Part shown: positions 1 through 45,742 of the stretch, piece by piece | Layout: every line of letters starts with the position of its first letter | Numbering within the stretch: the first letter of the stretch is position 1 | Virus record (IMG/VR): IMGVR_UViG_3300042503_001584 | Span: 1-45,742 of that record | Source: a virus | DNA length: 45,742 nucleotides | Strand: one strand, 5' to 3' | Notes under the pieces: model-generated | What the model was told of the DNA's origin: nothing | Database searches by the model: none | The model's input: only the letters and a program-made list of their open reading frames with translations | Translations under genes and position numbers: made by a program

Positions 1-518
1 TCATAGTGAAATAGGTATGTATTTAGAGTTGCTGTTGTTGCTGATGTGGTGAATTGACCCCAGGCAAACCACCAACCATCTCCTAGAGATGTTCTATTAC
101 TGGTGCCATGTACTCCAGCTTCTCCAACATACGAACCACCACTTGTATATTCATACCGATACATATAGTTTGGATGACTATATCCTGTGGTAGTTTTATA
201 AATTATTGAGTATGTGTATGTTGTATTTGGAGAAACTGATAATCCAGTACCATAAGAATATAAATTTGGACAACAAACTACAGAACCATCATTATAAAAA
301 TCAACATATTTAGAAGTTACAACTCCAAGTGAGGGTATATAGACAGATTCTTCACCATTGGTTACTCTATATGTAGCAGAACTTTGATTGCTTTGTTGAT
401 ACGCTATAGAGTTTAAAATATTAGTTGCATTAACTCCTTTAAAACTCTTGAGATTTGCTGCATCTAGGCATAAAATTAATCCATTAGTTACGATGGAAGG
501 AGAGTGGGAAAGTGCCAT
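1..518 (-). CDS. Tail-fibre/adhesin-like structural protein, 3' end beyond the window
   Basis: An open frame runs from ATG at 516-518 to the window edge: 172 codons are visible and the C-terminus is missing. The product begins MALSHSPSIV and carries the motif GLILCLDAANLKSF (about residues 13-26). That motif is common at the start of phage LamG/concanavalin-like adhesins. The rest is rich in Thr, Ser, Tyr and Gly, as in beta-sandwich virion proteins. It is the last visible gene of the fibre cassette and probably a host-binding decoration or fibre subunit. Only a weak GGA lies upstream of the ATG, with no strong ribosome binding site. The function is inferred from motif, composition and context; no enzymatic motif is seen. 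Confidence 0.7.
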   Translation of the reverse strand, partial: MALSHSPSIVTNGLILCLDAANLKSFKGVNATNILNSIAYQQSNQSSATYRVTNGEESVYIPSLGVVTSKYVDFYNDGSVVCCPNLYSYGTGLSVSPNTTYTYSIIYKTTTGYSHPNYMYRYEYTSGGSYVGEAGVHGTSNRTSLGDGWWFAWGQFTTSATTATLNTYLFHY

Positions 519-641
519 AATTAATTATATCCAAAAAGTAGATTATGCCTATGCATATATTTAGACTAAAAATTGTCTAGTATATCATATAGTTATTATA
601 ACTAGAGTTAATCTCTGGAACGTTTAAAAATCCTTGTAGTA
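519..641. other. Intergenic spacer with small inverted repeats
   Basis: This 123-nt spacer is the longest gap within the fibre cassette. It holds an inverted repeat TAGAC-N8-GTCTA (562-579) and a second short palindrome around AGTTATTATAACT. Read on the minus strand, TCTAAATA near 559-566 is one base away from the NATAAATA late octamer. No hairpin is followed by a T-run, so I do not call a terminator. A weak late promoter for the partial downstream gene is possible. Confidence 0.35.
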
Positions 642-2171
642 TCATATTGATGTTTTAAATGTATTGATTGGGAAATTAAGTCCAGATTCACTAATATTTG
701 CTGTAGTTTGAGTTGCATTTAATAGTGTTACGGCAAAATCAGAGATGGTTGTATTAGATGTAAAATCACCATTAGTCCCCCAAGAAAATGTGTTATATTG
801 AACAATATAACTTGTTAACATTCCACCAAAACTAGCATTACTTAGTTTTGTCATATATGCACCAGTTTTTGATCCATCTACTGGTAATTTACATAGCAAT
901 CCACATGTTTCTTCGGGTTGAAATGGAACAATATTCCCAAGTATTCCAGCAAATATTAATGAATTAGAATCAGCTATTATCTTATATGCTGGTGTATTAC
1001 CATTAAATCCTGTACTGAAATCATCCAAATCTCCACCAAATGATCGTCCAAAAAGAAGATTTCCGTTTGATGGATCAAATTTTCCTAAAAAGACATCAGA
1101 ACCTCCAGCTGTATTAACATTAGTTTGACCTAAAATGTATACATTATTAGAGGTATCTGTTGTTACTCTCGCACCAGCGATAATTTCAGAAGAATTAAAA
1201 GTTGGTGATTGTATTATTCTTTGCCACACAAGTGAAGCACTAGAATTTATCTTTGTTAATGATAGTCCATAATTACTTGTTGCTATTCTTCCAGAAAATC
1301 CAGTTAGATATATGTTATCGTTGGAATCAATATGTAATGGGCTAGTATACGGAACATAATCAGTAATTTGAATTTGCTTACACCAAATTAAGCTACCATT
1401 TGTTTTATTGTGTTTTCCTATAAGTGGAATGGTTTGACCATCAGTAGATCCAGACCAATATATATTCTCGCTTGAATCTAGATGAATTCCATTTACAAAT
1501 TGATTGGATGCACCAGCAGATGCAGTAATTATTTTAGACCAAGCTACATTCAAAGTATTAGAACTTATAGAACATTTGGTTAAAATTACATCTGTAAATG
1601 TACCGTTGTCACCAAAATGGTTATATGCTACGTAAATATTACCAGAAGAATCTACTACAGATAAGACATTATCTTCTTGCTCATCGAGTGATCCATCGGT
1701 TAAATACATCCTGTATACTTCAAGTGGAATAGTGCTACCATATTGTCCAGGTGGAGAAATATTTGAGGTGGTTATTTTTACAACAAGAACATCACTAGCA
1801 GTTCCAAAAGCTGCAGAGTAAGTTGTTCCTATTACATAAACTGTAGATCCATCTGGTGTGACATGTAAATTAGTTCCCCAATGTATTATTGATGATGCAT
1901 TGTTGGGAATTCTAGCGGTCCATTGCGGATCTCCAGATTCATTAAATTTGACTACAACACAATAACTACTTGAAGACCAATCATATGATGAATTTCCAAG
2001 AACATAAATATTGCCACTACTATCTTTGGCAATATCTTGTGTATAATATGCGTCACTTTGTGAGGAACTAAAATTTAAATTTATACTTTGCAGCCAGTAT
2101 GGTATACTTCCTGAAGATTTTCCTATACCAAATGCTCTGCTGCTTCCTAAACCAAATGCTATTGGACTCAT
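642..2171 (-). CDS. Beta-propeller (SBBP-type repeat) virion protein
   Basis: This 509-residue protein is built from a repeated blade signature, D-S-x-x-N-I-Y-x-x-G. I count seven copies: DSSGNIYVLG, TPDGSTVYVIG, DSSGNIYVAY, DSSENIYWSG, DSNDNIYLTG, DTSNNVYILG and ADSNSLIFAG. They are spaced at roughly 50-80 residues, as expected for a single closed propeller. The N-terminus (MSPIAFGLGSSRAFGIG) is a short glycine-rich segment without a signal peptide. An AAGGTG ribosome binding site lies 5 nt before the ATG, and the gene follows the 1120-codon fibre gene by 8 nt, so the two are co-transcribed. The likely role is a tail-fibre or capsid-surface adhesin that contacts host glycans. The propeller is well supported; the binding role is inference. 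Confidence 0.75.
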   Translation of the reverse strand: MSPIAFGLGSSRAFGIGKSSGSIPYWLQSINLNFSSSQSDAYYTQDIAKDSSGNIYVLGNSSYDWSSSSYCVVVKFNESGDPQWTARIPNNASSIIHWGTNLHVTPDGSTVYVIGTTYSAAFGTASDVLVVKITTSNISPPGQYGSTIPLEVYRMYLTDGSLDEQEDNVLSVVDSSGNIYVAYNHFGDNGTFTDVILTKCSISSNTLNVAWSKIITASAGASNQFVNGIHLDSSENIYWSGSTDGQTIPLIGKHNKTNGSLIWCKQIQITDYVPYTSPLHIDSNDNIYLTGFSGRIATSNYGLSLTKINSSASLVWQRIIQSPTFNSSEIIAGARVTTDTSNNVYILGQTNVNTAGGSDVFLGKFDPSNGNLLFGRSFGGDLDDFSTGFNGNTPAYKIIADSNSLIFAGILGNIVPFQPEETCGLLCKLPVDGSKTGAYMTKLSNASFGGMLTSYIVQYNTFSWGTNGDFTSNTTISDFAVTLLNATQTTANISESGLNFPINTFKTSI

Positions 2172-2179
2172 TTTACACC

Positions 2180-5100
2180 TTAAGTAAAGAGATTTGTATT
2201 GCCTGAACCAAATACGATGATAGTTCCAGCACTATCTCTTACAATGGTAAATGTAATTATATCAAAATGAACTGTTGGTGTTGGGGCATCTCCACCAACC
2301 CACTTAACTCCACCAGTAATAGCAGAACCATTTACACTACAAGCTTCACCATAAGTATGTGCTGTATCTCCATCAATAATTAGAGTTATTGTTGTTGCTC
2401 TACTGTTTGCTGTTGGGACATTAGTGAATGCCCAAGTAATTACAGGAGCATTGAGATCTCCAAGAATTACAGTTCCCAGTGATATATCAACTGTGAGCGT
2501 ACCAGAAGAAGGAGCAAGAGTAGTAGTAAAAGTATTTGCTACTGTTTCGGTAACTTGTTTTAGGACTACCGTGCCACCATATGGGGCTAATTTTATAGTA
2601 CCATCAGCATCTACATCAATAGAAGGTAGTCCAGAGACATCATTAACGCTGAAAATACTTCCAGAGGTGAGATTGTTAGTGATGGAGAAGAGTTGACCAG
2701 CTGATCCTTCCCAACTCAAGGTGCCATTGTTGATAGTGTATGGGACTTGGGTGATGTGGGTTGATGTAGTAGCATCTGCAGCGAGAAGGAATTTGCCACG
2801 TACATCAAATTTTTGGAGGGGGGTTGTGGTTCCTATGCCGACATTTCCAGAGTTTGCAATAAATAAATATTCTGGACTCGTATCTCTGGAGGATAGAGAT
2901 AACCCCATACTATCAGAAGCTACTGGTGCAATTTGCGCCCAAGCGTTATTATCTGACCAGTTTGCATTAACAATTAATGACTTTGCACCTCTTTGGAAAA
3001 GAGCATATTGATTTGCTCCTCCCTTAACATGTAAAATTGTTGTTGGATTTGTTGTACCTATGCCGACATTTCCAGTTACACCAAAATTTCCATTAACAAC
3101 TGCACCGTGCCCATTATTTAATTGTAGAAGAGAGGCAGCAGCAGTAGCTGTTCCAAAATGGAAACCAATAGTATCTCCACCGCCTGCTGGACTTACTCCT
3201 GCACCACCTTGGAAATAACTAAGTCCATAACCATCAGCATTTGCAAATCTCCAGATCGGATTTCTTGCATTACCTGCATAATAACTACTATAAAATCCAA
3301 CTTCCCCAGGAGAATAAAATCCTCCAGAAGCAGTGACGCTAGATGAGAACGTAGCTGCTGCGGTACTTGCTAATGTTAATGCAAGTGTTCCACCTGGGGT
3401 TGCGTTACTACTAATATCAATTGTATTATTGACATAAAACTTAAGTGAACCACCTACAGCTGTTCTGCCAGCAACAATAAAGTTATCTCCATTATTTCCA
3501 AGAGCAAGACCATTCCACCATAAAGTTGATGAATAGTTATTGCTTCCTGAAGAATACGCAATTCTATGGAAAGATCCACCAACTGGTTGACTTAAATTGC
3601 CTGAATTGTCAATTCGTGCCAAACTACTATATGATAAAGTTCTTCCAGCAGCTCCACCAGTTTCACCAAAAAATGTAAATCCTTGATTGAATAGCAGATA
3701 ATTTGAAGTGTCACTAGTAGGAGCAATATAAGTTCCCCCAGTTGTAGTATGCCTTACATTATATCCAATACCACCATATGAACCTCCAGAGTATCCGGCA
3801 ACTAATCCACGACCTTCTGTTGTGCCATTACCCAGATTAACGTTATACCCTCCGGTTGCGTCTCCAAAGTTGGTGGCAGTGACAGTTCCCACCACATCTA
3901 ACTTGCTTGTTGGGCTTGCGGATCCAATGCCAACATTCCCACTACTTCCTACCACCTTTAGGATTAATCCCGCCTTACCATTATAAAGATGAAAATCACG
4001 GAATCTGGTATATCCGCTAGCATATCCCGCATAACTTACAACAACAGCAGCGCCATCGCTGTCTGTAGCGTGATTTTCAACACTATCATCTCTTAGGACC
4101 AATCTGCCACCGCCACTTTGAACAATTCCCGTGGTGGAGATGTTTCCTGTTACGTTAATTGTATAGCCCGACGAAGGTAGTTCAATCATCGTATCACCAC
4201 CTTGGATTCTTAAGGTGCCGTAACTTGAGTTGTCTCTATTGTAACAAAGAATATATCCAATCCCACCGGACATTCCCATCTCAACACCAAGTCCAGAATA
4301 CGAACTTCCAGTCGGAGTATTCCACCATCCAGTTGCACGAACCTGCTCCAAGGTGCGTAATCCAGAGGATGCGGATGCAATACCTACCACCTCTAACTTG
4401 CTTGCTGGATTTGTGGTTCCGATACCAACATTACCAGATGAATTAATATAAATTCTAGAACTTCCATTATTTCTAATATCAACTGCAAATGCACCCAAAT
4501 TTTCTAAAGTGGTAGTTCCAGTAGCTGGATTATATAATTGCAATCTTGCGTATGATGATCCTCCTTCAATTCCTGAACCTTGGCGAATGTCAGCGTCTGC
4601 ACCAAGTCCAATACCAGAACCAGTAACATGAAGAGGTCTTTGTGGATTTGTGGTTCCGATTCCAACATTACCATTAGCTGCAATTCTTAGTTTCTCACTA
4701 CCATAATCAGTATCAGATGCCCCAACACCAAGTCTCGTGTAAAATGCGATATTACCACCCGTATCACTTGAGGTGCTGAATATTTTAAGAGTACGAGTTG
4801 AAGTACTATACGTTAACCCCTGACGAAAATCATTATCATAGAAAATTCCTATTCTACCATCGTGCCAAGTTTGATGGATGGAACCATCAACATGAAGTTT
4901 AGCTACAGGATTAGCAACTCCGATTCCAACATTTCCAGAAGAATCAATGGCAAATCTAGTGGCCGCTGCATTAACATCCCAAATGCTAAATCCTGCATTA
5001 GAAACACCGACTATACCCTGTCGGATATTATATGGGGTTTGTAGGTTTGCAGTTCCAGATATCCTAATTGCAGATAATCCATCATTTGCAGTGTGTATAT

Positions 5101-5542
5101 GTAATTTTTCAGCAATGCTGTCTGTTCCAATTCCAACATTTCCATTCGTTAACCACCAAGGACCACCAGTGGATAACTTAATAGGAGTTACTGAACCATC
5201 TACAAGTTTTTCGGTGGTTACTGTATTATTTGCAGGTGATCCAATATCTAATAAATTACCATAGCAAACAATAAAACAACTAACTCCTGCTGCAGGAGCA
5301 ATTGCAAATATAATTTGATTGAAACTGATTCTAAATCCTGTATCTCCTGTTGGATCTGGCTCCTGAATTACACCGCCAAGAGATACTAAAAGTTGCTCAG
5401 AACTTATAGGATAAAACGCAGAAGTTACCCCATTCACAGTGCGAGTGAGGTTAAAAGTGGTCAAAACTCCATTGAACTGAGATTCAATGGAGTTTATTAG
5501 AACTACTTCACCACTTAAAGGTTCTCTTCCGATATAAGCCAT
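2180..5542 (-). CDS. Tail fibre with GNVGIG repeats
   Basis: This 1120-residue fibre protein should act at the tail tip in host recognition. The N-terminal part (about 1-130, starting MAYIGREPLSGEVV) matches the attachment-type module seen in many marine cyanophage fibres, including a 'TTEKLVDGSVTPIKLS' linker. Seven copies of the trimerisation-type repeat GNVGIGxxxPxxKLxV follow, separating variable Ser/Gly/Tyr-rich beta segments that probably form trimeric beta-structures. The last 140 residues form a compact Thr/Val-rich tip. The repeats are similar at DNA level and are also found in the 438-codon fibre gene, so intragenic recombination is likely. Start: ATG at 5542, eight bases after the preceding stop, with a poor ribosome binding site. 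Confidence 0.85.
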   Translation of the reverse strand: MAYIGREPLSGEVVLINSIESQFNGVLTTFNLTRTVNGVTSAFYPISSEQLLVSLGGVIQEPDPTGDTGFRISFNQIIFAIAPAAGVSCFIVCYGNLLDIGSPANNTVTTEKLVDGSVTPIKLSTGGPWWLTNGNVGIGTDSIAEKLHIHTANDGLSAIRISGTANLQTPYNIRQGIVGVSNAGFSIWDVNAAATRFAIDSSGNVGIGVANPVAKLHVDGSIHQTWHDGRIGIFYDNDFRQGLTYSTSTRTLKIFSTSSDTGGNIAFYTRLGVGASDTDYGSEKLRIAANGNVGIGTTNPQRPLHVTGSGIGLGADADIRQGSGIEGGSSYARLQLYNPATGTTTLENLGAFAVDIRNNGSSRIYINSSGNVGIGTTNPASKLEVVGIASASSGLRTLEQVRATGWWNTPTGSSYSGLGVEMGMSGGIGYILCYNRDNSSYGTLRIQGGDTMIELPSSGYTINVTGNISTTGIVQSGGGRLVLRDDSVENHATDSDGAAVVVSYAGYASGYTRFRDFHLYNGKAGLILKVVGSSGNVGIGSASPTSKLDVVGTVTATNFGDATGGYNVNLGNGTTEGRGLVAGYSGGSYGGIGYNVRHTTTGGTYIAPTSDTSNYLLFNQGFTFFGETGGAAGRTLSYSSLARIDNSGNLSQPVGGSFHRIAYSSGSNNYSSTLWWNGLALGNNGDNFIVAGRTAVGGSLKFYVNNTIDISSNATPGGTLALTLASTAAATFSSSVTASGGFYSPGEVGFYSSYYAGNARNPIWRFANADGYGLSYFQGGAGVSPAGGGDTIGFHFGTATAAASLLQLNNGHGAVVNGNFGVTGNVGIGTTNPTTILHVKGGANQYALFQRGAKSLIVNANWSDNNAWAQIAPVASDSMGLSLSSRDTSPEYLFIANSGNVGIGTTTPLQKFDVRGKFLLAADATTSTHITQVPYTINNGTLSWEGSAGQLFSITNNLTSGSIFSVNDVSGLPSIDVDADGTIKLAPYGGTVVLKQVTETVANTFTTTLAPSSGTLTVDISLGTVILGDLNAPVITWAFTNVPTANSRATTITLIIDGDTAHTYGEACSVNGSAITGGVKWVGGDAPTPTVHFDIITFTIVRDSAGTIIVFGSGNTNLFT

Positions 5543-5550
5543 GTGTTTTT

Positions 5551-6087
5551 CTAACTATTTAGTGCTTGGCTGTAGGTGGTCATTACCTCTTCTGGAGTAT
5601 TATCAATAACTTCTAGATAATGTTGATACTTTTCATACTCTTCAGTGTCTACTTCAGGTCTTTCATTCTCTAGAATATACTCTGGTAGATTTTCAATAGC
5701 ATTTGCATATTCTCTGAGTTGCTTGTTAAATATCCAATTGTCTGCTGCTTCTTGTACCCATTCTGGTACTGGTCCGATGGTTGTGTCACCTGTAATAGTC
5801 TTTGGATACTGTTCTTTGATTGCAGTGATTGTGTCTTGCCAGATTGTGGTTCCATTGATTTGGTCCCAGTACTGCATATCCTGTTGTTCTTGTAGAGAAG
5901 GATACTCTTGTTGACGAAGAGTTTTGTAGTCAGGTTTGATTACATCTAGACCTTCTACAATTTCTATTCCTTGTTCAGCAACGTCTTGAAGAAACCGTTG
6001 ATATTCAGGATTTATTGAATCTATTGCAATATAAACATTATCAGAGTAACGTTTTATTGTATTTCCTAGGGTAATTTTATACATCAT
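5551..6087 (-). CDS. Possible tail-fibre assembly protein (178 aa)
   Basis: I place the start at the ATG ending at 6087, not at the upstream in-frame ATG at 6129. At 6087 the ATG overlaps the TGA of the preceding gene (ATGA), which is typical translational coupling, and the protein then begins MMYKITLGNTIKR. The product is acidic, with the helical segment YWDQINGTTIWQDTITAI and a charged C-terminal half rich in Glu and Tyr. It lies between two fibre genes. Size, acidity and position resemble phage tail-fibre assembly chaperones, but I see no diagnostic motif. It could equally be a small structural protein. Confidence 0.6.
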   Translation of the reverse strand: MMYKITLGNTIKRYSDNVYIAIDSINPEYQRFLQDVAEQGIEIVEGLDVIKPDYKTLRQQEYPSLQEQQDMQYWDQINGTTIWQDTITAIKEQYPKTITGDTTIGPVPEWVQEAADNWIFNKQLREYANAIENLPEYILENERPEVDTEEYEKYQHYLEVIDNTPEEVMTTYSQALNS

Positions 6088-7100
6088 AGTTCTGCAGAGG
6101 CAAATATTGTTGCGCCAATATGGATCCAAGTATAAAAAGAACTATTATTTGTAGTTGTGCTTGTAAGAAAAAATCCATCTGGATGCGTATTATATGAAAG
6201 TCCGGTGTGGGCGATATTGGATGTAGATTGAAATCCTACAAGAGCCCAATCTCCATTATCAGTTATATTTGGAGTAGCTCTCATTGTAACTGGGAAGTAA
6301 TATAGTTGAGATTCAAAATATCCATTTTTATGTAAAAAATGATAATGAGTAGGCAAAACATAAAAATACCTCTGACACAACGCTAATTCCTCACCATAAC
6401 TGCGGTGCTCAAACGGAGTGGCAGTTTTTCCAATCTCCACCTGATAGTTTGTAACTTCTACATAATCACCAGATGAAATAGACATGAATGAGTATGTAAT
6501 TGGGTCAATCAAAAAAATGTCAAAATAATTATAAGTTGTGCTGGTGATAAAAGTTGTATATGATAGATACTCCCATTGACCACTTCCACTGTGTTGTGCA
6601 TAATCATACGGGCCGCCACTTCCATCATAATTTATAAGTACTACTTTTGCGTTACTTTTAACCCACGCTGAAACAGTAACAAATTTTCCATCTAAATGAG
6701 ACATAAATTCATATCTCTGCCTAAATCCTATATATGCACTTGATTGTGAAGAAGTTGCTTCAAATCTGAGTCCAGTATTATTTTCATTTCTGTATTGTTT
6801 AGGTAAATCTGTAGTTATTTGTCTAAAAGTTGCTGTTATTCCATCACTTTTATCGGTCACCCACCTATCCAAATAATATGTGTTATGAACAATATTGGTA
6901 GAGGATGTATAATTCCCTCTTTGAGAGATTTTAAAATCTCCATTGATCATTAAATTTTTCCTGCCAGCACCAATCAAACTAAATGCATCTTGAGGAGTAT
7001 TGGTTGCCATCAAAGCGGCCCCATTTACACCAATAGGTCTCTCAAGTTCTGCAAGTTTTTCTCTGATGTTAACTGCTGGTTTTTGTATGCGTACTGCCAT
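6084..7100 (-). CDS. Virion protein with carbohydrate-binding-like domain
   Basis: This is a 338-residue protein. Residues 1-45 (MAVRIQKPAVNIREKLAELERPIG) are a short helical anchor seen at the start of cyanophage fibre-type proteins. From about residue 46 the motif GRKNLMINGDFKISQRGN opens a jelly-roll module like the CBM4/9-type modules in phage adhesins. It ends near ATPFEHRSYGEELALCQRYF, a recurrent phage tail-protein signature. The final 100 residues are a Tyr/Thr-rich tip. A GGAG ribosome binding site lies 7 nt upstream of the ATG, inside the end of the previous gene, and the downstream gene overlaps by ATGA. The role is probably receptor binding; no catalytic residues were recognised. 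Confidence 0.75.
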   Translation of the reverse strand: MAVRIQKPAVNIREKLAELERPIGVNGAALMATNTPQDAFSLIGAGRKNLMINGDFKISQRGNYTSSTNIVHNTYYLDRWVTDKSDGITATFRQITTDLPKQYRNENNTGLRFEATSSQSSAYIGFRQRYEFMSHLDGKFVTVSAWVKSNAKVVLINYDGSGGPYDYAQHSGSGQWEYLSYTTFITSTTYNYFDIFLIDPITYSFMSISSGDYVEVTNYQVEIGKTATPFEHRSYGEELALCQRYFYVLPTHYHFLHKNGYFESQLYYFPVTMRATPNITDNGDWALVGFQSTSNIAHTGLSYNTHPDGFFLTSTTTNNSSFYTWIHIGATIFASAEL

Positions 7101-7101
7101 A

Positions 7102-9381
7102 TTATTGCTCCGCTATTAAACCATTGCTTGCACTTATAGCAGTCGTAACCGCTGTCGTAGTATTATTTATTCTCTCTAGTCCTCTGAAGTCAGAACGTCC
7201 AGAACTGGTGCCTACTGAGAGTATCTGGTATGTATCGTCATATGCAAGTGCAGTTACTGCATCTGATGAACCATAGAGAGTACACTGTGAGTTTGGTTGG
7301 AAGAGTGCTTTTTCGTCTTCGTAGATTTTTCTGATTTGTTCTGGAGATGGTGCGGATGCTGAAATACGGAATAATGATATTTGTCCACTATAAGCAAGAC
7401 TAACTGAACCACTATGAGAACCAGCACCTATAACTAAATTTTTATAAGTTGCACTAGAAAAATTTATATTATTTGGACTTGTATTTGAAGAAATGCTTTG
7501 AAGAATGCCATTTCTATATGCAAATACAGTTGTCCCATTTCTAACTATTGCAATTTGTGTCCATCCAGAATTTTCATGAGGACCAATGCTTAAAAGTATA
7601 GAAGTTCCTCTTTCGGAATACTGAAGAGTATTTCCATCTCCACCAGAATTTAATACTAGCAATGATAGAGAATTTGATTGATTATAATCTCCTAAAGTAA
7701 ATATTGATTGATCTGGTAAAATAGTCGGAGAATTAATCCATAATATTATGGAATAATTTCCAGTTCCAAAATCTAATGCAGAATTATAAGGTTGTTGTAG
7801 ATAATTACTTGTACTAAATCCACTATAAGCAACCAGATTTGAACCAGTTGCAACAGGAGATTTGGTAATGGTTCCGTATACTGCAAGACCATTGTTGTTT
7901 ACTGAACGGTCTGCTTCTAATAATTCTCTTACAAAAAGATTATCAATAGTAAAGCCATATGATACATCGCCATAACCATAAAATCCTAAAGAGTATCCCG
8001 TAGTGCCAGTGTAAGTGATTATAAAAGATTTAAATCCAGTAGAACTTAATGTCAATGGAATATTGCTGGAGTTTGCCTGAGATAATTCTAATCTTCCATT
8101 GGTAAAAGCAGTTACATTTACAGTTATAGAATATTTTCTTCCGTTTACTAAAGTTCCTGATGAAGTTCCTAATAATTGATATCCTGCACCAGAAGAAACA
8201 GTTGCAACTCCACCTGAAATAGTCCAAGCAGCACTTCTAGATTCCCAACCAGTAGTGCTTGAAAAATCTCCATATTGATTTAATTCAGTTCCAGTCACAC
8301 TTGCAGTGCTAGTATCACTTAACCAAGCACCTTTGATGTCTCCGTGCATCCATCCTGTGTTATACGAAGTAGTAATAAAATTTGACATTGTGGTTGATGC
8401 TTTGAGGGCACCAAATCCAGTAAAATTGCTTAATCCATTCGTTCCTGTAGAGATATTAGAATAACTATACGCAATACCACGATATATCACACCATCCAAC
8501 ATGTCATATGAACCACTCCACCCACTATTATTATGATATATTAATTGAAGAGAAGAAGTTGTTGTAAAATTTGTATAATAATACCATCCAATTGAACTTC
8601 CGCCTCCACCAAAGCATACCCATAAACCATTATTTTTATCAAAAGTCACCGTCTGTGTAGCAACAGATGAATAAGTTAAATTTGAAACTGTTCCATCATC
8701 TCTAATAACACTCACACCACCATTAGTCGCAGCAGCAATCGTAGGAACAGGTAATCCAGTAGCAGGATCAATAGGTGCATTTGGAAGCACTGTCATTGAT
8801 ACGTCGTTTAAATTATTATTGGATAGCACTGAAAGTGCTGGCAAACTTCCATTATTAGATAAAAATGTATGTAAATTTGTATTTCTTAACGATAATGGTG
8901 AAGTATCTAGTCCCCCAAAATTTGTAGCTGTTGTATGAGAATATGCATTATCTGATATAAAATTTATTTTTATAATACCATATGAATTAAGAGTTGTAGT
9001 AACACAAATTATGCCGTTTAAAGCGGATGTTGCGGTATATGCATTATTAAAAACTGGCAAAACTCCTTGATTCCAATTAGAAGTTCCAGTTCCAGTAAAT
9101 TTCATCCACATTGACATATCTGGATCATCACCGTCATAAATTGTAAAAATTCCATTTGATTCTAGCACTAAAATAGCAACCGCAGGAAAATCTCTACGAC
9201 TTCCACGGGTTGCAGTGTTTAGTGTTTCGTTGTACCAAGAGGTGTGTTGAGTTCTCTTTCTCCACTGACCACCATCAGAGTCTTTTCTTGTGTCATATAC
9301 AAAAACATCAACAGCATTATCAGCAGTGGTTGCACTTAATGCACCTACATTAACTTCTCCAAGCGAACCGTAAATTGCCAT
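7102..9381 (-). CDS. LamG-domain virion protein
   Basis: This is a 759-residue structural protein. The N-terminus (MAIYGSLGEVNVGALSA, then a DGGQWRKRTQHTSWYNE segment at about 37-52) is the conserved cyanophage module that precedes displayed adhesins. Residues about 100-350 are low-complexity beta-rich sequence. Residues about 365-485 look like a carbohydrate-binding jelly roll (NQYGDFSSTTGWESRS). Residues about 520-675 match a LamG/concanavalin-like fold: the ALDFGTGNYSIILWIN strand, the GWTQIAIVRNG strand, and the closing ISLFRISASAPSPEQIRKIY. The gene starts 3 nt after the previous stop, with GAGG 10 nt upstream. Sugar binding is inferred from the fold. Confidence 0.8.
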   Translation of the reverse strand: MAIYGSLGEVNVGALSATTADNAVDVFVYDTRKDSDGGQWRKRTQHTSWYNETLNTATRGSRRDFPAVAILVLESNGIFTIYDGDDPDMSMWMKFTGTGTSNWNQGVLPVFNNAYTATSALNGIICVTTTLNSYGIIKINFISDNAYSHTTATNFGGLDTSPLSLRNTNLHTFLSNNGSLPALSVLSNNNLNDVSMTVLPNAPIDPATGLPVPTIAAATNGGVSVIRDDGTVSNLTYSSVATQTVTFDKNNGLWVCFGGGGSSIGWYYYTNFTTTSSLQLIYHNNSGWSGSYDMLDGVIYRGIAYSYSNISTGTNGLSNFTGFGALKASTTMSNFITTSYNTGWMHGDIKGAWLSDTSTASVTGTELNQYGDFSSTTGWESRSAAWTISGGVATVSSGAGYQLLGTSSGTLVNGRKYSITVNVTAFTNGRLELSQANSSNIPLTLSSTGFKSFIITYTGTTGYSLGFYGYGDVSYGFTIDNLFVRELLEADRSVNNNGLAVYGTITKSPVATGSNLVAYSGFSTSNYLQQPYNSALDFGTGNYSIILWINSPTILPDQSIFTLGDYNQSNSLSLLVLNSGGDGNTLQYSERGTSILLSIGPHENSGWTQIAIVRNGTTVFAYRNGILQSISSNTSPNNINFSSATYKNLVIGAGSHSGSVSLAYSGQISLFRISASAPSPEQIRKIYEDEKALFQPNSQCTLYGSSDAVTALAYDDTYQILSVGTSSGRSDFRGLERINNTTTAVTTAISASNGLIAEQ

Positions 9382-9384
9382 ATC

Positions 9385-10701
9385 TTAGTTTACCTCTTGA
9401 AGTACAAATTTATACTTTTTACCATTTCTTCTATTTAGAAGGAACAAGTCATTCTCACCTTCTTGGATAGTATACTGCCCCCAAGTGCCATCAACATCAT
9501 TCTGAGAACCTTCATTGGATAGTTGAAGGTCAGCAGAGTAGATGTTTGCCCAGCGTTTTGTGGATGAACCTAGATTTTGAGTTGCATCTGCTCCTGGTTC
9601 AACATTATTTCCACCTGTAATTACAAGACTTGCATTATTATTTTTTCCAATGTAAAGTCTATCATTTGGATTGTCATGTATTATTCTAAAATAATTTGAA
9701 GTAGTGATACCAATATCAATATATGGATATCCTCCATCAAAAATTCTAACTTTTCCAGTTACTTCAAGTTTTTCAGATGGATTTGTGGTGCCTATTCCAA
9801 CATTACCAGATGAAGATACTCTTAGGCCAAGTGTCGTATTATTAACTACAAGATTTATACTATCCAATGGATCTACTGATCTAACAACTACACCACCGAG
9901 ACTAAAATCATGTCCAAATAACCCACCATAAGATCCATTTTTATTTGCTCCATAGTATATTATTTGTCCTGTAGGAGCGTTTATTTGAATAGGTACATTT
10001 GGATCTGATATAGAACCGGATCCTACTGATAATTTTGCTAGTGGATTTGTCGTACCGATGCCAACATTACCGGAATTAGTTAAAACGAGATGATTTTCTC
10101 CATTAACATCGGCATGTCTTATTACAAGATTATCATATGTAGAGTCATGAAAGAAGAATCCAGCTTGACTGCCAGAAGCATCTCTAATCTCAATTGCAGG
10201 ATCCGATGTATTTTCTACAATTATTCTTCCGCCAGCTACGTGTAATTTTGCCGCTGGATTTGTGGTGCCTATGCCGACATTTCCAGCTGAAGTTATACGA
10301 GCTGCTTCAGAGTTATTTGAATAAAGAGTGACAAAATGAGTTCCGCCAGTATTTACAGCACCAATTCTAACTTCACCACTCTGCATATTTGCCTGAATGG
10401 CAGCTACAGCATATGGACCTCCAGCACCAGTCCAATCAATACTAATTCTATCAGTGGACTGGGAACCAATAGAGAGTTTTGATGTTGGATTTGTGACACC
10501 AATTCCAACATTTCCAGCTGAAGTTACTCTAAGTTTTTCACTGCCATTTGTGGTGATTGCAACGTTATCAGTCGCTGGACTGAATAATCCATTATTTGTG
10601 TCACCAAGAAATGCCAGTGATGGAACTGTTTGTGTTCCCTGGTCTAATGTATAATTATATGGTGATTTGTAAGTGTATGGAAGACGACCCTGATATGGCA
10701 T
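9385..10701 (-). CDS. Short tail fibre with GNVGIG repeats
   Basis: This 438-residue fibre protein has four GNVGIGxTNPxxKLxV repeats. Before them, residues 36-60 (NGLFSPATDNVAITTNG...) form an entry module that recurs in the giant protein encoded at 11.8-25.6 kb. The C-terminal 70 residues (NLGSSTKRWANIYSADLQL, then GENDLFLLNRRNGKKYKF) form a compact tip typical of cyanophage fibres; NLGSSTKRWANIY resembles the segment preceding fibre-tip chaperone domains, but no S74 peptidase motif is seen. GAGG lies 10 nt upstream of the ATG and the previous gene ends 12 nt away. It is probably a trimeric receptor-binding fibre. Confidence 0.85.
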   Translation of the reverse strand: MPYQGRLPYTYKSPYNYTLDQGTQTVPSLAFLGDTNNGLFSPATDNVAITTNGSEKLRVTSAGNVGIGVTNPTSKLSIGSQSTDRISIDWTGAGGPYAVAAIQANMQSGEVRIGAVNTGGTHFVTLYSNNSEAARITSAGNVGIGTTNPAAKLHVAGGRIIVENTSDPAIEIRDASGSQAGFFFHDSTYDNLVIRHADVNGENHLVLTNSGNVGIGTTNPLAKLSVGSGSISDPNVPIQINAPTGQIIYYGANKNGSYGGLFGHDFSLGGVVVRSVDPLDSINLVVNNTTLGLRVSSSGNVGIGTTNPSEKLEVTGKVRIFDGGYPYIDIGITTSNYFRIIHDNPNDRLYIGKNNNASLVITGGNNVEPGADATQNLGSSTKRWANIYSADLQLSNEGSQNDVDGTWGQYTIQEGENDLFLLNRRNGKKYKFVLQEVN

Positions 10702-10713
10702 ATTACTTTAACC

Positions 10714-11046
10714 TCAAGTTTGTTCTAATACACTTACCGCCACATCTAAACTCGATGCAGTATTACTGAGTACTTGAATTTTATCTCCAGCTTCCATAAT
10801 TAATTTACTACCTGCAATATACTCAAATGCAGAACCATTTGGTAGTGGTAGTGAACGAATTAAATATACATCATCTGCAGATACATTTGCTTTATTTAAA
10901 ATAACATCTGCAGTGATCTGATCTCCAGTTCTATTTGAAAGAACCAACCCAATTACAACTGTTGTAGTTCCAGCAGCAACTGTGTATGCATCAGTTGTTG
11001 AAGTTCCTACGCTTGCTTTTGTGATACTCTTGAATGTATTTGCCAT
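10714..11046 (-). CDS. Small virion protein (110 aa)
   Basis: This 110-residue beta-rich protein (MANTFKSITKASVGTSTTDAY) has alternating Thr/Val strands and a C-terminus LDVAVSVLEQT. Its pattern resembles small decoration or fibre-adaptor proteins that sit between neck, tail and fibre genes in cyanophages. An AGGA ribosome binding site precedes the ATG, and the gene follows the upstream small gene by 4 nt. No enzymatic motif is present. A structural role is inferred from composition and from its place between the 68-aa protein and the short fibre. Confidence 0.65.
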   Translation of the reverse strand: MANTFKSITKASVGTSTTDAYTVAAGTTTVVIGLVLSNRTGDQITADVILNKANVSADDVYLIRSLPLPNGSAFEYIAGSKLIMEAGDKIQVLSNTASSLDVAVSVLEQT

Positions 11047-11050
11047 GGGA

Positions 11051-11257
11051 TTATCCTAACGCAATGGCTAATACTAGAGCATCGTCGATTGATCTCTGTC
11101 TTAAATCAACGACGGTATCTGTACCAATTCCTGTTCCTTGTCTTACATATAGTTTTCCATCTGCAGTATTAATTGCTAGCTCTCGTAGTGAGAGGTTTGC
11201 TAATGAAGGAGCCTGTCCAGATACTGCACTGGACTTAAGTTTAATAGTTGTTGCCAT
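11051..11257 (-). CDS. Fibre-attachment small protein, Mtd N-terminal-like
   Basis: The start is set at ATG 11255-11257, not the TTG three codons upstream. GGAG lies 8-9 nt before the ATG but directly abuts the TTG. The 68-residue product (MATTIKLKSSAVSGQAPSL...LSLRELAINTADGKLYVRQ) matches the short beta-prism-like module at the N-terminus of phage receptor-binding proteins such as the major tropism determinant. The key pattern is IKLKSS...L..GELAINTADGKLY. Here it stands alone. It is probably a virion adaptor. The leader contains a 14-nt palindrome (11276-11289) and, further up, a terminator and a late-promoter octamer. Confidence 0.65.
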   Translation of the reverse strand: MATTIKLKSSAVSGQAPSLANLSLRELAINTADGKLYVRQGTGIGTDTVVDLRQRSIDDALVLAIALG

Positions 11258-11275
11258 TCGGGTCAATTCTCCAAT

Positions 11276-11289
11276 TAGGTATATACCTA
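11276..11289 (-). repeat. 14-nt perfect palindrome in the leader of the 68-aa gene
   Basis: TAGGTATATACCTA is a perfect palindrome lying 18 nt upstream of the ATG on the minus strand, just before the GGAG ribosome binding site. It could be a protein-binding operator or a small hairpin near the ribosome binding site. It is too weak, and has no T-run, to be a terminator. Confidence 0.4.
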
Positions 11290-11290
11290 T

Positions 11291-11316
11291 TAAAAAGAGG
11301 GATATATATCCCTCTT
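11291..11316 (-). terminator. Rho-independent terminator
   Basis: A perfect 22-nt palindrome (11295-11316, arms AAGAGGGATAT / ATATCCCTCTT) is followed on the minus strand by a T-run. It lies directly after the stop of the 165-aa gene at 11321. It should separate the giant-gene/165-aa unit from the fibre cassette. Confidence 0.75.
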
Positions 11317-11317
11317 C

Positions 11318-11325
11318 TATTTATT
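11318..11325 (-). promoter_or_regulatory. Candidate late promoter AATAAATA
   Basis: AATAAATA on the minus strand fits the cyanophage/T4 late octamer (NATAAATA/TATAAATA). It overlaps the TAA of the 165-aa gene. Initiation 6-7 nt downstream would fall inside the 5' arm of the adjacent terminator hairpin, so transcripts starting here could not rebuild the full stem. They would lead into the 68-aa gene and the fibre cassette. Confidence 0.5.
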
Positions 11326-11818
11326 CTGATTGTAGTTGTAATAGTTCTTCTGGAGGAGTTCCAATAATACTAGTTAATTTTTGCGAAAGTTCATCAATGT
11401 TTTCTTCTTGTGTTGGAATTAATGTATCCAACACATCATCAAAATCAGTAATCTCAGAAAAATCTTCAGTGATTACATTTTTAGTTTCGTCAATTTCTGG
11501 CTCCTCTACAACCACAGTATCATTTATAATCTCTACATTATTTGCAGGATCATAAATTGACTTTGATTGATTTGTAATATGGTGGTGAACATAAATTCTG
11601 TTACCTTCATTACATGGTGTAAATGATACACTGTAATACCCATATTGTGGATCAAATGCTGGAATCGGACTACCAGCTTCTTCAGTTTTTTTAATAATAT
11701 CTTTTAGTTCATCTGAAACTTCATCCGATTCCATTTGCTTATGATAAGCTATTCTGTTTTGTTCGTCTAAAAATAAATTCAACTCATATTCTTGTTGATC
11801 AGTTAAAAAATAAGCCAT
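11321..11818 (-). CDS. Conserved hypothetical protein (165 aa)
   Basis: This acidic 165-residue protein (MAYFLTDQQEYELNLFLDEQ) has a helical N-terminal half, a central beta region with FDPQYGYYSVSFTPCNEGNRIYVHHH, and a very acidic C-terminal tail rich in Glu, Asp and Ile. The IYVHHH stretch could bind metal, but no family is recognised. It follows the giant structural gene by 17 nt with a GAGG ribosome binding site 7 nt from the ATG, and it is the last gene before a terminator. Tight coupling to the giant gene suggests a dedicated chaperone or partner for that protein; this is inference from context. Confidence 0.6.
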   Translation of the reverse strand: MAYFLTDQQEYELNLFLDEQNRIAYHKQMESDEVSDELKDIIKKTEEAGSPIPAFDPQYGYYSVSFTPCNEGNRIYVHHHITNQSKSIYDPANNVEIINDTVVVEEPEIDETKNVITEDFSEITDFDDVLDTLIPTQEENIDELSQKLTSIIGTPPEELLQLQSE

Positions 11819-11835
11819 GAATAAACCTCAAACAA

Positions 11836-14800
11836 TTAAATGTGTAATGATTGACCGACTACAGAAATTGATGATTCGACGTGAGTTTTTGGATTGAATC
11901 TTGTAACTTCAATGTTCATGAGTGGGGATACATATGTTGCCAAGTCACCAAATTTAATATCAATAACTCTATTGGCAACATCATAAGACTCTACTGGTCT
12001 TATATTTGTATAGGTATTTATGAGAGTAGATTGATTGTAAACTCGTCTATCAATATTAAATCTAATATTGTATCTGTTATATCCAGGTCTTGTATTTCCA
12101 ATCACATTGTATCCTACAGTTCCAACGTTGGTTGGAGTTACATCTGTAGCAGAGTCACCAGAGAAGATCAGTGATTGTCCTGCAACAACTCCAGCACCAG
12201 CAGTGGTTGAGTGCATAACTCTTGGAGAAATGTAAGACCATGCTGTATCAGCTGATAATGTAGTGCCGGTATATGGTTGAGATAATGTAACCTCGTTATC
12301 ATTTGCACCTTTGGATCTAACAACTCCAACAAAACTAGTTGGTGATGGTGATTGGTCAGAGTAAACAACATCTCCTGGTAGTAGTGTTAGTGCTATATTT
12401 GTTCCAGTGATAGTGCTGGAGCCAGAGTTAATGGAGATACTTAAAGTCTGATTTTGACGTGCAAATGTAGTTGATATACATGGTCTATAGTTGATCACTG
12501 TATTAACTGCAAATTGTTCAGAAAGTCTTGAAGAAGTTCCACCAGAAACACTACCAGAAGCTGATACAGCTCCATTTTGTAATGAATACTTCAATCTAGT
12601 ATTACTTGATATAAACTGATACTGTTTTGTATCATATGAATCACCACCAAATGAGCTATAATCACCTGTATTTTGTGAAGCATAAATTGATCCAGTTGGC
12701 AATGAAGTATGATTTAGTACAGAGAATATGTATTTTCCAGTACCATCATAATTAGTTAGAGTTGATGGAGCATAATTATTTTCAATTGTGCCACTGGAAT
12801 CTGACTGAATCATGTATGGTGAATAAGCTGCAGATTCCCACTTGGCATGTACTGGAACTGCAGATAGCCAAACTGATCTATTATATTGTCTGCCCCACTG
12901 AATTGCAGAAGCACCATTCAACTGAATACCAATTGTTCTTTGGCCAGATGCAGATAGACCGAAGTTTCCAACCCAACCCTGTCTTCCAGACATTTCTTGT
13001 CCAGTAGAATTATCATTACCTTTGATATAATTTGTGTAATTTTCATACCAAATTCTATATTCACCAAAGGTTAATTTTACTCCAGTATCAGAATAAATGA
13101 ACTTTCTTGTAATTGGACCATCATTTGTGAAGTTTCCTAGTCTATGACTTACGAAAATATCTTGAATAGTATACCAATTTGGTCTGAAGCCTTCTCTATA
13201 TCCGTTATGTAGAATATGAGTTGCACCAGAACTAATAGTACATCTGGAATATCCAAAATATGCATTATTTGAATCAGTAGATGGAGGATCCACAGTGAAA
13301 ATTTGAGTGGAATAAGTATAAGTTCTTCCAGTGGTTGTAAATTTCCAGCTAGCATTAGTTGTAGTAGCAGCTTTAGAATTTTCAACTAATGTAATTGTAG
13401 TAGCACTAACAGAAGCTACTGTACCTAGCTCTGTTCCATCTGCAGTATACATGATATATCCTGGGAGAATATTTTGTTGTACAAATTTTCTCTCGTCAGT
13501 TCCAGAAGCTGGGGCATCTAAAGTAATTTCTTTAGATGTAGTTACAGCAGTAATTCTACAATTTATATCAGTGGTTGCCTGAATTCTGTAAATATCTTCC
13601 CATGTATATGATAGTTGATCACCTGCTCTTACTCTTCCGCTTCTATTTGGAACATAAATTGCATCACAGAATACAGAATCACTAACGTTAGCGTCGGCAA
13701 GCTTTATGTTATTTGCACGGAAGGCACTACCACCAGTCTTTGGATATGTCCAACCACCATGATTAATATACATCATACCAAAGGTTTTGATTGGGCTTGT
13801 TGTGGTTGAGTTATCTGCAAGTAGATTTCCATTTGAATCTCTTTGCCAATTTGCAATTGGGAAAGGATCAGCTAAATACACATTAATTTTGCCATTGGTT
13901 CCATCTTTGTCTAAGTCTAAAATTCTAGACTTGAACAAGAATGAATTATTTTCTCCCTTACCAGGATGGCCATATGAATTATTGTAACCATAATCAACTG
14001 TAGGTGCAATGTTAAATTTAGTACCTTCAGGGATGGCTTGAAGTAATGGCTTATCAAGAGTTAAAATAATAGAGTTATCATAATAATTGTAATAATAGAA
14101 TACGATGTTTGATCCAGCAGGAATTGAAACCGTGCTTGAGCTTCCATCACCAGGAGGAGTATCTCCAGGACCTCTACCTCCATCTGGGTCATTTAAATTA
14201 CCACTTAGATATACAGTTGTGGTGTTATCAGAGTTAACTACTTTATACTCAACTTGTCTTTGCCAGCAGCAGTTATTAGGAGCATAGTATAACCAATCTC
14301 TATCTAATCTCTGACCATATACGGTCATTTCTGTAGTTAATGTTGGTGGAGTTTCAACTAAAAGAATTCTATATGTTCCAGTCCCACCGTTTCCAGTTAA
14401 GTTTATAGAGTCTTCATATCCAGTTGAAGTTGCTGTAGTGAATGAATCTCCATCCATTCCCACAACATAACCAATTAGATTTGTATATGTTCCAGATGGA
14501 TGAGATCCAGTGAGAGTAGCATAAATTGGCTGACCCTTATTGATTGCTCCAGCAGTAACTGCACTCACAGTCATAATTCTTTCATATGGATCAGTAGCAT
14601 TATCAATAGTAGTAAATGTTGCTGTGAATGTAGCATAGCTACAAATTCTCTGCATACTTCTAACAAATTCAGAACCAATTGTTATTGCAGTTTGTCCAGC
14701 ATTTGCATCCTGAATACTTCTAGCTCCTAGATACCCCCATCTTCTAAATCCAGCTGGATGAATTTCATCTACTGAAGAATCTCTTCCAGAACTTAAGTTG

Positions 14801-17800
14801 GCAGAAGCTAATGGATTAACATAGTTGTATACTGCAGTATCATGAGTATTGTTAGCATGAATATTATATGTGTGCTTATAGTATACTTGTTTAGCTGAGC
14901 CATGTCTAAATGAAATGTTACCGCTAATACGTCTATCACCTTCTCTATTACTAGAGATATTGGTTCCGGCAATATTTTGTTGATCACCAACAACAATTTC
15001 AACTCTATTCCAATTTGTTGCAGAATTTGTAGTTGCATCAGCTTTGGAGATATCTCTGTAAGGAATGGTTACAGTTTGTCCGATTGAAAGTTTTTCAAAA
15101 TCAGCTAGTAATCCCTGAGCATTAGTTGTAGAACTAATAGAAATCTTAGCAAGTTTATTTGTTACAATTCCAGTAGGAGTTACATAAGTTGAACTACCAC
15201 CATAAGTTACACTTTCAATATTATTTCCAGTACCACCAGCATTGATTCTCTTTAATCCATAGCAAGTAACATCAACTGGATCTGCTAGAGTAATAGAAGT
15301 TGGAATTACAGTATCAACAGTAACTGTTGCATCACTTGCATTGTTAGGATCTAGACCTTCCCAGTCACGAATATAATGTGGCCAATACTTCGTCATACTT
15401 CTAGTCAAACGAAGTTCATAACCCTTAGGATCTGATGAGTTACCAGATTTCTGGAAGTCACAAGTTTCACGATTTCCAATAGTAATTCTACCAGTGCTAG
15501 GCCAATAATCTAAGATATTATCGTAGTCAAATACATCAAATCTAGTATTTGATGGATATGTGATAGTGTACTCATCATCTTCTAGCATAACAACAATATC
15601 CGCTCTAACATCAGAAGTGTTAGTTTCATTGATATATCTGTAGACACCAATATATGGACTGTTGTTGGTTGAGTTATTTACTGCAATCTTGTAGTAGATT
15701 CCATTGTATAGAATATATCCACCTGGCTTAAAGATAGTCTTTGCCTTTAATATTTCAGATTTTAAGTTTACAGCTGCACTTGGATTTTCAATACTGTTTA
15801 CAATGAAACAATTCTTAGGAAGAATAACTTTAAATTCACCATTCTCAAACAACTCTAAAGTTTCTTCATTATAATTTTCTCTAACTGTTAATGTAAATGC
15901 GTTAGAAATCTTAGTCGCTCCACTATAAATTGCAAACACATCATTCTTAATGTGACCACTTCCAAATGATAAGATATCTAAACTTGTAAGTATTCCACTA
16001 CTATTTGTAGATAATACTACTTTACCAGATACCGCTGTGTTTCTTGTAATATTTCTTAATTCATAGATGGTAGATCTGGTAGCATTTGGAATTGTGAATG
16101 CAGAAGTTATATTTGAAACAGATAGGTTTGCTGGTTCGGAATATCTAGTAATATTATCATCTTGAGAAAGGATGAGTCTAGAGTTAGTTCCTAGAATAGT
16201 TTTTTGATAACGAGATGTTGTAGTTGCAACATAATTGTATCTAATGCTGCTCAAGTAATTTACATTTAAATCAATTTTGGTTCCATTAGATTTTGATAGA
16301 ACTGCAAATGATCCACTGTATGAAATTTTTGCAAACTTATATGCTCCGCTTAGAGACTGAGTTACTGCTCCAGTGCTTGGGTCAATATTAAATGTTTCTC
16401 CATAAGTAAATACTCTAATTGCTGTAGCATATGTAGTTTCAATGTTATCAAATTTAACAAACTTAGTTGCATTCTTTCCAACGAAAATGTTTTTGATGAT
16501 ATCTTCACCAAATTCATTTGCAGCATAGAAGAATGATAAGGTTTTTGCTTCCAATTGTGCATATGACACAACTGTAGTTGGCATTGACAACTGGGCAGGA
16601 TCAGTTATAGTAGTGGAACCATCGTTCCATCTGAACAATACAGCTGAGGTATTTCCAGCAGAAGATGGAATATAATCTGATGTTGGATTTCCGCTAGGTG
16701 CATTGTAATAGATTTTGTATGGAGTTTGATATCTTTCATTTAGAGCAACTTTAGTCAGAAGACCACCAGCAGCAATAGGAGATTCACCCGCCCAAGGAGT
16801 AACTGCTGAAGAAGATCTATTAAATCTTCTAATAGCCTGTAGTGTGTTGATTGGGAAGGTTCTAGCATCTCCATCTGATAATCTTCCATAAGGATCTTTA
16901 GATGGCTCTAGATAGATGTTTGATAATGGGTTATATTCAGATAGAGTTCTAAATTCTTCATCAACTGGAGAAGTAGAAATTGAGTATGCTGGGAGAGTTC
17001 CGCCAAGTTGAGTGAGTTCATTCTGATCTTCCATTTGGAACATTTCAATAGAATGTCCTGCAATAAAACTTCCACCTGCTCTGCCGGTAGTGCCACTAAA
17101 CAAACCTGTCCAATCTAGTGATAGATTTCCTCTGAATCTAGTTCCATTTAGAGTTAGCTTTGCACCTCTACACTTAAGCAATCCTCCTCTATATCCTCCA
17201 CCAAATGTATTTGCAGCTTCACTTGCAGGAGATTGAGCACCAATAGTAACACCAGTTAGATTTAGTGTGAATCCAGATCCTGGAAGTGCATTTACACTGA
17301 TTAAACTGCTCTGGTAGTTTCCATTTACAGGGAAGCCAGCAGATGGGAATCTTCTTCTAAGTGCTCTATATGCATATGGCCATGATAAGAATATTTTTTT
17401 ACCTCTTGCAGTAAGTGCATCATCATCAACTCCAGCACCAGGGCCGCTAGCTTTCTTGCCGACATAATCTAAGTATGGAGATGCACCAGTTCCAGTAGTG
17501 TCTGGAGTAGTTGCAATTGCAGATAGTAGATTCTGTTTTGCAACAATTTTGAAATCATCTGCACTTAACTGGTTATCAGATAAGGAAACAGTTCTTCCTG
17601 TTGGAGATAGAATAAAACCTCTGCCATCATTTACCTGGATCTTGAAAGATCCATTGATGGTAACTGCCTGAGAACTGCTATTTCTATATGCCCAAATTTG
17701 AGTAATTGCACCTGTGCTAGTATTGATGCTTGCGTATAGAGTTAAGTTGGAAACAGTTCCTCCAGTAGAAACTAATGATGCAAATAATCTATCATTATAA

Positions 17801-20800
17801 CTTCTAGTATTTGTTAAACTTCCTGTAGAAGATAGTGCTGCATTTATTACAGTTTGGACAGGGTTACTTCCAGGAGTAAACTCTGCACCAGCAGCAATAT
17901 TGATATTGTTAAATGTAATTGTTGGTACAACAAAACCTTTACCTATTCCGCCGCCAAACTGAAGTGTGGTATTATCATAATTTGCAAATTCAGTTAGAAT
18001 AGTTTTGGAAATACCAGCATTTTCAATAAATGAATCAATTGTTGTTGCACCATTTGGATTTGATACATTACCAGGAGGAATAGCACCAAATTCTCTAGGA
18101 GAAATATCAATAACTAGATAACGTGTTTCAGTAAAACCATTTCTTCTGAGTGGAAGTGATTTCTTTCTATTTGTTGCAACAGCAACATCTTCAGCTGCAC
18201 CATACTGAGTAGTAGAACTACCTGGAGTGCTCTTCAATTGAATTAACTGTGTTGGATACGCTGAGAAAGAGCCTGCTCCAAATGGATATGGATTGATTGA
18301 ATTATCAATTTCATAATTTGGATTTCTGTCAATAACGATTGAGATGTATCCTTCTTCAGAACCTCTAATAATTCCATAAATTTCTGGAATATCATATTTT
18401 GCAATTTCATCACCAAATATATCATACTGACTGAATGATACGGATGAATTTGCTGGGAGGCTAGTGGTAATATTATCAGTAAGAGTGATTACATTTCCAA
18501 CGATGGAGTCTACTCTAGTTCCAACTGGAATTAAGTTTACACCACTTGAATTTAATGATACAATCTTGTCACCACGAGAAATAGTTTCTACATTGTTTAA
18601 GGTGATTGTCTTAGTTCCTGCTGCACCACCAGATACTACAGTTTTAATGATTGCTGGCTGATAGCCACCCTCGTGCATAAATCCTTTTGGTAGGAATGTT
18701 CTTCTGGTATCTAAACACCAGTTGTATGCAAGAGTGGTAAATTCTGCACCATCTTCATTTAAGAATACTAACTTTCTCTTTCCACTGGTATATCCTGCAA
18801 GATCTAAATCTTCTACTGGGTTAGTATATGAACTCAGGTTACCATTATTAGTACTACCAGTTCTATATACAGAGATTAAGACATGCAACTCTTCAGTATT
18901 TAAGTTTGCATTCTTTCTTCTAACACTTAGTACCTTAGTTGATTTTGATAGATTTTCTACGGTTGCTTCGTCAGATAATTTAATAACTTTGCCGTTTTCT
19001 GCCAACCAATACATGGTTGTTCCAGGAATAATATACTTCCTCATTCTATCAAATTGAGCTGCTGTGAAATCAGCAGATTTTAGTACTACAACTAAATAAC
19101 GGCTATTTGATATAGATGCTGAATTTAATTCTAGATAATTAGCATTATCTGCAGTAGCATTTACAACATCTCCACTATTGATACTTGGAACTAATAGTGC
19201 CTGTACTCCAGATCCTGTTGAAACATCAGCAATAACTTCAATAGCTCCGTCAACACCAGTAGTATTATAGCTATTGATTGATGGAGTAGACTTAATTTTA
19301 TTCTTGATGTAATATGCTCTTCTTACAGTTCTTCGTGAATTTTGAAGAGTTGCATCAGAACTATAAATTGAATCTGGGATTTCACTCTTTGTAATAGCTT
19401 CATTTAGACCTAGGAAATGAGTGTTGTTGACATTAAATGAGCCATTTACACTAAGTCCTCCAGGTACATCGACGTACAATGCGTCATTACCAACACCATA
19501 CTGTGAGCTAAAACTTGGAGAACGATAGAAGTAAACACTGTCTCCTCTCTTTACAGTATCTTCTAAGTATCCACCCATTCTACCTGCAGAAGTACGAGTG
19601 CGTTCCTTTCCAGCAAATACACTACTATCTGCAACACCAGTACCATTAATTTTTACTGAGCATGGGAATTCAGTTCCATCTAGTTTGTAATATCCAGGCT
19701 TCATTAGTAATTCTAATTCATCATTAGAATTAAATCCTGAATTTTCTGCCCATTGCTTTGCTTGTGCAAATGAGAAGAGTGGGCTGAATTTCTTAACTGC
19801 TCTTCGTTCTTGAATATTTACTCCAAGAGCCTTAGAACTATATGGGTTTGGTAGGTTTTTATCGAAGTAATCTGTATCCAATGATACTGCAATAGGAACA
19901 GTTTTTTCTGCAACTTTGTATAAAATTGCATCTTCAATGTTAACCTCTTCAACTACACCCTTAGTTGGATCTAGTGGTGGAATGAATGGTGCTTCAGATG
20001 CCCATCTATCAGAAGAGAATACAAGTGTGCTACAGCCAGTGAAGAATACGTTTTTAGGATCAATTCCTGGATATAGGTTAACATAATTTGATTCAAATGT
20101 TGCTGTTGTACCTGTAGTATTGGTTCCGTCTGAAATATTTTTGGTTAATTTAAATACTGCAGTATTGGTTCCATTGTGAGAAACTTTATAGTATGCAAAA
20201 GTTGCAATTTTATATGTACCACCTTTTGGTGCTTGTCTTAAGGAAACACATCCTCTACTTGGCCACTGCTGATACTCATCTGCAGTCATTGTGATCTGAA
20301 GATCTTTATATGTTGCAGAATTCAATACGTTAATATCATTAGTATTGGTGAAGTTAGCTGCAAGTTTTGCAGTTAGATACTTAACATCTCCCTCGGATGC
20401 GTCAATACCAAATGTTCCACCTGTAGATAGAATAGAAGGATAATTTTTAACAACAGAAGTGTAAATTCCAGAGCCACAATAGCTCTTTAAGTATGTAATT
20501 AGTGGAATACCATTCTGATAATTTGAAATGATTGCACTGTTATCAGTATAATCAATTTCTTCGTATTGTAATGGAATATTGATGATTGGGTTGAAATAAA
20601 TCTTCTCTCCAGAACCATTGAGATAGAAATCGTTCACATCCAATCCATTCATTCTCATTTGAATATCAATCTTACCAAATGAAGGAATGCCAGAACTTTC
20701 AGAGAAATTGAGTTTAATTACAGCTCCAGCTTGCCAAGTTACATCATTGACTTGAGTATTAGTAAATACAATTGAATCTGCTACCTTTTTACCGTTTACA

Positions 20801-23800
20801 GATTTATATGAGTCAATAGAGTTCTGTAGATATGGTTGGATATATACTCTGTTGTTATCAAGAGTAACAGCTTGTGCAGAGATTAATTGTCTCTTGACTC
20901 TCCATGCATCAAGATATTTTGGAGAGACATATAATTTGTCATTGGTATCTGTGGAAATAAATCCAGTCTTTTCTGGTTTTGCAGCTTTTACGAAACCATA
21001 TGCATTGGTATTACCCTCAGGGAAGAATGTAGAGTTGTTAATCTCAGCTCTATCAATGTATAGTCTTTCACCGACGATCAAGTTATTGATATTTGCTTTA
21101 TCACTAACTGTGAGTTTAGTAATGTTGAAGAAGTTTGAAAGTGCTTTTAGTGCTGATTGGTTTGTGCTGCTGGTTTCTCCAGATGTTGCAGTAACATTGA
21201 TAACAGCATTAGAAATTCTGTTTTCAATATTCTCAATGTCTAGGTAATTTGACTCAGATGATCTGCGGAGTTTTGGTACGTTGAGTGTTACTGTTGAAGT
21301 TCCACCAGCTTGAATGATTTGATTTCCGATATAGAAATCTCCAGCAGAGTTAGTACCAGAAGATGCAATAAAACCGCCAGCGTTTTCATAACCCTGAGCA
21401 ATAAATTGCTCATAAATTTTAAGTACTCTTGTTTGAAGATTTGGGAAACCAGTAGAATAGTTACCAGAACCTAGACCGATATATTCCCAGGTATGTGAAG
21501 ATGCACGGAGAATAGATGGTCTGTATAGAGGTAATATTGGTGCAAAGGTTAATCCTGTGGCATTGCTGGAGCTGCTATTCTGTAGAGTGGTTGAAGTTAC
21601 AGTATATCCAGGAGCAGTTACAGGAATTCTTCTATCTATTGCATCTAAATTGACACCAAATAAATTATATTCAGATACTTTAGTTGATTCAGTAGTTACT
21701 TTTCCAGCTAGTAATTCGTTAGAAGATCCTCTACCGAATCTAAATCCTGTAGAATATACATTATAAGAAGCACTATCTGAAGTGTAACCTAAAGAGGCTA
21801 GTGTTCTTCTTGAATCCCAAGGTGAAACTGGAGCAATAAACACTCTTCCTGAGTTGTCTGGACCACCTCCAGTAGTTGCCATTGTATTACTAGATGTAAT
21901 ATATCTTAGATCTAGTGCCTGAACGAGTCTATGTACGGATTCTGCAGTTACAGAATATAGGGATGGAATATCCTTATATGGAGTGGTTGCATCATTTGAT
22001 CTATAACGTGTATAGTTTGGAACAGAAATATCTTTAATTCTATTTCCAGCTCCAATTAACTCTACCAACACACGAGAATCTGCCTGTGGTGAGTTCCAAA
22101 TTCGTTTGGTATCGTAATCTGGACCTTCTTCGTTTAGTGATGGATAGAGATAGTTTACATTGGTGAATAGTTTAGTATCTTTATCAAAATTATTTACTTC
22201 TTCAATGAAAGTACATGGGAATGTATTTCCAGAAGTAATTCCTGTTGGCCTTCTTTGAATGACTGATGGAACGTTTGTAGTAGAATCTACAAATTTATTT
22301 ACGTCAGATCTAACTACGGTTAAGTAGTATACACCATCTCTAACATCTTTCTCCCATGCAGTAACTTCTTCGACATCCCAAACCATAAATCTATAGCTTG
22401 AGTATGGCACTCCATCACTACCATTGCCAGGTCTGATACCTTTAATGATAAATCTCTTTTCTGGAGCTTTTGGAATTACGTTTGAACTTAAATATTTTGG
22501 TATAGTATACTCAACTTTCCATAGGAAATCACCAGGGCTAGATGATCTTGTATCACTATACTTCTTAACAATTAGAGTTGATGGGAAGCCAGTCTTATAT
22601 CTTAAAAGTTTTTTGGTAACTTCTTGTAGTGTGGTTGTAGCAGAACCATCACTTGCACTGTACTTAGTAACGAAATCGAATGATTTTTCCTCATTGAATG
22701 AGAACACAAAATCTTGTAGGAACTTATCTGTTTCTGCATCCGCAAAATCAAGTTTTAAATATACAGTTTTTGAATCTTCATCCCAGAAGTATCCAACTCT
22801 TTCACTGTTTTTAGTTTTTGCAGTTCCATCTGGATTTTTTGGATTATCTTCATCTGGAATTACATCAAATAATTTAACTTTTGCTTTAAATGCTGTAGCT
22901 CCACCAGCAGAATCTTCTAACTCTAGATTAATATATCTATTTGATTCTGGGGTAATTCCTGAAGTTTGATAGTAGTCTCTAAACAGTGCATACTGATTAG
23001 AAGTTCCATAAGTTAGGAATCTTTTTCTTATAGTTTGGCCAGTTGCATGATCAATTGTTTCTACAGTTAGCTCAGGAATAGTATCCTCAGTTAATCCTCC
23101 AGAAATTTCAAGATATAATTTGAAATATTTTGAACTCTGATATCCTACGAGAGAACTTTCAATAGCTGAAGTGAACTCGTCACTAATAGCTCCGACAGAT
23201 CTCCAAGTAGAATTTGCATCAATATTATAAAAACTTACGTCTGCCACCCCTGTTGAAATTCCCTTTGGAGGAATTACTGCAGTAATTCTACCTTGTGATG
23301 CAGGAGCAAATGCATTGAATTGTGATCCTTTAGCACGAAGTGAAATCTGACCGAAGTTGGAGTTGGAGTTGGTGATAGACATATCACCACCAGTTTCAGC
23401 CAAGAATTGATCTGCATATCCAACTGCGAACACAGATACTACCTGGATGAATCCACCGTTGGATGCTTTGATGTGGAAGTGTCTGCACTCTGGCTTATAT
23501 TCTGCATCTGGATCTGCAAAAACTGGTGGGTTTGCAGTAGATTCTACATCATCATTGTATAGAGTTGTATTGTTAGGAGAAGGAGTTACATTGGTATCTC
23601 CTTGTAGATCCTTAGGTTGAATGAATACGTTTCTGTCTTTTTGTAGAGAAATTCCAGTAAACTGTGCAACAACCATGGACTTAAAGCTGTTCTCAGCAAC
23701 TTTACTACCATCAGTATGCATACCGCACATACCAAAGGTAGAACGTAGTGAACAGTTAAAGATGTATGGTGAGCAAGAATTAACAGTATCAATAGTGCTA

Positions 23801-25560
23801 TTCTTACTGCCATCACCAACAATAGTAAATTCTTCTGGTCTTACTTGAGATGGATCAGAAACTCTTCCCTGCCACGCATCAATTTTTTTATAATACTGTT
23901 CTAGTTCACCATCAGTTGTTCTTTGGTCTGCATATGTAAATGCAACAACTCTATGGTGAGAATATTTTGAGTCTGTGGTTGAACTAAAGGTAGGAATTCC
24001 GTTGGAATCAAACGCAGCACCATTGTAAATTGGTTTTATTGCAGTTGCTGCAGCATCTTTAAAGGTCATCTGCCAGAAATAGCATCCACCAGTTACTTTA
24101 AAGATGGAAGTCTGATTAAAGATTCCCTGAGTTTTTCTGAGTTTTACATTTGCAGTACCACCACCAACTAGAGTAACGGTAATAGCTTCTCTAGTATAAT
24201 CATCTGGATTGTTTAGAATACCAGTTGCAATTCCACCAAGTGTAGCAACTGCATTAACTACAGTAGAGCAATCTCCATCAGAAACGTATCCATTTCCTGC
24301 AGAAAAAGCAAGTCTATTGATAGTTTTTCCTGATGTAATCTCGGAGTATGTAATACTATTATCATTGTAAGATTTTACAATGAATCTCATGACACTAACT
24401 GCATGATTAAATGCAGCTACGGTTGCAGCAATTTCCTGAGATACATCAGTATCATTGCTCTTCATGAATTGGGTTCTATATCCATTACCATCAATATAAT
24501 ATTCAGCATTATTAAATGTATTCTCGTTTCCACCTTGTCTTAGGTCTGTGCAAATTGCATCAATAAAATATCCAATATCACGAATACATAGGGCTTTCTG
24601 TGCCTCGGTTAGTCCACTTTGATATGCACTTTGATTAGCTTCTAGATATAATTTTGTTTGCTCTTGAATATATCCACGATTCTTCTCGATCATATTTGCA
24701 CCATCATACATCACATGTGATAGTGCATATCCATCTCCAGTTAAACTTCCGTCAGTGGAGAATGGAGCTGGAACATATTTTGGTCTGATTACAGTTTTTC
24801 TGAGGTCATATCCAACAATAGAAGTACCTCTAGGTACAATAACCCCACCATTTCTTGGGTTAAATCTAAATGACTCATTATCAATAGTTGCTGTAGTACC
24901 TACTGTTAATGGGTTTGTAGTTACATCATATCCTGGTCTGTTATCAATCTCATATTGACCAGGAAGCACCATGATAGTGAATGCTTCAAACTTATCATTG
25001 TTTAGAGTTACTTGTCCGGTGGTTCCTGCAGTTGCTTGTGCAGTAGAAATAAATGAAACACCTACAGTATTTGAAGATGCACCAATAGACACAAAATCAG
25101 TATTTCCTACACTGGTGATTGTATATGCCTTTCCAACTTCTAATGTAGATGCATTTATTACTGCTGGATTTGCTTTATAACTTCTCTTAGCCGCCTCTAT
25201 TAATGCTCTTTCAATAGTCTTGAATGGTCTGTTTAAATTGCCCCCGTCATTAGCTTCTGCATCGGTGGCATTTAAATCAGCCTGGTTTACATATAAAGTA
25301 ATATTTTCTGCACCTTCAAAGTTTGGATTGGTTCCACCTAGAACAGTGTTGTTTCCGGTGATAATAGTTCCATCTGCCTTGAAAGTTAATCTAGGCTGTC
25401 CTGCAGTAGAAATGGATAACTCATTTGTACCAGATTCGTAAATACCAGTCTGAGGACTATTTTCAAAACTAATTGCTGGAGCCGCAGGTGTATTGTTACT
25501 ATCGAATACAATCTTTACGCCTTCCGCAATACCACCAGAAGTAATTCTAGTTAGAGCCAT
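11836..25560 (-). CDS. Giant virion structural protein (4574 aa), beta-helix-rich
   Basis: This single uninterrupted frame of 4574 codons fills 13.7 kb. Residues 39-64 (TGIYESGTNELSISTAGQ) share the fibre-entry module found in the short fibre gene. Residues 85-125 and 190-260 (LYVN..., RPFKTIERALIEAAK, IMVLPGQYEID) match the opening turns of right-handed beta-helix, pectate-lyase-like phage adhesins. An inserted module (about 134-186, VGKAYTITSVGNTDFVSIG) interrupts the helix. A second beta-helix-like entry lies near residue 1900 (LLMKPGYYKLDG). The remainder is Ser/Thr/Asn/Gly/Tyr-rich beta sequence. No signal peptide or protease motif was recognised. TATAAATA lies about 32 nt upstream of the ATG and AGG 7 nt upstream. 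It is probably a very long tail fibre or adhesin. Confidence 0.85.
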   Translation of the reverse strand: MALTRITSGGIAEGVKIVFDSNNTPAAPAISFENSPQTGIYESGTNELSISTAGQPRLTFKADGTIITGNNTVLGGTNPNFEGAENITLYVNQADLNATDAEANDGGNLNRPFKTIERALIEAAKRSYKANPAVINASTLEVGKAYTITSVGNTDFVSIGASSNTVGVSFISTAQATAGTTGQVTLNNDKFEAFTIMVLPGQYEIDNRPGYDVTTNPLTVGTTATIDNESFRFNPRNGGVIVPRGTSIVGYDLRKTVIRPKYVPAPFSTDGSLTGDGYALSHVMYDGANMIEKNRGYIQEQTKLYLEANQSAYQSGLTEAQKALCIRDIGYFIDAICTDLRQGGNENTFNNAEYYIDGNGYRTQFMKSNDTDVSQEIAATVAAFNHAVSVMRFIVKSYNDNSITYSEITSGKTINRLAFSAGNGYVSDGDCSTVVNAVATLGGIATGILNNPDDYTREAITVTLVGGGTANVKLRKTQGIFNQTSIFKVTGGCYFWQMTFKDAAATAIKPIYNGAAFDSNGIPTFSSTTDSKYSHHRVVAFTYADQRTTDGELEQYYKKIDAWQGRVSDPSQVRPEEFTIVGDGSKNSTIDTVNSCSPYIFNCSLRSTFGMCGMHTDGSKVAENSFKSMVVAQFTGISLQKDRNVFIQPKDLQGDTNVTPSPNNTTLYNDDVESTANPPVFADPDAEYKPECRHFHIKASNGGFIQVVSVFAVGYADQFLAETGGDMSITNSNSNFGQISLRAKGSQFNAFAPASQGRITAVIPPKGISTGVADVSFYNIDANSTWRSVGAISDEFTSAIESSLVGYQSSKYFKLYLEISGGLTEDTIPELTVETIDHATGQTIRKRFLTYGTSNQYALFRDYYQTSGITPESNRYINLELEDSAGGATAFKAKVKLFDVIPDEDNPKNPDGTAKTKNSERVGYFWDEDSKTVYLKLDFADAETDKFLQDFVFSFNEEKSFDFVTKYSASDGSATTTLQEVTKKLLRYKTGFPSTLIVKKYSDTRSSSPGDFLWKVEYTIPKYLSSNVIPKAPEKRFIIKGIRPGNGSDGVPYSSYRFMVWDVEEVTAWEKDVRDGVYYLTVVRSDVNKFVDSTTNVPSVIQRRPTGITSGNTFPCTFIEEVNNFDKDTKLFTNVNYLYPSLNEEGPDYDTKRIWNSPQADSRVLVELIGAGNRIKDISVPNYTRYRSNDATTPYKDIPSLYSVTAESVHRLVQALDLRYITSSNTMATTGGGPDNSGRVFIAPVSPWDSRRTLASLGYTSDSASYNVYSTGFRFGRGSSNELLAGKVTTESTKVSEYNLFGVNLDAIDRRIPVTAPGYTVTSTTLQNSSSSNATGLTFAPILPLYRPSILRASSHTWEYIGLGSGNYSTGFPNLQTRVLKIYEQFIAQGYENAGGFIASSGTNSAGDFYIGNQIIQAGGTSTVTLNVPKLRRSSESNYLDIENIENRISNAVINVTATSGETSSTNQSALKALSNFFNITKLTVSDKANINNLIVGERLYIDRAEINNSTFFPEGNTNAYGFVKAAKPEKTGFISTDTNDKLYVSPKYLDAWRVKRQLISAQAVTLDNNRVYIQPYLQNSIDSYKSVNGKKVADSIVFTNTQVNDVTWQAGAVIKLNFSESSGIPSFGKIDIQMRMNGLDVNDFYLNGSGEKIYFNPIINIPLQYEEIDYTDNSAIISNYQNGIPLITYLKSYCGSGIYTSVVKNYPSILSTGGTFGIDASEGDVKYLTAKLAANFTNTNDINVLNSATYKDLQITMTADEYQQWPSRGCVSLRQAPKGGTYKIATFAYYKVSHNGTNTAVFKLTKNISDGTNTTGTTATFESNYVNLYPGIDPKNVFFTGCSTLVFSSDRWASEAPFIPPLDPTKGVVEEVNIEDAILYKVAEKTVPIAVSLDTDYFDKNLPNPYSSKALGVNIQERRAVKKFSPLFSFAQAKQWAENSGFNSNDELELLMKPGYYKLDGTEFPCSVKINGTGVADSSVFAGKERTRTSAGRMGGYLEDTVKRGDSVYFYRSPSFSSQYGVGNDALYVDVPGGLSVNGSFNVNNTHFLGLNEAITKSEIPDSIYSSDATLQNSRRTVRRAYYIKNKIKSTPSINSYNTTGVDGAIEVIADVSTGSGVQALLVPSINSGDVVNATADNANYLELNSASISNSRYLVVVLKSADFTAAQFDRMRKYIIPGTTMYWLAENGKVIKLSDEATVENLSKSTKVLSVRRKNANLNTEELHVLISVYRTGSTNNGNLSSYTNPVEDLDLAGYTSGKRKLVFLNEDGAEFTTLAYNWCLDTRRTFLPKGFMHEGGYQPAIIKTVVSGGAAGTKTITLNNVETISRGDKIVSLNSSGVNLIPVGTRVDSIVGNVITLTDNITTSLPANSSVSFSQYDIFGDEIAKYDIPEIYGIIRGSEEGYISIVIDRNPNYEIDNSINPYPFGAGSFSAYPTQLIQLKSTPGSSTTQYGAAEDVAVATNRKKSLPLRRNGFTETRYLVIDISPREFGAIPPGNVSNPNGATTIDSFIENAGISKTILTEFANYDNTTLQFGGGIGKGFVVPTITFNNINIAAGAEFTPGSNPVQTVINAALSSTGSLTNTRSYNDRLFASLVSTGGTVSNLTLYASINTSTGAITQIWAYRNSSSQAVTINGSFKIQVNDGRGFILSPTGRTVSLSDNQLSADDFKIVAKQNLLSAIATTPDTTGTGASPYLDYVGKKASGPGAGVDDDALTARGKKIFLSWPYAYRALRRRFPSAGFPVNGNYQSSLISVNALPGSGFTLNLTGVTIGAQSPASEAANTFGGGYRGGLLKCRGAKLTLNGTRFRGNLSLDWTGLFSGTTGRAGGSFIAGHSIEMFQMEDQNELTQLGGTLPAYSISTSPVDEEFRTLSEYNPLSNIYLEPSKDPYGRLSDGDARTFPINTLQAIRRFNRSSSAVTPWAGESPIAAGGLLTKVALNERYQTPYKIYYNAPSGNPTSDYIPSSAGNTSAVLFRWNDGSTTITDPAQLSMPTTVVSYAQLEAKTLSFFYAANEFGEDIIKNIFVGKNATKFVKFDNIETTYATAIRVFTYGETFNIDPSTGAVTQSLSGAYKFAKISYSGSFAVLSKSNGTKIDLNVNYLSSIRYNYVATTTSRYQKTILGTNSRLILSQDDNITRYSEPANLSVSNITSAFTIPNATRSTIYELRNITRNTAVSGKVVLSTNSSGILTSLDILSFGSGHIKNDVFAIYSGATKISNAFTLTVRENYNEETLELFENGEFKVILPKNCFIVNSIENPSAAVNLKSEILKAKTIFKPGGYILYNGIYYKIAVNNSTNNSPYIGVYRYINETNTSDVRADIVVMLEDDEYTITYPSNTRFDVFDYDNILDYWPSTGRITIGNRETCDFQKSGNSSDPKGYELRLTRSMTKYWPHYIRDWEGLDPNNASDATVTVDTVIPTSITLADPVDVTCYGLKRINAGGTGNNIESVTYGGSSTYVTPTGIVTNKLAKISISSTTNAQGLLADFEKLSIGQTVTIPYRDISKADATTNSATNWNRVEIVVGDQQNIAGTNISSNREGDRRISGNISFRHGSAKQVYYKHTYNIHANNTHDTAVYNYVNPLASANLSSGRDSSVDEIHPAGFRRWGYLGARSIQDANAGQTAITIGSEFVRSMQRICSYATFTATFTTIDNATDPYERIMTVSAVTAGAINKGQPIYATLTGSHPSGTYTNLIGYVVGMDGDSFTTATSTGYEDSINLTGNGGTGTYRILLVETPPTLTTEMTVYGQRLDRDWLYYAPNNCCWQRQVEYKVVNSDNTTTVYLSGNLNDPDGGRGPGDTPPGDGSSSTVSIPAGSNIVFYYYNYYDNSIILTLDKPLLQAIPEGTKFNIAPTVDYGYNNSYGHPGKGENNSFLFKSRILDLDKDGTNGKINVYLADPFPIANWQRDSNGNLLADNSTTTSPIKTFGMMYINHGGWTYPKTGGSAFRANNIKLADANVSDSVFCDAIYVPNRSGRVRAGDQLSYTWEDIYRIQATTDINCRITAVTTSKEITLDAPASGTDERKFVQQNILPGYIMYTADGTELGTVASVSATTITLVENSKAATTTNASWKFTTTGRTYTYSTQIFTVDPPSTDSNNAYFGYSRCTISSGATHILHNGYREGFRPNWYTIQDIFVSHRLGNFTNDGPITRKFIYSDTGVKLTFGEYRIWYENYTNYIKGNDNSTGQEMSGRQGWVGNFGLSASGQRTIGIQLNGASAIQWGRQYNRSVWLSAVPVHAKWESAAYSPYMIQSDSSGTIENNYAPSTLTNYDGTGKYIFSVLNHTSLPTGSIYASQNTGDYSSFGGDSYDTKQYQFISSNTRLKYSLQNGAVSASGSVSGGTSSRLSEQFAVNTVINYRPCISTTFARQNQTLSISINSGSSTITGTNIALTLLPGDVVYSDQSPSPTSFVGVVRSKGANDNEVTLSQPYTGTTLSADTAWSYISPRVMHSTTAGAGVVAGQSLIFSGDSATDVTPTNVGTVGYNVIGNTRPGYNRYNIRFNIDRRVYNQSTLINTYTNIRPVESYDVANRVIDIKFGDLATYVSPLMNIEVTRFNPKTHVESSISVVGQSLHI

Positions 25561-25592
25561 ATGATTACCTAGAGGGGCTTTTAAACTAGATT

Positions 25593-25600
25593 TATTTATA
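25593..25600 (-). promoter_or_regulatory. T4-type late promoter TATAAATA
   Basis: A perfect T4 late octamer on the minus strand lies 32 nt upstream of the giant gene's ATG and just past the speD stop codon. This spacing gives a leader of about 25 nt. gp33, the late co-activator, is encoded in the same window. Confidence 0.75.
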
Positions 25601-25605
25601 CAAGT

Positions 25606-25941
25606 TTACCTATCAAAACAGTTCATGTTATATTCTGTAGGGTTTAACAAATTTATTATGTGCAAAAGTGCTAAATCTGGCTTAGAATCTCCGCATGTAA
25701 ATACATCTAATGCGGAACTACCTTCTTCAGGCCAAGTATGAATAGATATATGACTCTCGGAGAGTAACGCAACAATGGTTACTCCTTGTGGTGTAAATTT
25801 ATGAGAGCAAATGTCCAATAATGTTGCTCCAGCAATATCAATTGATTCTCGTATTAGTTCTATCAGAACTTTTTCATTATCGAGAATAGAGTGGTCACAA
25901 CCGTATAATTCTGCGACACAGTGCTTTCCTAAATTCTTCAA
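25606..25941 (-). CDS. speD: S-adenosylmethionine decarboxylase proenzyme
   Basis: This 111-residue protein is a pyruvoyl-dependent AdoMet decarboxylase, which makes decarboxylated AdoMet for spermidine synthesis. The self-processing motif is ESHISIHTWPE: the precursor cleaves before Ser63, which becomes the pyruvoyl group. His68 and Cys83 (FTCGDS) are the other expected catalytic residues and fall at the same numbers as in the Thermotoga enzyme. The start is TTG at 25939-25941; no ATG or GTG lies between it and the upstream in-frame TAA, and the full N-terminal strand MKNLGKHCVAELYGCD is preserved. The Shine-Dalgarno sequence is poor. speD is a known auxiliary metabolic gene of marine cyanophages. 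Here it lies between the giant structural gene and a small early-type gene and has its own promoters. Confidence 0.92.
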   Translation of the reverse strand: MKNLGKHCVAELYGCDHSILDNEKVLIELIRESIDIAGATLLDICSHKFTPQGVTIVALLSESHISIHTWPEEGSSALDVFTCGDSKPDLALLHIINLLNPTEYNMNCFDR

Positions 25942-25950
25942 GTTCGTGGT

Positions 25951-25979
25951 AGTATAAAGGATAACTTATTTATTACCAA
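25951..25979 (-). promoter_or_regulatory. Candidate sigma-70 promoter for speD
   Basis: TTGGTA-N17-TATACT on the minus strand. The -10 is close to consensus and the -35 matches at four of six positions. Initiation would be only a few bases before the TTG start, giving a nearly leaderless mRNA. It overlaps the late octamer AATAAATA. Confidence 0.4.
25967..25974 (-). promoter_or_regulatory. Candidate late promoter for speD
   Basis: AATAAATA on the minus strand fits the NATAAATA cyanophage late motif and lies 25 nt upstream of the speD TTG start codon. Confidence 0.5.
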
Positions 25980-26030
25980 AAACCATAGGGGCTAAAAATC
26001 CTGGGGAATTTTTTTCCGGGTATTTGGTAA
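25973..26030. repeat. Inverted repeat enclosing the spacer upstream of speD
   Basis: TTACCAAA (25973-25980) and TTTGGTAA (26023-26030) are perfect 8-bp inverted arms. They enclose 42 nt with two GGGG tracts and a T7 run (ATAGGGG, CCTGGGGAA, T7, CCGGG). The spacer lies between the 61-aa gene and speD. It may form a terminator-like or regulatory RNA structure, but I cannot match it to a known riboswitch class. Confidence 0.4.
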
Positions 26031-26049
26031 ACAAAAGTCAATTTTCGTT

Positions 26050-26235
26050 TTAGTATGTGTACTTGATCATATCTTCGGTTAGTGATCCATTAATGAATGC
26101 ACACATGTTAGTAAAGTCTTGAGCGTCTGGTTCGTGTAGCTTTAGGTACTCACCATCATCTCCATGAAGATGAATAGTCCTTGATAGCATGTCTACTTCG
26201 ACACGATTTAGAGTTGAGTTATCTCGGATGTTCAT
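26050..26235 (-). CDS. Small protein of unknown function (61 aa)
   Basis: The start is the ATG at 26233-26235, preceded by GGAG at 7 nt. A longer reading from 26286 would begin inside the -35 box of a strong promoter and is not credible. The 61-residue product (MNIRDNSTLNRVEVDMLSRT...SLTEDMIKYTY) is acidic, with a small beta hairpin (RTIHLHGDDGEYLKLHEP) and a C-terminal helix. No family is recognised. The near-consensus host promoter suggests early expression, as for many small cyanophage genes acting on host functions; that role is only inference. Confidence 0.65.
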   Translation of the reverse strand: MNIRDNSTLNRVEVDMLSRTIHLHGDDGEYLKLHEPDAQDFTNMCAFINGSLTEDMIKYTY

Positions 26236-26257
26236 GGGCAGTCTCCAGTACCAACCT

Positions 26258-26286
26258 AGTATAGCACGATACCTGGCGGCTGTCAA
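26258..26286 (-). promoter_or_regulatory. Near-consensus sigma-70 promoter
   Basis: TTGACA, a 17-nt spacer, then TATACT on the minus strand: perfect -35 and five of six at -10. Initiation near 26251 gives a leader of about 16 nt with GGAG before the 61-aa gene. It may also read into speD. Confidence 0.8.
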
Positions 26287-26297
26287 CCCCCATTGGA

Positions 26298-28748
26298 TTA
26301 TGTATCGAAGATGGCTGGTCCTTCTCTGAATGCTAGAGCAGCACTGATGTCCAATAGAACACCTTCAATGCTCTTTGTACATAGCCCAGTTGTATTGGTG
26401 AACATAGCTCCAGTAACACTTTCCAGATTTGTAGATAACTTAGACTTTGTGGTAGCACCAACAGTAGTATCGTTATCAATTCCCAATCTAGTTGTAGTAT
26501 TGGTTCCCATAATACTAGTGTTATATAATCCACCCTTCCAAACATTTTCTGCAGAAGCTTGGAATTTATTTGATAATCCAGTTCCAATATCTGTATTGGT
26601 TCCTGCACGAAGATTAATTCTATTTCCACCAATTAAGCAGAATTTATTCAGTCCAATATATTTGTTTTCATACATTGAAAATAAATTCCATGAGCCAGTA
26701 CATAAATGATTTTGTTCTGTGCAATATGTACTGAATGTTGGTGAGTGCATATCCAACTGTCCACCTGCACTTAATCCTATTTTGGATGCAGCTATGGCTA
26801 ATCCATTTGCAGCACTTAATTTTGCATCATTGCTGTAAATGGTTTCATGTTCTCCATTGTAAGTTACTTTACTTTCTCTGTTGGCAAATACATTATATTG
26901 TCCATCAACTTCTAGATGATAATTTCCACCAACCTTTAAGTGATAATTTCCTTTGACTTTGATGTGTGCATCTCCCATGATATTAACTTCTTGCTTACCA
27001 AAAGTAACTTCAACTTTATTATTACTATTAGTAACACGAATATTTCCATCGTCATCAACTTGGAATCCAGTTCTACTTCCACCTGCTTCAATAACAAGTC
27101 TATTATTATATGGAGTGTCATCCATCATTATGAGATGTCCAGCTTCACTTGCTTGAACAAATTGCTTTGAGTATTCTGGATTCCATTTCCCTGCAATATT
27201 ATTTGTTACTCTAAAGTTAAATGGATTACAATTATTTCCAGTTAATGCACATTCATTCCAATCAATTTGCAATGGTGATTCAGTAGTTCTATTGCATCCA
27301 ACTCCAAGTAAATTTAAAATGAATGACACAATGTTTCCAATGTTGGATAACATATTTGCATTCACAAATCCTTTACTGTCAAATAGGTCTCCCATCTGAC
27401 CTATGGTTCCAACTGTTTTAATCAAATCTATAATTCCTTTGATTGCATTTGCAATCTCAGTTCCAACTGCAACAATCTCAAAAATAGAACCAAAGATATT
27501 ATTGATGCACTCTTCTGCAAATGCTATGTATTTGTTAGCAAGATCAATCAAATCTCTTGCCATTTTTTCGACAAACTCTTCAATAAATCCTTCAATACCT
27601 TTCATCAAAGCATCAACCAATGCCTCATCAATAGTACAAGAAATTGTTTTTAATACTTGAACTACAACCTCAGTTAAAGTTTTTACAAAGTATGGAATAG
27701 GACTACTTGCAGATAGACCAATATTGTTTAAAATTCTAGTAACCTCTTCCATTAACCAAGACTTAACCTTATTTACAATATACCAGATTAAGTTTCTGAT
27801 TACTGCAATACATCTATCAACAGCACGTTTTAAATCTACAACTTTATTTGTAAATTTACCATAGATTTCAATTGGAGTATCGGTTTTTTTAATATATCTT
27901 ATAGATGTGCCTGCAGTATGTGCAGCTGGCTTTGTTCCATCAGCACCTCGTTTTATATTGACTAAAGATTTTTCATTCTTTCCATTGTAAGTAATAGTTT
28001 CACTTCCAATCTTGATTCTTCCTATTGGTGGAAATTGTGCTACATTACTTACGGTGATAAAGTTTTCTTCAATAGATAAATCTCTTGTGAGAGTTGGGTT
28101 TCCTGCGTTTGGATTATATACAACACCTGTTTTAAAAATATTTCCAAGACCTTCAATACATCTTTTTATATCTTCTACAATCGTATTTACTGGACCATCC
28201 TTTCCATCAGCAATTGAAGTTGCACCTAGATTGCCAGAAGGGTTTGATGGAGAAGCTGGTAAAGATGCTGCAGCCACAGAGTCGGATGCAAGACCACCAG
28301 CATCATTTGTTCTTTCTGAATCTTGAGGTTGTCCAGTTTTACTTTCTTGTGATGTAACTGAATTTACTATACCTGGATTGTTTGCTGCTGCGAGTGTTCC
28401 TGGTTCTGCAAATATTGGTCTGATTTGACTGTAGAATGACCCCATTACTACAGGCTGTTGACAATCAGGATAATCCAAGAAAAATCCCATCACAAAACTA
28501 CCAGCCTTCAATCCTGAGTTAGCAGCGTTACCAATTCCACTAACCGCAGCATTTGTAGTTGGTTGTAGCACAAGTGCCCATGGAAGATTCTCAGGTTTCT
28601 CAAAAGGATCATGAAACCCGAGAATCTTTACACGTACTCGTCCTAATTTTGCATCTCGATCATCTGGATTCTCAACAGTACCCAGCCACCAAGTGAAATC
28701 ATTATTGCCAAGAAATGCTGAGTTCTGTAATGTAGGATTGATTGACAT
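26298..28748 (-). CDS. gp5: Baseplate central spike/hub protein (gp5-like), no lysozyme domain
   Basis: This 816-residue protein forms the needle under the baseplate hub. The N-terminal OB-fold (about 1-108) has the typical WWLGTVENPDD, GRVRVKILGFHD and DYPDCQQPVVMGSF signatures. A short beta module follows at about 222-287 (FITVSNVAQFPPIGRIKIGSETITYNG). Residues about 290-480 are helical and occupy the place of the T4 gp5 lysozyme domain; no lysozyme motif is seen. Residues about 565-670 hold the repeating beta-helix needle (VNIMGDAHIKVKGNYHLKVGG). Murein hydrolysis may be delegated to the hydrolase domains of two tape-measure-like proteins in the same operon. The ATG lies 3 nt after the CP12-like gene's stop. 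Identity is firm. Confidence 0.88.
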   Translation of the reverse strand: MSINPTLQNSAFLGNNDFTWWLGTVENPDDRDAKLGRVRVKILGFHDPFEKPENLPWALVLQPTTNAAVSGIGNAANSGLKAGSFVMGFFLDYPDCQQPVVMGSFYSQIRPIFAEPGTLAAANNPGIVNSVTSQESKTGQPQDSERTNDAGGLASDSVAAASLPASPSNPSGNLGATSIADGKDGPVNTIVEDIKRCIEGLGNIFKTGVVYNPNAGNPTLTRDLSIEENFITVSNVAQFPPIGRIKIGSETITYNGKNEKSLVNIKRGADGTKPAAHTAGTSIRYIKKTDTPIEIYGKFTNKVVDLKRAVDRCIAVIRNLIWYIVNKVKSWLMEEVTRILNNIGLSASSPIPYFVKTLTEVVVQVLKTISCTIDEALVDALMKGIEGFIEEFVEKMARDLIDLANKYIAFAEECINNIFGSIFEIVAVGTEIANAIKGIIDLIKTVGTIGQMGDLFDSKGFVNANMLSNIGNIVSFILNLLGVGCNRTTESPLQIDWNECALTGNNCNPFNFRVTNNIAGKWNPEYSKQFVQASEAGHLIMMDDTPYNNRLVIEAGGSRTGFQVDDDGNIRVTNSNNKVEVTFGKQEVNIMGDAHIKVKGNYHLKVGGNYHLEVDGQYNVFANRESKVTYNGEHETIYSNDAKLSAANGLAIAASKIGLSAGGQLDMHSPTFSTYCTEQNHLCTGSWNLFSMYENKYIGLNKFCLIGGNRINLRAGTNTDIGTGLSNKFQASAENVWKGGLYNTSIMGTNTTTRLGIDNDTTVGATTKSKLSTNLESVTGAMFTNTTGLCTKSIEGVLLDISAALAFREGPAIFDT

Positions 28749-28751
28749 TTA

Positions 28752-28967
28752 TCACACTTCGTATATACGACATTCGGGTGCATTAGGATTTTCATCACAA
28801 TATAATTCCAACGGAGTTGGATCACTTGTTTTATCTGGATGATTTTCTTTATATTTTATTAGTGACTGCAACTCACTTTCCAGATATCTACGTCTTTGTG
28901 AATTGATGTTGCTATCCATCAATTCATCTTGGTTTTTATTAATGTGTTGGTCTATGTTCTGATCCAT
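28752..28967 (-). CDS. CP12-like C-terminal motif protein (71 aa)
   Basis: This is a 71-residue protein, helical and charged at its start. Residues 50-71 (PTPLELYCDENPNAPECRIY) closely match the C-terminal redox motif of CP12: LE.YC..NP.A.ECR.Y, with Cys57 and Cys66 eight residues apart. CP12 inhibits GAPDH and phosphoribulokinase in the Calvin cycle, and cyanophages are known to carry CP12 genes. The N-terminal CP12 cysteine pair and AWD.VEEL motif are absent. The ATG overlaps the stop of the gp27-like gene by one base (TAATG) and gp5 follows 3 nt later, so it is expressed with the baseplate hub. It could be a true metabolic inhibitor, or a baseplate protein sharing a disulfide loop. The motif is clear; the role is open. 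Confidence 0.6.
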   Translation of the reverse strand: MDQNIDQHINKNQDELMDSNINSQRRRYLESELQSLIKYKENHPDKTSDPTPLELYCDENPNAPECRIYEV

Positions 28968-30274
28968 TAAAATGTTACTTTGCTAGGGACATTTTGGGTT
29001 TTAATTTCATTCCCACCGAATGAATCTCTTGTTAATGTAGCAATAGTTCTAAGTTCAGTTCTATTTAGGATAGTATGCTTAACAGAGTGTACCATATATC
29101 TCCCACTAATTCTAGTATCTTCTTGAATTCTACCATCCTTACCTTTTCTAGGAGATGGGATTGAAACATTGATTACATATCCTGGCTGCAATTTTAAGTC
29201 TCCAGGTACTGCAATTTCTAATTTATTATATTCTAAAAAGTAATATCTATAAATTGACTTCTCATAATTTTTATTGACTTCATCTACATGATTCAATTTT
29301 TCTATTTCCTCATTAGATAAATCTTTCCAACCAAATGTAGATGTTGTAGTTGGCCTGTATATTAATCTGGATGGTTTTTCAAGTAATTTTGTATTTTGGA
29401 ATGGAGTCATCTTATTTAAATGACTCATATCTTTCCAGTATGTGGATGCATTTGTATTCCAATTTTGAAAATTTCTATTATTAATATCTACGTATAAAGC
29501 ATTGTGTGAAAATGCACCATTACGAAGATCCTCCAGAATGTCAAATGCTTTTGGTGAAGCATAATTTAATATTCTATAGTTATTCAATTCTGTTTTGGAT
29601 ACATCCGTGTTGCCCTGAATAAATGTATATTTTGTTTGGTTATTTGGATATGCAGGAGCATCAAATAATACATCTAATGATTTAAAGTTATACCCTTCCA
29701 CAGTCTCATAGAATAAATATCCTACCGATGATTTATTTTTGATAGGAACACTTCTCCTTGACATCCATATGGCAGTATCAAATATTCTCCAATTGGGAAC
29801 ATACATATCGAAGGGATATAATGTACTATCTACGTTTTTAAATTCTTTGTCTGAAATTAATTTAAGTTTTTCCTTTAAAAATATCTCTGCCTTTTTTCCA
29901 TCAACTCTTTCACGAATTCTAGTATATTCATTGTCTAAAGCTTCTTTGCTGACTGCATGAATTACATAGATCTGATCCTTTTCCTGCATCACTCGACCAT
30001 CAATCTTGTGAATGTAATAATTGAAAGTATATTTTGCAGATAAAGTTGAGATTGAAAATTCAATTCGTTCTTGTCCAATCAGTGGTATAGTTTCTATTAA
30101 ATTTTCTCCGATGTCTTTAATTACTATTTGACAATATAGACTTGATGATATAACACTTTGATATAATGTAATCTCTTGCACTAACTCTTTTATGTCAAGT
30201 TTTTTATCATTGACATTTAATGGATATAGGAATACAGATTTTAGAGAAAAATCTCCAGTAAATTGTTGATTCAT
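28967..30274 (-). CDS. gp27: Baseplate hub protein, gp27-like
   Basis: This 435-residue protein begins MNQQFTGDFSLKSVFLYPLN and is followed by KELVQEITLYQSVISSSLYCQIVIKD, the barrel-entry pattern of hub proteins in contractile tails. The C-terminal part carries the strands LEIAVPGDLKLQPGYVINVSIPSP and DTRISGRYMVHSVKHTI, typical of the gp27/gp44-type fold, in which a trimer sits on the gp5 spike. T4 gp27 is 391 residues. Only the 71-aa gene separates this gene from gp5, and it overlaps the preceding tape-measure-like gene by one base. Sequence identity to T4 gp27 cannot be judged by eye, so the call rests on fold pattern and position. Confidence 0.65.
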   Translation of the reverse strand: MNQQFTGDFSLKSVFLYPLNVNDKKLDIKELVQEITLYQSVISSSLYCQIVIKDIGENLIETIPLIGQERIEFSISTLSAKYTFNYYIHKIDGRVMQEKDQIYVIHAVSKEALDNEYTRIRERVDGKKAEIFLKEKLKLISDKEFKNVDSTLYPFDMYVPNWRIFDTAIWMSRRSVPIKNKSSVGYLFYETVEGYNFKSLDVLFDAPAYPNNQTKYTFIQGNTDVSKTELNNYRILNYASPKAFDILEDLRNGAFSHNALYVDINNRNFQNWNTNASTYWKDMSHLNKMTPFQNTKLLEKPSRLIYRPTTTSTFGWKDLSNEEIEKLNHVDEVNKNYEKSIYRYYFLEYNKLEIAVPGDLKLQPGYVINVSIPSPRKGKDGRIQEDTRISGRYMVHSVKHTILNRTELRTIATLTRDSFGGNEIKTQNVPSKVTF

Positions 30275-33105
30275 TAGAGTCTTGTTTTGAGATTAAATGC
30301 TAGTGAGCTATCTATTGAAGAATAAGATCCTGCAGAATAGTCTGGAAATTCTACTGGAGTTATCAGGTTGGTGTTTGTTATTGTATTGGTTCCACTCATC
30401 ATAATATATGTATCTGAATATGCAGTAACATCTTTAGCTGCTTGGAGATATTCCATACTATCTTTTTCCATTTGTGCTCCATTAAACTTAATTGGAGCAT
30501 TTAACATTTGATATAATTTTCCAAGACTTTCTGATACTTTAATAGGATCAAATACTGGTTGTTGATCTGGAGTAGATTCTGATATTGGTGTTTCTTTAGA
30601 TGGAGAAACATCTGATGGCTGAATTCCTTTTCCACCAAATTCAAAATGTCCTCCATGATCTCTAGGGCCACCATATGGAGCCCAATTCCAACCATACTTA
30701 GATCCATTTTTCTTTATCCATTCTTTGGAGGAACCATGAATATCCATTCCAATTCCATACAGATGTGTTGATCTAGTAGCCCCACCTGCACTGGTATTTT
30801 TTGCGATACTTCTCTTGCTGCTTGCAACATCAATTGCTTTAACAACACCACCAGAATCTTTCATCATCTTTGCAAATGCTGAGGCTGCTGGCTGAGAAAA
30901 TACTACTGGCCTACCTTTTTCATCTGATGCACCTTGTATAGTATATCCTGGACCAGTATCTGGAACTCCTTGAGTTGCAACCACTCCACCAGTTTGCATT
31001 TTTGCGACACCGGCAGTGTTAAAAGTATGTCTTTTGTAGTTTACTTCGTTCACTTGTTGCGAGGTATCTATTCCTGCGGCAGCATAATTTCTAAATCCAG
31101 TTGCATTTAATAATATTTTTACAGTATTTGCATCAATTCCTTCAGATTCTAGTGCAGTTTTCAATTTAGCTTTATCCATCCCCATCTCTAGGGCTTTTTC
31201 TGCAAGATCTAAAGATCCTTTGCCCCATTGTTTATTGATAGTTCCACTACTAACTGGAGTATACTGAACACTTTGCTTGGAATATATTATACCCCGAATA
31301 GTTTTATCGGTTGCATGATATAAAGTAGTAGATGCACCACCATCTAAAACTCTCTTTCTATTCAGTACAGAATTTACAACTAGTGCCATACCAACAACAC
31401 CTTCACCAGCAGCTTCTGCAAGTGCAAGTTGTTTTAGTAAAGTTCTATCATCAGCAGAAGATAAATCTACTTCGCCAGTAAGGTCCCCAATATCTCCAGT
31501 AGGATCAGGATCTCCTGGTCTTCTTTTATTTTTAGATTTTTTAGTAAAATCTAGATTGATAATATTGTTTAAAATGTCTGCAAGAATTTCACGAATACTA
31601 TTGCCAGAATTATATCTTGCTTTCTTGGATTCTTCTGATGATTCTTTCTTTGCAATGATATTCAGAGTCTTACTTGTGCCAAGTATCTTTTCAAGTTCTG
31701 AATTAGAGGATTGTTTCTTTTGATCAATATTAAACCCACCTATTGTTCCGCCAATATCAGATGTAAATACATAATTACTTGACCCAAATTCTCTTCGATA
31801 AGGTGATAATAAACTAGATGCATATGGACGAATTGTTAATCCAATAGGTCCTAGAGAAGATATGACAGCATCAATTCCCCCAATCATTGAAGATGCAACT
31901 ATTCCCATAGGAGCATTTAATATAGTTCCATCGTAAATTCTAGGCAGAGGAATAACTGCTTCTGGTCCTGCTTCACCAATAAGTGCTCTAGTTGGTTTTG
32001 TTACAATACCCCCAGTCGCTAATTTTGGCTCTTCTTTTTTTGAGAATGCATTTTTCAATAAATCATATAATGTTGATGCCGCCCAATCTCCAACTATTCC
32101 TCCTAATGCACCACCAATTATTGTGCCTGGACCAGGAAATACAGACCCAACAATTCCACCCAATCCCATTCCTAAAGTAGAACCAACAACTTTAACTAAT
32201 GCCTTGTCTAATGGATCTCCCAATAAAAGATTAATCCCCAAATTCAATAATGGACCAACTATCGGAATGCCCGCAACTGTTTTTTTGGCTATTGCTTTTA
32301 GAGGAGCACCAACCAGTTTTGTTATGCCGCCGATAGCAGGAGCCGCAGCCTTAGCTAAAAATTTAAGACCATCTTTACCAAATACTTTTAAAATTGCTCT
32401 CGCAAGACTTTTAGATAATCCCCTTCTAAAAATATCGGTAGTTTTAGTTAATTTTTGTGCTAAATCTGCAGCACCTTTTGTTATTCCAGATTCTTTAAAC
32501 GAATTAATTATTTGTCCAAATTTATCACCATTTTTGATAATAAATTTTAAATCTTTAATTATTTTTAACGGGTTTAATAAATAACGTATTCCAAAAAATC
32601 CTACAATTGCAGAAAACAATCCAAAAATTCTTTCTAATGCAGAACCTCCGAATAATAAACTATGCATTCCATTCAATAAATTATTGACACTTCCAGTAGT
32701 AAACCAATCTAAAAATTTAAAAATTCCAGATAATCCTTTTACTATATCTTGAATTTTAGATAGATTTTTTGGATCTCCAAACCACATCAAAGCTTTTAAT
32801 TTTATGAATGTAAATAATAAATTCACAATTCCAAAAGAAACTAAGTCAGTACCTTTCTGTGCTAATTTTGATGATTTTTTATTGGATGAAATTCCTCGTC
32901 TAGTTTCTTGCTTATTTTCTTTGGATAGTATTTTTTTTCTATTTTCAAATTTATCTTTAATTGTTTGAAATTTTTTTTCTAATTTTAATCTATCTTTTTT
33001 ATATTTCAATAGTGTTATTGAAGCACTACGAATTTTTGTAAGCTCATATAGCCTTTTAGATGCAGAAATAAAACTAGTTGTTTTAATTGGAGATATTACT
33101 TGCAT
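30274..33105 (-). CDS. Tape-measure-like protein with SleB and M15 peptidase domains
   Basis: This is a 943-residue tail protein. Residues 1-90 are charged and helical. Residues 90-200 contain hydrophobic helices (FTFIKLKALMWFGDPKNLSKIQD). Residues 250-345 are Gly/Ala-rich. Residues 365-388 carry GGIVTKPT..LIGEAGPEAVIPLP, a hallmark of tape-measure proteins. Residues about 551-700 form a SleB-type cell-wall hydrolase domain (QLALAEAAGEG with Glu564; VVNSVLNRK). Residues about 730-825 form an M15 (VanY-like) peptidase domain: THLYGIGMDIH gives His781 and Asp788, and HGGHFEF gives His820. It is a paralogue of the next upstream gene, with which it shares the N-terminal region, the GEAGPEA motif and the ESLGKLYQMLNAP box. 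It probably digests peptidoglycan during DNA delivery. Confidence 0.8.
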   Translation of the reverse strand: MQVISPIKTTSFISASKRLYELTKIRSASITLLKYKKDRLKLEKKFQTIKDKFENRKKILSKENKQETRRGISSNKKSSKLAQKGTDLVSFGIVNLLFTFIKLKALMWFGDPKNLSKIQDIVKGLSGIFKFLDWFTTGSVNNLLNGMHSLLFGGSALERIFGLFSAIVGFFGIRYLLNPLKIIKDLKFIIKNGDKFGQIINSFKESGITKGAADLAQKLTKTTDIFRRGLSKSLARAILKVFGKDGLKFLAKAAAPAIGGITKLVGAPLKAIAKKTVAGIPIVGPLLNLGINLLLGDPLDKALVKVVGSTLGMGLGGIVGSVFPGPGTIIGGALGGIVGDWAASTLYDLLKNAFSKKEEPKLATGGIVTKPTRALIGEAGPEAVIPLPRIYDGTILNAPMGIVASSMIGGIDAVISSLGPIGLTIRPYASSLLSPYRREFGSSNYVFTSDIGGTIGGFNIDQKKQSSNSELEKILGTSKTLNIIAKKESSEESKKARYNSGNSIREILADILNNIINLDFTKKSKNKRRPGDPDPTGDIGDLTGEVDLSSADDRTLLKQLALAEAAGEGVVGMALVVNSVLNRKRVLDGGASTTLYHATDKTIRGIIYSKQSVQYTPVSSGTINKQWGKGSLDLAEKALEMGMDKAKLKTALESEGIDANTVKILLNATGFRNYAAAGIDTSQQVNEVNYKRHTFNTAGVAKMQTGGVVATQGVPDTGPGYTIQGASDEKGRPVVFSQPAASAFAKMMKDSGGVVKAIDVASSKRSIAKNTSAGGATRSTHLYGIGMDIHGSSKEWIKKNGSKYGWNWAPYGGPRDHGGHFEFGGKGIQPSDVSPSKETPISESTPDQQPVFDPIKVSESLGKLYQMLNAPIKFNGAQMEKDSMEYLQAAKDVTAYSDTYIMMSGTNTITNTNLITPVEFPDYSAGSYSSIDSSLAFNLKTRL

Positions 33106-33106
33106 G

Positions 33107-35899
33107 TTATGGTGCTATCGGATAGTTAATTAATGGATTTGGTGGAGTTGTATTTCCAAGTGCCGCAGTCATTGGCTGTGAAGTTGTTTGAGTAATAGTT
33201 TTATTTGGTTGTCCCAATGTAATAACATTGCCACCAGTTTTAGATTGGTTTCTAGATTGACTTTGAAGTTGTAAATTTTCTTTTTGAACTCTCTGTAAAT
33301 TTCCAGATGATTGTGAAACAGTCTGGGTTATTTTTGGTGGTGTTGCTGGCTTTGGTGTTGAGGTTAATTCTTGATTGGCTGAAGGAGCATTTAACATCTT
33401 GAATAATTTTCCAAGACTTTCTGCAGCAGATGCTGCCATTTCTGCAGTAATTTCTGGTGAAGTATTTTCTGATGGTGAATGTGCGTCGGTGGCAGTGGAT
33501 GTAGTTTGTCCACTAACAGAAGGAATAGCTTTTCCTGATGACCATGTAATTGGATCTATTTTTCCTCCCATGGTCCCATTCCAAGAACTACCAATTTCCC
33601 AATGTAAATGAGGACCACTACTTCTGCCCCCACCATGTTGATGTCCGCTCAGTGCAACTTGTTCACCTGCAGAAACTCGTTCACCTTGCTTCTTGACATA
33701 CTGGCTCACATGCCCAAACAACGAATATGCCCCAGAAGTACTTTTAATAACCATAAAATTTCCCCATCCACCAGGATTCTTACCATTTTCTTTTACGGTT
33801 CCATCAAAAGGAGCTAGCAATGGAGTACCGACAGGCATAGGGATATCAGTTCCACCATGTTTACCAGACATCCTTCTACCAAGATGAATATTTTTAGAGT
33901 CTTCTGGTACTGGAACCCAACCTTCACCTAGTTTTAAAAACTTTTTAGCTGAATTTGTAGGTCCACCAGTTCCAAATCTAGGATATAATCCATAATTAAT
34001 TTGATCAAGAACCTTTGGTCCCCCCATTCCATTAACTGCATTCTTATTCAATACGTATTCGTTTGGTTCCAATAGTGCAGGAATTTTATCTCCAATTCCT
34101 TGGCCAGGAACCGCACCAGAGGTAGAGGATCTGTCAAATATTGGGGACATGGCAGGGGCAGCAGATGGAGCCGCTGGAGAGCCTGCTGGGGCTGCTGGAG
34201 CTGGGGTAGCTGGTGGTCCATGTGGAGTGGTAGCTGGGGCAGTTTTCTGTTGCTTGCTAATTAAAGCACCCAATATATTTCCAAGCAATCCTTTAACAGT
34301 TGTATCTCTACTAGCATTAAAATCTTCACCTTTCTGTTGATTTATATTGATCTCTTGTTTTCCAAATAATTCTGCAACATCTCCCATTCCAGATGTTACC
34401 ATCTCACCAACACCACCAACAAAGCCAGTCATTCCAGAAACCAATCCAGGTGGCAATCCAAACCCAGATGCAATATTAGAAATTAAAGGTTTTATAAATT
34501 GACCAATTCCAGGAATCTTTCCTACAGTAGATGAAATTAATGCTAATATTCCAGCTCCAATAATTTTAAATGGTAACGTCAATAATGTCATGAATTTAGG
34601 AATTACCTTATTGGTAGCTGCCTTGAATCCATCAATTCCAAATGATCCCAATTTGTCCAATGGAAGGATTGCCTCTGGGCCAGCTTCACCGACGATAGCC
34701 TCAGTTGGCTTTGTTACAATTCCGCCATTGGCAAGCATTGGAATGCCTTGGTCTTTTGCGATATCTCTACCAATTAAAGCTGCATCAATTCCAAGAGATG
34801 CAACAGTCCCCCAACCTGGAAGTAATCCTGCAACCCCAGATAAAACTTCACCGCCTGCACCTAACCAATCTCCTTTAGATATTCTATCTGCAGCAAAAAA
34901 CGCACTTGAAACTGCACCAATAACAGGAAGTGCTTTTAAAATTGATTTTCCTGTAACTTTAGCTCCTCCTTTTGCAGCCGCTCCCATTCCTTTGGCAGCA
35001 TCTACTCCCTTGGCAGCAGCAGTAACTCCTTTGGTAGCAGCATTAGCTCCATCATCAGCAATACCAGCTCCTTTTGCCGCATCAGATGCACCACCAGAGA
35101 TTTGTTTCCCAGCTTGACCAAGTGCTTCATCTGCAGCAGCGGAAACTGCTGTTGGAATTAGATTTGTGAAAAAATTAATAACTCCATTGATTGCATTGGG
35201 AATTACTTGTGTAAAAAGATTCCCAATCATTTTTATATCAGAAATAATTTTAGTAGGATTTAATAACCATTTTAAAGTAAAAAATCCTGTTACCGCTTCT
35301 AAAAATCCAAATACTTTAGATACTCCATCACCATTAATTAATTTTGAAAATCCACTAAGAAGTCTGTCAACTCCAAATCCAATAATGGCGTTTAAAAATT
35401 TAAATATATTTCCGAACAAATTAACAAAGTCTTGGATTTTTTTAGTATTTTCAGGATTGCCAACCCATTGCAAAATTTTATATGCAATAAATGTTTTTAT
35501 TAATCCTTTAAAAAAATTACCAATACCATCTAATAATTTGGCACCTTGTTTAATTACAGGTTTTTGTATACCGTCATTAGATTTTACTTTATTTTGTGGT
35601 TTTTCTTGAAGATTTTCCTCTTCTTTTGCTTGGCGTTTTTCTTCTGATAAAACAAAATCTTTAATTGAATCAGTTAAAAGTTCATAATGTCTTTTTTCAA
35701 GAGAGACTAAAGTTTCTAAAGATCTTCTAATATAACTTAATTCTTTTATTTCTTTTGTTTCTATAGCTTTTTTAGAAATTTCACTCTTTAGTGGTGGTGA
35801 TTTTGTAGCAGAAAATACCGCACCAAACTTAGTTGGATCAACCAATGAAGATAGTTTTGATGTGGGATTTTTCTTTAAACTAAAAAGTGAAACTGCCAT
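33107..35899 (-). CDS. Tape-measure-like protein with M23 peptidase domain
   Basis: This is a 930-residue tail protein. Residues 40-100 are a charged coiled-coil-like region. Residues 120-250 are hydrophobic (FIAYKILQWVGNPENTKKIQD). Residues 250-320 are Ala/Gly-rich low complexity. Residues 391-414 carry GGIVTKPT..IVGEAGPEAILPL. Residues 553-585 form a Pro/Ala linker. Residues about 660-785 form an M23 (LytM-type) endopeptidase: His681 and Asp685 in KHGGTDI, His730 in LFGH, and His764/His766 in GPHLHWEIG, a complete zinc site. The box ESLGKLFKMLNAP (about 827-839) recurs in the downstream paralogue. It starts 5 nt after the gp51-like frame, exactly where a tape measure sits relative to tail-assembly chaperones. 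It is likely the main tape measure or a co-tape measure. Confidence 0.82.
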   Translation of the reverse strand: MAVSLFSLKKNPTSKLSSLVDPTKFGAVFSATKSPPLKSEISKKAIETKEIKELSYIRRSLETLVSLEKRHYELLTDSIKDFVLSEEKRQAKEEENLQEKPQNKVKSNDGIQKPVIKQGAKLLDGIGNFFKGLIKTFIAYKILQWVGNPENTKKIQDFVNLFGNIFKFLNAIIGFGVDRLLSGFSKLINGDGVSKVFGFLEAVTGFFTLKWLLNPTKIISDIKMIGNLFTQVIPNAINGVINFFTNLIPTAVSAAADEALGQAGKQISGGASDAAKGAGIADDGANAATKGVTAAAKGVDAAKGMGAAAKGGAKVTGKSILKALPVIGAVSSAFFAADRISKGDWLGAGGEVLSGVAGLLPGWGTVASLGIDAALIGRDIAKDQGIPMLANGGIVTKPTEAIVGEAGPEAILPLDKLGSFGIDGFKAATNKVIPKFMTLLTLPFKIIGAGILALISSTVGKIPGIGQFIKPLISNIASGFGLPPGLVSGMTGFVGGVGEMVTSGMGDVAELFGKQEININQQKGEDFNASRDTTVKGLLGNILGALISKQQKTAPATTPHGPPATPAPAAPAGSPAAPSAAPAMSPIFDRSSTSGAVPGQGIGDKIPALLEPNEYVLNKNAVNGMGGPKVLDQINYGLYPRFGTGGPTNSAKKFLKLGEGWVPVPEDSKNIHLGRRMSGKHGGTDIPMPVGTPLLAPFDGTVKENGKNPGGWGNFMVIKSTSGAYSLFGHVSQYVKKQGERVSAGEQVALSGHQHGGGRSSGPHLHWEIGSSWNGTMGGKIDPITWSSGKAIPSVSGQTTSTATDAHSPSENTSPEITAEMAASAAESLGKLFKMLNAPSANQELTSTPKPATPPKITQTVSQSSGNLQRVQKENLQLQSQSRNQSKTGGNVITLGQPNKTITQTTSQPMTAALGNTTPPNPLINYPIAP

Positions 35900-35903
35900 T
35901 TAC

Positions 35904-36092
35904 TTACAACGATGTTGTTGTTTTATTTTTAAGATTCTCTTCTTCAATGTAATCTACCAACATTTGTACATATATCTCTCTTTCCCAGGGAAGCATATTT
36001 TCAATTTCCGAAAGAGCCCATTTATGATGTTGAAGTAATATAAAATTAATTCTGAAGAAATTTTCTAGCGACTCATGTGCTAGGGCTATGCG
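35904..36092 (-). CDS. gp51: gp51-like C-terminal extension, reached by -1 frameshift from gp26
   Basis: This 62-codon frame runs from CGC at 36090-36092 to TAA at 35904-35906 and encodes RIALAHESLENFFRINFILL through WALSEIENMLPWEREIYVQML. It has no ATG, GTG or TTG before the internal ATG of ENMLPW, about 33 codons in. It is entered precisely by a -1 slip on T_TTT_TTC at the end of gp26, which would give a 297-residue gp26-51 fusion. In T4, gene 51 (baseplate hub assembly catalyst) follows and overlaps gene 26. The helical, acidic, aromatic character fits a tail-assembly chaperone. Translation as an independent small protein from the internal ATG is possible but would lose half the frame. Confidence 0.75.
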   Translation of the reverse strand, partial: RIALAHESLENFFRINFILLQHHKWALSEIENMLPWEREIYVQMLVDYIEEENLKNKTTTSL

Positions 36093-36098
36093 AAAAAA
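36065..36098 (-). promoter_or_regulatory. Programmed -1 frameshift site
   Basis: The slippery heptamer T_TTT_TTC (36092-36098, minus strand) lies in the zero frame of gp26 across codons Ser233-Phe234-Phe235, three codons before the TAG. A small stem CTAGC-N9-GCTAG (36065-36083) begins 8 nt downstream of it, the usual distance for a stimulatory structure. After the slip, reading continues into the gp51-like frame. Confidence 0.7.
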
Positions 36099-36796
36099 GA
36101 CGCAAGACCCTCCAATACAACATCACTTTCAACATTAGTTACTGGGTTAGTAACTTTAACTGTATGAGATAATTTTGGCATAGTCTCAAAGAATTTTTGA
36201 ATTAACAGAAACTGAGCCGTGTCTAAACTATCTAGAAAATCATTAATTTCCTTTTTGCTGAAACTCTTTGTTTCATATACATCTTCACCTTCTACAACCT
36301 GTTCAATACAAGATGCTGCAATTTCAAATACATCTTCAGTTTTTGCATTGGCAGTGAAGTTTGTTTTAACAAACATCTCCATGCTAGGATATTTCATTAC
36401 AACAGAAATAGTATCATTCAATGAAATAATTCTAGAGTGGTCTTCAGATTTTTGAACTTTAATATCTTCAACATTGAGTTCAAGAGGAACTGTAGTTTCT
36501 CCATCATCTGGACATGTAATATTTAAATCAATCTGTTCTCCAACAGACTTTGCACGAATATTGAGAAACAAATACTCAATATCAAATACAGCAAGATCAT
36601 CAACTTTAATTTTAGATACAATGCAATTCTTTAAAATAGTTTTTACTGCATTGATCATTTGATTTTCATCTTCAGATTCCATAGCCATGAGAAGAACTTT
36701 CTCTTCTTTTACTAGGAATGGTCTGTATTTAATTAGTTGATCAGTTGATGGTAAACGCAATTCATACGTCGGAGTTACAATTTTTGGTAAAGGCAT
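36086..36796 (-). CDS. gp26: Baseplate hub/tail-assembly protein gp26
   Basis: This 236-residue protein (MPLPKIVTPTYELRLPSTDQLIKYRPFLVKEEKVLLMA) has the typical start of the T4 baseplate gp26 family: the phrase KYRPFLVKEEKVLL, then a cysteine-containing segment FLNIRAKSVGEQIDL and NITCPDDGE. T4 gp26 is 208 residues. The C-terminus (LEGLASFFA) is encoded over a T_TTT_TTC slippery heptamer, so a fraction of ribosomes may extend into the gp51-like frame. In long-tailed phages such chaperone pairs lie immediately before the tape measure, as here. CCTAAATA, one base from the late octamer, lies at 36824-36831 upstream. Start: ATG at 36796, with no strong Shine-Dalgarno sequence. Confidence 0.82.
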   Translation of the reverse strand: MPLPKIVTPTYELRLPSTDQLIKYRPFLVKEEKVLLMAMESEDENQMINAVKTILKNCIVSKIKVDDLAVFDIEYLFLNIRAKSVGEQIDLNITCPDDGETTVPLELNVEDIKVQKSEDHSRIISLNDTISVVMKYPSMEMFVKTNFTANAKTEDVFEIAASCIEQVVEGEDVYETKSFSKKEINDFLDSLDTAQFLLIQKFFETMPKLSHTVKVTNPVTNVESDVVLEGLASFFA

Positions 36797-36826
36797 AGTG
36801 AATACTATAATATAATCTAAAATTAT

Positions 36827-37648
36827 TTAGGTAATGTCAGTCCAAGATTTTGTTATTCTGGTAGAGTTTTCTCCAGTCTGAGATGATGGTACTGCAAGTT
36901 CATATTCAAACGTAACCTGAACTTTTACCAATTGAGAGGATCCACTTGATAATGGTATTGCTGATATAGTTGTTGGGAATGCATTTCTCAATCTAACTGA
37001 GTATGTTGCAAATGGTTTACCAAATCCAGAAATATACTTAAGTCCAGAGTCTGGAATAATTTCATCAATATTATAGAAGTTAGATTGATAGTCTGTTTGA
37101 GCAGTTTTTAGTCTAGTATTTTTTCTACTACTTCTATTCCTCTCAAGTTTAATTATAATTATATCACAACAATAGTCATCTCTATATCTAGTTCTACCCA
37201 AATCAACACTTTGATTCATATTAATGTTTGTGTTTATCGTATTTGTACCTGACAATGAAACACCAGTATAAATGTAATTGCCCCAGGCATCAAAAATTCT
37301 TCTAATTTCAGAATCTGCATCAGAGATAAATGAAACGGTAATTTCATTGTTTACAATTCCATATGCATATTTCATCGTAGGAGTATTGGTAATTCTATAA
37401 TCTCCTGTAGAAATAGAATACCCAGGGATGGTACACTCATCTGCATATACTCTCATGAGTCCTTGCATATAGGATTCATCATTATTATTTACATCTCCGG
37501 TCATGCCAAGAGTAAATAAATTTTTCAATAATTGACTTTCGTTAACAAGTTCAAATTGAATATCATAAAAATTACTCAGAGAAAAACCATATCTCTGTAC
37601 ATAGCTCCTAAATTGTTTAAAATTTTTAGGAATCGGATTAATACTCAT
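36827..37648 (-). CDS. gp54: Baseplate-tail tube junction protein, gp54-like
   Basis: This is a 273-residue protein. The segments VYADECTIPGYSISTGDYRIT, TVSFISDADSEIRRIFDAWGNYIY and the C-terminal QVTFEYELAVP follow the strand order of tail-tube-fold proteins (gp19/gp54/gp48 family). Size and position in the tail-hub operon favour gp54, the tube initiator (320 residues in T4), over the major tube protein. An ATGA overlap couples it to the preceding gene. An AATAAATA octamer lies inside the upstream gene at 37758-37765 and could give a separate late transcript, but AT-rich chance matches are common. Another tube paralogue remains possible. Confidence 0.55.
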   Translation of the reverse strand: MSINPIPKNFKQFRSYVQRYGFSLSNFYDIQFELVNESQLLKNLFTLGMTGDVNNNDESYMQGLMRVYADECTIPGYSISTGDYRITNTPTMKYAYGIVNNEITVSFISDADSEIRRIFDAWGNYIYTGVSLSGTNTINTNINMNQSVDLGRTRYRDDYCCDIIIIKLERNRSSRKNTRLKTAQTDYQSNFYNIDEIIPDSGLKYISGFGKPFATYSVRLRNAFPTTISAIPLSSGSSQLVKVQVTFEYELAVPSSQTGENSTRITKSWTDIT

Positions 37649-38208
37649 CTACTACTATCTCCCCAGACAAAGGATTTATTAACTCGTTTGTATGATCCTT
37701 TCTGCCTACTCACGAAACTCTCCAACGGCAGAAAGATAGACTTCATCCAATCTTCACTATTTATTTTAAAAAGCGGTGTATCAAGACCTTCATAAACATA
37801 ATTATGAAAGCACTGTTTTGGAATTGTTGGTCGTCCATCTTGAATGCTTTGCAGTACTTTGTATCTAGTTGGAAGATTTAGATAATGTAAATTTGCTCCA
37901 AAAAATTTCTTTCCACCTTGCAACATATAAACCAATGGAAATTCATCATAATATGGAAGTTTTTTTGCCCAGGTTGCACTGTATTCAAACAGATAAAGAT
38001 TTCCTCCAGATGGAATTAATGTCTCATCTAAAGTTACAAGTGTTTTATAGATATCATTTCTTCTTGCAACTTCAGCAACTGTATCTTTATACCAGCTATA
38101 GGATAGGGCATAGAATCCACGTCTTTTTTTATTTGCTATCTCATCTACTTGTTGAAATATATTTAACTGAGGTTGATTTTTAGTCCTTGCCGATACTTCT
38201 CTTCTCAT
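37645..38208 (-). CDS. Conserved protein of unknown function (187 aa)
   Basis: This is a 187-residue protein with a basic start (MRREVSARTKNQPQLNIFQQVDEI), a helical middle (SYSWYKDTVAEVARRNDIYKTL) and a beta segment LPYYDEFPLVYMLQGGKKFFGANLHYLN that looks well conserved in style. The C-terminus is basic (SRQKGSYKRVNKSF). ATGA overlaps tie it to gp4 upstream and the gp54-like gene downstream, so it belongs to the head-completion/tail-hub operon. It may be a hub component or a DNA-end protein like T4 gp28 or gp2, but I do not recognise either sequence here. Confidence 0.6.
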   Translation of the reverse strand: MRREVSARTKNQPQLNIFQQVDEIANKKRRGFYALSYSWYKDTVAEVARRNDIYKTLVTLDETLIPSGGNLYLFEYSATWAKKLPYYDEFPLVYMLQGGKKFFGANLHYLNLPTRYKVLQSIQDGRPTIPKQCFHNYVYEGLDTPLFKINSEDWMKSIFLPLESFVSRQKGSYKRVNKSFVWGDSSR

Positions 38209-38642
38209 ACCTTTAACTCCGATTCTGTGAGTACTTTAAATTTCCACATTCTATCTTCACAGAATTGTTTAGCTGCCTCCCATTTTGCTTGATTCTTTAA
38301 GTATTCAGTCACTTCATAGATGTAGCTTTTAGTTTGTCTCTGAGGTTTCTTGGGAGGAACAGTTTGTTTACTTGGCTTTATCTCAATCAAATACTTAACA
38401 ACAGTACCATCACTCTCTTGAATTTTGACATAAAAATCCACAAAATATCTATGGATTCGATTGTCTAATGGAGATCTATATGGAACGACTATCTCTTCTG
38501 ATGCCCATTCCAACACATTTGGTCTAGTGTCACAGTACTTCATGAACTTCAATTCCCATGAAGACCTGTAAATTATATTACTATAATCTCCTTTGTATTT
38601 GCGAATATTTTTGGGAACAAATTTTCCCTTTAAAGTATTCAT
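38205..38642 (-). CDS. gp4: Head completion protein gp4 (TnsA-like nuclease fold)
   Basis: This 145-residue protein is close to the 150 residues of T4 gp4. The segment IIYRSSWELKFMKYCDTRP, followed by WASEEIVVPYRSPLD, HRYFVDFYVK and YLIEIKPSKQT, is the TnsA/PD-(D/E)XK-like arrangement. Likely active residues are the Glu of SSWE, the Asp of FVDF, and Glu/Lys of IEIKP. gp4 finishes filled heads before tail joining. The first gene of its operon, it diverges from gp48 across a 35-nt gap. CATAAATA lies 30 nt upstream of the ATG and overlaps the gp48 start codon. No convincing Shine-Dalgarno sequence is seen. Confidence 0.85.
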   Translation of the reverse strand: MNTLKGKFVPKNIRKYKGDYSNIIYRSSWELKFMKYCDTRPNVLEWASEEIVVPYRSPLDNRIHRYFVDFYVKIQESDGTVVKYLIEIKPSKQTVPPKKPQRQTKSYIYEVTEYLKNQAKWEAAKQFCEDRMWKFKVLTESELKV

Positions 38643-38647
38643 AAATA
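38640..38647 (+). promoter_or_regulatory. Candidate late promoter for gp48-gp53
   Basis: CATAAATA on the plus strand fits the NATAAATA late octamer, ends exactly 30 nt before the gp48 ATG and overlaps the gp4 start codon. A TTTAAA-N17-TATAAT pair (38629-38657) is an alternative host-type promoter in the same place. Confidence 0.55.
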
Positions 38648-38672
38648 CTTTTATAATAGGCGTATCATAAAA

Positions 38673-38680
38673 TATTTATG
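38673..38680 (-). promoter_or_regulatory. Candidate late promoter for the gp4 operon
   Basis: CATAAATA on the minus strand ends exactly 30 nt before the gp4 ATG and overlaps the gp48 start codon. It is the mirror image of the plus-strand element. Confidence 0.55.
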
Positions 38681-39688
38681 GGAGCTGCTAGTAAAAGTTA
38701 TAACAGTGAATATCAAAAAGGCCAATTTGGCAAGGATTTATATTGGCCCGATAAACAATATATGTTTGATATGTTGAAGATGGACATATTAGAGTATGTA
38801 CCAATATCAAAGGCAGTGTCTACCAATGCTGCAACAGAATTTACTGCATTGACTGATATTCAAAGTGTGGATACCGTATACAATATAGTAGATGGTGTCC
38901 GAAAACCTAGTGGACAAAGAAAACCACTGAATACAATTTTACTTCCAGTTCCAAATGACATCAATTATTCGGATCAATTAGATTGGTCAACTAACAATGC
39001 GGGAATTCTTGGAAAAATGCTACCTGCATTGGCTGGTGCAGCTGCAAGTGGTCAAGGAGATGTGGGTGCATTAATTTCAAAAACAGCTCGTGGCGGAATT
39101 CCAGAATTTTTACTTAGTACAATTAAAGCTCTTCCTGGCCCCATGCAGCAAATATCATCAGAATCATTGACCCAAGGAATTGGCGGTAAAATTCTAAACC
39201 CATATGTTGAACAAATATTCAAAGGAATTGGAATGAGAGAATTTAATTTCTCATGGAAACTTGTTCCTAGAAATTCATCAGAACAATCAAAAATTCACAA
39301 TATCATTAAAGCTTTACGATATTACTCACTACCAAATTATAGTACAGCTGGGGTAATAGATACAAGTACTGATCCAGCATTCCAAAATTTTGAAGATGCA
39401 GTAAATCTAAAAGACAGATGGTTAACAGTTCCAAATGTATTTAAATTGACTTGGATGCAAGCAGACACTGGAGTGGAGATACAATCTCTACCAAAAATAA
39501 AGCCTTGTGTATTAAAAAATATTCAAGTTAACTATACGCCAGATAACGTATGGGCAACACATATTAATACTAGTGGAGAGGGATTAAGTGGTCCGTCTCC
39601 AATTGCATATAATATAACTATATCATTTGCAGAAACAGAAATTATTACTGGCCATGAAGTTATTTCAGGAACAGATGGGGGATACTAA
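38678..39688 (+). CDS. gp48: Baseplate tail-tube cap protein gp48
   Basis: This 336-residue protein is near the 364 residues of T4 gp48. The N-terminus MGAASKSYNSEYQKGQFGKD leads to LLPVPNDINYSDQLDW, a signature of gp48-type caps in cyanophages. A Gly/Ala-rich helical insert follows (about 110-170). The C-terminal tube-like domain contains GMREFNFSWKLVPRNSSEQSKIHNIIKALR, PNVFKLTWMQ and PIAYNITISFAETEIIT. It caps the baseplate where tail-tube polymerisation starts. Only this gene and gp53 lie on the plus strand, driven by a late-type octamer. No good ribosome binding site is visible; the nearest AGG is 17 nt away. Confidence 0.82.
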   Translation: MGAASKSYNSEYQKGQFGKDLYWPDKQYMFDMLKMDILEYVPISKAVSTNAATEFTALTDIQSVDTVYNIVDGVRKPSGQRKPLNTILLPVPNDINYSDQLDWSTNNAGILGKMLPALAGAAASGQGDVGALISKTARGGIPEFLLSTIKALPGPMQQISSESLTQGIGGKILNPYVEQIFKGIGMREFNFSWKLVPRNSSEQSKIHNIIKALRYYSLPNYSTAGVIDTSTDPAFQNFEDAVNLKDRWLTVPNVFKLTWMQADTGVEIQSLPKIKPCVLKNIQVNYTPDNVWATHINTSGEGLSGPSPIAYNITISFAETEIITGHEVISGTDGGY

Positions 39689-39690
39689 AA

Positions 39691-40347
39691 ATGTTTTTTA
39701 ACGCACAACCAAATTTTTACTATCCATACAAAAGTGGTTTAAAATTATCTAAAAATTTATTTCGTAGAGTTAGATTTAGAGATAATCTTAATGCACTTTA
39801 CGTAGCATCCACAAGATATACTGTTCAGCAAGGAGAAACTCCAGAACAAATTTCAAACAAAGTATATGGTTCACCAGATTGGTATTGGTCAATATTATTG
39901 ATCAATAATATCATTGATATGAATAACGATTGGCCATTATCAGATTATGAATTAGATACTTCAATTGAAAACAAGTATGGCAATGAGCAAGATAAAATTC
40001 GATTTTGGGAAACCAAACAAATTTTTGAAGGAAATAATCTTGTGTTGCAAGGTGGAATAATTATAGAGTATAATCAGAGCACTACAAATCAACAAGTGCC
40101 TGGGTATTATCCTCCAACATATACATTCCGTCAACCCAATGGAACTCTGTTAACTGGTTCTCAAGTCATGACTCCGATCACAAACAGAGAATTTGAGTAC
40201 AGAGAAAACGAAAAGAAAAAAGAAATATTTTTAATTCGACCATCATTCCTGACTACTATGGAAGAAGAGATTAATACCTTATTCGCATATGATACCGATT
40301 ATAAAATTGATTCTGCTGGAGTTAGATTCTCCGAAACTGAGCTATAA
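39691..40347 (+). CDS. gp53: Baseplate wedge protein gp53
   Basis: This 218-residue protein compares with 196 in T4. Residues 43-73 (YTVQQGETPEQISNKVYGSPDWYWSILL) form the LysM-like segment characteristic of gp53, and FRRVRFRD precedes it. The C-terminal half has KKKEIFLIRPSFLTTMEEEI. gp53 binds the wedge and is needed to join six wedges around the hub. It starts 2 nt after the gp48 stop with GGGGGA upstream, so the two are co-translated. It ends 5 nt before a strong hairpin whose T-run serves the convergent gp32 gene. Confidence 0.85.
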   Translation: MFFNAQPNFYYPYKSGLKLSKNLFRRVRFRDNLNALYVASTRYTVQQGETPEQISNKVYGSPDWYWSILLINNIIDMNNDWPLSDYELDTSIENKYGNEQDKIRFWETKQIFEGNNLVLQGGIIIEYNQSTTNQQVPGYYPPTYTFRQPNGTLLTGSQVMTPITNREFEYRENEKKKEIFLIRPSFLTTMEEEINTLFAYDTDYKIDSAGVRFSETEL

Positions 40348-40369
40348 AAAAAGGGGGTCATAGACCCCC
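40346..40369 (-). terminator. Strong rho-independent terminator after gp32
   Basis: A 7-bp perfect GC-rich stem, GGGGGTC-ATA-GACCCCC (40353-40369), is followed on the minus strand by seven T's. On the plus strand the same hairpin follows gp53, with an A-run before it and no T-run after it, so it terminates gp32 transcription most clearly and gp53 less efficiently. Confidence 0.85.
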
Positions 40370-40376
40370 AAGTATA

Positions 40377-41273
40377 TCAATCTTCTTCAGCTAGTCGAGC
40401 AAAGTAACTTAGAGTATCATCTTCGTCGTCACTGCTGGTAGAACGTGAAGAGAATGAAGGAGTAGCACTAGCAGCAAAGGATTCTACTGTGGTGGATTCT
40501 TCGTCTTCATAAGTCTCACGATCAATACGTTGAGTTGGACGTGAGTTTAGAACATCAGTCAGACGTTTTTGAAGTTCTTCATAAGTTTTGAAGTTATCTC
40601 CAGAAGTAAATTGAACTAGGCTATGAGTCTTAGAATAGATCTGCTCTAGTCGATCATCATCAAAATTGCCAAGTGTACTAGGGCTAGAGAACTCAGACTT
40701 GTCATAGTTCCAGTAACCTTCAACTTTACGAAGCTTGATTTTAAAATCAGCACCACCCCAGAAGTCGAATGGATTCATGGGAGTTTCATCTGCAAATGCA
40801 GGTTGCATAGCTTCAGTGATTTTATCAAAGATCTTTTTGCCAAACTTGTAAAGGAATACTTTACCTTCGTTTTCTGGATGAGCAGGATCTGTTACAACGT
40901 AAATGTTGGTGTAGTAGGATAGCTTACGTTTTTGCTTGCGGGCAACTTCTTTGTCTTTCTCGCTGCCGCTATTCCAGAGTTGACGATTGAGATCTCCTAC
41001 AGGATCTTTCTGGTTGAGAGTGGTTAGAGAGTTCTCGATATACCAACCACCAGGACCTTGGAAAGCATGACTCCATACCTTTGCCCAGGGAACATCTTCA
41101 CCTTCGGGGGCTGGGAGGAATCGGATTACAGCATAACCATTACCTGACTTGTCCATCTCAGGCTTCCAAAACCTTTCATCAGCACCACCTTCAGTGGCTG
41201 ACATCTTTTCGATTTCTTGAGTTAGCTTTTCAAAAGAATTGTTTGAATTACGCTTTAGTGTTGCAAAAGACAT
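40377..41273 (-). CDS. gp32: Single-stranded DNA-binding protein gp32
   Basis: This 298-residue protein (301 in T4) coats single-stranded DNA during replication, recombination and repair. The N-terminus MSFATLKRNSNNSF carries a basic cooperativity motif. The OB-fold core includes FWKPEMDKSGNGYAVIRFLPAP, KLSYYTNIYVVTDP and GKVFLYKFGKKIFDKI. The C-terminus is acidic (SSDDEDDTLSYFARLAEED), as expected for partner binding. The protein contains no cysteine, so the zinc site of T4 gp32 is absent; WYIENSLTTLNQKDP stands in that place. GGAG lies 7 nt before the ATG. A TTGACA-type promoter upstream and a strong terminator downstream make it an independent, highly expressed unit. Confidence 0.93.
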   Translation of the reverse strand: MSFATLKRNSNNSFEKLTQEIEKMSATEGGADERFWKPEMDKSGNGYAVIRFLPAPEGEDVPWAKVWSHAFQGPGGWYIENSLTTLNQKDPVGDLNRQLWNSGSEKDKEVARKQKRKLSYYTNIYVVTDPAHPENEGKVFLYKFGKKIFDKITEAMQPAFADETPMNPFDFWGGADFKIKLRKVEGYWNYDKSEFSSPSTLGNFDDDRLEQIYSKTHSLVQFTSGDNFKTYEELQKRLTDVLNSRPTQRIDRETYEDEESTTVESFAASATPSFSSRSTSSDDEDDTLSYFARLAEED

Positions 41274-41335
41274 GCGGATTCTCCGTATTAGTTGGATTGT
41301 TTGGATTTGGCTTGTGAACCCGAACCCATGAGACT

Positions 41336-41364
41336 ATGGTAGCAGGTTCAGACAGATTTGTCAA
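41336..41364 (-). promoter_or_regulatory. Sigma-70-like promoter for gp32
   Basis: TTGACA, a 17-nt spacer, then TACCAT on the minus strand: perfect -35 and four of six at -10. The -35 lies inside the last codons of the DUF1825 gene. The transcript leader would be about 55 nt. Confidence 0.6.
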
Positions 41365-41683
41365 GCCCTTCCTTGGCAGCGGCAATGTCATCTTTCATCT
41401 GGATGAAGATTTGTGACACATCGACATGGGAAGGGACTCCAAGAAATATAGCAGATGCACGAATCATTTCTACAAATTCTTCGGCTTCTTTGTCACTGGA
41501 ATACTTTGCTCGGAAGTAAAGTAACTCTTGAAGTTCAACAAGTCTTTCTAGTTTATCTAGACATTCTTTACGTGTCTCCTCAGTTTTACCATCGGGACCA
41601 TACATCATTTTAGCAAGTGTTTGATACAATGATGTCATCTCTTCTAATTCATCACGAATTAATTCTTGCTCAAAGAAAGACAT
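41348..41683 (-). CDS. DUF1825 family protein
   Basis: This 111-residue helical protein (MSFFEQELIRDELEEMTSLYQTLAKMM...) matches the DUF1825 family, which is largely confined to cyanobacteria and their phages. The pattern is M-x-F-F-x-x-E-(I/L)-(V/I)-x-(D/E)-E at the start, then two long amphipathic helices and a FLGV.....SQIFIQM segment. Its function is unknown. It overlaps the gp59 stop by one base (TAATG), and the promoter of gp32 lies in its last codons. The context suggests a role near DNA replication or host takeover, which is inference. Confidence 0.8.
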   Translation of the reverse strand: MSFFEQELIRDELEEMTSLYQTLAKMMYGPDGKTEETRKECLDKLERLVELQELLYFRAKYSSDKEAEEFVEMIRASAIFLGVPSHVDVSQIFIQMKDDIAAAKEGLDKSV

Positions 41684-42270
41684 TAGTTTTTAACCTTTGA
41701 CAAAAGTATCTGCTTATATTTAGGTTTGTCCACGGAAAGGAATGGTTCGTATTTCACGACCTTCTTTTTTATTCCTGGCCAAACCAAAGGATCAACAATG
41801 GTAGTATCAAAATCTTTGATAAAGTTTAACAATTGATTAAGAATAACCAGTGTTTCTATAGATATTGAATTGGATAGATACTTCTTCAATAATGGAGGAT
41901 GAGTAGATGTAACTTTGAAGATATCTTCAAAGCTATTATCATTGAGTAAAGTATCTACATCATTTGCAAATACAAAACTCATACTCTGAATTTTTTTAAT
42001 CCATTCAGTATACACAGAAGTATTCTGTAATTTGTAGATATCCCCAATCCAAGTATCTTCATTCTGCACAAAATGGGATACAAAATATTGTATCAATTCT
42101 TCTTGATTAAATTTTGTGCCTAGCTTTTTAAAAAAATATTTGTCCCTTCGTTTTTCAAAAGATTGAAGGGTAGTTCTTGTCTTTCCGTTAAAGATAAAAT
42201 AGTTGTAGCTATCTGATGTAAAGTGTAATTTTATTGCGAGATAAAGTTTATAAACTTCAAATCCATTCAT
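41683..42270 (-). CDS. gp59: Loader of gp41 helicase, gp59
   Basis: This 195-residue protein (217 in T4) places the gp41 helicase on gp32-coated forks. The start MNGFEVYKLYLAIKLHFTSDSYNYFIFNGK is the well-known gp59 signature, followed by a basic helical region (KRRDKYFFKKLGTKF) and the C-terminal STHPPLLKKYLSNSISIETLVILNQLL. It overlaps gp33 upstream by ATGA and DUF1825 downstream by one base. gp59 next to gp33 is the T4 arrangement. Confidence 0.88.
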   Translation of the reverse strand: MNGFEVYKLYLAIKLHFTSDSYNYFIFNGKTRTTLQSFEKRRDKYFFKKLGTKFNQEELIQYFVSHFVQNEDTWIGDIYKLQNTSVYTEWIKKIQSMSFVFANDVDTLLNDNSFEDIFKVTSTHPPLLKKYLSNSISIETLVILNQLLNFIKDFDTTIVDPLVWPGIKKKVVKYEPFLSVDKPKYKQILLSKVKN

Positions 42271-42530
42271 AAAGGAAGTCTTGCACGAGAAGTTCGTTTC
42301 ATAAAGTTCATACGTTGTGCATCAACTTTAAGTTTTTCCTTCAGTGGTTTTGAGATTAGTTTAGAAACATTTTCTAATTCAATTTCGTTCTCTTCACAGT
42401 ATACCAATACTGCATCAATGTAGTTGAGACCGCCTTGATTAGACTTAACGATCTCTTCTACTTCCATAGAAAATTTGGCTGCTGTCATAAATTTGTCTTC
42501 AAATAATTCATCTAGTTCGTTGTTTGTCAT
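42267..42530 (-). CDS. gp33: Late transcription co-activator gp33
   Basis: This 87-residue protein (112 in T4) has the pattern NYIDAVLVYCEENEIELENVSKLISKPLKEKLKVDAQRMN typical of gp33, which links host RNA polymerase to the sliding clamp at late promoters. The C-terminus RARLPL would be the hydrophobic clamp-binding end. It overlaps the PD-(D/E)XK gene by 23 nt and gp59 by 4 nt. Its presence matches the NATAAATA late elements elsewhere in the window. Confidence 0.85.
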   Translation of the reverse strand: MTNNELDELFEDKFMTAAKFSMEVEEIVKSNQGGLNYIDAVLVYCEENEIELENVSKLISKPLKEKLKVDAQRMNFMKRTSRARLPL

Positions 42531-43176
42531 AGGCTTCGATGTATTCCATTAGTACTCTCATGTATTTCATGATGTCGTACTCCTGGAAGACTTGAATTTC
42601 TCCATCTTCACAGGCAATTAAAGTAACAAGTTTCTTCACTTTGATACCAGTACGTTCATAATACATCATTGCATATGCACATTCCTGTGCAATGTAATTC
42701 TCAATCCATTCTCGTTTCTTTGGTTCAGTGGAAGATTTGAAGTCTATGATTGCCAGCTCATTTTCATATTCGGCAATACAATCAACTCTTCCAGCAAGTT
42801 TTAATTTGTCACTGTATAATGCACCTTCTAGAACATGGATGTTGTTAATTTTGTCCAGGAAAGGCTTCAAGTGTTTAAACATGAATAGAGGAAGTACTTT
42901 GGTTTTATACTTCTCTTCATTGAATACATTATTTAGGTAATCTTCATTCATGGAATGAAGACTAGTACCTCTAGAAGCTGCCCTAGAAGAAATACGATTT
43001 GCTTCTGCTTCACCTACACGCTTTCTCCATTCTAGAATTGATTTCTTTGATTTTGCACCAATAACAGTTGTAACGGAAGGATATTTATTTTTTTCTGGTG
43101 TCAGATAAAATCTTCCGTTTTCAGTTGTTACTGCCTCTAGATCAATCAATGGAGCATTATTTAAATGTACGAACAC
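42508..43176 (-). CDS. PD-(D/E)XK (RecB/Cas4-like) exonuclease
   Basis: This 222-residue protein starts at GTG (43174-43176), with GGGA upstream, just after the phoH stop. It holds the complete nuclease core: His74 (GTSLHS), Glu117 (VLEG), Asp132 in AGRVDCIAE, Asp145 and Lys147 in AIIDFKSS, and Gln164 in IAQECAYA. The family includes phage-encoded exonucleases used in recombination or host DNA breakdown. It lies in a cluster with phoH, gp33 and gp59. The substrate is not visible from the sequence. Confidence 0.82.
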   Translation of the reverse strand: MFVHLNNAPLIDLEAVTTENGRFYLTPEKNKYPSVTTVIGAKSKKSILEWRKRVGEAEANRISSRAASRGTSLHSMNEDYLNNVFNEEKYKTKVLPLFMFKHLKPFLDKINNIHVLEGALYSDKLKLAGRVDCIAEYENELAIIDFKSSTEPKKREWIENYIAQECAYAMMYYERTGIKVKKLVTLIACEDGEIQVFQEYDIMKYMRVLMEYIEAYDKQRTR

Positions 43177-43178
43177 TA

Positions 43179-43934
43179 TTAGAATCCCAAATTAAGTTTG
43201 CTAATTAGATAACTCCTGATTAGGCCAGAACGAACAATGTCTTCGATTCCAAATTCTACCATAGAGAACTCTTCCATAGTTTGAAGAATACTCATAAAAT
43301 TAAGAATACCATTTCTTTCATTGGTCTTCACTAGATCAGTCTGCTGAACATCCCCACAAAAAATAATTTTAGAGTTTTGTCCTACACGAGTAATAATAGA
43401 ATCCAATTCATGAAAGTTTAGGTTCTGACTTTCATCCACAATGATGATACAATCATCTAGGGTTGTGCCTCTAATGAATGATGTACTCCAGAAACTAACT
43501 GTTCCTTGACCTTTTAGATTACCATATAGAGCTTCAAAGGAAGCATCATCTGGCATCTCAAACATGTACTTTACCATATTCTTATATGGAATCTGATAAA
43601 GTGAAGACTTATCTTCATGATCTCCAGGGAGGAAACCAATCTCCCTAGTCGAAACTAGAGATCGAACCATATACACTTTTTCATATGGTGTCTTTTCATT
43701 CATCACATCTTTAAGTGCAAGATATAAACTGACAAAAGTTTTACCAGTTCCTGCGGCTCCATATAGGAAAAGATTTTTTTGCTTTGAATATTCTTCAAAT
43801 ACTTTTTCCTGGGCTGGAGTTAAAGGAGCAATCTCCTTCATGTGATCTGAATTAATTGGCTTTTTACGTCTCATTTTCTTGTTAGAGATATCTGCAAATG
43901 ATGGTTCGATTTTCTTTCTGCGGGAACTTGTCAT
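43179..43934 (-). CDS. phoH: PhoH-like ATPase
   Basis: This 251-residue protein has a basic N-terminus (MTSSRRKKIEPSF..KKMRRKK), Walker A GAAGTGKT (59-66), Walker B IIIVDESQN (163-171), and the Gln/Asp-rich ICGDVQQTDL motif, all typical of PhoH. phoH is widespread in marine phages. It is annotated as phosphate-stress-induced, but RNA-helicase or nuclease-linked roles are also proposed for the family. ATGA overlap with the preceding 77-aa gene indicates translational coupling. No Pho-box-like repeat was seen upstream. Confidence 0.93.
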   Translation of the reverse strand: MTSSRRKKIEPSFADISNKKMRRKKPINSDHMKEIAPLTPAQEKVFEEYSKQKNLFLYGAAGTGKTFVSLYLALKDVMNEKTPYEKVYMVRSLVSTREIGFLPGDHEDKSSLYQIPYKNMVKYMFEMPDDASFEALYGNLKGQGTVSFWSTSFIRGTTLDDCIIIVDESQNLNFHELDSIITRVGQNSKIIFCGDVQQTDLVKTNERNGILNFMSILQTMEEFSMVEFGIEDIVRSGLIRSYLISKLNLGF

Positions 43935-44164
43935 ACTTCAAATGTGGAATTAGGATATGATTTTTTGATGCGTCCTAGAACGTCTTTAAATGAGCCAGGG
44001 ACTTTGGTATTTTTCCAGTCTCCGACTTCACTAACAGAAGACATTCCAGTAGGAACCTGAGTAATGTGTGGATTTTCTTTTAGATAAGGTTCCCTTTCTG
44101 CCATATACATCCACTTCTCAAACATTTCACCTGTGTTGTTATCTAGGAATTTATACGTTGGCAT
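43931..44164 (-). CDS. FmdB-like small protein without zinc cysteines (77 aa)
   Basis: The start is taken as the ATG at 44162-44164; the longer frame to 44311 would lie inside the upstream gene. The product MPTYKFLDNNTGEMFEKWM resembles the start of FmdB-type zinc ribbons (MPTYEY.C..CG..FE), but both CxxC pairs are missing, so zinc binding is not expected. The C-terminus (PGSFKDVLGRIKKSYPNSTFEV) resembles the SGFKDVL..IKK...GS endings of phage relatives. It overlaps the upstream gene by 14 nt and phoH by 4 nt. Function unknown. Confidence 0.7.
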   Translation of the reverse strand: MPTYKFLDNNTGEMFEKWMYMAEREPYLKENPHITQVPTGMSSVSEVGDWKNTKVPGSFKDVLGRIKKSYPNSTFEV

Positions 44165-44699
44165 GAGTTTTAAACCATTCAGGAATAATAGCTGGAGATT
44201 TCCATTTCGCAAAAGAAACTTTTTCTCCAATATAATAGTTACGATATGACTGAATTGAATCAGTTTGCTTGTATTTATCGGGCATTGCCGGAGGGGGTTC
44301 AGCCCATCCAAGCTCTGGAAGATTGTTGGGAATATGCTGCAGATATCCTTTTAGAGATTCAGTAGCATGAAACTTGCCATATCTCCTGGTGTATTCGATG
44401 CAGCACTGCTCAAAGAGTTCATAGAGCCATTTGTAATGTGATCGAGAACTCCTAGCCCAGACAGCAGAAGGGTGGTTAATATGACAAGCTTTATAGAGAT
44501 TTGATTCTCTGGGCTCATCAAGTTTGAACCTTTTGACTTTACGATTTTTCTCAGAAAGTTCAACATAACCAATGCCGTCAAGAACTCGATGAGCAGTTGA
44601 TAGAAGTTGTGCATACTCAACAATCATTTTAACAACATGTTTATCACAATGTTCTTGGGCACACACAACTGGATTATAGTTCAAATAAAAGATGTTCAT
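44151..44699 (-). CDS. Conserved cyanophage protein of unknown function (182 aa)
   Basis: This 182-residue protein begins MNIFYLNYNPVVCAQEHCDKHVVKMIVEYAQLL. The CDKHVVKM segment, a HINHPSAVWARSSRSHYKWL segment, and several His/Cys residues make a strongly conserved-looking pattern that I have not linked to a characterised function. The C-terminal half has PPPAMPDKYKQTDSIQSYRNYYIGEK. It could be a nucleic-acid or nucleotide enzyme, given the conserved His/Lys and the neighbouring thyX, but no active site can be named. It lies 18 nt downstream of thyX and overlaps the 77-aa gene. Confidence 0.7.
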   Translation of the reverse strand: MNIFYLNYNPVVCAQEHCDKHVVKMIVEYAQLLSTAHRVLDGIGYVELSEKNRKVKRFKLDEPRESNLYKACHINHPSAVWARSSRSHYKWLYELFEQCCIEYTRRYGKFHATESLKGYLQHIPNNLPELGWAEPPPAMPDKYKQTDSIQSYRNYYIGEKVSFAKWKSPAIIPEWFKTHANV

Positions 44700-44717
44700 A
44701 ATATAAGGGGGATCAGA

Positions 44718-45380
44718 TTACCAGTCTAACGCTTCAGCAAGGTCAGGGAAAGCAGTTTTAAATACTTCTTTACATTCATTGGCAATGTCCATGTGCTCCT
44801 TTTGAGTGCCGTGGGCAGAGCGAAGATTGATATAATGAATCCATGACCTGGCCGAACCCTTCATATAGATTCTAGTTGGAGTTGATAGTGGAAGTACAAA
44901 CCTTGCACATTCTTTAGCAACACCTTGGCTGAGAAGACTATCGTAAAGTTGTTGCCCTCGTTCAAAGTATTCTTGAATTTCTCCTTGCATCTTGAGCTTT
45001 ACATAATCACCAAAATCATCAATAGAGTTTTGACGATTCTTATCGTCCTGTCTACGAAGATCAGGGATCACAGGACGATCAGAAAGAAGTTTGGTATCGG
45101 CATACCTCTGTGAAAATTCTTGGAATGTGAATGAACGGTGACGAAGAATTTGAGCTGCAATACCACGAGTAGTATTGATCTCTAGAGTCATATCAGCTTG
45201 TTCAAAAATTGACCAGTGATTCTGACGAATACAATAACGAAGAAGTTTAGATGCAGTATCAAAATTGTCTTGGTTTGCTGGATTACTTACACGGGCAGTA
45301 TAAGTAATCACTTCTTGGGCAGACTTACCTTCTAGTTTGCCTGCACCTTGACTGAGTGAAATCAAATAAACATTGCTCAT
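44718..45380 (-). CDS. thyX: FAD-dependent thymidylate synthase
   Basis: This 220-residue protein makes dTMP from dUMP using methylene-tetrahydrofolate and FAD. The ThyX signature RHRx7S is present as RHRSFTFQEFS (residues 80-90), followed by QRY. The C-terminal signature (LPLSTPTRIYMKGSARSW, then INLRSAHGTQKEH) completes the nucleotide-binding region. ThyX is common in marine cyanophages and supports DNA synthesis. The ATG lies 2 nt after the 85-aa gene's stop. Confidence 0.95.
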   Translation of the reverse strand: MSNVYLISLSQGAGKLEGKSAQEVITYTARVSNPANQDNFDTASKLLRYCIRQNHWSIFEQADMTLEINTTRGIAAQILRHRSFTFQEFSQRYADTKLLSDRPVIPDLRRQDDKNRQNSIDDFGDYVKLKMQGEIQEYFERGQQLYDSLLSQGVAKECARFVLPLSTPTRIYMKGSARSWIHYINLRSAHGTQKEHMDIANECKEVFKTAFPDLAEALDW

Positions 45381-45382
45381 AA

Positions 45383-45640
45383 TTACTTTTTCTTTTTAGG
45401 TTGCTTTGGTTCAACTCCCCATAGCTTGGGGTTTACTTTTCCGTCTGTCCAACAAATGTTTTTCAGACCTTCTCGATACTGATCCCAGTACATGTCGAAG
45501 ATGTGAGCCCGCTTGTTACATACCACTATATCATACTTTTCCTGGTTGTCAAGTAGATAGGTGACCAGATATGAATTCAGAGGAAGAGATTTATCTTTTG
45601 CTAGTTCTTTACTGCAGTCTTGATGTACAATTTTACACAT
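45383..45640 (-). CDS. Small hypothetical protein (85 aa)
   Basis: This 85-residue protein has two N-terminal cysteines (MCKIVHQDC), a central KYDIVVCNKRAHIFDMYWDQYREGL and a very basic end KQPKKKK. It has a cyanophage-style composition, with no known domain. It lies immediately upstream of thyX in the same direction and 1 nt after the stop of an upstream open fragment, so it belongs to the nucleotide-metabolism operon. The basic tail may bind nucleic acid, but this is unproven. Confidence 0.6.
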   Translation of the reverse strand: MCKIVHQDCSKELAKDKSLPLNSYLVTYLLDNQEKYDIVVCNKRAHIFDMYWDQYREGLKNICWTDGKVNPKLWGVEPKQPKKKK

Positions 45641-45641
45641 G

Positions 45642-45731
45642 TCACGACCTATTCCCCCACTGGATTTCTGGATATGCTTCCTCTACACATGCTTTGGTAA
45701 TCTTATACTTTTTACCTAGAGTTTTATCCTA
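45642..45731 (-). pseudogene. Open fragment without a start codon at the window edge
   Basis: Between an in-frame TAG (45729-45731) and TGA (45642-45644) lie 28 codons encoding a protein-like stretch, YKITKACVEEAYPEIQWGN. It has no ATG, GTG or TTG. It ends 1 nt before the 85-aa gene's ATG, as real phage genes do. It may be the end of a gene broken by a nearby frameshift, be read from a rare start, or reflect a sequence error near 45725. The part beyond the window is not visible. Confidence 0.3.
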
Positions 45732-45742
45732 CCATACAAAGC

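Follow-up and report, generated by a model that had tools for sequence, protein, structure and literature searches.

The 35-nt gap between gp4 and gp48, opposite-strand genes for a head and a tail protein of a marine T4-like phage, very probably holds two facing late promoters of the T4 type, one per strand, each embedded in the start codon of the opposite gene. The window, which is the whole stretch of DNA analyzed (a virus record of 45,742 bases), is probably a fragment. The assignment rests on the motif itself, its placement and conservation, its strand-specific use at other genes, and the late-transcription proteins encoded by the window and its relatives. Late promoters are known and so are facing promoters. 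No description of facing late promoters at gp4, or of the conserved interlocked pair, was found in a literature search of titles, the beginnings of abstracts, and text passages.

RESULTS

Layout of the gp4/gp48 gap

The features discussed here are listed in Table 1. The CAT that opens the plus-strand octamer is complementary to the gp4 ATG (38642-38640), and the CAT that opens the minus-strand octamer is complementary to the gp48 ATG. Each octamer stands exactly 30 nt from the ATG of its own gene (38648-38677 and 38643-38672), and the two are 25 nt apart. These coordinates agree with the original prediction, which had placed an octamer on both strands, 30 nt before its own ATG and overlapping the other start codon. 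Each octamer shares its outer boundary with the start codon of the other gene, which makes the two equal distances a single fact and not independent evidence.

Table 1. Genes, octamers, and predicted RNA overlap in the window
Feature	Position	Strand	Basis
Octamer TATAAATA, single, 32 nt before the start (25560) of a 4574-aa ORF	25593..25600	-	
Octamer AATAAATA, single, 25 nt before ORF start 25941	25967..25974	-	
Octamer CCTAAATA, single, 27 nt before ORF start 36796 (baseplate hub, phrog_150)	36824..36831	-	
DNA end protector (gp2-like), downstream of gp4	37645..38208	-	phrog_429, E 4.6e-32
gp4, head closure/completion, 145 aa, first gene of a leftward run	38205..38642	-	phrog_218, E 1.6e-60
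Late-promoter octamer CATAAATA, gp48-directed	38640..38647	+	Sequence; predicted promoter
Predicted overlap of the two RNA 5' ends	38653..38667	.	Octamer taken as -13 to -6, T4 numbering (passages of PMC1524935)
Late-promoter octamer CATAAATA, gp4-directed	38673..38680	-	Sequence; predicted promoter
gp48, baseplate tail tube cap, 336 aa	38678..39688	+	phrog_230, E 1e-63
gp53-like baseplate wedge subunit, closing a rightward run of two genes	39691..40347	+	phrog_232, E 4.9e-49
Gene after the gp53-like gene	40377..41273	-	ORF list
Octamer CCTAAATA, single, 33 nt before ORF start 41683 (phrog_468, unknown function)	41717..41724	-	
gp33, late-transcription coactivator, 87 aa	42267..42530	-	PF16805, E 9.7e-28; phrog_254, E 3e-30

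The plus-strand octamer lies on the left and fires to the right, and the minus-strand octamer lies on the right and fires to the left, so that the promoters face each other although the genes diverge. In T4, according to passages of PMC1524935, the late octamer spans positions -13 to -6, and position -13 is poorly conserved. Under this numbering the RNAs are predicted to start near 38653 on the plus strand and near 38667 on the minus strand; each would have a leader of 25 nt, the two would have 15 complementary bases in common, and each would cross the opposing promoter. The transcripts had originally been expected to start inside the gap and point outward; starts inside the gap are what this numbering predicts, but the outward direction does not hold in this simple form. 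The order of the octamers is facing, not that of a bidirectional promoter, in which divergent starts send RNAs outward from a shared symmetric core.

Octamers and side features of the window

Octamers are not unusually frequent in the window: CATAAATA was found 4 times against 5.35 expected, and ATAAATA is depleted (15 versus 24.2 expected). It is the placement, not the octamer count, that exceeds chance. Most of the 26 octamers of the window are not close to any start, and four late-type octamers beyond the gap lie 25 to 33 nt before minus-strand starts (Table 1).

The ORF that follows TATAAATA with its ATG at 32 nt (11836-25560, minus strand, 4574 aa) has no Pfam match. Next to it, at 25606-25941 on the minus strand, an S-adenosylmethionine decarboxylase gene (PF02675) with a TTG start stands among virion genes. 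S-adenosylmethionine decarboxylase genes are typical of cyanophages. The gp32 of the window is nearest, among named phages, to those of Synechococcus cyanophages (67%). A Thy1-type thymidylate synthase gene (44718-45380, minus strand; PF02511) is located in the replication block beside PhoH and gp33. Near the fragment end, TCTAAATA occurs three times on the minus strand (20-27, 307-314, and 558-565), and these copies may precede genes cut off there.

Conservation across gp4 lineages

Loci were collected by protein searches and two pattern scans, the loci of the convergent control being left out. The 277 loci with gp4 and at least 400 nt upstream formed 114 clusters when grouped at 90% identity in gp4. 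Partner starts were assigned by a mechanical rule, which accepted the first start codon 10 to 80 nt away that opens a frame of 70 codons or more and which gives a few odd gaps (range, 10 to 73). A partner start was present in 112 clusters, of which 93 carry [AC]TAAATA directed to the partner, 106 carry it directed to gp4, and 88 carry both. In 200 dinucleotide shuffles of these lineages, a test that ignores shared descent, the corresponding means were 14.4, 5.5, and 0.6, and the maxima were 27, 12, and 3.

When only protein-fetched lineages were counted (n = 109), the partner-directed motif was present in 88, the gp4-directed motif in 101, and both in 83. The loss of one octamer in most relatives, which had been named beforehand as an argument against the prediction, was thus not what we found. 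Among the 26 lineages without both motifs, the partner-directed one is missing in 21 and the gp4-directed one in 8, two clusters without a partner start being counted as missing both. One protein search taken alone gave both motifs in 19 of 27 lineages. Three of the protein seeds had originally been found by the motif, which is a bias; identity cuts, which left both motifs in 46 of 71 lineages below 75% identity to any seed protein and in 27 of 44 below 65%, offset it only partly. Because ancestry is shared, the 83 lineages are not 83 independent cases. On the gp4 tree, in which 48 of 106 inner branches are unresolved, the state (both motifs or not) changed at least 12 times and the partner gene at least 3 times.

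The partner in the both-motif lineages is gp48 in 30 and a tail-tube gene in 53, the family of the latter having been confirmed for three proteins (phrog_45). The pairing of gp4 with gp48 is therefore correct for this window but not general, and the facing layout persists through the change of partner. The motif-to-gene distances have medians of 30 and 28 nt over the lineages, and the gap is short (median, 36 nt). Triplets resembling ribosome-binding sites precede the partner start in 59 of 106 lineages and the gp4 start in 13 of 106.

The two promoters might be functionally independent and simply packed into a short gap, with negligible interference because many template copies are available; we give this reading an even chance. 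Among 123 pairs of same-length gaps with gp4 identity of 40 to 85%, identity is 85% in the 5 nt next to the gp4 start and 66.5% in the 5 nt next to the partner start, against 48.8% in the inner spacer and 54.3% at the third codon positions of gp4. The conservation of the two ends counts in favor of the late-promoter assignment. The lack of spacer conservation and the variable spacer length (interquartile range, 20 to 25) are in agreement with independent promoters, as are the octamer distances, which are common at other genes (25 to 29 nt is the fullest 5-nt bin), and the facing pair of phages T6 and CC31, which has no start-codon overlap. On the other side, the facing order was kept in 83 of 109 lineages despite the changes of partner, and overlapping RNAs are predicted from the spacer length in 82 of these 83. 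Neither point is decisive, however, because compaction alone explains both.

It is also conceivable, but unlikely, that only the gp4-directed octamer is a real promoter and that its partner-directed counterpart is a by-product or a copy that has decayed. The gp4-directed motif is the more frequent of the two (101 versus 88 of 109), the partner-directed octamer is replaced by CATATATA in six lineages and by CATACATA in four, and the named phages Sf-CH8 and S-T4 retain the gp4-directed motif alone. However, 88 of 109 is far above the shuffled gaps for the partner-directed motif, and gp48 and gp53 form a two-gene rightward run with no other [AC]TAAATA on the plus strand within 120 nt before either start.

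In the lineages with CATATATA (L036, L040, L048, L051, L059, and L068), this partner-directed sequence is followed by GCTAT or GCTATA, and the gp4-directed octamer stays CATAAATA. In these lineages, apparently, just one of the two promoters has been altered.

Pattern scans and long relative records

A scan with the pattern CATAAATA-N18-38-TATTTATG gave, among the matches listed, 16 of 120 in which ORFs of at least 60 aa start in both octamers, and gp4 is one of the two ORFs in 15 of these 16 places. With the convergent control pattern, 0 of 120 among the matches listed had ORFs starting in both octamers; each scan returned at least 120 stretches, so that the fractions alone are comparable. Chance in AT-rich DNA is ruled out by the shuffled gaps together with this control.

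Fourteen long relative records (1.59 Mb), picked by length among the loci already collected, were scanned for the facing pattern. The facing pair in either variant was found in 10 of them, always at the gp4 gap, one such gap being matched twice by overlapping matches. Two extra facing pairs were both in one record (G013), neither of them between divergent genes, and the reversed control order occurred at one place in the 14 records.

Use of the motif at other genes

At 763 other gene starts in the relatives, the stretch 15 to 80 nt upstream carries ATAAATA at 56 starts and CTAAATA at 67 on the sense strand, against 0 and 1 on the antisense strand and 3 and 9 in an equal stretch inside genes. 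Such a sense-strand preference is what a promoter predicts. Among 766 other starts, called mechanically, the commonest motif-to-start distance is 25 to 29 nt (38 matches), and matches also cluster at 5 to 9 nt and beyond 100 nt. The two variants do not divide the phages into all-A and all-C lineages, since both occur at other genes in five of eight gap classes, including the four largest.

These counts bear on the proposal that TATTTATG is a translation-start signal and not a promoter, which we consider scarcely credible. TATTT does stand directly before the start codons of both gp4 and gp48, but it directly precedes 0 of the 763 other gene starts, and in the other main group of gaps other bases separate the motif from the start codon (TATTTAGAGTG).

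Alternatively, gp48 could be driven by a host sigma-70 promoter (TTTAAA, 17 nt, TATAAT; 38629-38657, plus strand), the octamers then being chance products of AT-rich DNA. The site matches the consensus at 10 of 12 positions, with TATAAT at 38652-38657. We regard this as highly improbable: the chance expectation for the stretch is 1.6 such sites, and TATAAT is present in only 2 of 15 aligned gaps (the window and L018), compared with the octamer in 15 of 15, in gaps picked for having it.

Late-transcription machinery

The gp33 of the window is 56% identical to the gp33-like protein of Syn9 over 77 residues. Among four long relative records, gp33 was found in all and the gp45 clamp domain in two; the same two have a match to sigma region 2 that is below the cut-off. 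The two records without the gp45 domain are shorter and may be fragments. Of the two records with the sigma match, the 172-kb one (L009) owes it to a 156-aa frame that belongs to the late sigma factors (phrog_234, E 2.3e-67), and gp55, gp33, and gp45 are all encoded in one relative.

Three properties of a T4-type late promoter are present: gp33 is encoded in the window itself and gp55 and gp45 in relatives, the window being a fragment; CATAAATA on both strands is an 8-bp box that matches TATAAATA with position -13 loose, the CTAAATA variant being used by phage Aeh1 (passages of PMC1524935); and the boxes stand on the sense strand upstream of virion genes, 30 nt before gp4 and gp48. The original view of both octamers as late promoters is in agreement with the motif, its distance, the strand-specific enrichment, the late proteins, and the 83 of 109 lineages.

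Folding of the gap

The two octamers form an inverted repeat, and it could be argued that this is an RNA or DNA hairpin serving as a stability, antisense, or cruciform element. The 41-nt segment folds with z scores of -3.5 (plus strand) and -5.4 (minus strand), and over 106 lineages the gap folds better than shuffles, with a mean z of -1.2 on both strands and 28% below -2. However, the two motifs alone can produce such folding. When they are kept constant, the inner spacers contribute little or no pairing, with mean z values of 0.1 and -0.25 in the 29 gp48 lineages and of -0.65 and -0.48 in the 53 tail-tube lineages. Moreover, the predicted transcripts begin between the arms and would lack the 5' arm, the motif occurs singly at other genes, and the arms are mismatched at the first base in lineages that combine CATAAATA with TATAAATA (17 lineages) or the reverse (7 lineages). 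We consider a hairpin function very unlikely. An RNA hairpin is striking in the window, but its inner pairing is not kept in relatives once the motifs are fixed. No terminator-like site, with a stem followed by a T run, was found, and across lineages there is little or no conserved pairing beyond the motif.

DISCUSSION

Probable interlocked promoters and their expected mutual exclusion

In the arrangement that we favor, two interlocked late promoters, the phage sigma factor gp55 would recognize both octamers, and gp33 and the gp45 sliding clamp would activate them. According to passages of PMC7892883, the late-promoter bubble spans -12 to +2, with the clamp positioned at the upstream end. On this basis the two bubbles are predicted to occupy roughly 38641-38654 and 38666-38679, with 11 bp between them. 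A polymerase bound at either promoter should then cover its neighbor, and a polymerase elongating from either would run through the opposing promoter. Given this coverage and run-through, the two promoters should not initiate together on the same DNA molecule, and the many copies present late in infection would supply both gene sets. We infer from sterics that the simultaneous use of both octamers is improbable. Whether such exclusion would balance head and tail output, as the original prediction had suggested, is a matter of speculation. The tight layout is most simply interpreted as compaction, given the distances of 25 to 33 nt, the short gap, and a position -13 that accepts the C of CAT.

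A more speculative reading, which we hold to be improbable, is that the gap is a direction-reading switch in which the orientation of the loaded clamp, given by the direction of the fork or nick, selects between the head-closure and tail-cap genes, and the facing layout blocks the use of both. According to passages of PMC2988020, the nick-bearing strand in T4 sets the polarity of clamp activation, and the primer-template junction must be downstream of its target promoter. Because a gp45 clamp activates late transcription with one polarity only, fixed by the strand that bears the 3' end, its orientation would determine in which direction a facing pair is read. If this were true, head and tail output would be tied to the direction of replication.

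The pairing of gp4 with an oppositely oriented tail gene, with facing late promoters between them, extends to many marine relatives, to Syn9 and P-SSM2, and to the T4 relatives T6 and CC31, and the tail partner varies among gp48, the tail tube, and gp53. If the exclusion of the interlocked promoters is real, the gap offers a natural, conserved two-promoter template for the clamp-polarity rule that can be tested with the existing purified system. Through the loose position -13, a promoter and a start codon can have bases in common, a point of relevance to the annotation of gene starts in compact phage genomes.

Comparison with named phages and known systems

The strict facing pair is present in 12 of 22 named phages: S-SRM01, S-CREM1, P-SSM2, S-CAM22, Sf-FP1, ACG-2014j, ACG-2014f, Syn9, Syn1, T6, CC31, and AB-Navy97. 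For ACG-2014j (L524) and Syn1 (L549), homology was first used to rederive the gp4 start, and the pair was then identified by eye; the annotated starts of these two records differ from the homology starts and had concealed the layout, which the homology starts restore. Phage phiMAM1 has a variant pair, ATTAAATA facing CCTAAATA. The gp4-directed motif stands alone in Sf-CH8 and S-T4, as noted above, and the partner-directed one in PMBT1 and K447. The gp4/gp48 gap of Vibrio phage D483 (L523) has both motifs back-to-back, which is the opposite order. Neither motif was found in S-WAM1, OLIVR6, PhiW-14, and RL38J1; for all of these but S-WAM1, the annotation shows no divergent neighbor of gp4. Gene blocks have changed sides of the gap between P-SSM2 (L519) and the window (36086-40347): P-SSM2 carries the tail tube and hub genes across the gap from gp4, with gp48 downstream of gp4, whereas the window carries gp48 and gp53 across the gap, with the tail tube and hub genes downstream of gp4.

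The closest known system is that of the T4 late promoters, TATAAATA elements dependent on gp55, gp33, and gp45. Like these, the window octamers are 8-bp boxes without a -35 element, loose at -13 and used on both strands; they lie 25 to 33 nt before genes, and late proteins are encoded. T6 and CC31 have facing TATAAATA/AATAAATA octamers at gp4/gp53 that are 7 nt apart and inside the gap, with ribosome-site-like sequences outside them (by eye) and predicted RNAs that do not overlap, whereas in the window the octamers are 25 nt apart and interlocked with the start codons. The non-interlocked pair of T6 and CC31 implies that facing promoters at gp4 either predate the interlocked form or originated more than once. 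The cyanophage late promoter NATAAATA of S-PM2 and Syn9 is the same motif; in the passages of PMC2984593 that describe it, cyanophage motifs are placed upstream of genes, not in facing pairs. In our analysis, the gp4/gp48 gap of Syn9 has CATAAATA facing TCTAAATA.

Two other systems are similar in part. The bidirectional promoters of E. coli (Warman et al. 2026, PMC12825309) also read one short symmetric DNA in two directions; as described in passages of that paper, their transcription is divergent, with starts mostly 18 bp apart, whereas the promoters of the window face each other, the RNAs are predicted to overlap and to cross the opposing promoter, and the sigma factor would be phage made. 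Convergent promoters with transcriptional interference (PMC6593788) resemble the gap in that polymerases from each promoter can occlude the other; the window differs from them in that its genes diverge and both promoters lie within a 35-nt gap.
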